From Cliona cf. orientalis (lineage: Eukaryota; Porifera; Demospongiae; Clionaida; Clionaidae): a stretch of DNA of 64,000 nucleotides. The notes beneath the pieces are model-generated. The model did not search any database. It had not been told where the DNA came from and saw only the letters and a program-made list of their open reading frames with translations. Below, piece by piece: positions 1 to 64,000 of the stretch. The stretch is taken from contig OZ005689.1 in the NCBI GenBank assembly GCA_963930775.1, positions 1,364,001 to 1,428,000 on the forward strand. The letters are read 5' to 3'. Numbering within the stretch: position 1 is the first letter of the stretch; every line of letters starts with the position of its first letter. Made by a program: the position numbers and the translations under genes.

Positions 1-502
1 GGGATTGGTAGTCCCAGGTACCACAAACTAGATACGTACACACTATGCAGCACATCCGGTATACTGCCAATTTCAATTCCGTTTGAAAATGCATGTTGCG
101 TAGAGTGCATATATTGGGCATGCGCACCCCCTCCAGTCAGCCTCGTAGGAGGAGCTGGCGCATGCATGCATGCAACATGTATATCCATGTACAAGTACAA
201 GCCTGTACGCGAGCACGTGGAGGCTGATTCAGCTACATGGGTCGAATGATCATGAACCAGCAAAAGCGCTCTCCTGGGTTTGTGACGATTAGGCCACTCA
301 GTCAGCCATCCGGTTCTGTAGGACCAAGTTACTCTCTCCCAACTACTGTGCTTCAGCAGGTAAGATAGCAGTTGGAAGCATATGGGGTGTGTATTAATTG
401 GAAATATACTACTTATTTTAGTGCCGCCAACCTAATATAATAATCCATTCGGTGGGATAGCACTGCCCCAATTCCACTGACATACTACAGCAAAATTTAT
501 CG
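1..502. repeat. NLR-block 3' flanking repeat, copy 1
   Basis: No gene is seen. The first 60 bases recur, slightly diverged, near 37505-37580 and 61168-61235, in each case beyond the 3' end of an NLR-type block. This marks the start of a segment present three times in the window. Confidence 0.6.
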
Positions 503-886
503 TCTACTCTCTTCCCATTATATCGACTTCTACAACAGGAGCAACCATGGCACTGGGAAGAACAAGAAGAGGAGGCATTGTTGCTTCGAAGGAGCTGCTT
601 ACCTCATCCAGCCTCCTTGTGCATTTCAACCCGGAGCTCAAGTTAGTGTTAGCATGTGAAGCTTCGACCAAGTCCTTGAACGACTTGTCTCCCGGTTTAT
701 CGGGTGCCACGAGGCTATGCAGTAACTTGTACGTCGTAGGGCCGATCACGGAAAGAAACACCGACTGCTTTTGTTCATTGGTCGTGATCGAGTTGGCTTT
801 GAGAAATGAGTCAGTCGCTCCACGTAGTTAGGCCAGTCTTCCTCACTATCATACTCGTCGATTTTACCACATACAGCCGTCGCCAT
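503..886 (-). pseudogene. Gypsy-type Gag relic, frameshifted
   Basis: The minus strand encodes the N-terminal part of a Ty3/Gypsy Gag, starting MATAVCGKIDEYD at 886. The conserved block VIGPTTYKLLHSLVAP matches the same block (VIGPKVYTLLRGLLAP) in the intact Gypsy element at 46366-47274. The reading frame changes near 760 and the protein stops early, so this is a 5' fragment only. No pol follows it. It is nonfunctional by sequence, and its family is clear from the Gag block and from the primer-binding site next to it. Confidence 0.75.
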
Positions 887-902
887 TTTCGAGTGCCTAC
901 GA

Positions 903-1025
903 TCCCGTTCCTCGTCGCCAAAATGTAGTATCGCGAGCCGATAGCAAGTTCTCAACACAATGACTTATTATTAGAACTGACTGATAAACATGATACAAAC
1001 AGTTGCTTAAATACTGAGAATGACA
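903..1025 (-). mobile_element. Gypsy primer-binding site and LTR remnant
   Basis: Reading the minus strand, TGGCGACGAGGAACGGGAT directly precedes the Gag relic and resembles the site after the left LTR of the Gypsy element at 46094. The sequence just upstream ends in CA, as an LTR should. The outer LTR border could not be placed. Confidence 0.45.
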
Positions 1026-1130
1026 TGTGCTCAGAATCTTCTAGAACTAGGCACAAATGAGCATGCGCAGAGTAGTACAATTAACATTACGTAAGTACAT
1101 AAAACACTACAAAAAGAAATTACAAGGTAC

Positions 1131-1397
1131 ATGACACATGAACTAGCCGTACACTGCCAGAGGCAAAGAAGCAGGTGCCACGGACAAAGATGGCTGCCAG
1201 TGCTTGAAAAGAAGCACTCTCTCACTCACAGTCGGCTATTTGGAATGTGTGTTACTACACCAGAGACTAGTGAGAAACCAAACGAGACAGTGTACACTAC
1301 TTGTGTGCGGCTAGGTCGATGTTCAAAATTCGACATAGCCGTGACAAAATGGTGGCGGTGCGAGCGGGAGAATAAAATGCAGGCCATTCGCTGACCT
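1131..1397. repeat. Conserved 3' flank of NLR-A
   Basis: This stretch, containing GGCAAAGAAGCAGGTGCCAC and CTCTCTCACTCACAG, recurs at about 37240-37480, 37795-37900 and 60880-61140. It lies immediately 3' of the last NLR exon. Its short open frames differ among copies and are not supported as genes. Confidence 0.6.
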
Positions 1398-1473
1398 CTA
1401 CACTTGTAGTGCGTCACCGACTGATGTCAGTGAGTAGCTGAGAGAGACAGTGTAGTAGTATATTCGTGCGTGG
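1398..1473 (-). CDS. NLR-A last coding exon
   Basis: After acceptor CCTGACCTAG the frame runs for 25 codons and ends in TAG at 1400-1398. The exon in NLR-B (37960-38032) keeps the same acceptor, frame and stop position despite amino acid changes, which supports it as the real C-terminus. It encodes a short tail with no recognised domain. Confidence 0.55.
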
Positions 1474-1526
1474 CTAGGTCAGGAAATGTTCTACTGTATG
1501 ACATGAAGCAATAGTTGTGGACTTAC

Positions 1527-2315
1527 TATAAACTTATGCCTTTCTCTTTAGCAGCTTCTTCAAGAGCTTCTCTTCCTTCGTCAGTAATGGCGTTGTTCAT
1601 GAGGCTGTGGGTGGAAGGAGAGGCCGACCGCCATGACACACTAACTCACCTAGCTAGTCTAGTAAGCAGACAACATTATTAGCTAGGTCAACTTACTTCA
1701 ACTGCTTAAGATTAGCCATTGTCTTGATGGCGTCGGATAGGGCCTTGGCTCCTTCATCGCTGATGGAGTTGGCAAAGAGGCTATGAGTGGAAGGAGAAAG
1801 GAAGATACTGACCGCCATGACGCACTAACTCACCTAGCAAGTCTAGTAAGTAGACAACATTGTATAGCTATAGGTCAACTTACTCTAACGTCTTAAGATT
1901 AGCCATTGTCTTGATGGCGTGGGACAGGGCCTTGGCTCCTTCAGCGCCGATGTAGTTGCGGACGAGGCTGTGAGTGGAAGGAGAGAGGAAGACACCAACC
2001 GCCATGACACACTAACTCACCTAGCTAGTCTAGTAAGTAGACAATATTATTGTAGCTAGGTCAACTTACCTCAACGTCTTAAGATTAGCCATTGTCTTGA
2101 TGGCATCGGACAGGACCTTGGCTCCTTCATCGCTGATGGAGTTGTCAGTGAGGCTGTGAGTGGAAGGAGAGGCCAACTGCCATGACACACTAACTCACCT
2201 AGCTAGTCTTATTGTAGCTAGGTCAACTTACCTCAATTCCTGAAGATTAGCCATTGTCGTGATGGCGTTGGACAGGACCTTGGCTCCTTCAGCGCTGATG
2301 GAGTTGCTACTGAGG
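1527..2315 (-). CDS. NLR-A LRR exon array (5 exons)
   Basis: Five exons each encode one leucine-rich repeat of the NLRC type: 2315-2232, 2153-2070, 1967-1884 and 1780-1697 (84 nt each), and a divergent terminal one at 1604-1527 (78 nt). The second full unit reads LTDNSISDEGAKVLSDAIK, then TMANLKTL. All exons are phase 2 and can be gained or lost without frame change. Introns of about 80-105 bp also repeat (CTAACTCACCTAGCTAGTCT), so the duplicating unit was exon plus intron, roughly 190 bp. LRRs usually form the ligand-sensing surface of NLRs. Confidence 0.88.
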
Positions 2316-3412
2316 CTGTGAGTGGAAGGAGAGAGGAAGATACCGACCGCCATGACACACTAACTCACTTAGCTAGTCTAATAAGTAGACAACATTATTG
2401 TAGCTACTCTCTAGCTGTTAATTATACTAAGTAGGTAACTATTAAGTCTAGGTGTTTATTAATGTTATTATAAACAATTTAAAGAAATTTTAATCTTATC
2501 ACCATGGCAACAATAGTGAGCAATAGTGATTGATTGTACTTGGGTAAGGTACAAGTTGTGGTAAAGTTCAATGTTGTCATGGCAACCACATTAATTACCG
2601 GATGTTATTGAAGTTAATTAATACCTCTAGGTAACAGCTGTACTTCGCCAAAGGCTAGCTGTTGCCTTTGGCTATGGCGATTTCAAAAGAAACTCGAAGC
2701 TGTTGGCAGATCAGGTTTGTAGGTTACTTTTAAATTTAAAAAAAGCTTTTTCGTATGCTTGCTGTGGAGGGCAGGCTACTTGCATTGTTAGAAAGTATAT
2801 GACGCCCTTCCCACGAAGGTTACGTATTTACGGTGTCAAAAGCAGTTAAACGGCAGTTTTTACAGTAGGTTCTGAAGGTGATAAGCCTAAGGCTTTTCAG
2901 TAAACTGCAAGTGGTGAGTGGCACCAGCCTGTGAACTAAACACGGACATTTGTGGCTATTTATATACTGTTTGATAATGCATGCGCAACTAAAAAAATGG
3001 TAGTTGTCAAACCATACATGGTCAATAATAATAGATTCATGCTCAGAAATTACAACCTGGCAAAACAACTAAGCACGTACCATTTTCCTTGTGTTATGGT
3101 CAAGCCTTTCCACTCAGTACAGTATCACGTCTATCACGATACAGAACTTTAGCTGCACCAACTAGCTACTTCTGCTTTTACTTAAAAAAATAAACACTGC
3201 CAGTAAATGTGCAGCTGCCAGAAAATAAAACTTCCCACCATGTACGTAACATTGAATTTGATTAGCCAAATGCAACACCAGCTAGCCCCACCCAACTAAT
3301 CATGCACAATGCCTGGCGAGCTACACCCTCCGCAATTTTGTGCGTGCACACACAGAGGAGAGTCTAGTTCGCCAGACTATAGACTAAGTAGGGTAGCGCC
3401 AAATTAACGTAC
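2316..3412 (-). other. NLR-A intron between NACHT and LRR exons
   Basis: No coding exon is seen. The sequence is shared with 38893-40521 of NLR-B. At 2789-2802 it keeps the uninterrupted site TTGTTAGAAAG, where NLR-B carries a 344-bp insertion. Confidence 0.6.
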
Positions 3413-5115
3413 TCAAGATATTCAAGGTCATATCTTTTATCCTTCCTGAATAAAGTCTTGCACCCATCAGGACCCATGGAACAGCCATTTAGGTACACTT
3501 TGAATTGTCTACAATGGGTGAGAAAGAAGCCAACGGACAGACAGTCTGCTGGACTGAGGCTGATATTCACTAGACCTGTCAGCCCCTCTTTGAGTTCCTT
3601 GGCTACCAGCTGACACAGAGTCTCGTCTTGAGCTTCAAAGAGACAGTGTAGCAATGAGAGAAGAAGCGGTTGGGATTTGTGGCCCAAGCTGGAGCCACCA
3701 GAATTCAGATCAGAGCTGGTACCAGAATGAGGTGTTAATTCTGTTACTTTACTGTCTAGCATACACTTCTGTACAACTAAGATAACAATTTCATCCATTC
3801 CTTGTGTTTTAAGTTTAGTTTTGGCGGCATAAAACTGGAACACAGCGCTAAAGCGAGCCCGACCAAAGAGTTCTTTGAACTGTGCCACCTGCTCACTCGG
3901 ATCCATCTTGGTAGCCATGTGAATGGCTGCCAATAGTTCTTGTATGGAGAGATGGAGGAAGTTGTAGGAGTGTGACGGCATTCCACTAGCAAAGCATTCT
4001 ACTCCCTGAAGTAAACCAAGAGTGTTGAAAGTGCGTTCAAGCTCAAAGGTTATGTGCATGGTCTTCTATCACTCCCTTGTATGCTATCTCACAAATACGT
4101 TCAAACTGATTTTGAATGGCAGTTGGAAGCTTATCAAGTGACTTTATTCCAGGTACATCGAGTTGCTCCTTTTTCTTTTTCAGATGCCGAAATATGCAAT
4201 TACGGGTAAGTGCAGAGAAAATGCCAAATTGAGTATGTGGAAGTACACTATCACACTTGAAAAGGTGGACTAGTATGCTGGCGTTCAAAGGCAAGTAGCA
4301 GCTGCCTTCTACAACTGGGTTTTCTTTGATTCTTTGCTGCAGTTCCTTGACCTTGCCATGATCATTTTCCAGGCATCCAGTAAAGTACTTTTGTAGTTCA
4401 GCTTTTGTGAACCCCAAGATTTCAATTCGAGTGTTAACAAGCTTATGAAGATTCATTGACGAGATGGGGCGAGATGTGATGATCACAGAGCTTTTGTGTA
4501 GCCGTTTGCAGTCTAGTATATCTTTGATGATGGAATGGCCTGGTGCTTTCTCTGGTAACTCATCCCAGCCATCAAAAATGAAGAGAACACCTTCTCCATC
4601 ACAAGCAGTTATCATTTTCTCTGCATTTTGTCCCATTGTATTATCTCGTTTGGGTAACAAATCAGCTATGCTCTTGGCATCTTGAACTACTGCTTCACGC
4701 AATTTCACCAGTATGACTTGACTGTATTCTTTCAAAAATCGATCAGCTATCCACTTGTGGCAAATGTGCAGAGAGAGGGTACTTTTTCCACATCCTGGGG
4801 CTCCTTCGATCAATATTTTCTTTTGTTCAAGTTTTTTAAAGATTTGTTCAAGTGTGATTGGAATTTTTCTTCGTAGAATATCATCGATCTTGCCTGTAAT
4901 AGTCTCACGTATGAAATGATCATCAATATTTCTTCGCTGTACTTTTTCAGGCATGATCATTGCCAAATTAAACACTTTATCAGTTACCAGAGGAGGCCAG
5001 TTGTCATCGCCACTGAAGCTAGCTTGAGTCTTGGCTTTGTAGAGTGATTTCAAGTATGCAGTATACTCTTCTAATTTGTTATCAGTGTCTTCAATCTTCA
5101 TATCATCAGCTACAG
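3413..5115 (-). pseudogene. NLR-A NACHT exon, 4-bp insertion
   Basis: This large exon encodes the NACHT NTPase. The Walker A motif is GAPGCGKST, the Walker B region is LFIFDGWDEL, and an ITSRP sensor motif follows. Helical winged-helix and superhelical regions lie downstream (FNTLGLLQG, YNFLHLSIQELLAAIH). Reading stops at GVIEDHAHNL because of four extra bases, TGCA, near 4055-4058 that NLR-B lacks. The rest of the exon stays open in the shifted frame to the donor GA|GTACGT at 3413. The lack of other damage suggests a recent lesion, an allele or a sequence error. Confidence 0.88.
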
Positions 5116-5355
5116 CTATAATAAGAGCATGCAGGTATTAAACAGGCAGAAATGTCATGTTGCTAGTAGTATTTATGATTAAAATTTATGATAAAATCTA
5201 TGAAGTAGCCATTAGTGGTAAGCTATTAACACACTGCGCATGCATGGGCCCCGGCCTTGCATGCCACAGAGTTAAGCACATGCACTCACTATAATAATAT
5301 TATAGTTAGCTACTTGTATAGCTCGTAATAACAGCTTGCTTGCATAATAAATTAC

Positions 5356-5607
5356 CTGCTGCATTTGAGACAAGCTTAGATTGAAGAGCTACTTTCATAA
5401 TTTCTCGAGTTGGTCTTGGATTGTTTCTGAGCCAGTACTTAATCATTTCTTGAAGACAGTCGTTAACCTTTCTGCAGTCTTTCTCAATTGCATCAAGTGT
5501 ACCAGTGTCCACACACAACTCGATACCTATTGACTTCCATCTGGCACGATAGTCCCACATCTCATCAAGCACTTCTTTTATATTGTTAATACTGAGAAGA
5601 TCGGCAT
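5356..5607 (-). CDS. NLR-A second Death-like domain exon
   Basis: A 252-nt exon, phase 1 at both ends, encodes a six-helix Death-fold domain of about 84 residues. Visible signatures are the W and L pattern of RWKSIGIELCVDTGTLDAI and EMIKYWLRNNPRPT. Such domains make homotypic contacts with adaptor proteins. NLR-B has the counterpart at 42447-42707. Whether it belongs to the Death or DED subfamily cannot be settled by eye. Confidence 0.8.
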
Positions 5608-5649
5608 CTACAATATGATGCATAATTATTACACTACATGTGGATGTCT

Positions 5650-5720
5650 AGCCTTGAATCCATGCTCACTTTTGGGGGGAGGGGAAAGTGAGCCTGCATG
5701 GTGAGCCTGGATTCAAGGCT
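5650..5720. repeat. Imperfect hairpin in NLR-A intron
   Basis: CCTTGAATCCATGCTCACTT pairs with AAGTGAGCCTGCATGG...GGATTCAAGG across a short G-rich spacer. The ends read TAGCCTTGAAT and ATTCAAGGCT, similar in style to the TAG...CTA micro-elements, but no matching target duplication was found. Confidence 0.5.
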
Positions 5721-5822
5721 TGTGCATATCTATGTCTATAATAATAATATTATTATAACACTCAAATTTGTGTGGCCTTCAATAATAATATATATGTACT
5801 TTTAAGATGCAGGTATGCTTAC

Positions 5823-5858
5823 CTTCATCAGTGCATATTCTCTTCGCTTTATTTTCAA
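5823..5858 (-). CDS. NLR-A linker mini-exon
   Basis: A 36-nt exon flanked by acceptor CTAAATAG and donor GTAAGC, phase 1 at both ends, encodes VENKAKRICTDE. It sits where NLR-B has a 60-nt linker exon (42768-42827). It joins the two Death domains. Support comes from splice sites, phase and position. Confidence 0.55.
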
Positions 5859-6040
5859 CTATTTAGAATAGCAAAATGAATGAATGTGTAAATTATTATA
5901 ATCACATCCCTATTATATAGTGTAGCAAATTTAAATTATACTTTAAATTTCTGAACAAGCAATATTTGCCCAGTAAGGGAAATTCGGCACAGACATGGGT
6001 GAATATTGAAATCAGTGCACTAAATAAAGTTTTAGGGAGC

Positions 6041-6640
6041 TGGGGATGCTTTATTATGGTATGAAAACTTGACCATGTCCTCGGTGGCTGCATAATGAAA
6101 ATGGTGCGTGTGGTAAAGGTCGTCAATATAGTGGGTTCATGGTACAGTACGCCTCAGTCGCAGACTAGACTCTGATCATCTGGAGTCTGAGAGTTGCTCT
6201 CGACCTCACCAGTGAAAAGTTTCAAAGCTGAGAAGAACTCAACAGCGCAGTACAGCTTCCGAACTTCAGATCGGTCTGGCGGCACGCTGTGCGTGCTTAG
6301 CCTGGCGGGCCAGCCCCTTCAAGAGAGGGGCTGGCCCGCCAGACTAGTGCGTACTATATATAGCGCAGGGCTATCTATATATATCCACGGGATTACGTCA
6401 GCCAAGAGAACGTGCGAAGTTCGGCCGTCGCTACTCGTCAGAGAAGGCAACACGCTGCTTGTAAGATATTCGCTGGATACACACGCAAGATACTCTACAT
6501 ATTCACTGAATTTCGAGTCGCAGAAAGGCTCCATCGAGGCCCTGAATTCTCTCATAATTACCTCATAGATTACACCATAGGTTTCATCATAATTAACGCA
6601 TAATTACCTAATAACCGCAAAAAAGTAAATTGTTACCGAG
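6041..6640. repeat. Dispersed repeat, copy 1
   Basis: The stretch from TATGAAAACTTGACCATG to the CATAATTA-rich end aligns with 20623-21165. Shared words include AAAGGTCGTCAATA, GGGATTACGTCAGCC and AAAGTAAATTGTTAC. It lies in an NLR-A intron. Its open frames are not conserved between the two copies. Confidence 0.65.
6298..6346. mobile_element. 49-bp TAG...CTA micro-element
   Basis: A near-perfect hairpin (TAGCCTGGCGGGCCAGCCCC and its complement) is flanked by GTGCGTGCT at 289-297 and GTGCGTACT at 347-355, a 9-bp duplication with one mismatch. The homologous repeat at 20853-20861 has the uninterrupted GTGCGTGCT, so the hairpin is an insertion. Confidence 0.75.
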
Positions 6641-6662
6641 GACATAATGAAAAACATAGAGA

Positions 6663-7494
6663 CTACGTCCAGAGTCCCTCATGAATACGCTGCCATAAAT
6701 TCGAACTAGGACACAGCGACAAACTGCGCATGCTCCGTATACGCGTGCAATATTGGGGCGCGCGGCTTGAGCCGGTTGACCTTCATCTGCCCCCAGCCCT
6801 GAAAGCGAGCTCGCTAGAGAAATCGAACTGGGAGAAACGCCATAATGATATCATCGGATAGTCCACGATCTCTTCTACACTAGGTTCAAATTCTGGGTCC
6901 CAACACCCTGTCATGCGAGCTAAACATTTTGAAGCAGTCTTCACCCCAATTTCATCATAACTTTCATCATCATTTCATCACAATTACCTCATCGGTCGGC
7001 CGAAGCGATTTGTTGATTGGGACTCTGGACGTAATGAAAAACTTAGAGACTACGTCCAGAGTCCCTCATGAATACGCCGCCACAAATTCGAACTAGGACA
7101 CATTGACAAACTGCACATGCTCCGTATACGCGTACAATATTGGGGCGCGCGGCTTGAGCATGAGCTGGCCGGTTGACCTTCACCTGCCATGTGCTCGACT
7201 GAATAGGGAAATCCCCCTGCCCTGAAAGCGAGCTCGCTAGAGAAAGCGAACTGAGAGAAACGCCATAAGGATATCATCGGATAGTCCACGATCTCTTCTA
7301 CGCTAGGTTCGAATTCTGGGTCCCAACAACCTTTCATGCGCGCTAAACATTTTGAAGCAGTATTCAGAGCAATTACATCATAAGTTTCATCATAGGTTTC
7401 ATCATCATTTCATCACAATTTCATCATCACTTCGTCATTAATTACCTCATCGCGAGGCCGAATTGTTTTTTTGGAATTGGGACTCTGGACGTAA
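6663..7494. mobile_element. Two adjacent MITEs with ACGTCCAGAGTCCC ends
   Basis: Copy one spans about 6665-7033 and copy two about 7051-7494. Each starts ACGTCCAGAGTCCC and ends GGGACTCTGGACGT. The internal sequence is largely shared (AATTCGAACTAGGACACA, CCACGATCTCTTCTAC). They are separated by about 17 bp that resemble the sequence left of copy one. No transposase frame is seen. Confidence 0.65.
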
Positions 7495-7607
7495 TTATCT
7501 TTATTATAATAATTATTATTATTGCATTATTATCGTATTGCATGCAGGCACATGCACACTTTATATGAATCAGCTAGCTAGTAGTATTATACTCTTAGAC
7601 TAGCTAC

Positions 7608-7907
7608 CTGCCGGATGATTCAATGCTATTTGTTTGGCCAGCTCCTGATTATTTCCACCACTCCTTTTGTTGACGGCTTCCACCAGCATCCGCCATGTGG
7701 GTGGACCAAATCTCTCTACATTGTACTCTCTTTTAAGCCATAGAAGCAATACATCATTAAGTGCTTGCTCATGACCAGATTCATTGGAACAGTCTTTACG
7801 AATAGCTCCTATGTCATCATTTCGTAATCTCAATGATCGACCAAGGGCAAAGTACATTGATTTAATGTCCAATACTTCTTCTATGACATCAGTCAAATCG
7901 TCTTCAT
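7608..7907 (-). CDS. NLR-A first Death-domain exon
   Basis: A 300-nt exon, phase 1 at both ends, encodes DEDDLTDVIEEVLDIKSMY and then a Death domain. The clearest helices are FALGRSLRLRNDDIGAIRKD, NDVLLLWLKREYNVERFGPP and TWRMLVEAVNKRSGGNNQEL. The WRMLVEAV block is typical of Death-domain helix 5. NLR-B has the same exon at 43243-43533. It follows directly on the 2A exon, so this domain should lie near the N-terminus of the downstream product. Confidence 0.85.
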
Positions 7908-8089
7908 CTATATTATTATATTATCATAGAGTCAGTAGACTCTATAAGTAGGGATGGCCCGGATATGCCATATATGTAATACATTAACTAGTGTCATGCA
8001 GGGCCTGTTTGGGGCGAGCCTGAGCTGAGCCTCTGAATGTCTAGTAGCTGAGCTGCGACTAGAAAACTTTAATAAAGCCATAGCACGAT

Positions 8090-8129
8090 TAGCCTCGTAC
8101 CCGGTACCCAGGCCCTGGGTACGAGGCTA
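8090..8129. mobile_element. 40-bp TAG...CTA micro-element
   Basis: A palindrome starting TAGCCTCGTACCC and ending GGGTACGAGGCTA is flanked by TAGCACGAT (8081-8089) and TAGCAAGAT (8130-8138), a 9-bp duplication with one mismatch. It shares its end type and duplication length with the elements at 6298, 26111 and 34427. Confidence 0.6.
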
Positions 8130-8801
8130 TAGCAAGATAGATCTTGAAGACCACTGATACAGATAAAGCAAACAATGATAGACAGGCTCATAGTGCCGTG
8201 TAGGCCTGTAGGTCTACAGCTGTATGATAGACTATTCCCCTCCATCCTACAGTGCCGACTGGCAGTCAATACTGAAAAAAAAATTTTAATTGCTTCTGTT
8301 ATCAGAGTCATCAGTGAGCAGCACATCTAGTCTATCTTTATCGCGTTCTTTAATAGCTGGTCCTTGCGCTGTCTAGCTGATAACGAGCTCTGCCTCGCTC
8401 CCTCCTCCTTTGGAGCCTTCTGCGGCGCGGTACGAGTGTAAATTTGCAATTCGCTAAATCAGAACGACGTATATACGGCCCGTGACAGTGTCCCAGGCAT
8501 GAGAATGCGCAATAGAATGTTTCGCGTTTATGTCCATAGAGATCACTGGGTATATAATTTCGCGTGACGGATGTACCATATATAATATATAATACATAAT
8601 ATAAAATTCGCGCATGGCTGTACCGTTAATGTGGGGCTCGCTCAGGCTCGCCCCAAATATCTCAAAATAGGTAATTTTGTGAAATTTTTAAGTGTGAAAA
8701 GCAGAATCTCCATCAAATTGTGCATCTAGCAAGACCAAGATCATTCATCAAAACAACTGTACATGCCAGAACCAGATGTTTGAAAAATAGCCCATTTCTC
8801 A

Positions 8802-8832
8802 TTCTTTCTTTCTTTCTTTCTTTCTTTCTTTT
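8802..8832. repeat. (TTCT)n microsatellite
   Basis: A run of TTTC/TTCT tetranucleotides sits in an NLR-A intron. Confidence 0.9.
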
Positions 8833-9501
8833 TCATTATCAGGGCTAACTCAAGACTCTCTGGACCACTCGCCTTAGTTCTCGTATAAATCCACTCCATT
8901 TTGTAGCGCGCAGTGCAGTGGCACGCTAATTTTCCATTATCTTGACAGCTACGTAGTCGTGGGTGTGTACAGCGCGTTAACGATTGGGTGTGTCCAAGAT
9001 ACGCCATTTTGTGATATAATGCGCATGCTCACAATGTGTTGCCATGGTGAAGTCATGTGACTGTAGTCAGCGGCGCGCGCCACGGCATCCTTTTGGGGGT
9101 GGGGTCTGTGGACGAGACAACTAGCGTGAGTGCTAGTGAGTACTAGCGCTAGCTAGCAGCTAAGCTATAGCGACCGTTCTTCGGGCGTGGCCCCTCAGCA
9201 GTCAGCCAGCTCAATACCTCAGTGACAAAGATAGTGGTAGCTAGCTACTACCAACAATTTGAATAAAGCTCAAAAATTCTCTCTCTACCAAAGAGTCTCA
9301 TGGTAGCTTCTTTGTTAGGCCACTATGGATTGGCCAGGCACAAGAATGTGAGGGGCGTGGCTACGAACTTTGCACGCCCGCGCGAATTTCGGCACCTCCC
9401 ATCTTCTATTGATGGACCATTGAGAGTTGAATAAACAAACCATGTAAGATGGCATTGATATATGATTACGCTGAGAGCCGCCTGAATAAAAAAGAACAGA
9501 A

Positions 9502-9892
9502 TCAAGTATAAAAACAATTGAATAAAATTGAAGGATGAAGTAGGGATGGCAGGGTCAAAAGTACACAAACAAGATTCAATGTAGGGATAATCACATCCAC
9601 TATACATCCCTACGCTTGCAATTGCTTTTTGAGTAGCTATATAGCTATGTATGGGGTGCAAAAATAATGCGACTGAATCAAAGCTGATTGACTATCCTGA
9701 GCCTCCCATATGCACATCAAGAACACTCACTGAAGGATAGCACAAACAAGTCGACAACAATAAGTGTATTATAATCGAGAAAAGCAAGCGTAGGGATGTA
9801 TAGTGGATGTGATTATCCCTACATTGAATCTTGTTTATGTACTTTTTGACCCTGCCATCCCTACTTCATCCTTCAATTTTTTTATACTTGTT
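9502..9892. mobile_element. Foldback MITE in NLR-A intron
   Basis: The arm from about 9504 to 9616 (GAAGGATGAAGTAGGGATGG) is the reverse complement of about 9783-9891. The spacer is about 170 bp. No coding capacity is seen and no target duplication was resolved. Confidence 0.65.
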
Positions 9893-10037
9893 ATAACAGT
9901 ATTATTATGATTATTGCAGCTTCAAATCACTTACTTAGTATTTGACTGTCATCAACACTCTTGTAATCAAGGTCTGCTGAAATGTAATAGCACATGCATG
10001 GTAGTAGAGTTCTTTGATCCTTGAATGTTTGAAATAC

Positions 10038-10283
10038 CTCCAACAGGTCCAGGGTTCTCCTCGACATCTCCAGATATCAGCAGTAGAGATAAGATGACAG
10101 AAGCAGCTACCGATAATGCAACATCCAGCACCGCTTTTGCCACAGCCAACACCCAAGTCCCCTGGAGCTTGGCCATGATCACAACTTCTACTTTAGTATC
10201 AGCATAATGTGGCTTCTCCTCCTTATTGGCCACGGCTTTCCATAGAACACTCAAAGATCTCGGACAGTCCACTGTCTCTATGA
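10038..10283 (-). CDS. NLR-A exon with membrane helix and 2A ribosome-skipping motif
   Basis: A 246-nt exon, phase 1 at both ends (acceptor TGCATTCAG, donor GAG|GTATTT), encodes about 82 residues. It starts VIETVDC and contains a long hydrophobic helix (AVLDVALSVAASVILSLLLI). It ends with GDVEENPGP followed by VG and a split codon. D-V/I-E-x-N-P-G-P is the canonical 2A signature: the ribosome fails to join the last G and P, releases the upstream chain and continues. The exon thus ends the membrane product and starts the NLR product. The motif is identical in NLR-B, although the flanks have changed. 2A-like motifs at the N-terminus of NLR-type proteins have been reported in sea urchin; I rely on memory for that. 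Confidence 0.88.
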
Positions 10284-10394
10284 CTGAATGCATATAAGTA
10301 GATGTGAAGATTTTAATGAATCATGCATACATACGTAACTATATCATTTTATCATGTTACACTGGCATTATGTTATAGTCTATGTGTGTGCTGA

Positions 10395-10515
10395 GTGCAG
10401 TACGTGATTTACAGCACGAGAGGAGTGGTCGAGTGGCTGATAAAGCATGAGGCAAAGCCGAGTGCTTTATCATACACGAGACCACTCCTCGAGTGCTGTA
10501 AATCGCGTACTGCAC
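10395..10515. repeat. 121-bp palindrome
   Basis: GTGCAGTACGTGATTTACAG at the left end is mirrored by CTGTAAATCGCGTACTGCAC at the right end. The arms meet near 10450 (TGATAAAGCA/TGCTTTATCA). It lies in the intron upstream of the 2A exon and would form a strong hairpin in DNA or pre-mRNA. Confidence 0.85.
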
Positions 10516-11365
10516 GACCAAGCGCACGCATTAACTGGCTTATTGTATGACACTCTGATGTGGATCACCATGACAGCCTACTGGTAAGTTTACATACAGG
10601 GCCTCTTGCATACCCGTTGTCATTGTACAATTTATTTTTGTGAAAAACGGTCAAACAAAGCTTTATTTTCAAAAGTAGCAAGGTATACGTACGTAGGGTT
10701 TCCACACAAAAAACTGAAGTTTTTCAAAACTTCTCAAAACTCTGGTAGGATGAAGATGTTCTTGGACTGACACTAATTTTCACTCCAGGTCACGCCCCCA
10801 CGTTCATTTGCCGAGATATCGAGACTTTAATTATTCTCCAAATTTTGGCAAAATTCGCCAAAACGTGGGGTACCATCGTTATACAGTATGGTAAACGCTT
10901 CCTCATGCTGTCACTGGATGAGGACGATCAATTTAGTAAGGCAGCCACAATAAATCACAGGTTGGAGCATATTAACCATCTGGCGCGACAATTTCGCCAA
11001 AGAACGCCAAATTTTTGTATCTCCACGTAAGAGTAATTTTGCACAGTATCATTCGAGATTTAGGGACCGTCCCAGTAGACTAGCTAAATGCCGCAAAATG
11101 AGCGGCTTTTGGAAAGTTTGATTTTTTCATTGGATACCCTAACGTACGCAGATCAGTGCTCTCTGACTTGGACAGTTTGTAGGTAGCTAGCTCTAGTAGC
11201 TAAATCTTAGTCTAACACAAAAAGTACTGACCTTTGTCAATTTGAAAGCTTCTCTGTGACAACTGTTCAGTCTAGAAGTTAGTCTGAACAGTATCAAGGT
11301 GAATATTTGTTTCTTCATGTGCTTTTAGACTTTCAAAAACTTAAATTTCTACTATAAAGCTCGCT

Positions 11366-11419
11366 AGCGTGCTTTATGGCCAATATTGTCCGTACAATAT
11401 TGGCCATATTGAGCACGCT
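11366..11419. repeat. Hairpin AGCGTGC...GCACGCT
   Basis: TGGCCAATATTGT and ACAATATTGGCCA flank a 4-base loop, with outer AGCGTGC and GCACGCT pairing. It lies in an NLR-A intron. Confidence 0.8.
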
Positions 11420-11517
11420 CTACGTGTACCGGATATAAAGTACAGGCGGTGCCTTTGATGTTATATGGCTTCATACAATATTCAAACATGCAGAGCACTC
11501 CCCATAGCTATAGCTAC

Positions 11518-11805
11518 CTGAGAGGATCAGCCAGTGGACTGGATGCTTTGACGGGTTAATTATTTTCAGGAACAGGAAGATTGAGGAGTAAACAAAGCAA
11601 GTTCTAAAAGAGAGGCTCTCTGATAAATCACTACTGATACCAGCTTTTGATCTTTTGATGGCCATGGATAATAATTGGTAGACCAGAGCAGAGGTAATCT
11701 CAAGGATCAGGGTGAGAACGAAGCAAAGATTGATCAAATACATTCTGTCAGGGAAGATATCACGTTTGGAAAAGTCTGCAAGAAATGCACACACCACTGA
11801 ACTGA
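11518..11805 (-). CDS. NLR-A membrane-module exon 2
   Basis: A 288-nt exon, phase 1 at both ends, encodes about 96 residues. Hydrophobic segments are YLINLCFVLTLILEITSALV and CFVYSSIFLFLKI. A basic loop (MAIKRSKAG) lies between them. NLR-B has an exon of exactly the same length at 45251-45538. I do not recognise the family. The spacing of hydrophobic segments loosely recalls the C-terminal membrane part of a ligand-gated channel, but this is only a visual impression. Frame and phase place it upstream of the 2A motif in the same transcript. Confidence 0.72.
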
Positions 11806-11865
11806 CTGTAAGGCATGCAGACATTGTGACAAGCTAAAAATTATAATATTGATCATACCACTTAC

Positions 11866-12085
11866 TCAATAATGGGAGATGATGTCCCCTTGCTACTAAA
11901 GTGCGCAGCCCAAGATTGACTCCAATTGACATTATCAGCAGAAAAAATGTTGTTACTTCTTGACTAAGTGTCAAACCTCTGTGAGTCTTTCCTCTAAATG
12001 GTGACCTCATCTTGAATGGCCGGCCCAGGGCACACCATGAAGACCCAATGCGGGCTCTCCACTCTCCAATGCTCCAATATGGCAT
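11866..12085 (-). CDS. NLR-A membrane-module exon 1, proposed start
   Basis: The proposed start codon at 12085 begins MPYWSIGEWRARIGSSW. A basic stretch (RPFKMRSPFRGKTHRG) follows, then a hydrophobic segment (VTTFFLLIMSIGVNLGL). The exon ends TTG A|GTAAGT, phase 1. An in-frame TGA lies a few codons upstream of the open frame in NLR-B. ATG at this point gives a whole-gene frame that closes correctly in NLR-B, which supports it. A spliced 5' exon joining at the CAG just upstream is the alternative. Confidence 0.6.
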
Positions 12086-12560
12086 TTCTGTCACAGCAAA
12101 CCTAGAATTAGTCACCAGTCATGATGATAGAATTGATTCTGCATGACTATATAGCACTATCAGATCTAGACTTGGGGACTGGACAGTCATACTATAACCT
12201 CCCTCCCCCCGCCCCCATTGTACTGATTAATCTTGATCCACCACATTAATTAATCCTCGACGCATGCGCGAGGGTTATGGTAGTTGTTCTGTGTGTGTCT
12301 GTCTGTCTGTTACCACGCTAACTGCTACATACCTCACTTAGCTACGAGTCTAAACTACGGTGTTATAGAGTACAATTAATACTTAGATATGAGATAATTA
12401 GCTAACTATTGACTGCTTTTACACAGTTATTTTAGGAGTATTTTACGTGAGTTTTTAAAGACTATATGCATGACCCCTAATACATGGGTTATAAATATCA
12501 ATTTAGCTATAAATAATATTATATTATCAATTTAGCTACTAAAATCCACAATTTAAAAAA

Positions 12561-13204
12561 AATCAGGAGCACATGATAAATAATGAAGAGGAGGAGGGGA
12601 AGGGAAGGAGTGCGAAGCGCCCACGCGAAAAATTAAAAATTCAAATTTTTCCCACGGTAGTCGCGTTACTAAGTTTAGAACAATGGCGCAACGCGCATGG
12701 CGCTAACCGGCCAGATGCCAGACGAGTCAGCAATTTTTGCGTTGGACAATAGACGAGAAGCTAGTCGCTGTGGACAAGATTGGCTTCACGATCGCGAGCT
12801 ATTAGTATTGTACACGTACCAAACGAGTTGATCCATGCCAAGGGAAAGTAAGTACGTATAATTGATAGACAGAAAGTACGTACTCGTCGAGTCCGATCGC
12901 GTGTTTGAAGAGGGGGTGTTAAATCAGGATGATCGGGGCATACTGCTACTTTTTTCGGTTTGCAGACGAGCTCCACAGAGTCTCCCAGGCATGACTAGCT
13001 TCTCGTGTTCATTGTAAAAATTACTGACTCGTCTAGCATCTGGCCGGTTAGCACCATGTGCGTTGCGCCATTGTTCTAAACTTAGTAATGCGACTATAAC
13101 CGTGGGAAAATTTTGAAATTTTAATCTTTCGCGTGGGCGCTTCGCGCTCCTTCCCTTCCCCTCCTCCTCTTCATTATTTATCATGCGCTCCTGAAAAAAT
13201 TGTT
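12561..13204. mobile_element. Foldback element with about 190-bp arms
   Basis: The left arm (about 12562-12760, CAGGAGCACATGATAAATAA) is the reverse complement of about 12985-13194. Both arms carry AAGTTTAGAACAATGGCGCA. The central 220 bp are unique. No transposase and no clear target duplication were seen. Confidence 0.7.
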
Positions 13205-13235
13205 TTGTGATCATTAGTACTGAATGTATTATGGG

Positions 13236-13759
13236 TAGGCCTTGCCCAATTATGCTAGCATAATTTTGAGACTAATAGGTAACACAGAGCATTGAGAATA
13301 ATGCCAAGACTAATAGGCACTATTTCCCCAAAAATTTGAATAATAATTAGAACAGCTATGACCTTTGCACCAGAAACATTTGCTAAAATTTATAGCTCAA
13401 AAATCAAAATTCCAATAGCTATGACCTTTGCACCTGAGCACAAAAATTTGCTTAGTGTATATTTAGAACAGCTATGACCTAAGCACATGGCCCAAGTAGC
13501 TATGGCAAGTTGTAGTGATTCTAGTGAAGCACCTGTTGATCAACTTTATTCTTCACTGGAAGACTATATTGAGGTATCCATTATGTTAATTACAGTACAA
13601 TAACAGATCGTAATTAATTTTAGTCGTTTTTCGAGATGTACATGTATACATTTTTCATTGAGATTTGTGGATGTGAGTCTTGAGACTAATAGGTGAAAAA
13701 CATGAGACTTGTAGACTTGACTAATAGGTAAATTTTGGAGCATAATTGGGCAAGGCCTA
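13236..13759. mobile_element. 524-bp MITE with 8-bp target duplication
   Basis: The ends TAGGCCTTGCCCAATTATG and CATAATTGGGCAAGGCCTA are inverted repeats. They are flanked by ATTATGGG at 13228-13235 and 13760-13767. Inside, GCTATGACCT(T/A)(T/A)GCAC occurs three times and ACTAATAGG(T/C) five times. No protein is encoded. Confidence 0.75.
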
Positions 13760-13769
13760 ATTATGGGAC

Positions 13770-16680
13770 ACATGTCCTTATTATGAGACACCACCTTCCC
13801 ACTGATAAAGAGTTATCACGAGGTGTTTAAAATTGATGTCTTAGCCAAACTGACATTCTTAAAGTGAGGTTTGGGCAAAAAGTAAGTAGTTTGATGCGCC
13901 AAATAAGCATGCATTGTAAACTTAATACTGAAAATCGTATTTTACTACATTTTTTTGGTAATGAAAGCAAAAATTTATATCAAAATAAGGCAGATAACAA
14001 ATTCAACTTTTCAGGAATTAGGTATAATACTGTATGACCCCCAAACCAGAAATTTCCATCTTTGTTAGTACAGATGTCCCATAATACCAACTGTGTCATA
14101 ATGCCTACATCTACTCTAAGGTTCTTTATGGTGTTCCAAACATATGATTTATATGGATTTCGCAGAAAACACTTTGTTCGCCAGTTTTGGCACATTTGCT
14201 GATTCTAAGCTTCTTGAATTTTCCGATCCCAGCCAGCTAACTTTACGTATAAATAGAATGCTGGGTGTGTTGCGCTATATACGCATAGGCCTAATAATTA
14301 TACTCATGCGCGGGGGTTACGAGGGTGGGGTCTGGGGACGTACAGATAGCTATGCTCGCCTTCTGTACTAGCTAAGTGCTTCTAGTTCACCCCTGCAGCG
14401 AAGCGTGTGTCACTATCGAGCTTGCAGTTTTCAGAGGCCTTTCTGGTGCATGACGACGCGTCCTCTACTCTATATTTGATTATCTACCACATGGTTCAAT
14501 AATTTATGCAAGGGTTCTTGTATTGAAGCTAGTAGATCTATGTTATACTTTTTATGATTGATTTTGTTTGAAAATCAAATCAAGCCTGATCCAGCCAAGC
14601 AGTGTCCAAAGTATTCATTCAAATTATCACTGTGTACCACTAACTATCAATAAAATTGAATATTATGAAAACTACGATCATCTTTATATATAGCTACAAT
14701 GTAACATGTACCTGCCTAGTATGTCATTACTATAAATCTCACAGCACCGAGGGTTTGGCACCAGTGGTGTTCATTTTATCAGAACCTTTTGGCACATCCT
14801 TATTCTGGGAAACTCTATGAGCATGCTAGCTACTGCTAAAATGTGAACGCAACATTGAAATACACAAGAAAAGAAGATCCAGCGCCGTCCACCCCTCAAA
14901 CTTCTTGCAAATCAAGAAAGCTCCGAGTCGGTTCTCTGTATGACAACACTGAAAAATGTATTTGTCCATGATGGTAGGTTCCTTTCACTGTTAGCCTTGA
15001 ACCACTTGATGTATACGCCTCACCTCCATTTCAGCTGCAGGCTGCATGGCCATATATTTATGCCTAGATCTCAAGATCTGGCAATTTTTGTCCACGGTAG
15101 CAATGGCATGACAGGATTGTCACTGCATGTACCACTTGCGCATGTGCATGCACACAGGATAACAACAACATGTACATCAACAAAAATTAATATATTATAC
15201 TACACAGGTCATGCATACGTAGCTATACATACTTTTATTCATACATACATGATTGTTGGTAGTTGCCTAGCAACCAAAGTTTTTATTGGCAATTTGCCGG
15301 CTATGGGAAGGGGTGGGTCATCATAAAGTAGGCCAATGATGAACAGAGGTCAAAATAGTTATCTGACAATAACTGGGGTGCATTCAATCATGCATCTCAT
15401 GCACCCCAATTATTTATTGTCAGATAACTATTATATTAGGCGGAGCAAACTGAATTAGCTGTTTATCGTCACCGCCCACATGGATTTTCAGATTTTTTTC
15501 AGATTTCATATTCAATACAGTAAACATATGGCACTTTGACCCCCACCCACCGATCGCGTTAATTAGAGGGCGGGGTCTCGGCGACTTCGAGGTTATTTCC
15601 AGCACTCTCTACTGGTTTGAAATATGAAAAATGACCGCCCGCCCGCATGCAAAATCGAAATCTTTGTGACGATAAACTGTGAATTTAGTTTGTCACACCT
15701 TATGTAGTTCACATATCATGCATGCATGATGGTTATCATAACGCACACTCCATATAAGCCAAATAAGGTCACACTAAGATAACATAACAAGATCTCAAGA
15801 TCTGACAAATTTTTGTCCACGATAGCAATGGCAATTTACTGCATGTACCACTTGCGCACACAGGATAACAACAATATGTACATCAATAAAAATTAATATG
15901 CATGGTTAGATATTACAAGGAGTGAGCGAGCGAAGCAAGCTCACTCCTTTATCTCTGTGCTGCATATTATTATGCATGTGCCATCGATGACCTTTACCTA
16001 CATATTGGTGCACATGTGCGTGAGCAAGCTAGCGCACGTGCACATCCTGCCTGATCATGCATGTGACTTTGTCAATCAGCTAGCTCAAGAAATTCGTTAG
16101 TTGTCTTGCAGCTTCACTCGCAAGGGCTCAGAAGAGAAGATGCTTAGAATAGAATCGCCTCCTGGAAAGCACCTATGGGCAACATTGGTCCAGAGTGTCA
16201 CCCCTTTCTCCAGGCCGCCATTGTAAGTGGTACAGTTCAGTCTAATTTTGTCCTGGCCGCTTTTTTAAGCAGCTCACTTTACTCGTTGCTGGGGCCATAG
16301 CCAGCCGTGTCAGTGGGCTATCTGTTGTATCGCCCCAAGTCCAGTGATGCCTAGAAATAAAACATTTTAGCTCGGGTCGAATCGCTTCCTGTCACCTCCC
16401 ACTCGCACGCACACACGGACAACTATAATCTTAGTATAATGATACTACACAGGTCATGCATACGTAGCTATATATAATTTTATTCATGCATACATGAATG
16501 TAGTTTACATAATCATGCGTGACAGTTATCATAACACACACTCCATATACGCCTAATAAGGTCACACTAAAATAACACTGATAACCAGGATATGGATAGC
16601 CAAGAAGGAGGAAAACAATGGTATGTGATTTTCAGCCACCACTATTGGATTAATAATTGAGTAGAGCCTCGATCATTACT
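13770..16680. repeat. Gene-free stretch of shared repeats upstream of NLR-A
   Basis: No gene is supported. Segments recur upstream of NLR-B: 14765-14960 matches 45965-46090 continuing at 50641-50730 (split there by the Gypsy element), and 15780-16640 matches 50790-51040 plus 52270-52320. CAAGATCTG-CAATTTTTGTC words recur three times inside. Two small open frames are not conserved. Confidence 0.6.
15354..15433. repeat. 80-bp hairpin AATAGTTATCTGACA
   Basis: AATAGTTATCTGACAATAA pairs with TTATTGTCAGATAACTATT, and GGGGTGCAT pairs with ATGCACCCC inside. A diverged copy lies at 52387-52461, and the flanks of both copies are also shared. Confidence 0.75.
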
Positions 16681-16775
16681 ACGTTACTAAATACTTGAAG
16701 GGTCTTACTTATTGAGCATGGATGTAGTAAGCATCAAACAACTTTATTTAGAACGTTTCGGTTGTACCACGTAGC

Positions 16776-17345
16776 TACTTCGAGTTTCAAGAGGAGTTTT
16801 ATGAACAGGTGGATGGAGCTGCTATGGGATCACCCCTTTCCCCAGTGATTGCCAATATCTTCATGGAAGGTTTTGAACAGGAAGCCCTCAACACTGCTGC
16901 TGACCAACCATTGCTATGGGTGCGCTATGTGGACGACACCTTTGTCATTTGGCCACATGGACCGGACAAACTTGAGAACTTCCACAGCCACCTGAACAGC
17001 CTCCGCAGGTCCATCCAGTTCACGGTTGAGAAGAAAGACAACAACCGACTGCCTTTTCTAGATGTGCTGGCAATGAAGGAAGGGAATCATGTGAAGACGT
17101 CCATCTACAGGAAACCAACACATACAGATCAGTACCTACACTTTGAATCGTACCACCATCCGAGGATCAAGAGTGGAATAATGACATACTTAAGGACAAG
17201 AGCTGAGAGGGTATGCAAGGGAGCTAATGTTGCTGAAGAGAAAGAGCATCTATGTAAGGTGTTTATAGCCAATGGTTATCCAGAGGAAATGACCAGGAAG
17301 TCTCTCAACAATCATGCAAGAGTCAAGAACAAGAAAGATGAAGAT
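16776..17345 (+). pseudogene. Penelope RT, central part
   Basis: The frame begins YFEFQEEFYEQVDGAAMGSP and shows RT motifs GAAMGSPLSPVIANIFMEGF, RYVDDTFVIW (catalytic DD) and LPFLDVLA. It ends HARVKNKKDED at the left target duplication of the 17346 element. RT motifs 1-2 are missing upstream. Confidence 0.85.
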
Positions 17346-18355
17346 TAGCATGTCCAAAGAATTTCGAAAAGTTCTGAAAACTGGTACAAGGATGCTACAG
17401 GCATGAAGAGCAACCTTAGAGCAGCCGAACAATATGCATATTGCTGGGGATTTACTCCGTTTTCTTGGTTCTACAACCTTTTGAAGTTACACACTACTGT
17501 CTCTCTTTTTGCTCCTTGCATAGTACTACAGACATTGCACCATACAAACTATGGGCCATCAAGGGTCCCCAGCTAATCTACAATATCTCAGCTCTGGTTA
17601 GGAGTTCAATCACGAAACAAATTGCACCAGATAGCTCACAGAATGAGCTATCAATTGACCTCTTAACATGTAAATTGATTGCACAGAAGCGCCGCTAGCT
17701 TCATTTTTGTTTGTATTAAGTTTATATGGAGAAAGTGGTTTGGATGGGTATGCCATATTGCCTTGCAATGGTTTTATTTACGATTGTGTTACAAATACTA
17801 TTGGATAGCACTTGCAAATAGCATGATAGTGGAACTTCAATACTGCTTTAGGTTACTGCTGAACCTGGGGCCTCTGTATATTAACTATCTTTAGAGCCCA
17901 GCAGAGTGAGTTTCTTTCCACAATACCAAGCTATAGCTAACTATTTCTATATCACTAAATCTGAATGAAATTACCTAAAAAGTATATTCCACAAAAACAT
18001 AGGCCATCAATGACTTGCAATGATGCATATTATTGAAATTAGCACTAGAAAAACCTATATGTCACAGTAAGGACCACTAAACGTTTTGGAGGTAATGAAT
18101 ACTCACAAACTTAGGCAGAAACCGCAGAAATAAGTGACAGAAAAATTATGTATTGATGTTCCTTACTATCAAATCCAGAAAGTACAGCAAAAGAGCTGCC
18201 GATTGACGTGCGAAGCATGAAAAACGGTCGAGAATTGGCTTGTGGGTGTGAAAATTTATAATGTCACTTTATGGTGCCGCGTTTAGATAGAATATAACGC
18301 GTAAAAACAAGCGACGCATTTTTGCGGGTTATATAATTATCCTTTGGACTCGCTA
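17346..18355. mobile_element. 1,010-bp TAGC-ended element, 7-bp target duplication
   Basis: The ends are TAGCATGTCCAAAG and CTTTGGACTCGCTA. TGAAGAT lies at 17339-17345 and 18356-18362. Removing it rejoins the Penelope RT. The second copy of the family, at 33318-35955, also has a 7-bp duplication. A short frame (MLGIYSVFLVLQPFEVTHYC) is kept in both copies, but no transposase is recognised. The superfamily is not assigned. Confidence 0.85.
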
Positions 18356-18500
18356 TGAAGATGACAGAACGGATACCCTATGCCTGCCATATATCCGTGG
18401 ACTAAGTGAGAATGTGGAGAAAGCCATGAAGGATCTGAAGATAAGGACAGTCTTTAAGACAACTCTCACCTTGAGACGCTGCCTGATAAACTCAGTGCAG
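18356..18500 (+). pseudogene. Penelope RT C-terminal fragment
   Basis: The frame RYEDDRTDTLCLPYIRGLSE then NVEKAMKDLKIRTVFKTTLT matches the conserved PY-x-GLSE region that follows the Penelope RT core. It ends at the TTAA target of the next insertion. Confidence 0.8.
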
Positions 18501-18504
18501 TTAA

Positions 18505-19161
18505 GGACTGTCTCACCTGTGTTCGTCAATGAAATATGCACATTTTCAGGAGCTAATACTAGTGCTTGTGTGACAATTGAGTACTGATCATGATATTGAA
18601 ATTGAAGCCCAACTCTAGTACTTTCATAGTATGAAACAGTAAACCACAAATATCCAATTAATTAAGCGGTATAACCGCGATTAACCACGACCTCTGAAAC
18701 ACTATTTGTAGTTTTCCAACATTGTTCCTGTCAGATTTTTGTTACCTTAAGTAGACAAGGTTAAATCTAAGCTGCATTTCTTGATTTTCACCGAGGGATA
18801 TTCAGAAACAACATCGTGGTAAGAAAAAAATCGCAAAAACGCCATTTCAGCTACCCTGACGGTACGATCTTTCGCACACGCCCACAAAGCGGAGCGAGCA
18901 GTCAACTTATCCCTCGGCAGATCCTCGATAAATATCTCAAAGTTTAGCTTTCCACCATTCAAACTGCGAAACAACTCCTGGAATAATGTTGGAACTCACA
19001 GAACAAAAAAAATCGCTCGAATGCTGCAGCTATGCGGCTACACAGCCGTGGCTTGTACTATGCCACTGTTGGTTGACGTCATGTCTAACCGTTAATTGGC
19101 CACAAATTTGCACGCTAAGTGCCCGTTAGTACGGCGCGCGCGATAAGATTTGAGACAGTCC
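18505..19161. mobile_element. 657-bp TTAA-flanked MITE
   Basis: TTAA lies at 18501-18504 and 19162-19165. The inverted ends are GGACTGTCTCA and TGAGACAGTCC. TTAA targeting is typical of piggyBac, Kolobok and some Sola elements. No transposase is seen. Confidence 0.75.
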
Positions 19162-19165
19162 TTAA

Positions 19166-19525
19166 ACACACTGAGAAGTCAAAACCCCAACAGATCCCAC
19201 AACCACCAAGGGAGTCGTATACAAGATACCATGCGAATGTGGAAGAATGTATGTGGGTGAGAGTACTGGCAGAACGCTAAAACAGAGAATAACAGAACAC
19301 AAACGAACGGTCAGGAATGCTGACAGTAACAATGGACTTGCAGTACATGTAGCTGAAACAGAGCACGAAATCAGATGGAATATTAATGAAGCAGAGATCG
19401 TATGCAGGGAAGAACAGTGGACAAAGCACAAGATAAAGGAAGGTCTGTCAATCAAGGCACACACTGGCAACCTTAACTTAGACAACGGAGCATTTATTGA
19501 CGCGAACTGGACCCCTCCACCCTAG
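19166..19525 (+). pseudogene. GIY-YIG endonuclease domain of the Penelope element
   Basis: The frame reads KGVVYKIPCECGRMYVGEST then GRTLKQRITEHKR, the GIY-YIG fold with its catalytic arginine region, and ends WTPPP with a stop. Penelope elements carry this nuclease after RT to nick target DNA. The frame is shifted relative to the RT fragment upstream. Confidence 0.85.
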
Positions 19526-19708
19526 TTCCTTTTACTTTTATTTGCACCCCCCCTCATATTATTTTTTATTCACCTTTCATCTACACCTAATTTTAACAAT
19601 CTAGTACCTCATTCCACCACCCCTTCACACCATTCATTTCCCAGTTTCACATGCACTTGGTTAGTATTTAATCTGTATCCATTTAGTGTGTTTTTTAGTG
19701 TGTCAGTA

Positions 19709-19737
19709 GCTGAAGAAGGTCCAAGGACCGAAATGTT
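19709..19737 (+). ncRNA. Hammerhead-ribozyme-like motif in the Penelope 3' end
   Basis: CTGAAGA is followed by a GGTCC-AA-GGACC hairpin and then GAAA, close to the hammerhead core CUGANGA-stem II-GAAA. One extra A precedes stem II and stems I and III were not resolved, so activity is doubtful. Penelope elements are known to carry hammerhead ribozymes. Confidence 0.35.
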
Positions 19738-19790
19738 CTAAATGAAGTTGTTTGATGCTTACTGTAACGTCCATGCTCAATAAGTAAGAC

Positions 19791-20192
19791 CAAGAGTAAA
19801 TAATAAGGAGGGGAAGAGAGTGTCGAACGCGCTATATACCCCGTGTAATATGTTTTCGGCAAGTAACGTGACTTGCAGCCGTGCGCACGTGACTAGCCCG
19901 AGGGGCTAAACACTTGATTTTTCTTAGAACTGAGAAGAATAGAGGCGTTTTTCATGAGCTTTATGCTAGATTCTTCATAAACGCTCGTTTTATATTGTGA
20001 TCTGCTCGTGCTTTCGGTCAAAATCGCGCTCGCGTTAGCTTGCACTCGAGGCCACGCCCACAACGTACCATTTGAATCGAGTGCTCTGATTGGTCATTTA
20101 TTGAATTCCTGGCAAGTGACTTTCCGAAAACATCTTGTATGGAGTATATAGCGCGTTCGATACTCTCTTCCCCTCCTTATTATTTACTCTTG
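19791..20192. mobile_element. 402-bp MITE with long inverted ends
   Basis: The ends CAAGAGTAAATAATAAGGAG and its reverse complement extend for roughly 80 bp. GTAAGAC flanks it at 19784-19790 and 20193-20199. The inverted Penelope copy near 16690 keeps the uninterrupted GGGTCTTACTTATTGAGC. Confidence 0.8.
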
Positions 20193-20619
20193 GTAAGACC
20201 CTTCAATTATTGGATTAGTTATTTATTCATGTGTAATTTATTAGGTATCAGGAACTAACCATGACCAGAACGTACATCCTGGCTACTATGGCTACTGGCT
20301 ATTGGTCAGGCTGTCATGGGAAACCAAACCATATTGTGGACAGGATGACATGACCACGGGGTAGTATCAGCCCTACATAAAATTAATATGAACATCTGTC
20401 AGTGCATACCTACCCACACAAAACAATATTAGCCCAACATTCCAGTACATTATAAATCTCACAGAAAACAGTGGTTTAGGGTAATAAGTAGTTTTCTTTC
20501 TGATTTGATAACTTGTGTCATCTCAGCGATGGACAGTCAATTAAATGACACCTAGACCATGCTCCGACGCTTATTAAATACTAGTCTAAGATACCCTGTG
20601 CAGGCAGTCCATATCATAT

Positions 20620-21170
20620 ATATATGAAAACTTAACCATGCACATGCCCAATAGCTACATCTGAGTGGTTCATATGGTAAAAGGTCGTCAATACAGTCTA
20701 AGCCACATCAATGTTGGCACCTCAATCACAGAGATGGCGTCCAAGACCGACTCTTGACTTCGATCGATACTAGACAATTTTCAATCACAGGAGGCAACCT
20801 CAACAGCGCCCAGATAGCTACAGCTTCTGAACGTCACAGCATGGCACACTGTGTGCGTGCTATATATAGCGCAAGGCTAGCTTTATTTATCCCGGCATGG
20901 GATTACGTCAGCCAAAAGAACGCGTGAAGTTCGGCCGGCGGTACTTGTCAGAGAAAGTAGCACTCAGCTTGTAATGTATTCGCTGGATACATGCATCAGA
21001 TACTCTACATATATAGCTATTATACTGTAGCTACCGATTTTCAAGTCTCAGAAAGGCTCCATGAAGGTCCTGGATTTCCTGGCAATTACCTCATAGATTA
21101 CACCATAGGTTTCATCATACATTACACTATAATTATCTCATAACCACAGAAAAGTAAATTGTTACTGGGC
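20620..21170. repeat. Dispersed repeat, copy 2
   Basis: It aligns with 6041-6640 and lacks the 49-bp micro-element found there. No gene is seen. Confidence 0.65.
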
Positions 21171-21745
21171 ATGTAATATATATATATATATTATTAATAT
21201 GTATGACTCTGCTTTATATAATATTCAGTTCAAGTCCAAGTATTATGAAACCCAAACACGAATTTAGTCACTGAAAATGTACAAAACAAGTTTAACTGTA
21301 GTAGCTATCATGAATCAGTTATACCATAATATTAAAATTGAAAATAACAAGGGCCTAATTAAAATAGCAGAGCATTTAGGCTCCCTCTGGCAGCCGCGGC
21401 AAAATTATATATAGCTATATATCTAACTTGGTGAAATAATACTAATATCATTATATATATATCATAGCTTATCACGAAGTTATAATATATACGTCCGTAG
21501 CTTCACGGAGAGAGGCTACCCCCGGCGCGATACAAAATTAGCCGCTACATTATTATTATTTAGCTCAGTACCGCCAGTCCGGGATTCTTACCGATTGCCA
21601 GTGAGTTTGTATCGCCGGAGAAGTTAGTAGAATTTAATACCGCCGTTCAGTCAGTAGTCTCGCGCAGTTCTCTGGCTATGATCGAGAAACAATGATCCGT
21701 CTCTTCACTATCGCTCGAGTATTATTAAGGTACCATTAAATTGCG
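21171..21745. repeat. AT-rich DNA and a repeat shared with 53455-53655
   Basis: No gene is seen. From 21498 on, CTTCACGGAGAGAGGCTACC, GATTCTTACCGAT, TCGCCGGAGAAGTT and GATCGAGAAACAATGATCCG are shared in order with 53461-53645. Confidence 0.65.
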
Positions 21746-22830
21746 TGGGCGTGAGGTGGGGGATATGACACCTAAACCACATCAAAGTCATTAGTGAGGT
21801 GCATGTTGTGTAACCACGCCCTTTTAATTGCACAGGTCTCAGGGGTGTGGCTGCTAGAGCCGGAAGTGTTCATTTAATATCCTCCATGGACCTGAAGCCG
21901 AGCCGGAAGGGAGGGGCCAGGCCACGCCCAAAACAGCCCCACCCTGTTCCCCAAGGACCACCATTCTCAATCAAGTGCCTACTAACCACCGGATGTCCAC
22001 CGGAAGCCCACAATCAATCCCAATTAAAACACACAGCTTCCTCAAGGCCAAAACACACACAAACACTTGGAGGCCGTTCTGCCACACCGCCCACGCAAGA
22101 GCTCACCTCATTTCCTGTGTGGGCGGAGTAACAACACGTCATCGCAACCACATCCGCTTCAAACCATCGTCAGCTTCCGTCCAGCCGTACGGGCCCCTCG
22201 ATCGCACCGCCGTACAGTGCCTCATTAACAGACATGGCCTCACCTTTGACCTCCTGCCACGCCCCCAAAGCCTCCTCGCGGGGTTCAAAGGTCACCACCG
22301 CTTCCGGGACACGCCCACCTATCGCCGAGGCCAAGTCCCAGGCGCCGATGTCCAAGCACTGGCCCGTGAAGCCACGCCCAATCGGAAGCAATAAAACCTG
22401 CATTAACGCACACGCACACACTCCACACAGTGCCAGGAACACGCCCACATGCTTAATTAGGCCTAATAAGCTTTTTTTTTTTTTTTTTTTTTTTTTGTCG
22501 TTGCGGTTAATAGTTAAGCAAGAATGCTTTGATCTTGCTTTGATGTGGGCAATTACCGGCCTTTTCTTCAGGGGCCACTTCCGGTCGCTAATTACACGCG
22601 CATAATCATCCCTGGCCGATTCTGGACACGCCCACCTTCGACCAAAAGCACTCGTATGGCCTCTTCGGCCACGCCCCTTCACGATTCGCTAATTGAATTA
22701 GCCATTCCTGACGCTCACGCCCACGCAATTAAATGGTACCTTAAAGTTTCAGTATCAAATTAAGCTACCGTACACGTTCTAATTAACGCGCAAAAGTATA
22801 GGGACGCGTGGGTGGGCGCATTTAAATAAT
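21746..22830. promoter_or_regulatory. GC-rich island with many CACGCCC/GGGCGTG motifs
   Basis: About a dozen CACGCCC or GGGCGTG heptamers occur within 1.1 kb, among them near 21747, 21813, 21922, 22258, 22311, 22372, 22440, 22627, 22668 and 22714. A run of 25 T lies at 22472-22496. Several overlapping open frames on both strands have no recognisable protein. The motif resembles a KLF/Sp-type GC box, so a promoter is possible. A repeat-derived array is the alternative. Confidence 0.4.
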
Positions 22831-23468
22831 TATTGTCTCATCCCCATGCCCCAGACCCCACCCCCAAAAGGAGGAAAGGGTCTGGTACACGGGATTGACT
22901 TTGTTCACCGGATTGCAGTCCAGATGATCACGTGACAAGGCTGCCATGTCATATGGTCCACGCATGATCGCGCGCGTTTGGCGTGAAGTTCGTAAGCACA
23001 TGCAGCTACAGAGGACCCATCAGGCATTTGGCACTATAATATTATACGTAAGTAGAAATATTCTCATTACAATACATAAAAAAATTAGTACACAAACTAT
23101 GAACATAATTTTAGCTAACTGGATATGAGCACTATTAATCATCCTGCTTAGTAGTGTTGGCTCGCCCGATGACACTGCTGTGGGACCAGCATGGACAAGA
23201 GGTCTAAAAAAGTATGGAAACTACTATGAAGGCATAGTAGAGAGTGCAGAGCTTGTTCTTGAAATGCATAAACAAGATACTGTCACCACCTTTGGCATTA
23301 GATGGACAGAAAAGCCAAGGTCAGCACTGGCGGCACCTGTAATTGGTAAAGAGAACACAAATCAAGATCATGCACAGCAGCACAAGGGTTCTATGGATAA
23401 GCCCAAGGTAAAAACATCATCACATCATGCATGATGATTGTAGATTATTATAATGCACTATTGAACAG

Positions 23469-24090
23469 CCAGAGGCCAAAATATTCTGGAAACAAACAGC
23501 TGGTGACATAACAATTGAATTTGATGGGGTACCTTTCCGTCCAATCCAAACCAAAACATATGACTGTCAACATGGCAAACACTATTATAAGCAACATGAA
23601 CGTAAAATGAAGCACTTGTGCCTACAGACAACTAAAAAGATGGGATGCCCAGCCCATATGACCGTCAAGGAATATCACTTGTATCCAGATTATAGGATAA
23701 CAGAAGAGGAAAACAAGTCCTTCAAAGTACATGAAATACGCCAGCTCAAGAAAGAGAGGCACGCTGCTATTAATAAAGCATTGATAGACAACGCAGCTGA
23801 ACTTAAGACACAACAGCGCTATTTTGTCTCCCTTCCAACAAATGAGGCTCACGAAAAGCTCACCCAACAGGTATAGCTGGAGGTATGTCTCAAAGAGTAC
23901 ACCATAAGATCAGCCCAAAAATTGAAGATTTAGTAAAAGAAGGTATCACAGACGTTCAAGAAGTAAAACGAGCACTGCGTTTCTTTGTGAAAACCGACAT
24001 GAAGAAAAATTTACCTTGCTGATTATTTCATCAATCAAGGTGTATCAGAGGATGATCTATCCTTCTTTATCAACGATAATGTCCAGCAAA
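23469..24090 (+). pseudogene. CaRF-like (calcium-responsive transcription factor) domain
   Basis: The exon encodes FDGVPFRPIQTKTYDCQHGK, KKMGCPAHMTVKEY and RYFVSLPTNEAHEKL, closely following the conserved blocks of the CaRF family. After a frameshift near 23875 it continues HHKISPKIEDLVKEGITDVQ and EVKRALRFFV, which matches the next CaRF block. A second shift near 24015 precedes ADYFINQGVSEDDLSFF. The family's vertebrate member is a calcium-regulated DNA-binding factor. Confidence 0.6.
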
Positions 24091-24796
24091 GTAAGTCAAA
24101 TGCATCAAATGGTGATTTAATAAACAAATTGGATGCTAACCTTGACCAAGATAAATGCCATAACAACTTATGTGTACCTGATGAAGCATTAGCTTGTGAA
24201 CTACCGAAAAGGAAAAAGGATACAACAGTTCAGGAGAGTATGTTAAAAGCCAGGGTGACATTGCAAAACTTAAAAACCCTTAGCTACACTTTTCCTGATA
24301 AGGATGTTAGCTTAGCAGAAGAATTCACCCAGCAACTTGATGAACTCTATCGATCATTTTATTCACGGCTTCCAAATGAAGCAGGATTAATAATTCTCCC
24401 ACAAACTCAGGACTCAATCCGTTCAACTAAAAAAAGGGAACACACACAAACAGAAACATAGAATGTGCAAATCTACCACCCAGGAAGAAATATAAAAAAA
24501 GTGTGGACAGTAGATTTGGCATTAAGGCTGATAGGCTACGAAAGGACACAGACAAGTCAAAGGTATGTTCAAATTAACCCCACCTTCACTATGCTTTCAC
24601 TGATGCTACATATACAGCTAGAAGTTGAGGAAGTAAAAACATCGAAAAAGACTAAGAAGGGTTCTACAGCAAGAAAAAAACTAGAATCCAGTGATGCAAT
24701 GGAGCAATCTAGGGCTGAAATATCTAAAGGTATATAATATATACATGTACATTCTTTCATAAAATACCTGCTTCTTTGCTATACATTATACATAGG

Positions 24797-25035
24797 TTTG
24801 AAGAGAAGAGCAAGATGTGGCAAGTGTGATGCATGCAAACGCCAAGACTGTGGAAAATGTGTGAATTGCTTAGACAAGAAAAAGTTCAGTGGCCAAGGAC
24901 GTAAAAAACAGTGTTGTGTTGAGAGAAAGTGCAAAAATCTCACTGACAGGTTGTTACCCCCTGACAAAGCACAACTACTAGATGGCGAATTCCAACAAGA
25001 AGTTGATGATACTGCCCCAGGTATAATACACAGAC
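24797..25035 (+). CDS. CXXC zinc-finger exon
   Basis: The residues RRARCGKCDACKRQDCGKC, then VNCLDKKKFSGQGRKKQCC and VERKC, contain the CxxCxxC...CxxCxxC...C...C pattern and a KFxGxGRKKQ core of CXXC domains. Such fingers bind unmethylated CpG (KDM2, CXXC1, MLL, DNMT1). No cysteine appears to be missing. The exon follows acceptor TTATACATAG. Confidence 0.85.
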
Positions 25036-25308
25036 GAGTATGTACTACATGCAATGTTTCACATATAAATTACAATACTAGGATCTCCAGCTACTGTGAG
25101 TTTGGATGACACTCTAACGAAGCTGAAAGGTGTGACACACAATAATTAGCACATTGAGTACACCTTGATTACATGCAGATATGAGACCACCTGGCCCTCA
25201 TTATAAGGAACACAATAAGAAAGTAACAAAGGAGCAGTTCCTTAGGGTATGTGATATACACGCAATATTCTATACACGTATAATTTCATAACAAATTAAT
25301 TCTCATAG

Positions 25309-25972
25309 GCCATTTCCTACATTTGTCAAATTAAACCCCTCAATTTGTGACACCCCCTTATCAAAGGAAGACGTCAAAATGCTCAATCTTCCAACATCAA
25401 GAGTACAGAAACCAACAGATAATACGTCCACTTCTAAGGGAAATCTAGCCGAATTTCTTTCAAAATCAGGGAGAAAGGTTAGACATACACTTCCGGATGG
25501 AAACTGTTTATTCCGTTCCCTGTCTGTTAATCTTTATAATAACGAAGATCAACACGTACTCATCAGAAAGATTCTTGTTCAGTTTGAGGAGTTAAATAAG
25601 GAAAAATTTGCTAAATATTTAACTGCTTCTGATGCTACTAATATCAACGATCACATCTGTAGTATGGTAAAGCCATTTGTCTGGGGGACACAGGTTGAAC
25701 TGTTGGCAGCTAGTTCCTTTTTTCAAGTCCCAGTCTACTACTGTCAAGCATTCCAAGGTACATACTGATGGCACATGCTTGGGCCAGTAAGTGCAACACA
25801 AAACCTAAGGTACCCAGCTAATGCAGACTCTTTGAGAATTCAAGTAAAGCACTTTGAGTTGATGTACCAGACTGGAGTGCACTATGACAGTATTGTAGAC
25901 AAAAGTACAAACAGAGTTTCAACCACTCCACCCTCTTTGAGTGTATCTACAATCTACGTGGAAATACAATAA
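25309..25972 (+). pseudogene. OTU cysteine-protease domain with in-frame TGA
   Basis: The exon opens PFPTFVKLNPSICDTPLSKE. The catalytic Cys motif is LPDGNCLFRSLSVNLY; WGTQVELLAASSFFQVPVYY is the second OTU block. The catalytic His lies in ELMYQTGVHYDSIVD. Between them, TGA at 25766-25768 interrupts the frame, which resumes without shift. Both catalytic segments look intact, so the stop is the only visible defect here. Confidence 0.8.
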
Positions 25973-26110
25973 ATCGATTTTTTTTTCCTTACTTTATGTA
26001 CCAGAGCACTGTATCTTGTTTTCTGTCTTCTATCTCCTCTCCTCTCTGTTTATGTGCACACAATGACCTTTCGTTGACCTTTCTCGCGATAGACTACACC
26101 TCCCCCTGCC

Positions 26111-26129
26111 TAGTCTGGGGACGAGACTA
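26111..26129. mobile_element. 19-bp TAG...CTA micro-element
   Basis: TAGTCTGGGGACGAGACTA sits between two perfect copies of CCCCCTGCC (26102-26110 and 26130-26138). The end sequences match those of the larger elements at 26216 and 27022. Confidence 0.7.
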
Positions 26130-26215
26130 CCCCCTGCCTAGCGCCTGCGCTTACGTGCATGCGCAAAACCAATATCGATCACGTGCTTGGACTGCACTCT
26201 GATCCGGTGAACAAA

Positions 26216-26549
26216 TAGTCTCGTGCCCAGACCCCACCCTCGAGGAGGAAAAGGGTCTGGTGACTTTGGGCAAAAAGCTTGGTCCAGTTGACGACCCGCG
26301 GAGGAATTTGCGCGTCCCAATCAGATCGCAGCTTTAGCCCAGTCATATGACTCGCTAGCCGCAGGAATGTAGCAGGGCCATTGCCCGCTATATAAATTTG
26401 AATCGCCTACGCAGCCTTACTGGCCAATCAGATCCGAGCTTTATTCAAGCGCACCCGTATAGGCGCGCGCGCGGCCAAACCAAGAAAACTGCCCGAAGTC
26501 ACCAGACCCTTTTCCCTCCTTTTGAGGGTGGGGTCTGGGGACGAGACTA
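26216..26549. mobile_element. 334-bp MITE, 9-bp target duplication
   Basis: The inverted ends (TAGTCTCGTGCCCAGACCCC...) are about 55-60 bp long. GTGAACAAA is repeated at 26207-26215 and 26550-26558. An inverted related sequence at 22893-22945 has TTTGTTCAC uninterrupted. The 9-bp duplication suggests Mutator-like mobilisation. Confidence 0.85.
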
Positions 26550-27021
26550 GTGAACAAAGTGAATCCCCGATAACGACTGGGGCGTGGTATTGGGATGAGC
26601 TAATAATGTTTGCATCACCCACATGGCTAGGAGAGATGGCAGAAGGAATAGACACGAGCTCTACAGGAGCTTCTCGAGTGAGGGATGACATTGGAGTTGC
26701 GATATCAGAACGTCCTACGTGTATTCCGTGCCTGGGTATGGTTGGATCTGGAAAGACTACTTTTGTTCAAGTAGGATTATAAATTCCTGGCCTGGCTGGC
26801 CTGACCCATCACATACGGTCAGTGGCTTGTCATACTATACTATAAGTGGTCGTCCCTGACAGCGGTCCCCATGGACTGTCCATAGCAACTATGTATAGTC
26901 CCGGGCCCTGCCATTTACAAGAGGGTTAGGGGCTGGATTTCAGGTATAAATGGATATCAGGGTTTAATAGTCTCAAGGGTTTATATGGCAGGCTAGCCGG
27001 GTTAGACTCCAGGGTCTGTAT

Positions 27022-27469
27022 TAGTCTCGCGCGCCAGCCCCTCCTACGCAAAAAGCGAGAAAGGGTCTGGTAAATAACGTACCATCCGCTTGTCCCCGTG
27101 TAGGCTATATGAACTACCAATGAAATGGCAGTATCTAGTCACATGACATGCGCAATGCGCGAAGTAGCTGTAAACGCGTATACAATAAAGTTCGCGGTCA
27201 CTGGTCCGCGAGACTAGTCACGCTCTATCTTGGCAGAAACGATGGAGAAGCTCGAGGACGCAGTGAAGACAGTAAGCGCTGAGTTAGGCTATTTGTCATT
27301 GGAGAAATAGCTAGAAGTTATCACTTCGTTCTTGTCTGGTCGTGATGTTTGCGGTTAATGATGTCACGTTCTATGATGTCATGTGCATTCCACGGGGACA
27401 AGCGGATGGTACGTTATTTACCAGACCCTTTCTCGCTTTTTGCGTAGGAGGGGCTGGCGTGCGAGACTA
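27022..27469. mobile_element. 448-bp MITE, 9-bp target duplication
   Basis: The ends TAGTCTCGCGCGCCAGCCCC and the reverse complement are about 90 bp long. GGTCTGTAT lies at 27013-27021 and 27470-27478. It belongs to the same family as 26216-26549. Confidence 0.85.
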
Positions 27470-27592
27470 GGTCTGTATGGCAGGGTTAGTGTCCAGGGTT
27501 TGTCCTGGAGGGACCAAATATGGTGCAGTGGACAGTCCGGAGGGACAACAATTTTGGGGGGACTATTGACAGTGTGACAGGCTGTCACCATT

Positions 27593-27882
27593 CAAGGGGT
27601 GGTCACTACTATACCTGCTGTACTGACACCCGCAACCGGGATCAAACTTTGATCGGGCCTATTTTGGGCCTTGATTGCTTGATTCCCGCTGGAAAGCTAC
27701 CTTGATCGCTTGATTTTGACTAAAAATGTAGCTTGATGGCCTGACTGATGCCAAAAATCATCCTGATCAATTTATAGTTTACTGAAGTGAACGCCCACTT
27801 TTTATAGTATACAGAGGTGAGCGGGATCAAAATGCGCAGTCGCAGGTGTCAGTACAGCAGGTATAGTAGTGACCACCCCTTG
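27593..27882. mobile_element. 290-bp MITE, CCATT target duplication
   Basis: The ends CAAGGGGTGGTCACTACTAT and its reverse complement extend for about 45 bp. CCATT lies at 27588-27592 and 27883-27887. Confidence 0.8.
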
Positions 27883-27896
27883 CCATTTTACATAAT

Positions 27897-28086
27897 ACCG
27901 TAAATCTGGAAATTTTCATTGTAAAAATATTTTCACAGTAGATGACGGCTACGAAAATTAATCTTACGAAAATTAGCATGCACTATTAACGCTAATGCGG
28001 TAAGGGGTCGTTCCTACGAAAACATTTTTACATAAAAGTTTATCATACGAAAGTTTCTTTACACGAAAATTTCCAGATCTACGGTA
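27897..28086. mobile_element. 190-bp MITE ending TACCGTA
   Basis: TACCGTAAATCTGGAAATTT is inverted as AAATTTCCAGATCTACGGTA. TA at the ends is consistent with a Tc1/mariner-type target. Confidence 0.65.
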
Positions 28087-28775
28087 TAGTCAACGATGGA
28101 ATGATTTGCGACCTGAGAATACTCTTTCCATGCATACAGAGACTAAATGCTCATCCCTACACACTAAGAAGACTCCTCGCTACATCATCAATCTGGACCC
28201 TGCTGTGATCCTGCTAATATTGGTAAATTAGAAATGATAGTGACCGTAACTTTTCAGGGAGAAAACTTTCATGGATCAGTAAGAAATGAGCATTTCACAG
28301 AGAAATCTTTCATAGAATGCTAAATTAATCATGTAGGTGAGTGTGGCATGCATAAAATTTTGTGAAGAAGTTGGCTATCAAACATGAAATTCATGGAGGT
28401 TTTCTCCCTCTATAAAGTTTACCGTTATACAATATGTATGTACATGTATGTTGATACTAACTTTAGTATTGCAATTGTGAAAGCATGCCGCAATACACTA
28501 GTCACCTAGCCACAAAATCCTCTCTTCTTCCCTTCACCTGTCAGACATCAGAGACACGGTGAACTACAAGGAGGTGATGAAGTAGTACAAGCTTGGCCCC
28601 AATGGAGGCATAGTCACTGCTCTCAACCTGTTTGCAACAAAATTTGATCAAGTCATGGGCTTTATTGAGAAGAGAGCTCAACAATGCAAGTAAGTTGTTT
28701 AATATAATAATTTATGCATCAAAGCAATGGATACATGAATAGCTATACAGCTAATACGGGCATGTACCCAGTCTA

Positions 28776-29537
28776 TTACTGTTTCAGTCTAGCTCTTGTT
28801 CTTGCTGCTATTGGTGTCCAAGATCGAGTTTTGTTGGTCCATATGGATAATCCAGGAGTACCGTCAACTTTATTGTACTGTACATTAGCAGGTTTTGATG
28901 GAATAATATTATTTAGGTCAACATCAGATCCAGAATCACTATCAGAGTCAGAAGTAGCATCCCCTTGATGGATGGGGTGATCGGGCGCAAACCTTCGGCA
29001 AACAAAGCTGGAAACAGGTACTTGCTTCTTTCTTTTGGCCACTACAGGAGTCCAGTTCGGTTGGTCTCCAGTTTCATCATGGTAGGTTACACCATGCACT
29101 CCTTCCCTGACTTCATAGTTGACATCATTGCATGCTGTGAGGTCTACAACTGGATTTTCAGCAGGTTTTTGTGGTCTCGTGCAGCTTTCATGTGGTAGAA
29201 TGGATTTTGACTGATCGCAAACAGGTAGGTTAGTGGCAGGCACATCAGCGGAAGGATTGGTATTACTTATAGTTACTTGACTTCTAGCCTTAGTTCTCCT
29301 CCTCCTCCTTCTCTTCCTTCTTTTCTTTAGCTGAACATCATTCTTTTCAGGGGCAGGGGCAGGCCAGAAGAGGTTGACAGAAAAACCACCAGGGGTAGAC
29401 CTAGCAGTCCACATGGCCTCATCTATTCTCAGACAGCTTAGTTGTAGCTGGATACAGAGAGGTAAGGGAAATCCCAGAGTAGACAGCATTGCCAAGTCTC
29501 CCTCGAGTACAGACACTTTGATGGTCTTGTCATCCAT
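28776..29537 (-). CDS. Basic 253-aa protein of unknown function
   Basis: The longest uninterrupted non-transposon, non-NLR frame of this region starts MDDKTIKVSVLEGDLAML and contains STPGGFSVNLFWPAP. It also has a strongly basic tract (KKRRKRRRRRRTKARSQ, a possible nuclear or nucleic-acid-binding signal). An acidic serine run (SDSDSDSGSDVD) and a doubled motif (NWTPVVAKRKKQ, SWTPIAARTRARLKQ) follow. It lies antisense between the GPN1 and eIF3f relics. It may be a mobile-element ORF; I do not recognise the family. Confidence 0.45.
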   Translation of the reverse strand: MDDKTIKVSVLEGDLAMLSTLGFPLPLCIQLQLSCLRIDEAMWTARSTPGGFSVNLFWPAPAPEKNDVQLKKRRKRRRRRRTKARSQVTISNTNPSADVPATNLPVCDQSKSILPHESCTRPQKPAENPVVDLTACNDVNYEVREGVHGVTYHDETGDQPNWTPVVAKRKKQVPVSSFVCRRFAPDHPIHQGDATSDSDSDSGSDVDLNNIIPSKPANVQYNKVDGTPGLSIWTNKTRSWTPIAARTRARLKQ

Positions 29538-30438
29538 TTTTGATTTTGCTGCAGCCTCAAACTGTTACTGCACTACAGTTTGATAAATTTGTAGCCAAGC
29601 CACCATAAATAATACTTGCTCTAGTTATCCGAATGGCCAAAAATAATTATTAATATCATCGTTTGGTGTTAAATAGAAAGTAAATAAATTCGACGAATGG
29701 CTTGTTTGGGTGTAAATAGAACAGATCTGGTGGAAAAAAATGGAGAAAGCACAAGTGACGAAGAAACAGCAGTGGATGTCCAACTATAGGTTTATCATCA
29801 TCAGCTCTAGAGCTTCAGTATCACTGAGCGATCACAAAATGATCGCCATCTGTGTAAGTCGGTTCTTAGATGCTATCCAAGATGTGGTAGCCACATGCAC
29901 TCCTACACTCTTCGATGAACGTGGAAGAGTTGTCTCGAACTCCTGCCATGCCATATCGCGTAGCCATTCAGTTGATTAAAGCGGGTGAGAAAACTTGAAA
30001 TTCAAGATGATCGAGGAATTAGGAAGGAAATAAATAATATTAATTATTAATATAAACTTACTGTTCAGGCTATTAGAATATTCGAATAATTAGAACGAGA
30101 ATGGTAAAAATATTAATGGCTAATTACCATAAGCCTGATAAGATGGGTTTGTAAAGAGGTAGCTAATTGAGGCGATTCTTTTCTACTGTAACAGTAACAA
30201 AATAGATTTAATACTGTATTACAGGAAAATTTGGCAAAGAAGATCTCAATAATTAATATTGGCAAATTTTAATTTAGTGATCAGATGCTTAGTGCCATAG
30301 ATGTGAAGTAGTGGCAGTTTTTTTAGTTTGCCCATTTTTACCCAATTTACCAAATTGTTTGGAGTTTTCTTCAATGTTGATACGACTGATTTTACTACTC
30401 ATTGATGTAGTGGGCACCAAGAATCAGCACTTGTATAC

Positions 30439-30578
30439 CCTTGCTTAAGCTTCCCACCAGCTTGTTCCCAAGGGCTTGGTAGCTCAATTGGTAGAGCATC
30501 ACACCGGAGATGTGAGTGCGTGGGTTCGATCTCCACTCAAGTACTGAGATTATCTTTTCCCGGGAAGAAAATCTTGGG
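30439..30578 (+). mobile_element. 140-bp tRNA-derived SINE
   Basis: ACTTGTATAC flanks the insert at 30429-30438 and 30579-30588. Inside, 30472-30541 resembles a tRNA: A box TGGTAGCTCAATTGGTAGAG, anticodon stem TCACA/TGTGA with loop CCGGAGA, and B box GGGTTCGATCTCC. The acceptor stem pairs poorly and loop position 33 is C, so it is a tRNA-like SINE head and not a working tRNA. Confidence 0.65.
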
Positions 30579-30688
30579 ACTTGTATACAAGTGCTACAGT
30601 AATGTACTATTATCTTAATTAACCCTTTCTCCTCTTAGGTATTCAACGTACTGAATATCGGACAAGCCCAAGTATGCCTTGTCCCCAG

Positions 30689-32085
30689 AGAACATGATGC
30701 ATTCGGTTCTTATCCACGAGTACTACAGCCACTTTGATCGAAACGCTGTCTTCATTACCGTGGATATGACACTGTGTAGCAACCACCTTGACATATGGGC
30801 CTATGTGAGGTCAAAGGTTGGGCTACCAAACAAAACAGAGGGCCCCGTCCCCTGCAACATCATGTACTTTGAACTGGAGAGAGTAGGCATGGGCTTGCAC
30901 TCGATTCGTTGAAGGCTGGTGAGCCTACCACCCCAGTGCTCTCCAGCTTTGAACATGTCAAAAGGTGTTGTTCTCTACATTAAGAATAGTCCTCCCACTG
31001 CACTTCAATTACATTTCTAAACTACACCTTCCTGTCATATGACCAACTCTTCTCTATCTCTCCCTCCCTTCCTCCCTCCCTCACTCAGAGCTGCTGACAC
31101 CATCGATCACTATCTATCGCAGATCTTGAAGTATGTTGAGGATGTGCAGGCAGGGAAAGTCCCCTCTAACCCCCGGGTTGGTCGGCTGTTGATGGAGTCA
31201 GTTTCATGAGTACCGAAGATTGACAACACTCGATTTGAGGCTATGCTCAACTCGACAATGCAGGTACTAGCACATGTGCAGTCTTTAGTTAGTCATTTCA
31301 TTCATTCACATACATTGTATCCAGTATATACTGTATAACAAAAAAGTGTGGGAGAAAGTTTGCCAAGCCCTTTGTATGACTTTAATGCAGTAAAGGTCGC
31401 CATAATAAGAAAAGGGCTATTTGGGAGTTTTGTAGTAGCTTTTATACTCTGCATTTGTGCCTATGCACTGATATTAGTATACTCTACTACCACACTTGTA
31501 GAAAGCAAGTTGGACATGATCATGAAAAAAGTAATTTATTTTCTGAATTTTTTTGTTTCTGAAGTGCTGGCTACTCCAAAATCGTTATCTGGATTCAAGG
31601 CTAATATTATTATCGCGCATGTGGCATAATATCGCGACCGCCTGGATTGCGGCAAAGATGGGCGTGGCATTGTTAATTTAAGGGCGTGGTTTCCGGATGT
31701 CCGCTATTTAGAGGCAGTTTTGCATTGAAAAGTCACATTGGGAATTGGATCTTGTCCGCTGTCCGGAATCGAGAAGCATCCGCTTCTTGGAGGTTGCTAA
31801 TGTACTATAACTATGCTAAATTCAATCAGTAACACGGCACTTGTCGGCTGTAGAGAGGTTGTCCACTTCTCGGAGGGTCCATTATCAGAGGCTCGACTGT
31901 ATACACGTTTCCATGAGGTTAAACTATCCCTTCTTCTTTCACATAATTGTCGTTTTTCTGTCTGATTTTTGCCCCACTCTCTGTCACTGTAGGACCTTCT
32001 GTTGGTGGTGTATCTGGCCAACTTGACAAAAACTCAGGTCATCCAGGGAGAGAAACTCTCTCAGCTACCATCTGGAGAACATTAA
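30689..32085 (+). pseudogene. EIF3F: eIF3 subunit F relic (three exons)
   Basis: Exon a (30689-30964) encodes part of the MPN domain: HSVLIHEYYSHFDRNAVFIT, then VDMTLCSNHLDIWAYV. A frameshift near 30890 precedes KAGEPTTPVLSSFEHVK. Exon b (31089-31263) gives ADTIDHYLSQILKYVEDVQ, GRLLMESVS, a TGA, and VPKIDNTRFEAMLNSTMQ. Exon c (31993-32085) gives DLLLVVYLANLTKTQ and a stop. This is the C-terminal half of eIF3f, a translation initiation factor subunit. The N-terminal exons are missing. Confidence 0.78.
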
Positions 32086-33000
32086 CTCGAGTATATTATA
32101 TATTGTCTATATGTAATCAATAATGTTGTGTCACCAATTATTATCTCTTGCCCAGTCCCCTTAATGTACACGCAACAAAGGATCTGGTCAAAAGGGATCC
32201 TTATTATTGTCCTCAAGGTACGTACATTATTGTGGCCAAATCAGCAGTACTCATGCGCATGCACTCGGCCTGTGCACACAGTACGGAAGTGGCTGTTAGT
32301 TTCTATTTTACACACACCGGAATTGCCAATTATTGCATTCCAGCTGGACACATTAGTGTGACGCTTCTGACCATAGCTACTTTTTCTCTCTTTTTGTGTA
32401 CGAGGGGCTGGTGCGAGAGACTAGCATTATGCATGCCTATACTATCATAGTAGTTCGTGACACAACAGTATTGATTATGTCCCCAAAGTGTTAATAATCT
32501 ATTGTAACGTCCATCATCTTTGCACATCCACCCTGTGTGTAACATTGATAATGTGGGAATGGCCTGGGGACAAGGCTATCCACGTACCTGTGCAGTCATC
32601 TTTGTTTATTTGCATCCAGCTAAAAACTACATACCTAGAGATGCCACTGCATAGAAACACAAGGTCACTTGGAATACTCAGTGCGGCAAATAAAATTTCA
32701 GAATGTGCTTAGAAGCTACAATAATTTATGGTTTATACTTGTGTTTGGATCCCCATACAGACCCTGCAGACTAATCCTGCTAACCATTTATACCCAGAAC
32801 CCGACCCCTGACCCTTCTAAATTTCTACTATAGTTGATCACATGCATGGGGGTCCATATATTTCTGAAGTATGAGGGCCAGAGGTCCAAATATTATTTCA
32901 AAATAATATATGGACTGGAGAAACAAAAAAAGAGGGGGGCCAAAATTTTCATTATAGTACTAGTGGTCTGTTTTTAAATGAGTGAAATAAACTATAATGC
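32086..33000. other. Gene-free stretch
   Basis: No gene is supported. GAGGGGCTGGTGCGAGAGAC then TAG near 32401-32423 looks like one end of the TAGTCTCG family, but no partner end was found. Confidence 0.4.
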
Positions 33001-33317
33001 AAACAACAAAAACACACCAAAAATATCAGTACAGCTAGTTATAGTACTGTCACTGTTTTAATACTGTCACCATCGTTTTCTAAAACAGGTCTAGGCTGCA
33101 AAGATAATGAGAGAAAGCAACACACCATAATACACACACACACAAAAAATTACATTATATTCATGGTACGTACACACACACACACACAGCACATGCACTC
33201 CTCACAAGCTCCCCATCCCATCAGTAACACTGTTATTCTGCCTGCACAGCTAGCCACAAAAATGCGGAAGTCACACTTGTCAACAAATAAGTGTGCAGCT
33301 GTGTACAGAGCTATATG
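33001..33317. repeat. NLR-B distal 3' flank repeat
   Basis: It aligns with 60481-60769 (ACAAAAACACACCAAAAATA, CACAAGCTCC...CATCCCATCAGTAACACTGT). It forms the left part of the flank that is continuous at 60.5-61.3 kb and split here by insertions. Confidence 0.7.
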
Positions 33318-33660
33318 TAGCGAGTCCAAAGGACAATTATAACCCGCAAAAATGCGTCGCTTGTTTTTTACGCGTTATATACTCTATCTAAACGCTGCAC
33401 CATAAAGTGACATTACAAATTTTCATATCCACAAGCCAATTCTCAACCGTTTTCCATGCTTCGCACGTCAATCGGCAGCTCTTTTGCTGTACTTTCTGGA
33501 TTTGATGGTAAGCAACATCAATACATAATTTTTCTGGCACTTATATATTTCTGCTGTTTCTGCCTAGGTTTGTGAGTATTTATTACCTCCAAAACTTTTA
33601 GTGGTCCTTACTGTGACATATAGGTTTTTTCTAGTGCTGATTTCAATAATATGCATCATT

Positions 33661-35289
33661 CAGCCGTTAAGCCAGCGGTCCAATTGTTGCAGATCCAGGA
33701 AGTGCATCCGGTGGCACATTCCAGTGCATGCAATTTTTGCCGTTTTTTATCTATTTTTCTTACCCGTTCTATCTAGGTCATCTTTCACTTCTGGGACTCC
33801 AAACAAAGACCAGAAGACAGAGCAACTCTTCTACTTTCTGCGCGTTCAAGTTCCATCACCCGGAGACATTCATGAGCTCCGCGGCAAGCGCTTCTGTGCA
33901 TGCTACTCGCAAGCGCTCACAAAAAGTGCCTCGCGCAAAAAGTGGGGCATTTAGGTTCCCCTGAATGGATTCCCATGTTTCAAGCACCATTCAATAGCTC
34001 TTGTGTTGCTCTATAATATAAGACTGGAACGAAGTTTTTCCATCGAGCCGTTCCAGAGTTACACAGCGTTGAAAATCACAAAATTTCAGTACAACCGCGT
34101 GGTATTTTCCATATATTCTCGAAGGTTTCTAGAGTCTGCCCAAGAACAAATCGTAAATGACGAGGAAAAGAGTACTCCTTGTCTACTGCCAAGCTTCTAG
34201 GGAGGAGGCATCGTCATCCAGATGGAAGGATTCCTTCTCTATAGTCAAGTAAGCATATCTGAATGTTGGCCAGTGCCCACGTGCACAGTAAATAATAATT
34301 ATCTTGACAAAGCGTGTGTAAGGCGAGTGTATCAGCATAAGTTAAGTCCAGGGATGGGGGTGAGCCTTACCAGTGTACATCACAGGATAAGTCTGTGTTA
34401 AAGCAGCTCACATCAAAGCTGAAAACTAGTCTCGCGCGCTAGGCTGGGGACAAGACTAGCTGAAAACCCCGAGCGTATACTTGCAATTGGGAGGTAGCTA
34501 GTACTTTACTAGTGTCTTGGTACTTCACGCCCCCCCCCCCTCTCTCTCTATCTCTCTCTTTTTCCCTCTCCCTCTCTCTCTCCCCCCGCTCTCTCTCACT
34601 CTCTCACCCTGACCCCGTACACCTATGTAAGTACACAATAGGTGATGTGCCTGTGATCAGATTACCAAGTATTGGAAGAGAGTGCTTTCTGTCAACCATA
34701 GCTGTGATGATGGAATAGGAGACTGATTGTGAAAGCTCCAACAACCTTCAGCAAAACTTCAAGATGGCCTTTGATAGCTAGCAGCAATACAGCTAGCTTG
34801 TACTATGTTAATGTCATTGGTTTGTATGTAAACGTACACAGTGAAATAACAATTTTTGTACTATTTTTAACAGCGTGTAACTCTGGAACGGCTCGATGGA
34901 AAAACTTCGTTCCAGTCTTATATTATAGAGCAACACAAGAGGTATTGAATGGTGCTTGAATCATGGGAATCCATCCAGGGGAACCTAAATGCCCCACTTT
35001 TTACGCGAGGCACTTTTTGTGAGCGCTTGAGAGTAGCATGCACAAAAGCGCTTGCCGCGAAGCTCATGAATGTCTCTGGGTGATGGAACTTGAACGAGCA
35101 GAAAGTAGAAGAGTTGCTCTGTCTTCTGGTCTTTGTTTGGAGTCCTAGAAGTGAAAGATAACCTAGATAGAACAGGTAAGAAAAATAGATAAAAAACGGT
35201 AAAAATTGCATGCACTGGAATGTGCCACCGGATGCACTTCCTGGATCTGCAACGCTTGTACGTGTTTTGGACCGCTGGCTTAACGACTG
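33661..35289. mobile_element. 1,629-bp foldback element, 4-bp target duplication
   Basis: The ends CAGCCGTTAAGCCAGCGGTC and GACCGCTGGCTTAACGACTG begin arms of about 410 bp (33661-34080 and 34875-35289). CATT flanks it at 33657-33660 and 35290-35293; the uninterrupted sequence is seen in the copy at 17346-18355. The 800-bp spacer includes a CT-rich tract (34533-34605) and a 32-bp micro-element. The arms hold mirrored short frames but no transposase. Confidence 0.87.
34427..34458. mobile_element. 32-bp TAG...CTA micro-element
   Basis: It starts TAGTCTCGCGCGC and ends GGGGACAAGACTA. Two perfect copies of GCTGAAAAC flank it (34418-34426 and 34459-34467). Confidence 0.75.
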
Positions 35290-36005
35290 CATTGCAAGTC
35301 ATTGATGGCCTACGTTTTTGTGGAATATACTTTTTAGGTAATTTCATTATAGAAATAGTTATAGCTTGGTAGTGTGGAAAGAAACTCACTCTGCTGGGGT
35401 CTAAAGATAGTTAATATACAGAGGCCCCAGGTTCAGCAGTAACCTAAAGCAGTATTGAAGTCCCACTATCATGCTATTTGCAAGTGCTATCCAACAGTAT
35501 TTGTAACATAATCGTAATTAAAATAAAACCATTGCAAGGCAATATGGCATACCCATCCAAACCACTTTCTCCATATAAACTTAATACAAACAAAAATGAA
35601 GCTAGCGGCGCGTCTGTGCAACCAATTTATATGGTTAAGAGGTCAATCGATAGCTCATTCTGTGAGCTATCTGGTGCAATTTGTTTCGTGATTGAACGCC
35701 TAACCAGAGCTGAGATATTGTAGATTATCTGGGGACCCTTGGTGGCCCATAGTTTGTATGGTGCCATGTCTGTAGTACTGTGCAAGGAGCAAAAAGAGAG
35801 ACAGTAGTGAGTAACTTCAAAAGGTTGTAGAACCAAGAAAACGGAGTAAATCCCCAGCAATATGCATATTGTTCGGCTGCTCTAAGGTTGCTCTTCATGC
35901 CTGTAGCATCCTTGTACCACTTTTCAGAACTTTTCGAAATTCTTTGGACACGCTACTATATGGAGGGAGAAGCTACAGAATTCTTGAGCTATTCAAGCCA
36001 GCGGC

Positions 36006-37161
36006 TATGGCATTCCAACACTGACAAAATTGGCAAGCTCAAATATATGGTCAAACTTGAGTCAAATATATAAATTTTGCATTTCACCATGTATTTGAGC
36101 TACTGAATGCCCATATATGGTCAAGCATGCAGCAAATATATGGTCAAAATTCAAGAAGATCCCCTTACATAATAGTCACGGATATGACGTATCTATTAGT
36201 TAATTGGACCGACGTGACGTCAATAGAATCACAGCCGGGCCGCGCGTTCGCCAATAAAATTCGCGATCGTGCGCACAAACGATCCTTTACCCGCTATGTA
36301 CGGATCCGCCCCCTCTGGGGCGGAGTCTGGGGACTTGGCCAACTCTCTCCGCTGAAATCCCTCCTTTGTAAGGCTGGCGCACGAGACTAGGTACAATCGG
36401 ACATTGTAAGGTAAGTATGGATGAAATTAGCTGAGCTAGCCATGTCCCCAGGCCCTCTCTCTATCTTTCATAATAAAATTAATGCTGGGAGATCGAGAGA
36501 GGGCCTGGGGATAAGGCTAGCCCAGGTATTAAGACACACCAGGTGTAGTAGTAGGAATAGGACTAGTATATTATAGTACATGAATAGCTAGTAGTTTCAT
36601 TCATGCTTACCATACTGCTTTAATACCACAATGTCCGATTGTACCTAGTCTGGCGCACCAGCCCTCCCACGTAGGAGCGGAGGGAGATGGTCAAGTCCCC
36701 AGACTCCGCCCTAAAGGGGACGGGTCCATGAACGAGACTATAATATACAAAGGTAAGGATCGTGGGTGTTTGTTTGTGTGCGCGATCGCGAATTTTATTC
36801 GCGAACGCGGATTCTGGTCCGGCCTGGCTGTGATTCTGTTGACGTCACGTCGGTCCAATTAACTAATGGATACATCATATCCGTGACTATTATGTAAGGG
36901 GATCTTCTTGAAATTTGACCATATAATATTTGCTGCATGTTTGACCATATATGGGCATTCAGTAGCTCAAATATATGGTAAAATGCAAAATTTATATATT
37001 TGACCATAACTTACGTTTCACCATGTATTTGAGTTTGATCATATAAAAATTTGACCATGTATTTGGCTTTGAGCATAATATATTGGCAACAATTTTGACC
37101 ACATATTTGAGTTTGACCATATATTTCAGCTTGCCAATTTTGTCAGTGTTGGAATGCCATA
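36006..37161. mobile_element. 1,156-bp foldback element, AGCGGC target duplication
   Basis: The ends TATGGCATTCCAACACTGAC and the reverse complement are inverted, with arms of about 380-500 bp. AGCGGC lies at 36000-36005 and 37162-37167. The empty paralogous site at 60817 reads AGCGGT. TTTGACCATAT-type words recur many times in the arms. The centre holds a further inverted pair (GTACAATCGGACATTG at about 36391 and its complement at about 36629). Confidence 0.82.
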
Positions 37162-37959
37162 AGCGGCAAAAGATTCTATGTTGTTGGCATCGCTAAGAAC
37201 AGACTATCAAAGAAACACAGAAAAGTATACAAAGTACTTGACCCATAAACTAGCCATACATGGCTGGTGGCACAGAAGCAGGTGCCACGGACAAAGATGG
37301 CTGCCAGCGCTCGAAAAGAAGCGCTCTCTCACTCACAGTTGGCTATTTAGAATGTGCTATTATACCAGAGATTAGTGAGAAACTAGTGTATACTACTTGT
37401 GCGTGGCTAGGTCGATGTTTAAATGCCGGCTGTATGAGTGAGAGGATAAAACAAGCCATGGAATTGGTTTACCACTCATGAACAATAGTCTGGGGTAGTC
37501 CCATTTAGAAGAGATTGGTAGGCCCAGGTACCATAAACTAGCTTAGTACATGTACACATACACACTATGCAGTACATCCGATAATAAACTAGCCACAAAA
37601 ATTCTGAAGTTATCCTAATTAACGATAATTGTCAACAAGCTGAGCGTGCAGCTGTACACAGCTAGCTAGCTATAGCTACGGTCAGTGAGGTAGTAGCTAT
37701 ACTGAATTGAGAGCCAGCAATGAAGGTTCTACGTCATTGATATCGTTAAGAAGAAACTGGGAAGCACAGAAAAAATTGCAAGGCGCTTGACACATGAACT
37801 AGCCGTACTCTGCTAGAGGCAAAGAAGCAGGTACCACGGACAAAGATGGCTGCCAGCGCTCGAAAGTTCAATATAGCCGCGATAAAATGGCGGCGGTGCG
37901 AGCGGGAGGATTGAGAAGCTATGGCGGCTCTTGTGAAGATGCAGGCTACTCACTGACCT
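37162..37959. repeat. NLR-B proximal 3' flank repeats
   Basis: 37180-37640 aligns with 60830-61270 and, in part, with 1-60 and 1160-1400. A shorter second copy lies at 37785-37900. No gene is supported. Confidence 0.65.
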
Positions 37960-38032
37960 CTATGCTTGTAGCGTGTCACTGAGTGATATCAGTGAGTAGC
38001 TGAGAGGGATGGCGTAGTGTACTTGTGCGTGG
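37960..38032 (-). CDS. NLR-B last coding exon
   Basis: After CCTGACCTAG the frame HAQVHYAIPLSYSLISLSDT continues for a few residues to TAG at 37962-37960. The acceptor, frame and stop position are conserved with NLR-A. Confidence 0.55.
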
Positions 38033-41000
38033 CTAGGTCAGGAAATGTTCTACTGTACATGAAAACAACAGTTGTGAACTTACTATAACTGTATGTCTTT
38101 CTCTTTAGCAGCTTCTTTAAGAGCTCTTCTTCCTTCGTCTGTAATGGCAGAGTTGTTGTAGAGGCTGTGAATGAAAGGAGAGGCTGACCGCTATGACACT
38201 AACTCACCTAGCTAGTCTAGTACGTAGACAACATTATTGTAGCTAGGTCAACTTACTACAACACCTTAAGATTAGCCATTATCTTGATGACGTCAGACAG
38301 GACCTTGGTTCCTTCATCACCGATGGAATTGTCACTGAGGCTGTGAGTGGAAGGAGAGAGGTAGTCACCGACCGCCATGACACACTAACTCACCTAGCTA
38401 GTCTAGTAAGTACTAGACAACACTGTTGTAGCTAGGTCAACTTACCTCAATGTCTCAAGACTAGCCATTGTCTTGATGGCATCTGACAGGGCCTTGGCTC
38501 CTTCATCGCCGATGGAGTTGTTGTGGAGGCTGTGAGTGGAAGGAGAGAGGAAGACACCGGCCACCATGACACACTAACTCACGTAGCTAGCCTAGTAAGC
38601 AGACAACATTATTGTAGCTAGGTCAACTTACTGCAACTCCTTAAGATTAGCCGTTGACTTGATGGCGTCAGACAGGGCCTTGGCTCCTTCATCGCCGATG
38701 GAGTTGGTCTCGAGGCTGTGAGTGGAAGGAGAGAGGAAGACACCGACCACCATGACACACTAACTTACCTAGTAAGTAGACAATATTATTGTAGCTACGT
38801 CAACTTACTGCAACTCCTTAAGATTACCCATTGTCTTGATGGCGTCGGACAGGGCCTTGGCTCCTTCATCGCCGATGGAGTTGTTCTCGAGCCTGTGAGT
38901 GGAAGGAGAGAGGAAGACACCGACCGCCATGACACACTAACTCACCTAGCTAGCCTGGTGAGTAGACAACATTATTGTAGCTACTCTTTAGCTATTAATT
39001 ATACTAAGTAGGTAACTAGCATTAAGTGTAGGTTTCTATTAATGTCTATTAATGTTGTTATTGTTAATGAAAAACAATTTAAAGAAATTTTAATCTTATC
39101 ACCATGGCAACAATAGTGAGCAAATAATGAATGATTGTACTTTGGCAAGGTACAAGTTGTGGTAAAGTTCGATGATGTCATGGCAACCATATTAATTACC
39201 GGATGTTATTAAAGTTAATTAACACCAATTGGTAGCAGCTGTATTTCACCAAAGGCTAGCTATTGCCTTTGGCTGTATGGCGGTTTAAAAAAGAAACTCG
39301 AAGCTGTTGGCAGATCCAGTTTATAGGCTACTTTCAAATTAAAATTAAATTCGTCTGCTTGCTGTGGAGGGTAGGCTACTAGCTGTCAACGTGTTGTTAG
39401 AAAGGAGCGGTGTTATATACCTGAAACCCACTCTCAACTTAGAAAATTTCAAGGGTATAAGGGGGAAAAAATCAACAAATACAGCGAGGATCGAACTGCA
39501 GTCTATGACTCCATACGCCAGAGCCCTAGCCACTACACCACTGTGAATGCCGCTGCCAGTTGCTCTTTTGTGATCTTGACAAACTTATAGACAGTAGTAC
39601 GTAGTACTAACCCTTGTGTATCAAACACTACCCTAAACCCAAACCCTACCTGACCTTAGCTGTTCACATATTGTGCGATTTATCCCAGCCCCCTATAGGG
39701 GCTGGGCCGTGCGCCTATGGCGCGCGGATTTTGGGTACATAACGGGATTTGTTAGAAAGTATATGACGCCCTTTCCACAAAGGCTACGTAATAGAAGTTA
39801 AACACAGATTTTACAATAGGCTCTGAAGGTAATAAGCCTAAGGCTTTCAGTAGAGTGCGAGTGGTAAATTGCACCAGCAGGAAATCTTGAACCGTTAGGA
39901 TATAAAGCAAGGAGTTCGGATAACGTTGACTACACCCACGAAATCGATCATGCATGCAAAAACGTATATATGACCGATTTATCGAGTATTTTGACGATTT
40001 TAATCTCATTCTCGATTGATAGAACACTTACCTTGCGTTTTTTTCACTTCATTGAGTGTTAGAACTAGATTTGATAGCAGCGCAGCAGCTGGTTCTCGCT
40101 TCACAGCTACGCGACGTAGGTTTACTGCGCGTGCGCAAGCCGATCACGTGGTCACAATGTGTACTTTGACCCTGCATTTTCTTTGCATACCGAGTTCGGA
40201 TAATCAAGGGTTCGGTTGGACTGCACCATTTTCCTTGTATATGCTCGAGCCTGTCTACTCAGTACAGTACGTATCACACAGAACTTTAGCTGCACCAACT
40301 ACTTTTGCTTTTTACTTGCAAAATAAACAATACTGGCTCCGTAAACGTGCAGCTGCCAGAAATTAAACTTCCCACCGCGTACGTAACATCAAATTTGATT
40401 GGCCAACTGCAACACCAGCTAGCCCCACCCAACTAATGATGCACAATTCCAGCTACACCCACCGCGCGCATAGAGGAGAGTCTAGTTCGCCAGACTATAG
40501 ACTAGCACTAAATTCACGTACTCAAGATATTCAAGGTCATATCTTTTATCCTTCCTGAATAAAGCCTTGCACCCATCAGCACCCATGGAACAGCCTATTA
40601 AGTGCACTTTGAATAGTCTACAATGGGTGAGAAAGTAGCCCACGGACAGACAATCTGCTGGACTGAGGCTGATGAACCGTAGACTTCCCAGCTCCTCTTT
40701 GAGTTTCTCAGCTACCAGCTGACACAGAATCTTATCTTGAGCTTCAAAGAGACAGTGTAGCAATGAGAGAAGAAGCGGTTGGGATTTGTGGCCCAAGCTG
40801 GAGCCATCTGAATCCAGATCAGGGTTGGTACCAGAATGTGGTGTTAATTCTGTTACTTTACTGTCTCGCATACACTTTTGTACAACTAACGTAACAATTT
40901 CATCCATTCCTTGTGCTTTAAGCTTAGTTTTGGCGGCATAAAACTGGAACACAGCGCTAAAGCGAGCCTGACCAAAGAGTTCCTTGAATTGTGCCACCTG

Positions 41001-44000
41001 CTCACTCGGATCCATCTTGGTAGCCATGTGAATGGCCGCCAACAGTTCTTGTATGGAGAGATGGAGGAAGTTGTAGGAGTGTGATGGCATTCCACTAGCA
41101 AAACTTTCTACTCCCTGAAGTAAACCAAGAGTGTTGAAACTGCATTCAAGGTCAAAGGTTACGTGGTCTTCTATCACTCCCTTGTATGCTATCTCACAAA
41201 TATGTTCAAACTGATTTTGAATGGTAGTTGGAAGCCTATCAAGTGACCTTATTCCAGGTACATCAAGTTGCTCCTTCTTCTTTTTCAGATGCCGAAATAT
41301 GCAGTTACGGGTAAGTGCAGAGAAAATGCCAAATTGAGTATGTGGAAGTACACCATCACACTTAAAAAGGTGGACCAGGATGCTGGCATTCAAAGGTAAG
41401 TAGCAGCTTCCTTCTACAACTGGGATTTCTTTGATTCTTTGCTGCAATTCCTTGACCTTGCCATGATCATCTCCCAGGCATCCAGTAAAGTACTTCTGCA
41501 GTTCAGCTTTTGTGAACCCCAAGATTTCAATTCGAGTTTCTACAAGCTCGTGAAGATTCATTGACGAGATGGGGCGAGACGTGATGACCACAGAGCTTTT
41601 GTGTAGTTTTTTGCAGGTTAGTATGTCTCTGATGATGGAATGGCCTGGTACTTTTTCTGGTAGCTCGTCCCAGCCATCAAAAATGAAGAGAATACCTTCT
41701 CCATCACAAGCAGTTATCTCTTTCTCTACATGTTGTCCCATTGTTCGGTTGCGTTTTGGTAACAAATCAGCTATGCTCTTGGCATTTTGAATTATTTCTT
41801 CACGTAATTTTACCAGTATGACTTGACTATACTCTTTCAATAATTGACCAGCTACCCACTCATGGCAAATATGCAGAGAGAGAGTGCTTTTTCCACATCC
41901 TGGGGTGCCTTCGATCAATATTTTCTTTTGTTCAGCTTTTGCACAGATTTGTTTGAGTGTGATGGGAACCTTTCTTTGTAGAATATCATCGATTTTGCCC
42001 GTAATAGTCTCACGTGTGAAATGATCATCAATATTTCTTCGCTGCACTTGTTCTGGCATGATCATTGCCAAATTAAACACTTTGTCAGTTACTGAAGGAG
42101 GCCAGTGATCATCATCACTGAAGCTAGCGTGAGTCTTGGCTTTGTAGAGTGATTTCAAGTATGCAGTAAACTCTTCTAACTTGTCATCGGATTCTGTGAC
42201 TTCAGACTTTCTATCTTCAGCTGTAGAATCTAATATAAGAACATGCATGCAGGTATTGAACAGGCAGAAATTTCATCTTGTAAACATTTACGATTGTGAA
42301 TCAGATATCATCAGATTCTTTAAAACTAGTCATTAGTTGTAAGCTATTAACACACGTACTGCCTCTTGCATGCCACAGAATCAGCTAAGCACATTGACTC
42401 ACTATAGTATACAGTTCATAATAATAGGCTAAGCTTGCTAAATTACCTGCTGCATTTGAGACAAGCTTAGATCGAAGAGCTGCTTTGATAGTTTCTCGAG
42501 TTGGTCTTGGACTATTTCTGAGCCAGTCAGTAATCATCCTTAAAAGGCACTCATTAACCGTTTTGCAGTCTTTCTCAATTGCATCAAGTGTACCAGTGTC
42601 AATGCATAACTGGATTCCAATAAATTTCCATCTGGCACGATAGTCCCACATCTCATCAAGCACTTCTTTTATGTTCTTGTTAATATTGAGGACATCTGCA
42701 TCCGATTCTACTATTCAAACTAGGTATGATAATAATATCTCAAAGTATACTGCTTCAAGATGCTCACCTTCAGTGTCACATGCTTTTGGCTTAATTTCCT
42801 CCTGAAGGGATGCAGTCAAACTTCCTGCTATAATGTTAATATGCATTGTACGGCAGTGTACTAAATATTAAATTACAGACTATGGTACATTCTAAATACT
42901 GACAGGTTCAAAAGCAGTAGGGATGTATCTGGTCAGTTTATGAACATTTCTACAACTACCACTTTTTTGAAGATGGAATGCAAGAATAACTAGTTTAAAA
43001 CTGGTCACTTTCTTGGCCTGTGTATACAGGCTGCCTAATTCCCCTCTATTTTTGAACAAAAAAGTGTAATTTTAAGTTGTGAGTGACATATTGGTAAAAA
43101 AATTATGAGGCTGTCACGTAAATTTATCCACTGTGACATTTCCAAATGCAATGCCCGATGCATTACCAATTATTATTATTGTATTTAATCGCATGCAGGC
43201 ACACATTTGATACAATCCAAATAATTAATATTATTATGCCACCTGCTGGATGATTTAAAGCAATTTGTTTGGCCAGCTCGTGATTGTCCCCACCACTCTT
43301 TCTGTCGACAGCTTCCACCAGCATCCGCCATGTGGGTGGACCATGTTTTTTCTTGTCATACTTTTGATTAAGCCACAGGAGCAATACATCTTCGAGACCA
43401 TCAGAATCACTGGGATGTTCATCACGAATCTTTCGCAAGTCTGCTATTTTCAAATTCAGTGATCGACCAAGATTGTAGTACCTTGATTCTAAGGGCAGTA
43501 TCTCCTCAATGATTTTGAATAGATCATCTTCGTCTAGGATGAGCAAATTAATTCCTCAAAATCATGCAGTTATTGCATAAATTATTAATAACTTACTCAA
43601 TTCTGCCATATCAATGGAATCAAAATTAATATCTATATGAACAGACATTAATATTAGTATGCATGACATATGATATCAGAAGCACATGAAGAGAAGGAGC
43701 GTACATCTAGAAATTATCGAAAAATAAAGTAAATCGTATCAATATCTTGTGATAGCCTCAATGAATAAGTCTATCTACACCTAGAGATAATTGTAGTGGG
43801 TGCTACACTATACCAAGAATAGTATGTAATGTGCCATGAATACTGTAACCACAAGTTAGTGGTAAAAACTAATGTTCAACACTTCCTATTATATGGCAGT
43901 TTTCTACCTTGCCAATCATAAAATATGTCGTCATTTTTGCTACTCCCATTACTAGTCACATCATTTGAATTACGGAAGTTTAGTCAAAATGTTTCTTAGC

Positions 44001-45796
44001 AGGAATCAGTGTTGCTTTATTTTTCGATATTACCACTGTATATACATAGCTATGTGACTTATACGCTCCTTCTCTTCATGTGCTCCTGGTGATATATATT
44101 ATATGTGACCGGCTATGAGAAAAGGGGCCATTGGGGATTTTTTAATTTTTGATGTGGATTGATAGCCCAATGCGTGCTAAATCCAATGGTGCAAGTTTCA
44201 AACAAAAACATTGATCACAAGTGGAGTTATGGCCATTTTTATGCACTCGGGTAGATACATTCGTTTTTCGGAAAACACGCATTTTTAATTAAATTTTGTA
44301 TTAATTTGCATGTATCCGAGCTAATATTTGTGCCCGTAACTACAGTTCACATGTTCCAACTATATAAACATAATATATCAATATGAAGCAAAAAAGTTAC
44401 ATTTTCTAATGGACTAAGAAACAGAAAATTGAGAAATCTTCATTTTTTCCACATTTTAGCCATTATTAGAAAATGAAAATTTATCTCCAATGGTCCCTTT
44501 TCTCATATAGCAGGTCACAAATATTATCTGGCTATAAATTTCTTTTATATATCGTCAAGCAATGTAACATAATTATACCTCCAACAGGTCCAGGGTTTTC
44601 CTCAACATCTCCAGATATCAGCAGTAGAGATAAGATGACAGAAGCAGCTACCGATAACGCAACATCCAGCACTGCTTTTACCACTGCCAGTACCCAAGTC
44701 CTGTTGAGCTTGGTCATGATCACAACTTCTACTTTAGTATCAGCATAATGCAGCTTCTCCACCAGGTCCTGCTTATTGGCCAGGGCTTTCCATAGAACAC
44801 TCAAAGATATCAGACAGTCCACTGTCTGTATGACTGAATGCATAATTATTATGAATGATTACCACTGCTCTAGTAGCTTCATTGTATATGGTAAAGGGTC
44901 ACTATGTATGTAAGTAGCATACATGTTGTGTAATGTTATGTAATCGTCAAATGCTTTAAAGTGGCATAACTTGAAAATGAAAACAGATGACAAACTTCAG
45001 TTAAAGCATTTATAGAACCACTTTCCATATTCACCTGTAGCTATCTTTACCAAATTTCACGATTCGATACCCTTATGACGTTTACTGTTTCGGAAAAGTA
45101 AAGTTTTACTAGGGATGTAATTATTAATTTTAAATTATAGATTTTGTCATGTATTAGTATAAATAAGTTATAATGGCGCCGGCATTATGTACATGTATGT
45201 ATGTTGTGTACATTCAAACATGCAGAGCACTCCCCCACAGCTATAGCTACCTGAGAGGGTCAGCCAGTGGACTGGATGCATTGACGGATTAATCATTTTC
45301 AGAATCAGGAAGATTGAATAGTAAACAAAGTAAGTTGTGAAGGAAAGGCTCTCTGATAATACACTACTGACACCAGCTTTTGGTCTTTTGATGGCCATGG
45401 ATAATAATTGGTAGACTAGAGCAGAGGTAATCTGAAGGATCAGGGTGAGAACGAAACCAAGATTGATCAAATACATTCTGTCAGGGACGGTACCACGTTT
45501 GGAAAAGTCTGCAAGAAATGCATACACCATTGAACTGACTATAAGGATAAATTAATGTGGAAATTCTACCACTTACTCAATAGTGGGAGATGATGTCCCC
45601 TTGTTACAAAAGTGTGTAGCCCATGATTGACTCCAATTAACATTATCAGCAGAAAAACCGTTGCTACTCCTTGACTCAGTGTCAAACCTCTGTGAGTCTT
45701 TCCTCTAAATGGTGACCTCATCTTGAATGGCCGGCCCAGGGCACACCATGAAGACCCAATGCGGGCTCTCCACTCTCCAATGCTCCAATATGGCAT
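37960..45796 (-). CDS. NLR-B: membrane module-2A-Death-Death-NACHT-LRR polyprotein gene
   Basis: Proposed exons in transcription order: 45796-45577, 45538-45251, 44833-44579, 43632-43597, 43533-43243, 42827-42768, 42707-42447, 42229-40522, 38892-38809, 38715-38632, 38529-38446, 38340-38257, 38164-38084, 38032-37960. They total 3,609 nt, an intact frame of about 1,202 aa. A 2A motif at about residue 250 should split translation into a multi-pass membrane protein and a Death-Death-NACHT-LRR sensor of about 950 aa. All exons up to NACHT are phase 1 at both ends. Known NLRs sense microbes or damage and recruit adaptors through Death-fold domains. The model rests on splice signals, phase and the paralogue; upstream exons cannot be excluded. 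Confidence 0.85.
38084..38892 (-). CDS. NLR-B LRR exon array (5 exons)
   Basis: Four 84-nt exons (38892-38809, 38715-38632, 38529-38446, 38340-38257) and a terminal 81-nt exon (38164-38084) each encode one LRR, for example LENNSIGDEGAKALSDAIK. All are phase 2. The first joins NACHT to give YLELENNS, in register with the LRR consensus. Introns between them are near-identical repeats of about 100 bp. The consensus asparagine and the GAxxLSDAI core are kept in the full units. Confidence 0.88.
39405..39748 (-). mobile_element. 344-bp insertion with tRNA-like promoter, 11-bp target duplication
   Basis: TTGTTAGAAAG lies at 39394-39404 and 39749-39759, and once only in the NLR-A intron near 2789. 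On the minus strand about 39545-39472 resembles a tRNA (AGTGGTGTAGTGGCTAGGG, then GCAGTTCGATCCTCGC). The tRNA-like part is internal, about 200 bases from the element's right end, which is unusual for a SINE head. Confidence 0.7.
40522..42229 (-). CDS. NLR-B NACHT exon
   Basis: A single 1,708-nt exon (phase 1 in, phase 2 out) encodes the NTPase that powers NLR oligomerisation. Walker A is EGTPGCGKSTLSLHICHEW, Walker B is GILFIFDGWDELPE, and VVITSRPISSMNLH is the sensor region. Winged-helix and helical segments follow (RNCIFRHLKKKKEQLDVPG, YNFLHLSIQELLAAIHMATK). The frame is open throughout, unlike that of NLR-A. The donor GA|GTACGT at 40522 leads into the LRR exons. Confidence 0.92.
42447..42707 (-). 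CDS. NLR-B second Death-like domain exon
   Basis: A 261-nt exon, phase 1 at both ends, encodes EVLDEMWDYRARWKFIGIQL, TGTLDAIEKDCKTVNECLL and MITDWLRNSPRPTRETIKAA. It is the counterpart of 5356-5607, with changes spread over the exon. Confidence 0.82.
42768..42827 (-). CDS. NLR-B linker exon
   Basis: A 60-nt exon (acceptor ACATTATAG, donor GTGAGC), phase 1 at both ends, encodes GSLTASLQEEIKPKACDTE between the two Death domains. Confidence 0.6.
43243..43533 (-). CDS. NLR-B first Death-domain exon
   Basis: A 291-nt exon, phase 1 at both ends, encodes DEDDLFKIIEEILPLESRYY, NLGRSLNLKIADLRKIRDE, LEDVLLLWLNQKYDKKKHGP and TWRMLVEAVDRKSGGDNHEL. The last block is almost unchanged from NLR-A, whereas helices 2-3 differ strongly, a pattern fitting changed partner binding. 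Confidence 0.86.
43597..43632 (-). CDS. NLR-B mini-exon after the 2A exon
   Basis: A 36-nt exon (acceptor GTTCATATAG, donor A|GTAAG), phase 1 at both ends, encodes INFDSIDMAEL. No NLR-A counterpart was seen. Leaving it out keeps the frame, so it could be optional. Confidence 0.5.
   Translation of the reverse strand: MLILIPLIWQN
43678..44519. mobile_element. Two foldback MITEs in the intron after the 2A exon
   Basis: The first spans about 43678-44090; AGCACATGAAGAGAAGGAGC is inverted at its right end. The second spans about 44104-44519; TGTGACCGGCTATGAGAAAA is inverted as TTTTCTCATATAGCAGGTCA. No coding frames are seen. Confidence 0.65.
44579..44833 (-). CDS. NLR-B exon with membrane helix and 2A ribosome-skipping motif
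   Basis: A 255-nt exon, phase 1 at both ends, encodes VIQTVDCLISLSVLWKALAN, a basic stretch and LNRTWVLAVVKAVLDVALS. It then runs through the hydrophobic helix into LLLISGDVEENPGPVG. All eight 2A consensus positions are present. Compared with NLR-A the first half has substitutions and a 3-residue indel, while the last 35 residues are essentially unchanged. The predicted break is between G and P, three residues before the exon end. The helix just before the break could anchor the upstream product or act as a signal sequence. Confidence 0.9.
45251..45538 (-). CDS. NLR-B membrane-module exon 2
   Basis: A 288-nt exon with hydrophobic segments YLINLGFVLTLILQITSALV and YFVYYSIFLILKMI. It has the same length and phase as 11805-11518 in NLR-A. 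The family is not recognised. In-frame splicing connects it to the 2A exon. Confidence 0.72.
45577..45796 (-). CDS. NLR-B membrane-module exon 1, proposed start
   Basis: ATG at 45796 opens MPYWSIGEWRARIGSSWC. LTLSQGVATVFLLIMLIGVN is the hydrophobic segment. From this ATG the summed exons give an uninterrupted frame to the final TAG. A stop lies in frame a few codons upstream. Confidence 0.62.
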
Positions 45797-46093
45797 TTCT
45801 GTCACAGCAAACCTAGAATTAGTCACCAATCATGATGATAAAATTGATTCTGTATATCTATCCAACCTCATAGCACTATCAGATCTAGACTTGGGGACCG
45901 GGCAGTCATACTATAACCTCTGCCCCCCCCCCTTGTTACAGTACTGATTATAATCTTGATCCACCACATTAATTCTATTAGAACCTTTGGCACATGGGAA
46001 AGTCTACGAGCATGCTATAGCTACTGGTAAAATGCGAAAGTATGCATGTTGAAATATACGAGAAAGAAAATCCAGTGCCACACCCCACCTGTC

Positions 46094-46339
46094 TGTAGTG
46101 TATTGCATGCACTTGTATCACATTACATCATTTGTTTATGTTATCATTTATTCATGCACTTTACACTTACGTTCTTTTGTGTCACATGCACTTTGCGCCC
46201 ACCGCCAGGTTCTAGACAAAGCTCTTTTGTTCATGCTTTCTGGCCGTTTCGGTATACCATGTATTGTATGTATATTATACTGAATGCTGAATGTGCACAA
46301 TAATAATATCTTTGAAAGCCAATCGTTTGAGATATTACA
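46094..46339 (+). repeat. Gypsy left LTR
   Basis: It starts TGTAGTGTATTGCATG and ends GAGATATTACA, with the same ends and length as 50395-50640. Confidence 0.93.
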
Positions 46340-46360
46340 CTGGCGACGAGACGGGATCAA
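46340..46360 (+). other. Gypsy primer-binding site
   Basis: CTGGCGACGAGACGGGATCA begins one base after the LTR; TGG matches a tRNA 3' CCA. The primer tRNA was not identified. Confidence 0.7.
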
Positions 46361-46365
46361 GGCAC

Positions 46366-47274
46366 ATGGCCACCGTCACCTACGGAACAATTAATGAATT
46401 CGATCCCACCGCTGAGACGATCTCGGCTTACCTCGAACGGTTGCAACTCTACTTCGAGGCGAATGACGTCGCGAATGCAAAGAAAGTCTCCGTTTTGCTC
46501 ACGGTTATCGGACCCAAGGTCTATACGCTGTTGAGGGGGCTACTTGCTCCAACCTTGCCAAAAGAGAAAGGCTACAAAGAGTTGGAAAAAGTGCTCAAGG
46601 AACATTATGAGCCCAAACCTTTGGTGATTGCCGAACGGTTCCACTTTTACAAGCGGGGACAAGCTGCAGGAGAGTCTCTTGCAGACTACCAGGCTGAGCT
46701 ACGACGCTTGGCGAGGACCTGTGATTTTGGCAGTTTTCTAAGTGAAGTCTTACGTGACCGATTCGTGGTCGGAATGAAGAGCGAGAGCATCCAGAAACGG
46801 TTATTGTCTGAAGACAAGCTTACCCTTGCCAAAGCACTGGAAATAGGCCAGGGTATGGAGGCTGCCGCCCGAAATGCGAAGGAGTTTAAGGAGCCTGCGT
46901 CTTCGGTGGTGATGCAGGTACACGCACCTAAACGCAAACCTTGTCATCGCTGTGGGCGCAACAATCATGATCAAAAAGATTGCAAGTTCCGTGAAGCCAA
47001 ATGCCACAACTGTGGCAAGACTGGGCACATAGCCCCAGTTTGCCGATCCGCAAAGAAACCACAGAATTCGAAGAAGCCTACTCGACCCAACAAGCCACAA
47101 ACGAAATTTGTTGGAGTTGAACCTGAGCCAGCTGAGGATGCCGACTTGTCAGCTGAGGAGGATCTTGCCTTATTCACTGTCGGTACGAGCTCCTCTACAC
47201 CAATCGAGGTGGAAGTCCACTTAATGATCAGCCGCTCATCATGGAATTGGATACGGGAGCTGACGTTTCGATAA
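46366..47274 (+). CDS. gag: Gypsy Gag
   Basis: About 302 residues start at MATVTYGTINEF, the ATG nearest the primer site; an upstream in-frame ATG lies in the LTR. A retrotransposon-type capsid region is followed by two CCHC knuckles (CHRCGRNNHDQKDC and CHNCGKTGHIAPVC). Gag forms the particle and binds the element RNA. Its 3' end overlaps pol, which is in the -1 frame. Confidence 0.9.
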   Translation: MATVTYGTINEFDPTAETISAYLERLQLYFEANDVANAKKVSVLLTVIGPKVYTLLRGLLAPTLPKEKGYKELEKVLKEHYEPKPLVIAERFHFYKRGQAAGESLADYQAELRRLARTCDFGSFLSEVLRDRFVVGMKSESIQKRLLSEDKLTLAKALEIGQGMEAAARNAKEFKEPASSVVMQVHAPKRKPCHRCGRNNHDQKDCKFREAKCHNCGKTGHIAPVCRSAKKPQNSKKPTRPNKPQTKFVGVEPEPAEDADLSAEEDLALFTVGTSSSTPIEVEVHLMISRSSWNWIRELTFR

Positions 47275-50200
47275 TATCCGAGAAGACATATCAGTCCATG
47301 CTTGCCCAGACCCAGTTGCAACCTCTTAATGTACCTCTACGCACCTACACTGGTGAGCGAATGAAAGTCTTGGGCAAAGTGTCAGTCACAGTCCAGTACG
47401 AGCATAATGCACCTGTTGACCTCCCACTTGTTATCGTTGCGGGGGAAGGCCCCTCACTGTTTGGACGGAATTGGTTGAAACGTATAAAATTGAAATGGAA
47501 CAAGATAGGAACTGTCATGCTACGTGACGATGCCAAACAAGAGTTGAGTCGACTATTGGAATGTTATCAGGAAATTTTCTCCGATGAACTCGGGACCATT
47601 CAGACGTTCCGAGCTCAGCTGGCAGTGCAGGAAAATGCTAGGCCAAAGTTTTGTAAACCTCGTTCTGTGCCATTGGCTTTGAAAGAGGCAATCGAGGAAG
47701 AATTGGATCGGTTAGAAAGAGTTGGAGTACTTGAGAAGGTGGCCTATAGCGAATGGGCCACACCACTGGTACCGGTGCCCAAGAAGGATGGACGAGTACG
47801 CCTGTGTGGTGATTACAAAGTGACGCTGAACCAAGCCTTGGATGTTGAACAGTACCCGTTACCAAAGCCAGACGACCTATTTGCCACACTAGCAGGAGGA
47901 GATAAGTTTACCGTGTTAGACTTGTCCCAGGCGTATCAGCAACTGCTTCTTGACGATGATTCACGGCAGTATGTAACAGTCAACACTCACCGTGGACTAT
48001 ACCACTATACTCGTCTACCCTATGGAGTCGCCTCCGCACCAGCCATTTTTCAACGAGTCATGGACACCATACTGCAAGGCCTGCCGAATGTCCTATGTTA
48101 TATTGATGACATCTTAGTCACCGGCTCCAATGACGCAGAACACCTCAAGAATCTCAAATCGGTATTCGAACGACTGCAGCAGTATGGATTACGTCTAAAG
48201 AAGGCCAAGTGTGTTTTTCTACGACCCAGAGTTGTGTATCTGGGGCACCAGATCGACGCCGAAGGATTACGAGCTACTGAGGAGAAATTGGAAGCAATTC
48301 AGAAGGCACCCTCACCTAAGAATGTGCAGGAGTTACGCTCTTTCCTCGGTCTGCTAAACTACTATGGCAAGTTTATTCCCAATCTAGCCTCCCTGATTCA
48401 TCCTCTAAATTCTCTGCTCCACCATGACTGCCAGTGGAAGTGGTCAGACGAATGTGAAGCAGTTTTCAAGGAAGCAAAAGAGAAGCTATTGTCCTCAAAG
48501 GTGTTGGTCCACTATGACCCCAAGCTCCCCATCAAAGTGGCAGCAGATGCTTCCGCTTACGGAGTTGGTGCGGTTCTCTCCCATGTCGTTGACGGCACTG
48601 AACGTCCGATTGCATTTGCCTCTCGCACCCTCACTAGTAGTGAGCGCAATTATGCACAGGTGGAGAAGGAAGCATTGGCCCTGATTTTTGCAGTAAAGAA
48701 GTTTCACATTTATCTCTATGGTCATGAATTCACACTCATAACCGATCACAAGCCGCTAACCACGATTCTAGGACCAAAGAAGGGAATTCCACCCCTAGCA
48801 GCTGCTCGACTGCAACGTTGGGCCATACTATTGTCTGCTTACAAGTATCAAATCGAATTTCGATCTACCACCGCTCATGGAAATGCCGATTGTCTATCAC
48901 GACTGCCATTGACCAACCAAAGTCCGGAAGGATTGTCATCCGAACCTACTATTTTCAATGTCTCTCAAATTGCTAGTCTGCCAGTTACTGCAGCCCAGCT
49001 ACAGAAAGCAACTCAAGATGATCCCACTATGAGCAAAATTCTATGCTATACTGCCAATGGGTGGCCCCAGGAAGTGGACGAAGTGTTACTTCCCTACTGG
49101 AGGAAGCGGCAAGAGCTCACTAGCGAAAGTGGTTGTCTATTGTGGGGAATCCGAGTGCTAGTGCCAGACAAGCTACGCGCAAAGCTATTGGAAGAGCTCC
49201 ACTGTGATCACCCCGGCATATGTCGCATGAAGTCAGTCGCTCGAAGTTATTTCTGGTGGCCGGGAGTGGATAAAGCTATTGAAGAACTTGCCAAGTCTTG
49301 TCAGTCGTGTCAAGCAGTCAAGCAGGCACCAGCAGCTGCCCCACTGCATCCCTGGATTTGGCCGACCAGGCCATGGCAGCGTGTACATCTGGATTTTGCC
49401 GGACCCTTCCAAGGATCAATGTTCTTGGTAGCCATCGATGCCCACTCAAAGTGGCCTGAGGTCTATGCTATGTCATCTACTACAGCCGAAAGGACAATCG
49501 AAGTCCTCCGTCATCTGTTCGCCGCCTACGGTATCCTCGAGCAAGTTGTAACAGACAACGGACCTCAGTTTGTCGCACAAGAGTTTGCCACCTTCATGAA
49601 AGGAAATGGTGTAAAACACATCCGCACTATACCGTATCACCCAGCATCGAACGGTCTTGCTGAGCGTTTTGTTCAATCTTTCAAGCAGGGCCTCCGAGCA
49701 AGTCAGAATGATGGACGATTGTTGAACAACCGACTTTCCACATTCCTACTGACCTACAGAAGCACGCCTCATGCCACGACTGGAGTGCCTCCATGCACAC
49801 TATTTCTACAAAGAAAACTTCGCACCAGATTTGATCTGCTAAAGCCCAGCTGTGAGGAGCGAGTATTGGAGAAGCAAGCTCAACAGAAGGAGCAACATGA
49901 TCGCCGAGCCAAGAGCCGGGAGTGGCATGTGGGACAGTCTGTCATGGCAAAGAATCTGCGACCAGGTCCTAATTGGATTCCTGGTGTCATCATTGAACGA
50001 GCAGGACCACTATCGTATGTGATCCAGACAGAAGATAAACAGACTTGGAGAAGGCATGTTGATCAGCTGAAGGCTCTAGGTGATGGAGTAGCTATAGAAG
50101 CTAATATTGAGGACTCTGATGTAATTTATCCTCCCTCCACCTCAGTTGCAGTTCAGGAAAACATTGAAGCAGCCGAGCCTGTAAATACTGAAGCTGAAAC

Positions 50201-50300
50201 TGATCCCAGCGATACTTCACAGTTGTCAGCTGGAGAGTCTCGTGCTCCTAGGTCTCGTTATCCTACTCGTACTAGGAACCCGCCAGATAGACTGGCCTGA
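47241..50300 (+). CDS. pol: Gypsy Pol polyprotein
   Basis: From the first ATG the frame has 1,019 residues, but the true N-terminus is probably reached by a -1 frameshift from gag. Domains in order: aspartic protease (DTGAD at residues 4-8), RT (YIDDILVTG near residue 285), RNase H (ADASAYG near 432, TDHKPL near 501) and integrase. The integrase shows an HHCC zinc-binding region near 653-695 and a DDE core with D near 718, D near 770 and E near 804. The C-terminus ends RYPTRTRNPPDRLA. All catalytic motifs look intact. Confidence 0.93.
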   Translation: MELDTGADVSIISEKTYQSMLAQTQLQPLNVPLRTYTGERMKVLGKVSVTVQYEHNAPVDLPLVIVAGEGPSLFGRNWLKRIKLKWNKIGTVMLRDDAKQELSRLLECYQEIFSDELGTIQTFRAQLAVQENARPKFCKPRSVPLALKEAIEEELDRLERVGVLEKVAYSEWATPLVPVPKKDGRVRLCGDYKVTLNQALDVEQYPLPKPDDLFATLAGGDKFTVLDLSQAYQQLLLDDDSRQYVTVNTHRGLYHYTRLPYGVASAPAIFQRVMDTILQGLPNVLCYIDDILVTGSNDAEHLKNLKSVFERLQQYGLRLKKAKCVFLRPRVVYLGHQIDAEGLRATEEKLEAIQKAPSPKNVQELRSFLGLLNYYGKFIPNLASLIHPLNSLLHHDCQWKWSDECEAVFKEAKEKLLSSKVLVHYDPKLPIKVAADASAYGVGAVLSHVVDGTERPIAFASRTLTSSERNYAQVEKEALALIFAVKKFHIYLYGHEFTLITDHKPLTTILGPKKGIPPLAAARLQRWAILLSAYKYQIEFRSTTAHGNADCLSRLPLTNQSPEGLSSEPTIFNVSQIASLPVTAAQLQKATQDDPTMSKILCYTANGWPQEVDEVLLPYWRKRQELTSESGCLLWGIRVLVPDKLRAKLLEELHCDHPGICRMKSVARSYFWWPGVDKAIEELAKSCQSCQAVKQAPAAAPLHPWIWPTRPWQRVHLDFAGPFQGSMFLVAIDAHSKWPEVYAMSSTTAERTIEVLRHLFAAYGILEQVVTDNGPQFVAQEFATFMKGNGVKHIRTIPYHPASNGLAERFVQSFKQGLRASQNDGRLLNNRLSTFLLTYRSTPHATTGVPPCTLFLQRKLRTRFDLLKPSCEERVLEKQAQQKEQHDRRAKSREWHVGQSVMAKNLRPGPNWIPGVIIERAGPLSYVIQTEDKQTWRRHVDQLKALGDGVAIEANIEDSDVIYPPSTSVAVQENIEAAEPVNTEAETDPSDTSQLSAGESRAPRSRYPTRTRNPPDRLA

Positions 50301-50394
50301 ACTGAACTTTTCACACTCTCATTTTTCTTATTTTTGTGTTCATTTACTTTTTTTTTGATTTTTGTACTTTCCTTTTACAAAGGGAGGAGTGTAG

Positions 50395-50640
50395 TGTAGT
50401 GTATTGCATGCACTTGTATCACATTACATCATTTGTTTATGTTATCATTTATTCATGCACTTTACACTTACGTTCTTTTGTGTCACATGCACTTGGCGCC
50501 CGCCGCCAGGTTCTAGACAAAGCTCTTTTGTTCATGCTTTCTGGCCGTTTCGGTATACCATGTATTGTATGTATATTATACTGAATGCTGAATGTGCACA
50601 ATAATAATATCTTTAAAAGCCAATCGTTTGAGATATTACA
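50395..50640 (+). repeat. Gypsy right LTR
   Basis: Same length as the left LTR, with about three substitutions (two near the GCGCCC motif, one near AAAGCC). Confidence 0.93.
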
Positions 50641-50645
50641 CTGTC

Positions 50646-53400
50646 CACCCTTCAAACTTCTTGTAAATCAAACTGAGTCAATTCTCTTTATAATATATTA
50701 TGATAACACCGAAAAATGTTTTTGTCCATCCTTTCACTGTTAGCCTCAGATTGCTCGATCTTTATTATGACTCAGATTTAAGCTTGCTATATCTCAAGAT
50801 CTGGCAATTTTTGTCTACGATAATATTGTACGCACACAGGATAACAACATTATGTACATCATTAAAATATGCATGGTTAGATGTTATACCATACAGGTCA
50901 TGCATATGTAGCTAGCTATACATATTTTTATTCATGCATATACATGAATGTAATTTACATAATCATGCGTGACGGTTGTCATAGCACACACTCATGCGCA
51001 TGCATAGCACTCAGATAGGGATATATAGCCAAGGAGAAACACAGGTGTATCTATTCACTGGACTGGACCACTGGACTGGACTACTGGACTAGACTACTGG
51101 ACCCACCTTTGACCCCAAAAATGGCATAAATCAGTGCTCAATTTAGCTCTCTAGTTGTGTTGTTAATACTCATATAAGCCTATCTTTCTGTTTTCGCCAC
51201 AATGGTCAGATTCAGGATATTTGACCTCTGTAGTTGCCTTGCTAATACAGTATATAACTAGCTATGATGAAAGCCAGCTGTGTTTAGCTGTACATGTAGG
51301 GACATGGATAAATTGACATTCAATCATGCTAAGGATCATCAATCCGGCAAACCATGAACAAGTCCCCTGCTATATAGCTGGTCTTTAAGCCTCCTCTGCT
51401 ACTAGTTGTCCTATGCTTGCTAAATGACCCCGGATGCATGCGCAAATACATGTACTATAAATACACTTCCACTAGCTGCACTGTGTGTGCATCCACCTGT
51501 GCAGTTACTTTCAATAACTTGCACCCGGTTAAAAACAACTACCTAGAGATGCCACTGATCTTAGCTATTTAAAACTGTGACAATGCATAGCTTTACTCTT
51601 TTCCTAGCTTATATCTGTGCCGTACTAAGTGACAATACACCGACTGGTTAAATTTTACAATGTAGCTGAAATCATACTCAAGATATACCTACAATATGGG
51701 TATACATATACACTCATCATGCTAAAGGTAATAGCTACGTACGTCTCCTGTAGTGATTATTTATATGCTGATAAGGAGCTCTAGTGTATTAATAATCTCG
51801 AGTGTCAAAGTATGGAGTTGGTACTGAAAGTTTCCTATTATACATGACATGATAGTATTAGGTATTATTCCATGTAGATAGTCTATGTACATGTATGGTG
51901 ATATAATAATATACATGATATGTTACATTAGTATAGTGAAACGTGCACTTAGTCCATAGATAAACAGAACTACATGTCATGCATAGGATGGGTGCACAGG
52001 TGCATGGATTGGGTGCGACACCACTGGCTAGGCTGACCAGGTTGAAAATAGCTACTATAACTGATTTTTACCTGCCTGACATGAATGCTTGATTTGATTT
52101 AGAGCAAGTAAACATAAAATCTGTGTCTTCCCGACCAGAGAAGGGATACGTACGACAGTATTCTATAGCTAGGATTGCCAATCAGTGCAAAATTACAGGT
52201 TTTAGTTAATATTTTGGGGTCAAAGGTGAGTCCAGTAGTCCAGTCCAGTGAATAGATACACCCGAGAAATACAATGGTATGTGATTTTCCGCCACCACTA
52301 TTAATTTGTTAGATATCTGGAACCTCAACCTGTCATGGGAATGTGGACGGGATGGCATGACCACAGGGTAGTACCCCTACAAATAATAGTTATCTGCCAG
52401 TAATTAGGGTGCATGAGATGCATGGTCGAATGCACCCCAATTACTGTCAGATAACTATTTTGTTGGTAGTTGATCTCTGTTCATCATTGGCCTACTTTAT
52501 GATGACCCAACTCCTTCCCATAGCCGGCTAATTGCCTATAAAACTTTGGTTGCTAGGCAACTACCAACAAACTCCAGTATCTGTCAGTGCATATATACCT
52601 ACCCATATAGAACAATATTAGCCCAATATTCCAATACAAATTCGATTATAAATTGCATAGAAGTGGTTTAGGTATGGTAAGTTTTCTTTCTGATCTGATG
52701 ACTTGTGTCATATCAGCAATAGACAGTCAATTTATAAACGATACCCAAACCATGCCACTGGGCGATGGCACACTTCTAGTGTCAAATGATAGCCTTTGCT
52801 CTACTTTATACCTTAACTAGTACAAAATAAGTCCAATAGCTATCATGAATCAGTTGTACCATATTAAATAATAAAAATATCAGAGCATTTTAACTGCCTC
52901 TGGGCCAGCACAGATACGTATATATATCAGCTATCTATGCTGGCAGTCAGTAACTTAGTGTATTATCATAGTTTATAATAGGCATGTCAGAATCCCAAAA
53001 AATTGCCTATAAAAACCTGCACACATATAAATACTATGAAGTTTCAGGGATCATAACTACTCACTACAATGTGCGCTTGTCTTACACTTTAAGAATAGAT
53101 TCCACTTCAGGAAACAATATTAATATGTGCATACGTACATGCATGCATGTACACATGTGAACATGTGTTTATACCACTATGAGAACTTATGTATTTGAGT
53201 AGACATGTGAACATGTGAACATGTACACATGTGAACATGTGTTTATACCACTATGAGAACTTATGTATTTGAGTAGACGTCTAAACTAATACTTTATGTA
53301 TAAAGTCAGCTTCTGGAATTCTGAGGCAGTGATTGGCAGAAGTGTTAGCTACAGTAGCAGCCAAACAGGTATGCACACCAAATTTTTTTATTCATTAATC
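50646..53400. repeat. Gene-free repeats upstream of NLR-B
   Basis: No gene is supported. 50646-51040 and 52264-52600 match the DNA upstream of NLR-A (about 14890-16640). A hairpin at 52387-52461 matches 15354-15433. A two-unit tandem repeat (ACATGTGAACATGTG...GAGTAGAC) lies at 53151-53280. Confidence 0.6.
51042..52263. mobile_element. 1.2-kb element with CTGGACTGGAC ends
   Basis: GGTGTATCTATTCACTGGAC is inverted as GTCCAGTGAATAGATACACC, followed inward by CTGGAC iterations and the shared CACCTTTGACCCC. The related site near 16605 lacks it. The flanking GAGAAACACA and GAGAAATACA may be a target duplication. Confidence 0.6.
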
Positions 53401-53454
53401 TACTTATAACGAATACGTATATGAATATCGCGGGTGGGGTGGGGGTATGCCGCC

Positions 53455-53655
53455 CTGATCTTCTTCACGGAGAGAGGCTACCCTCGCACAACATACGTAT
53501 TAAAATTAGTCTTTTTACCCAGCCAGGGATTCTTACCGATCATATGATTTATATCGCCGGAGAAGTTCGATTTCAATACACAATTCAGTGGAATTCTCTG
53601 GTTATGATCGAGAAACAATGATCCGTTTCTTCACTATCACTCGAGAGTAGCAATA
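53455..53655. repeat. Repeat shared with 21498-21720
   Basis: The two copies share CGGAGAGAGGCTACC, GGGATTCTTACCGAT and GATCGAGAAACAATGATCCG in order. Confidence 0.65.
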
Positions 53656-55285
53656 CCAGAGAGCGCGGGGAGAAATGGATTGGAAACGGTCACATGACCT
53701 CCATATACCCTAGTGTTGACGTCACACTTCCCGTCTGCACATGCGTGTCACTGCATGCATGCGTACTGCCAGCATGCAGTATACAGTTTACTGTATCCTA
53801 CACAGTGCATAAAACTAAGGCATGCTATGTTATGGTAAAGGGTAGAATAGGTACATGTCATCATCATAAAGCAGGTAGTGGTCATCAAATCGTTGGTTAT
53901 TTATACCATGCGGCTGCACGGGTCAAAAGGTGAGCCCGATTTCTTTGTTTTGCATGCTTGTGGAGTTTTTATGAGATTTCTATACAATCTTGTCAGCATT
54001 GAATGATACCAATAGGTTTATTTTGTCAAATGTCATTGGTTCAAGGACAGCAATATATTGGGTTGAGAGTCTGGTTTTAGCGCTGACAATACAGAATGAT
54101 TGGATTGGCTGCTGTGGGGAGTTTTTATGACCCCTGAGCTGACATATAAGGGTATTTTATTGAGCCCACTTCCCATTATTGGCCTGTAAAAGAGCATTGT
54201 AACCTTAAATCAATTTATATTAATAGGAATACCTCAATAGATCATGTAATAATTCATTGTTTATGTAGAGAGTGATGTGTTATAGAAAGTTTCGACTTAC
54301 GAAGCGTAAGAATGCAGAACGGAGGAGGCTTTCATCTCGTAATCTAAAAACCATTGCTGGGTGGCCTTCTAAGCACCAAAAGAAGTATATTCAACGTGCT
54401 AATACTGCTGCTATAACAGAAGAAGTGTGTAGAACTAGCGTAAAACCCAGTGGCGGATTTAGGGGGTTTCGGAGGTTTCGACCGAACCCCCCTTTGGGCT
54501 GCACCTAGTAATAAGAAGTACTGATGATAGGCTAACTGGAACCCCTCTCTCTGGCTACAGAACTAAGAAAACTGCTGTTGTGGCTTACCTTGGCATGCTT
54601 TAGCAGAAAATTCGTTCAAAAATCGATCGTTTGGGCTGGTACCAGTGGTAGTTGCTCTCAAACGATCAAAATGGGCGTGGTTTTTAAGCCGAAAGTGGGC
54701 GTGGTTTCTAAAATTTCCTGGTCAACAGTACTGAAACCAGCAGGTGTGATTACCCTTTACCAATTTCAACCAACTTGTTCTATGCAGCATTACTGAGATA
54801 CAGTGAAAACGAGCTATGAATAATCATAGCTGCATTGTATACAATACATTTTATGATTGATAATGACATGATATAAATGCTAATATTAACTTCGGTGATG
54901 CTTTCTGGGGTTCATATGAGTACTGTCTCCTTTCTTCTGATCTGGATAAAAGTAAGTCAAGTGTCTAATATCAGATTAGGCGGTGTAGCTAGCCTCCAGC
55001 CCTTATGATCCACCACCATTTGGTACGCCATGTTACGCCCATTCAAATTGGTTCAACACCATCCTATACCCTTCTCTCCCTTGTATTGTCGTTGTAGAAG
55101 TAAGTTAAGCCTACCTGGTATCTTCAAGCGAGTCTAAAAGCTCTGATCCAGTCTTCGAGCATAAACGGAGCTCCGTATCATCTTTGTAAATTTTTCCGTA
55201 TAAACGCATAAATGTCCGTAAAATAGTGGTCGATAATCGATGTACGCTTGGCCGATAACACAAGTCGGCCGATAGTCGAGGTTTT
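53656..55285. other. Stretch without a recognised gene
   Basis: A plus-strand frame at 54272-54508 (MMCYRKFRLTKRKNAERRRL) is basic, but nothing else supports it. Two GGGCGTGGTTT motifs lie near 54672-54705. Confidence 0.35.
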
Positions 55286-55289
55286 AAGC

Positions 55290-58122
55290 TATATCATGAA
55301 TGTATCGCATTCAAGATGTTCACTATCTATACATATGCAGGTTCCGTCAATTGCCGATATACTGTCTCATTTAAAGCTTCCCTCAAGCAAATGGACGGAT
55401 CAATCGAAGAGTCTATCAAATGAAATAAAGCTTTGCAAATTAGGAGACCGTACAAGACCAAGTGGTATTGATGGTATCGTCGTGTTTATATTTGTTATCA
55501 AGGGTGATCATAGCTGGATATTGAACATTCATGGACGACCTGTTACCCAGTGTTCAGCGATTAGCCATTTTCCCTAATTCGTGACACCCAAGAATGTGAA
55601 CGACCAGTTACAATGTTTGGATGGGTTGAAAGTTTGTGCCGCTCATCCTGATGAACGATTTTTACAAATGGCAAAGGAAAAGAAGAGCTTTAAAGAAGGC
55701 CAAGTATCTGCTAGATAGTATTGATGATGTTGCTGATGTTACTCTGAATGGTGATACATACTGCTGCACGTTGCGTACTGCGTCATGTCAGATGTTAGTA
55801 CCAACTGGAAAATGTACAAATATTGTCTCATATCGGGCTACACTTAGGACGATGCATACCCATTGGCAAAAAATAATTGCGTCAAGCCCATCAAAGTACA
55901 CTAGCACTAGTAGTCGTACTAACTTTAGGTATCTGACAATCCCACAAAAAAGGAGTAGAATGACCTCATTACGAGCTCGAGTCATCTCCGCAGAGCGTAT
56001 ATAAAGTCAACAATCTTGTGAAGAAGATAAAGGACTCCACTGAAGCTCAAGGGGTCACTGTTGATGATTGTCTTCATCAAGATCTTTCACAAATAGTGGA
56101 AGAGCATACACCATCGATTATTGAACAGTTTCTAGAAGGATCATTCAAACAATTATTTTGGGAGCAATAAAGAGAGGCATTGAGGGGTAATTCATGACAG
56201 ATGAGATGGCACCCAACCATGATCAAGTGGTGCCTAAACATCAAACTTTGTTCATCTGCTGCTTACGAAGCTATTCATGATTCTGGATTTATTTCTTGCC
56301 TTCTAGTCGTACACTACGAGACTACACGCATCGTATGAAGAGCGGTACTGGATTCCTACCTGAAGTCATCGAGCAACTCCTCAAAGAAGTGAAAATGGAC
56401 TCTCTCAAACTCCACAAAAAGCATGTGGCTGTATGTTTTGATGAAAAACGTATCAAAGATAACTTAGTATACGATAAACATGGTCTTCAACTTATTGGCT
56501 ACGTAGATATTGGTGACATTAGCTAATTTATAATGAACTTCTCAAGTTTGAGCAATCATGCAGTGACAACAGCAGTGAAACGTCAGGCTCTCCCCTACCT
56601 GTAGCCAAACATAATGATGTTAGTGTTCATGCATGGTCAGAGGTCTCTTCATAGACCTCAAATTTCCTTATGCCCAATTTGCCACACATAGTCTCACAGC
56701 CGATATGTTATTTCAGCTTGCCTGGGAAGCTGTACAGAGGCTTGAAGCAGCTGATTTTAAAATTGTCGTTTTTGTGTGTGACGGAGCATCACAAAATCGA
56801 AAGTTCTTTTGTATGCAGTCGAATTCCAAGGAAACTGTATACAAGACGAACAATCCATATGCAGGCGGACCTCGACAGATATATTTCTTTTCAGATGCTC
56901 CACATCTTATTAAAACAGTTAGAAACTGTTGGGCCAACTCATTTGCACACTCCAATAGTCGTGCCATGTGGATAAGTAGCTAGTACACATCATGTATAGA
57001 TTATTATGTGTATGTTCCATTAAATGCACACAAGGTACTAAAATTAATTTAGCTACATGTACACATAATGATTAGATCAATGGACAGCACATTAGCTGGC
57101 TTCATCTGACGAGTTTGAATGACAAGTGCACTACTGGAGCAGGGTTGTCTATGCTAGCTACCTAAGATTATAAGTCGGAGCATCTTCGTTTAAATTCTTT
57201 CAGCATAATATGAAAGTTTATCTTGCTTCTCAGGTAAGCTTTGTACATTTTTGGTATTAGCTACATGGTGTAGCTATAATACTATTATACTCATATCCAG
57301 GTACTAAGCACTAGTGTTGCCAAAGCCCTCGTGTACTATAATGATCCAGCAACATAAGAAACGTAGAGATTTTGTCAAATGTTTGATCGTTTTTTTTTTG
57401 CCTCAATGTACGATCGTATAGTTACAGAGGGTCGAAAGAAGAGAAAACCAGATCTACTCCCCTACCGGACTGTTAAAGATACCCGTTTTAAGGTGAATTA
57501 TTCATTATGTTTGGATTATTGATGCAAAATGTGAGCATTTATAATAATAGTGGCTTAAGGATGATATTAAATTTTAGCCGAGTGGAACAAAAGTGTTTCT
57601 GACCGAGCGGGATTCACTGCAGCACAGAAGCAACAGATGATGCTTAGCAGGGAGACAGTTGAAGGGCTGACAATGACAGGTTTGTGGTTGTGTATTTTTT
57701 CTTGGTGTATAATAAAGCTATACCTTCATACGTAGGTGGCATGACATCTTCCTCTGCCAATACCATATATACAAGTTATCAAGACATTTTTTTTGTTTCT
57801 TGATTATTAGTGAATTCATTCCCTGATGTCAGCCAGTATCTACTGTCCTACCCTGGGGTCTCGGAGGGCTGTATTTAGTGAGCGCTTCAATCAGGATCCC
57901 CTAGAAAGTTTTTTTGGCAAACAGAGATCACATGGGGGCCACTGGGACAACCCAACTGTCAAGGATTTTGTGTACAATACCACATCACTGCGACGGCAAG
58001 GAGCTTTGGCTAAAGATCCAATTCGGGGAAACTGCCGACGACGGGTCCGGGACAGCAAGCAGGCTGATTTGATCGATAATACTCCACTCCCCAAGCGTAA
58101 ACATTACTCTGTAAAGAAGTAG
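55290..58122 (+). pseudogene. P-element/THAP9-like transposase relic
   Basis: Fragments occur in transposase order with repeated frameshifts and stops. They include VPSIADILSHLKLPSSKW (55340), GDTYCCTLRTASCQMLVPTG (55750) and VDDCLHQDLSQIVEEHTPSI (56060). Further on come LPSSRTLRDYTHRMKSGTGF with DLVYDKHG-like LVYDKHGLQLIGYVDIG (56296-56526) and MVRGLFIDLKFPYAQFATHS (56633). The last pieces are SDAPHLIKTVRNCW (56890) and FNQDPLESFFGKQRSHGGHW (57880). These match the catalytic and C-terminal regions of P-like transposases. No THAP finger or terminal repeats were found. Confidence 0.75.
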
Positions 58123-58163
58123 TGGTATATGTACCTTGTACTCCACAATGTCATAATTATATA

Positions 58164-58463
58164 GAGGGATTCCGCAAATCGATTATCCTGCGGCGCTAAT
58201 TAGCTAAGCAGCAGAAGTCGACGTACCACGCCTACTGCCACACCCTTTGTGGGCAAAAAGGCCAACTGCTGCGTGTTGTTGTATTGAAATGTGTCAAGTT
58301 TTTTTTCGAAAATGAGCGACTATTTCGAAGGTCTGAGCAATAAAGCGAAGAATCGATACAAAGAGAAGCTCCAAGCAGTCGGTCTTGGTATCCAAGACGA
58401 TCCTTACAAGCCTGAGAATGGCAGTAATTAGCACCGCAGGATAATCGATTTGCAGAATCCCTC
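58164..58463. mobile_element. 300-bp MITE with a small ORF
   Basis: The left end GAGGGATTCCGCAAATCGAT and the right end reverse complement GAGGGATTCTGCAAATCGAT continue inverted for about 35 bp. TATA lies on both sides (58160-58163 and 58464-58467). Confidence 0.8.
58312..58431 (+). CDS. 39-aa ORF inside the MITE
   Basis: ATG at 58312 opens MSDYFEGLSNKAKNRYKEKL and ends DDPYKPENGSN at a TAG lying inside the right inverted repeat. The composition (amphipathic, K/E rich) looks protein-like, and it resembles first-exon sequence of larger cellular or transposon proteins. Function is unknown; it may be a captured exon. Confidence 0.45.
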   Translation: MSDYFEGLSNKAKNRYKEKLQAVGLGIQDDPYKPENGSN

Positions 58464-58739
58464 TATAACATTGTCCACAACTGTATACATCAATATGTCA
58501 TGTACATGTACATGTACTATTGTACACAAATCACATAAAATTAATAAGTCATTCAATTGTCAATCAAATCACTTTTTGGAGTTTTTCCCCCTTTTCAGTC
58601 CTTTGTGAAGACCAGGCTTGGATTTCACTGAATTTTTTCTGCTGTTCAACCCACGAACCTGTGATGGAGAAACCTCTAATATTTATCTATAGTGTTGTGA
58701 TATCATTGAGCACTTCGGGTGACTCCTCATCGTCCAAGT

Positions 58740-59583
58740 CTATGGACAACATAGACCAATGAAAAGGATGTCCTCATCTAACATAATTATTATAAGCTTC
58801 TTGACAACATCCTTTTGGTCTTGATTTGTATGTAGGCATGATTTGAGAGCATGTCGAGTGCTCTTTTCGATAACCAAAAAGAAATCAAAAGCTGAATCAC
58901 TCACTTCGAAGGCGCCACCTCGATTCACGCTTTCAAACCACTTCCTTGCGTACCCATTAAAAGTATCTTTGTAGGTACCTAGACACTGAATAAATGAAGC
59001 ATACTTTTCTCCCTTTCTCTTTTCGTAACGATAATGAGAGTTACAGGTATCGCTTCATCAAGACCTTTGCAAAGCAAATGTGTAAATTTATTAGGAAACA
59101 ATAGCTTCATCTTGGTTTCAAAGATGTGTTGGGTGACAGACTGAAGGAGTAAAGCATTAGTCCCAAATATGTTTAGCTTTGAAAGAAAATCACCCCAAAG
59201 CCTCTAGATACTTGTACATCGTAGTTGGTGAAATTAGACCTTGCTTTCTCCCTCTGTAGCGTACAACTTGCTGCCTTGGACGCTTCCTGAAGTATGCTAT
59301 CTATAGTCTTGAACAGTGTAGCTGTAAATTCAGAAATGGTAGCTTTGTCTGCCTCCTCCTATGATTGAAGTTTGGTCACTAGTCGCTTGCCAAACTCTTG
59401 TAGTTTCCTGCAAGTATCAGATTTGAGATTCAAGTCTTTCTGTGCAAGCACTGTGGTGATAGAGTGCTTCAAATCTGGTGTTTGATCGCATGCACCTGCC
59501 ATAACTGTACTATGGATAAGTACAACTGTTGGCGCGTTTCCCGCGCCAGCACTGTACGCGCGATAGGCGAGCGCGAGCAGCAC
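58740..59583 (-). pseudogene. Degenerate minus-strand frames, family unknown
   Basis: Pieces such as MLLALAYRAYSAGAGNAPTV, TPDLKHSITTVLAQKDLNLK and FEVSDSAFDFFLVIEKSTRH lie in order but are broken by stops and shifts. They look like the remains of one protein. No domain is recognised. Confidence 0.3.
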
Positions 59584-60480
59584 ACTAGCGATTTCAGGAA
59601 GTCACATGATGGAGACACGGATCTAACACAACAATTCTATGAACATCATTACGTTTCCAATCCATTTCCACCCCCCCCTGCCAGAACTGCTTCACAAGAG
59701 AGGGATGGGTACCCAGGCTACGATAAGTAGCTATAGCTATAATATTAATAATTACCCATACCATCACAATAGCTAGCTAGCTACTGATCAGAGTCATACG
59801 CACCTTTTTGATGGAGGATCAGAAGTTGGCAATTTGGCACCAAATTTGGAATGTCAAAGAATAACTTGAATCGATTATTCAAAAGAACCATCAGAAGATG
59901 GGCTGCTCCCAAGTAGATACCCTAGACCTATCTGTTTGGCTGAGTTTCTTTGATTATATCCCTCAATTTTTTGAGATAGGACTCCTCTTTAGCCTTATTC
60001 CCTCATTGTTGCCTGCAGCTGGTATTTCAAATTCAAACGCGAGCATGCGCCGCGTAAGTCGAGGTAGGCGGAGTCAAGCGGGGCTCATGAAGGTAATCGT
60101 GAACGGGTACACTAAAACGGTGAGCCGTCTGTTTATCATTTTACAAACGGTATCCGTAAACGTGCAACATTATGTAGCTAATACAAACATTGCGGTTGAT
60201 CTACGGGTAGCCAATGGTCCCCGTATTAACTTTGTCCCGTGTATAGTCCGTTCAGATGTCCGTCCGCGGAATTACACGGAAATTCCGTGTTCCCGTATGT
60301 GCGGTGCGTTTTTCCTGTGAAAGTGGAATACGCCTGGTACAAAATTAGCCAGACAAGCTATAATTACTGTACTAGTCAAACTTCTGCAGGTGCAAATATT
60401 AGAGGATTGACTGAATAATTTCACACATCATCGATCTCGTTAAAGGTACTTAAGTTATACCAAACGTGTTAATAAACATC
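59584..60480. other. Stretch without a recognised gene
   Basis: One 140-codon plus-strand frame (59898-60320) has no recognisable motif and no paralogue in the window. Confidence 0.35.
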
Positions 60481-61277
60481 AATAAACAACAAAAACACAC
60501 CAAAAATATCAGTATACAGCTTGTTATATAGTACTGTCACCATCATTTTCTATCATACACTGCAAAATAATGAGAGAAAGCAACACACACCATAATACGC
60601 ATACACACAAAAAAATTACACTATATTCACAGTATGTACACACACAGCTCATGCACTCCTCACAAGCTCCGCCATCCCATCAGTAACACTGTTATTCTGC
60701 CTGCACAGCTAGCCACAAAAAAGCAGAAGTCACACTTGTCAACAAACAAGTGTGCAGCTGCGTACAGAGCTATATTATAGAGGGAGAACCTACGGAATTC
60801 TTGAGCCATTCGAGCCAGCGGTGAAAGGTTCTATGTTCTTGGCATCACTAAGAACAGACTATCAAAGAAACAAAGAAAAGTTTACAAGGTACTTGCTGTA
60901 CATGGCTGGACGCACAGAAGCAGGTGCCACGGACAAAGATGGCTGCCAGTGCTCGAAAAGAAGTGCTCTCTCACTCACAGTTGGCTATTTGGAATGTGCT
61001 ACTACACCAGAGACTAGTGAGAATCTAAAATTAATGAGACAGTGTACCTACTTGTACGCGGCTAGGTCGATGTTGAAATGGCGGCTGTAAGAGTGGGAGG
61101 ATAAAAGAAGCCATGGAATTGGTTAACCATTCATGAACAATAGTCTGGGGTAGTCCCATTTAGAAGGGATTGGTAGTCCCAGGTACCATAAACTAGCTTA
61201 GCTACAGAAAGTACATGCACTATGCAGCACATCCGGTCCACAACTAGCCACAAAAATGTGGAAATTATCCTAGTTAA
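60481..61277. repeat. Third copy of the NLR 3' flank
   Basis: It aligns with 33001-33317, then 35963-36005, then 37168-37640, and so shows the flank without the two insertions of NLR-B. It includes the segment also found at 1 and 1160-1400. No LRR exon follows; Copia sequence begins instead. Confidence 0.75.
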
Positions 61278-61582
61278 TGATTTGTGCTATGCATGCTTTG
61301 TTCACATGGTTCTAGATTTTCTTTGCTGATGTTATTTCTTATTTAAGGCTGCTGCTCATCCTACAAGTTAGTTGTGTATTGTATACTGATCTATTAAAAG
61401 TGCTGCATCTATATAGCAGAGTCGCAGAAGCGCAAGCCACTGCGTTAGTTATCAGTTTTCAACAGGTTATGGGCCCAGTCATGCAAATCTACTAGTTTGA
61501 TCTAAACCCTGATCATTCAGAGGAGTTGAAAACTTCGAGTATTATTCGTCAAACTATTCGGTGTCGAAAATTGACACAAGCG

Positions 61583-62356
61583 ATGGCGGAATCAAAGACC
61601 GTAACAGTTGCTCCTTTGAACAGGTCGAACTATGCAACGTGGAAGGTGCAGTGTCGGATGGCCCTGATGAAAGATGGGCTATGGAGTATAGTGGACGGAT
61701 CAGAAGCATGCCCCAATCAAACGACGGAGGTTGCCAAGTACAAAAAGTTTGTTGAGAGAAAGGATCGTGCGCTGGCGATTATAGTGCTTTCTATGGATCC
61801 AGCCCTTCTGTATTTGATTGGAGATCCCAAAGTTCCAACTGAGGTGTGGAAGAAACTGTCTGATCAGTTTCAGAAAAAGACATGGGTTAACAAATTAGCT
61901 CTACGACATAAACTCTACTCATTGCGTTTGTGAAAAGGGGACGCTGTGCAGGAGCATATCAAGGAGATGACAGAATTATTCGATGAGTTGTCGGTAGTTG
62001 GAGATCCTGTTAGCGAAGAGGATCGTGTCGTGCATTTGTTAGCAAGTTTGCCTGAGTCATATAGCATGTTGGTGATGGCATTTGAGGCAAACGGTGACGT
62101 TCCGAAAATAGAAATCGTTACTGAACGCCTGCTACATGAGGAACGCAATCAAAAGGGACGTGCAGAGTCAGCTGATACGAATAGCATGGAGAAAGTTATG
62201 ACATCAGAACAGCGAATACAAAGGAAAGGAGTAAGGTGCCACTACTGCAAACTTATCGGTCACTTCAAACGTGATTGTTTTGAATTAGCAGCTGATAGAA
62301 AAGCCGAGTCAGAGAAGAAGAATAGCAGACAGAGTGCAATGAAATTGAAGAGATAG
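61583..62356 (+). pseudogene. Copia Gag
   Basis: It starts MAESKTVTVAPLNRSNYATW. A TGA at 61931 interrupts the UBN2-type Gag region, and reading resumes in frame (KGDAVQEHIKEMTELFDEL). A CCHC knuckle CHYCKLIGHFKRDC is present. The frame is lost near 62356. Confidence 0.85.
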
Positions 62357-62387
62357 CATTAGTTCAGAAAGTGAGAGTGTTGGATTA

Positions 62388-62696
62388 GTGACGAGATATG
62401 CACTGTCAACCACCATTGTAAATCAGAAAGAGAGCTGGATTATTGATTCAGGAGCAACCTGTCATATGTGCAATGATGACAAATTGTTTGTCAAGATCCG
62501 ATGTCTGAAGCAGCCCCAAGAAGTCACACTGGGGGATGGACATGTTTTGGAAGCAACTGGTGTTGGAGTTGTTGAATTGCAAGCTACTTTGGGCGATGGA
62601 AGAACAAAAAGGTGCATACTTCGTAATGTGCTCTATGTACCACAACTCTCCTACAACCTATTCAGTGTATCACGAGCTACAGAGATGGGAAAATAA
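62388..62696 (+). pseudogene. Copia protease fragment
   Basis: WIIDSGATCHMC is the aspartic protease site. LRNVLYVPQLSYNLFSVSRA is the usual following block. A stop at 62694 ends the frame. Confidence 0.85.
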
Positions 62697-62829
62697 CAAG
62701 TTTTGACAAGACCAGCTGTTGAGTCTATGATGCCAATAAAAAGCTGATTGCTATAGGAAGTAAGGTTGGAAGTCTGTACTATCTGAAATGCTACTCATAT
62801 CACGTCAATGTTGCCGATAACCAGTGTCG

Positions 62830-63703
62830 TGAAACAAAAGAGGATATCTGGCACCGACGCCTGGGACACCTAGGAAAGTAAAGCTTACAAAAGTTAGCAA
62901 AGAGTGACCTTGTTTTTGGTTTCGATTATGATGCATCAAAGGAAATCCACTTTTGTGAGCCTTGTGCTTAAGGAAAACATCACAGAAGTTGCTTTCCAAA
63001 GGATGGTGTCAAACGGGCAGACGAGCCCCTTGAACTAATTCATAGTGATGTGTGCGGGAAGATAAATGCAAAATCACTGAGTGGAGCTGAATACTTTGTG
63101 ACTTTCATTGACGACAAGACCCGCTTTGTATGGGTGTATGTCTTGAAGCACAAGAGTCAGGTGTTTGAGAAATTTCTTGAGTGGAAAGCTATGGTGGAAA
63201 GGTCAACTGGTCGAAAATTGAAGACCCTGCGCACAGATAATGGTGGGGAGTATACATCCACAGAGTTTGCAGATTATTTGCGATCAGAGGGAGTTAGACA
63301 TGAAACCACTGTCCCAAAGACACCTGAGCAGAATGGTGTGGCAGAATGAATGAATCGAACACTCATTGAAACTGTGCGATCAATGCTAGCTGATGCGAAA
63401 TTGCCTCACAAATTTTGGGCAGTAGCTCTCACAACAGCAGTGTACCTGAGGAATCGCAGCCCAACTAAAGCTGTGGAAAGAATGACTCCATTTGAAGCTT
63501 GGAATGGGGAAAGACCGAAAGTGGATCATTTGCGAATTTTTGGATGCACAAGCTATGCTCATGTAGCCAAGGATGAGCAACAGAAACTCAACTCGAAAGC
63601 TACCAAGTGTGTTCTTCTTGGGTATGGTAGTGAAACAAAAGGCTATCGATTGTATGATTTGAAGCGATCGAAAATCATTTACAGCCGAGATATTATTTTA
63701 TGA
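62830..63703 (+). pseudogene. Copia integrase
   Basis: A GAG-pre-integrase zinc-binding stretch is visible at about 62830-62990 with stops. The DDE core follows: HSDVCGKINAKSLSGAEYFV, TLRTDNGGEYTSTEF, and the E block NGVAE, where a TGA (63347) replaces the next residue. MNRTLIETVRSMLADAKLPH continues in the same frame to 63703. Confidence 0.87.
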
Positions 63704-63859
63704 GTCAGAGTGTGGATTTGAGAAGGAGCCAAGTGTACAAGAAAGGAAATACGTTGAGATCGACTTCCCTAATGATGTAGAACCAGAGCCTATGCCTATC
63801 ACTAACGAAGTGGCAGAACCCGGCCACTCCACAACGATCAATAAGGGAGAGACGTCCAC

Positions 63860-64000
63860 CTAATTACTATGGTGAATCAGTAGCAATTGCAAACAATTTT
63901 TCAAAAGAACCTGTAAATGTGAAAGATGTGTTATCCAGTCCAGAGAGAGCTCAATGGTTGGATGCAATGGAGAAGGAGATGAAATCACTCAAAGCAAATG
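63860..64000 (+). pseudogene. Copia RT start, truncated by window end
   Basis: Residues WLDAMEKEMKSLKAN at the window end match the conserved start of Copia RT. Confidence 0.65.

Follow-up and report, generated by a model that had tools for sequence, protein, structure and literature searches.

Introduction

Natural use of 2A/StopGo elements in cellular genes is described as rare (PMC12846837), and a described case close to the one reported here is that of sea-urchin SpNLR2A, for which the tabulated N-terminal 2A examples are 26 aa long, with others stated to fall inside the N-terminal region (Roulston et al. 2016, PMC4981915). NLRs that carry membrane segments have been described as well: those of sea anemones with three to five N-terminal transmembrane domains are presented as probably membrane-bound (PMC5094078), and sponge NLRs with transmembrane domains as putative membrane-bound receptors, with the first report credited to A. 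queenslandica (Yuen et al. 2014; PMC12909245). Amongst viral StopGo sequences, LLLLSG-like motifs are known; there are two L-rich motifs, motif 6 was active when assayed in vitro, and the L-rich motifs go with S at the x of ExNPGP (PMC12846837).

Here we describe two genes, NLR-A and NLR-B, in a 64 kb stretch of DNA (hereafter the window) from the sponge Cliona cf. orientalis. We read them as duplicated NLR genes whose exons 1-3 encode a hydrophobic, probably multi-pass region ending in a 2A/StopGo element, with split products predicted on either side of it; judging from sequence, we would put the probability of this reading at about 0.57.

How does this locus compare with what has been described? 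The likeness to SpNLR2A lies in a 2A placed right after a hydrophobic stretch and 5' of an NLR, with a possible partition between membrane or secretory pathway and cytosol (PMC4981915). However, where the tabulated sea-urchin examples are 26 aa long, 248 (NLR-A) or 251 (NLR-B) aa with several hydrophobic segments, encoded by three exons, precede the predicted break here, and the 2A of both genes falls beyond the 26-aa extreme N-terminus that characterises SpNLR2A. The anemone NLRs, compared by description only, share the clustering of hydrophobic segments N-terminal to NACHT-LRR (PMC5094078), and the sponge NLRs share the Death/NACHT/LRR make-up, with some genes close together and nearly identical and some with transmembrane domains (PMC12909245); no 2A figures in the description of either, whereas NLR-A and NLR-B have one. 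The viral elements have in common with ours the core DVEENPGP, the G preceding D and a leucine-rich hexapeptide, but they belong to viral polyproteins rather than to a chromosomal multi-exon immune gene, and their L-rich motifs have S at the x of ExNPGP where NLR-A and NLR-B have E, a small mismatch (PMC12846837). A 2A combined with a sponge or cnidarian NLR was not found in the open-access literature among the matches listed. Already in print, then, are sea-urchin NLRs bearing a 2A, and NLRs with membrane segments in anemones and sponges; what looks like a new form is a hydrophobic region of several segments that closes with a 2A before an NLR.

A 2A/StopGo motif shared by two NLR genes

The octamer DVEENPGP, which satisfies the core (D/G/C/N)(V/I)ExNPGP of the 2A/StopGo element, is found at 10068 and at 44609. 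Across all six frames of the window, the core (D/G/C/N)(V/I)ExNPG is present at these two positions only, and a third, bare NPGP at 21076 lacks it. We reject a chance origin of the motif, considering that base composition leads one to expect 2.8e-4 (about 0.0003) core octamers against the two observed, and that none arose in 200 Markov-1 simulations. With its preceding residues the element reads LLLISG-DVEENPGP, a canonical 2A/StopGo consensus that closes a phase-1 exon of NLR-A, where exon 3 reads ...SVILSLLLISGDVEENPG|PVG and the G/P break is predicted after NPG. The hexapeptide LLLISG fits the published, permissive LLLLSG-like class when compared by eye, and it is because of its leucine richness and the G before D that we liken the motif to that viral class.

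The 14 residues SLLLISGDVEENPG are the same in NLR-A and NLR-B despite two synonymous changes, a point that bears on whether these genes could simply encode plain membrane-bound NLRs, with a 2A of little strength, or one held back at the ER, and a main product in which the N-terminal membrane segments stay fused to the sensor. Some upstream sequences do inhibit 2A in the ER translocon, leaving mostly fused product in cells in spite of good cleavage in vitro (PMC2978324), and the three to five N-terminal membrane segments of anemone NLRs (PMC5094078), like the transmembrane domains of sponge NLRs (PMC12909245), offer a precedent for such proteins. An idle 2A, however, would not be expected to keep its full consensus in both copies, and we regard this alternative as distinctly unlikely.

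NLR-A: exons on either side of the 2A

The reading of split products takes the following exons of NLR-A as the region up to and just past the 2A:

11866 to 12085, minus strand: exon 1, 220 nt (73 aa), with ATG start, basic N-terminus and first hydrophobic segment; GT donor, phase 1
11518 to 11805, minus strand: exon 2, 288 nt, with the two main hydrophobic helices; AG/GT borders, phase 1-1
10038 to 10283, minus strand: exon 3, 246 nt, with a linker, the last hydrophobic segment and the 2A (LLLISGDVEENPGP); AG/GT borders, phase 1-1
9935 to 9976, minus strand: candidate mini-exon (linker), 42 nt, phase 1-1, canonical borders; NLR-B has a mini-exon of the same rank

Exons 1-3 have canonical GT/AG borders and phase-1 joins, and give 248 aa through NPG. 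The 42-nt mini-exon at 9976-9935 probably sits between exon 3 and the exon at 7907-7608, and the frame into the latter holds with or without it. The sensor side of NLR-A consists of:

7608 to 7907, minus strand: Death-like exon 1, 60% aa identity to NLR-B
5823 to 5858, minus strand: candidate mini-exon 2, phase 1-1, canonical borders
5356 to 5607, minus strand: Death-like exon 2, 80% aa identity to NLR-B; Pfam Death E=0.017, 15.7 bits, below cut-off
3413 to 5115, minus strand: NACHT exon, homologous to that of NLR-B but interrupted by an insertion of 4 nt
1526 to 2315, minus strand: LRR exons, namely three repeats of 84 nt that have standard donors, a further stretch resembling LRRs near 1779 and a last exon that stops at TAG

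The insertion, placed near 4058-4051 by comparison with NLR-B, leads to a TGA at 4045-4043, so that the frame past the 2A terminates within NACHT; the C-terminal LRR exons are present, but lie beyond the frameshift and out of frame. The preliminary description, which had the 2A-ending exon in phase with hydrophobic exons upstream and with Death-NACHT-LRR exons downstream, is borne out for the former and for the exon at 7907-7608, and breaks down in NLR-A for the continuation into the LRRs. Read in its own frame, the NACHT sequence beyond the frameshift has no stop in 211 codons and a Ka/Ks of 0.49 against NLR-B, which suggests that the frameshift is either recent or an assembly error. As assembled, NLR-A would produce no full sensor, and instead an upstream product plus a sensor cut off within the NACHT exon. 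NLR-B is therefore the better example of the two.

NLR-B: an intact paralogue

NLR-B (45796-38083, minus strand) is a second copy about 34 kb from NLR-A, on the same strand and with the identical 2A at the same exon position. Its exons are:

45577 to 45796, minus strand: exon 1, same borders as in NLR-A
45251 to 45538, minus strand: exon 2, same borders as in NLR-A
44579 to 44833, minus strand: exon 3, with the same 2A and a 9-nt in-frame length difference from NLR-A
43597 to 43632, minus strand: mini-exon 1, same rank as the NLR-A mini-exon
43243 to 43533, minus strand: Death-like exon 1, Pfam Death sub-threshold
42768 to 42824, minus strand: mini-exon 2
42447 to 42710, minus strand: Death-like exon 2
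40522 to 42229, minus strand: NACHT exon, intact, Pfam NACHT
38083 to 38892, minus strand: LRR exons, of which four are 84 nt long, followed by a last exon whose TAG closes the frame

The exon order through NACHT is that of NLR-A with matching phases, and the borders of exons 1-3 are also kept. Joined together, the 13 modelled exons read through as 1178 aa to a final TAG, with no internal stops; the 2A stands in frame between two coding regions, with 251 aa before the G/P break and 927 aa after. The 927-aa product matches Pfam NACHT (E=7.4e-21; 75.1 bits, cut-off 26.7) and LRR_6 (74.1 bits, cut-off 23.4), with its C-terminal LRRs in frame.

The Death domain named in the preliminary description could not be upheld under that name: matches to Pfam Death stay below the cut-off of 22.6 bits, and we term such sub-threshold domains Death-like. 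The first of them in NLR-B scores 20.1 bits as an exon, 22.3 within a 788-aa stretch and 21.6 within the 927-aa product, and its counterpart in NLR-A (7907-7608) has no Pfam match. For Death-like exon 2 of NLR-B there is no Death match in Pfam, and the AF2 model of the second Death-like domain (pLDDT 66) has no Foldseek match at E<=0.001, with none of the 49 listed titles naming a death-fold protein.

Start codons and the proposed joining of exons 1-3 to the sensor

Where might translation of the sensor begin? Within the first Death-like exon, neither copy offers an in-frame ATG ahead of the core (the first M is residue 17 in NLR-A and residue 70 in NLR-B), so that a start for the sensor has to be sought farther 5'. 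The open stretch immediately before this exon covers 6 or 9 codons and holds no ATG, and mini-exon 1 encodes no M in NLR-A and one in NLR-B. Exons 1-3 supply an upstream start codon in both copies, and we infer that they are spliced to the NLR exons.

An alternative is that exons 1-3 form a separate gene, or a leader that is not (or not always) joined to the NLR, with the sensor starting alone, for instance from within intron 3. Indeed, intron 3 of both copies offers in-frame ATGs whose frame stays open as far as the mini-exon, at 9995 in NLR-A and at 43648 and 43669 in NLR-B, which makes a 2A-free start of the sensor possible, and if intron 3 is retained, the frame of exon 3 stops soon after the 2A. 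Yet these ATGs add only a few codons, which show no evident similarity between the copies, and the mini-exons retain an acceptor site for which a start in intron 3 would have no need. The order of exons 1-3, mini-exon and Death-like exon is, moreover, kept with matching phase in both copies, and we hold a separately starting sensor to be very unlikely. NLR-A has one more ATG, at 10067, which falls within exon 3 but is read in a different frame.

Divergence and constraint between the copies

NLR-A and NLR-B lie within a larger duplication, the noncoding parts of which align in patches only, at about 77-95%. Five of the seven intron pairs give no alignment at E<=1e-3, one aligns over 39 columns at the border, and one, before NACHT, gives two partial alignments. 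Against this background, we discounted the 88-90% identity of the upstream exons as evidence, and turn to the distribution of gaps and substitutions.

The 508 nt of exons 1 and 2 align without a single gap opening, whereas the adjoining noncoding DNA has 16 over 264 nt (P=5e-8), and the 5' flank alone 6 over 166 nt (P=2e-4). Exons 1-3 have accumulated 57 substitutions but a single indel, of 9 nt and in frame; eight intergenic alignments, some of them perhaps of dispersed repeats and not of orthologous sites, show 27 gap openings with 60 substitutions (P=2e-6). On this evidence, the reading frame of the upstream exons is protected from indels, and by their frame these exons are protein-coding.

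Constraint on the encoded protein is another matter, being weak over the upstream region as a whole when the copies are compared: Ka/Ks is 0.55 (bootstrap 0.32-0.96), substitutions are spread 18/17/22 over codon positions 1/2/3, and a transition-corrected neutral test gives P=0.16-0.18 for amino-acid changes and P=0.034-0.039 once the absence of stops is included. By the same comparison, the one upstream part that is clearly constrained is the last hydrophobic segment with the 2A, where 40 codons carry eight substitutions, six of them in third position, and one amino-acid change against 5.0 expected (P=0.005, or about 0.025 after correction for the five regions tested). The first 42 codons differ by one silent change (P=0.17). 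Residues 43-169 look neutral or diversifying (P=0.65), as does the 5' portion of exon 3 (P=0.89), and exon 2 has 82% aa identity between the copies, with no indels. The NACHT exon before the frameshift, taken as a control, is strongly constrained, with 44 changes against 65 expected. The multi-segment upstream product of about 245 aa that had been proposed for NLR-A is matched by a hydrophobic frame of 248 aa; that it is an independent, functional membrane protein does not follow, as residues 43-169 evolve as if neutral.

This pattern is what one would look for if the working unit were the last hydrophobic segment plus the 2A, read from an ATG in exon 3 or carried at the end of a long leader, and dividing the NLR between secretory pathway and cytosol as in the sea urchin, with no separate functional membrane protein. 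Besides the confinement of clear constraint to that segment (P=0.005), exon 3 of each copy offers an in-frame start codon that lies 43 aa ahead of the break and has A at -3 (10176 in NLR-A, 44717 in NLR-B), and amongst the 26-aa N-terminal 2A sequences of the sea urchin one acts as both signal and recoding sequence (PMC4981915). On the other hand, both copies retain the exon 3 acceptor and, free of frameshifts, the whole of exons 1-2, and NLR-A and NLR-B do not differ in the first 42 residues that exon 1 encodes. We find this explanation rather unlikely, and continue to favour a longer, probably multi-pass region upstream of the 2A.

Synonymous divergence between the copies is uneven along the genes, with Ks of 0.12 in the upstream region, 0.25 in NACHT before the frameshift and 0.82 in the first Death-like domain, and gene conversion may for this reason have homogenised the upstream exons. 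A run of 151 nt, 12117-11967 in NLR-A, is identical in NLR-B, silent sites included: it begins 32 nt ahead of the start codon and reaches 119 nt into exon 1. In the rest of the upstream exons about 9% of sites differ. Such a run suggests either gene conversion or constraint at the nucleotide level. RNA structure was considered as its cause and rejected, the folding being unremarkable (z 0.18), as was a known RNA family, the only match in the window at the Rfam gathering threshold being a tRNA gene elsewhere. A very short upstream reading frame, ATG-ACT/ATT-GGT-GAC-TAA, is kept in both copies immediately before the start codons at 12085 and 45796.

Hydrophobicity and membrane topology

Segments were called on the octanol and Kyte-Doolittle scales. 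The octanol scale gives four segments N-terminal to NACHT in NLR-A and six in NLR-B, counts that are soft. Kyte-Doolittle peaks of at least 1.2 number six in NLR-A and five in NLR-B, and those of at least 1.6 three and four, respectively; shuffled sequences reach the observed count of the latter in 154 of 500 cases for NLR-A and 43 of 500 for NLR-B, so that an excess is not clear. The AF2 model of NLR-B exon 2, made from the single exon, has two long helices at low confidence (pLDDT 60), and in exon 1 of NLR-A both scales peak at aa 46-65. The upstream protein is hydrophobic and probably multi-pass. A hydrophobic, signal-like stretch lies just before the 2A, with a Kyte-Doolittle value of 2.53 at aa 221-239 (NLR-A) or 224-242 (NLR-B).

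Considering that the first 45 aa contain eight K/R against two (NLR-A) or one (NLR-B) D/E, the sequence suggests a cytosolic N-terminus for the upstream product. A layout with the N-terminus inside and four segments would place the 2A on the cytosolic side.

A possible route to two products

How could such a gene work? In the reading that we favour, the first hydrophobic segments would take the ribosome to the ER and insert into the membrane. By the time of skipping, the last segment would still be within the exit tunnel, since it ends a few residues before the core and the tunnel holds 30-40 aa (PMC2978324). With ...NPG in the P site, Pro would not be joined and a membrane-embedded product of about 250 aa would be let go, after which the ribosome would resume at Pro and go on to the Death-like/NACHT/LRR sensor, a cytosolic protein of 927 aa in NLR-B. 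Ribosomes that do form the G-P bond would yield a membrane-tethered sensor instead. The net effect would be one sensor shared between cytosol and membrane, plus a separate membrane product.

The idea that the two products are made in a fixed ratio, as had been proposed at the outset, sits uneasily with published work, which includes both uncleaved product and termination at 2A (PMC4981915), along with inhibition at the translocon (PMC2978324). Because some upstream sequences inhibit 2A in this way, our analysis would lead us to expect separated products together with a tethered fraction that varies.

We might go further, and picture a natural two-protein immune cassette, in which one ribosome at the ER surface makes both a multi-pass membrane protein that ends in a 2A tail and a cytosolic NLR, the failure of skipping sets the degree of tethering, and the state of translation or of the ER tunes where the sensor is placed. 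Perhaps some of the membrane-bound NLRs of sponges and anemones are alike, with their 2A overlooked. This wider picture is tentative, and we would sooner expect parts of it to fall than all of it to hold. If the reading that we favour is right, an animal is using 2A to place a single immune sensor in two compartments and, alongside it, to produce a membrane protein. Whether some NLRs described as membrane-bound are in fact split proteins becomes testable: an NPGP just before the first cytosolic domain is a simple test of whether those of early-branching animals are really bound.

Homologue searches and other features of the window

Searches for relatives of the upstream protein covered viral, prokaryotic, solved or curated collections, in which an absence says little on animals. 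With the NLR-B protein, no relatives were found in viral contigs (six pattern matches, none confirmed), in genome contigs (35 pattern matches, none confirmed) or amongst PDB sequences (one match, E 1.5). Pfam assigns no family to either copy, with Pox_A14 below cut-off for NLR-A (E=0.075) and nothing for NLR-B.

The window contains several other features, all on the plus strand:

16752 to 17345, plus strand: RVT_1 reverse transcriptase fragment, which we take to be Penelope-like
24738 to 25765, plus strand: CXXC zinc finger adjoining an OTU-like protease domain
30473 to 30544, plus strand: the tRNA gene mentioned above
46291 to 50300, plus strand: LTR retrotransposon gag and pol (zinc knuckle, RT, RNase H, integrase), 5' of NLR-B
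57814 to 58119, plus strand: TNP-like RNase H C-terminal domain, probably from a transposase
61496 to 63346, plus strand: copia-type gag and a piece of integrase core
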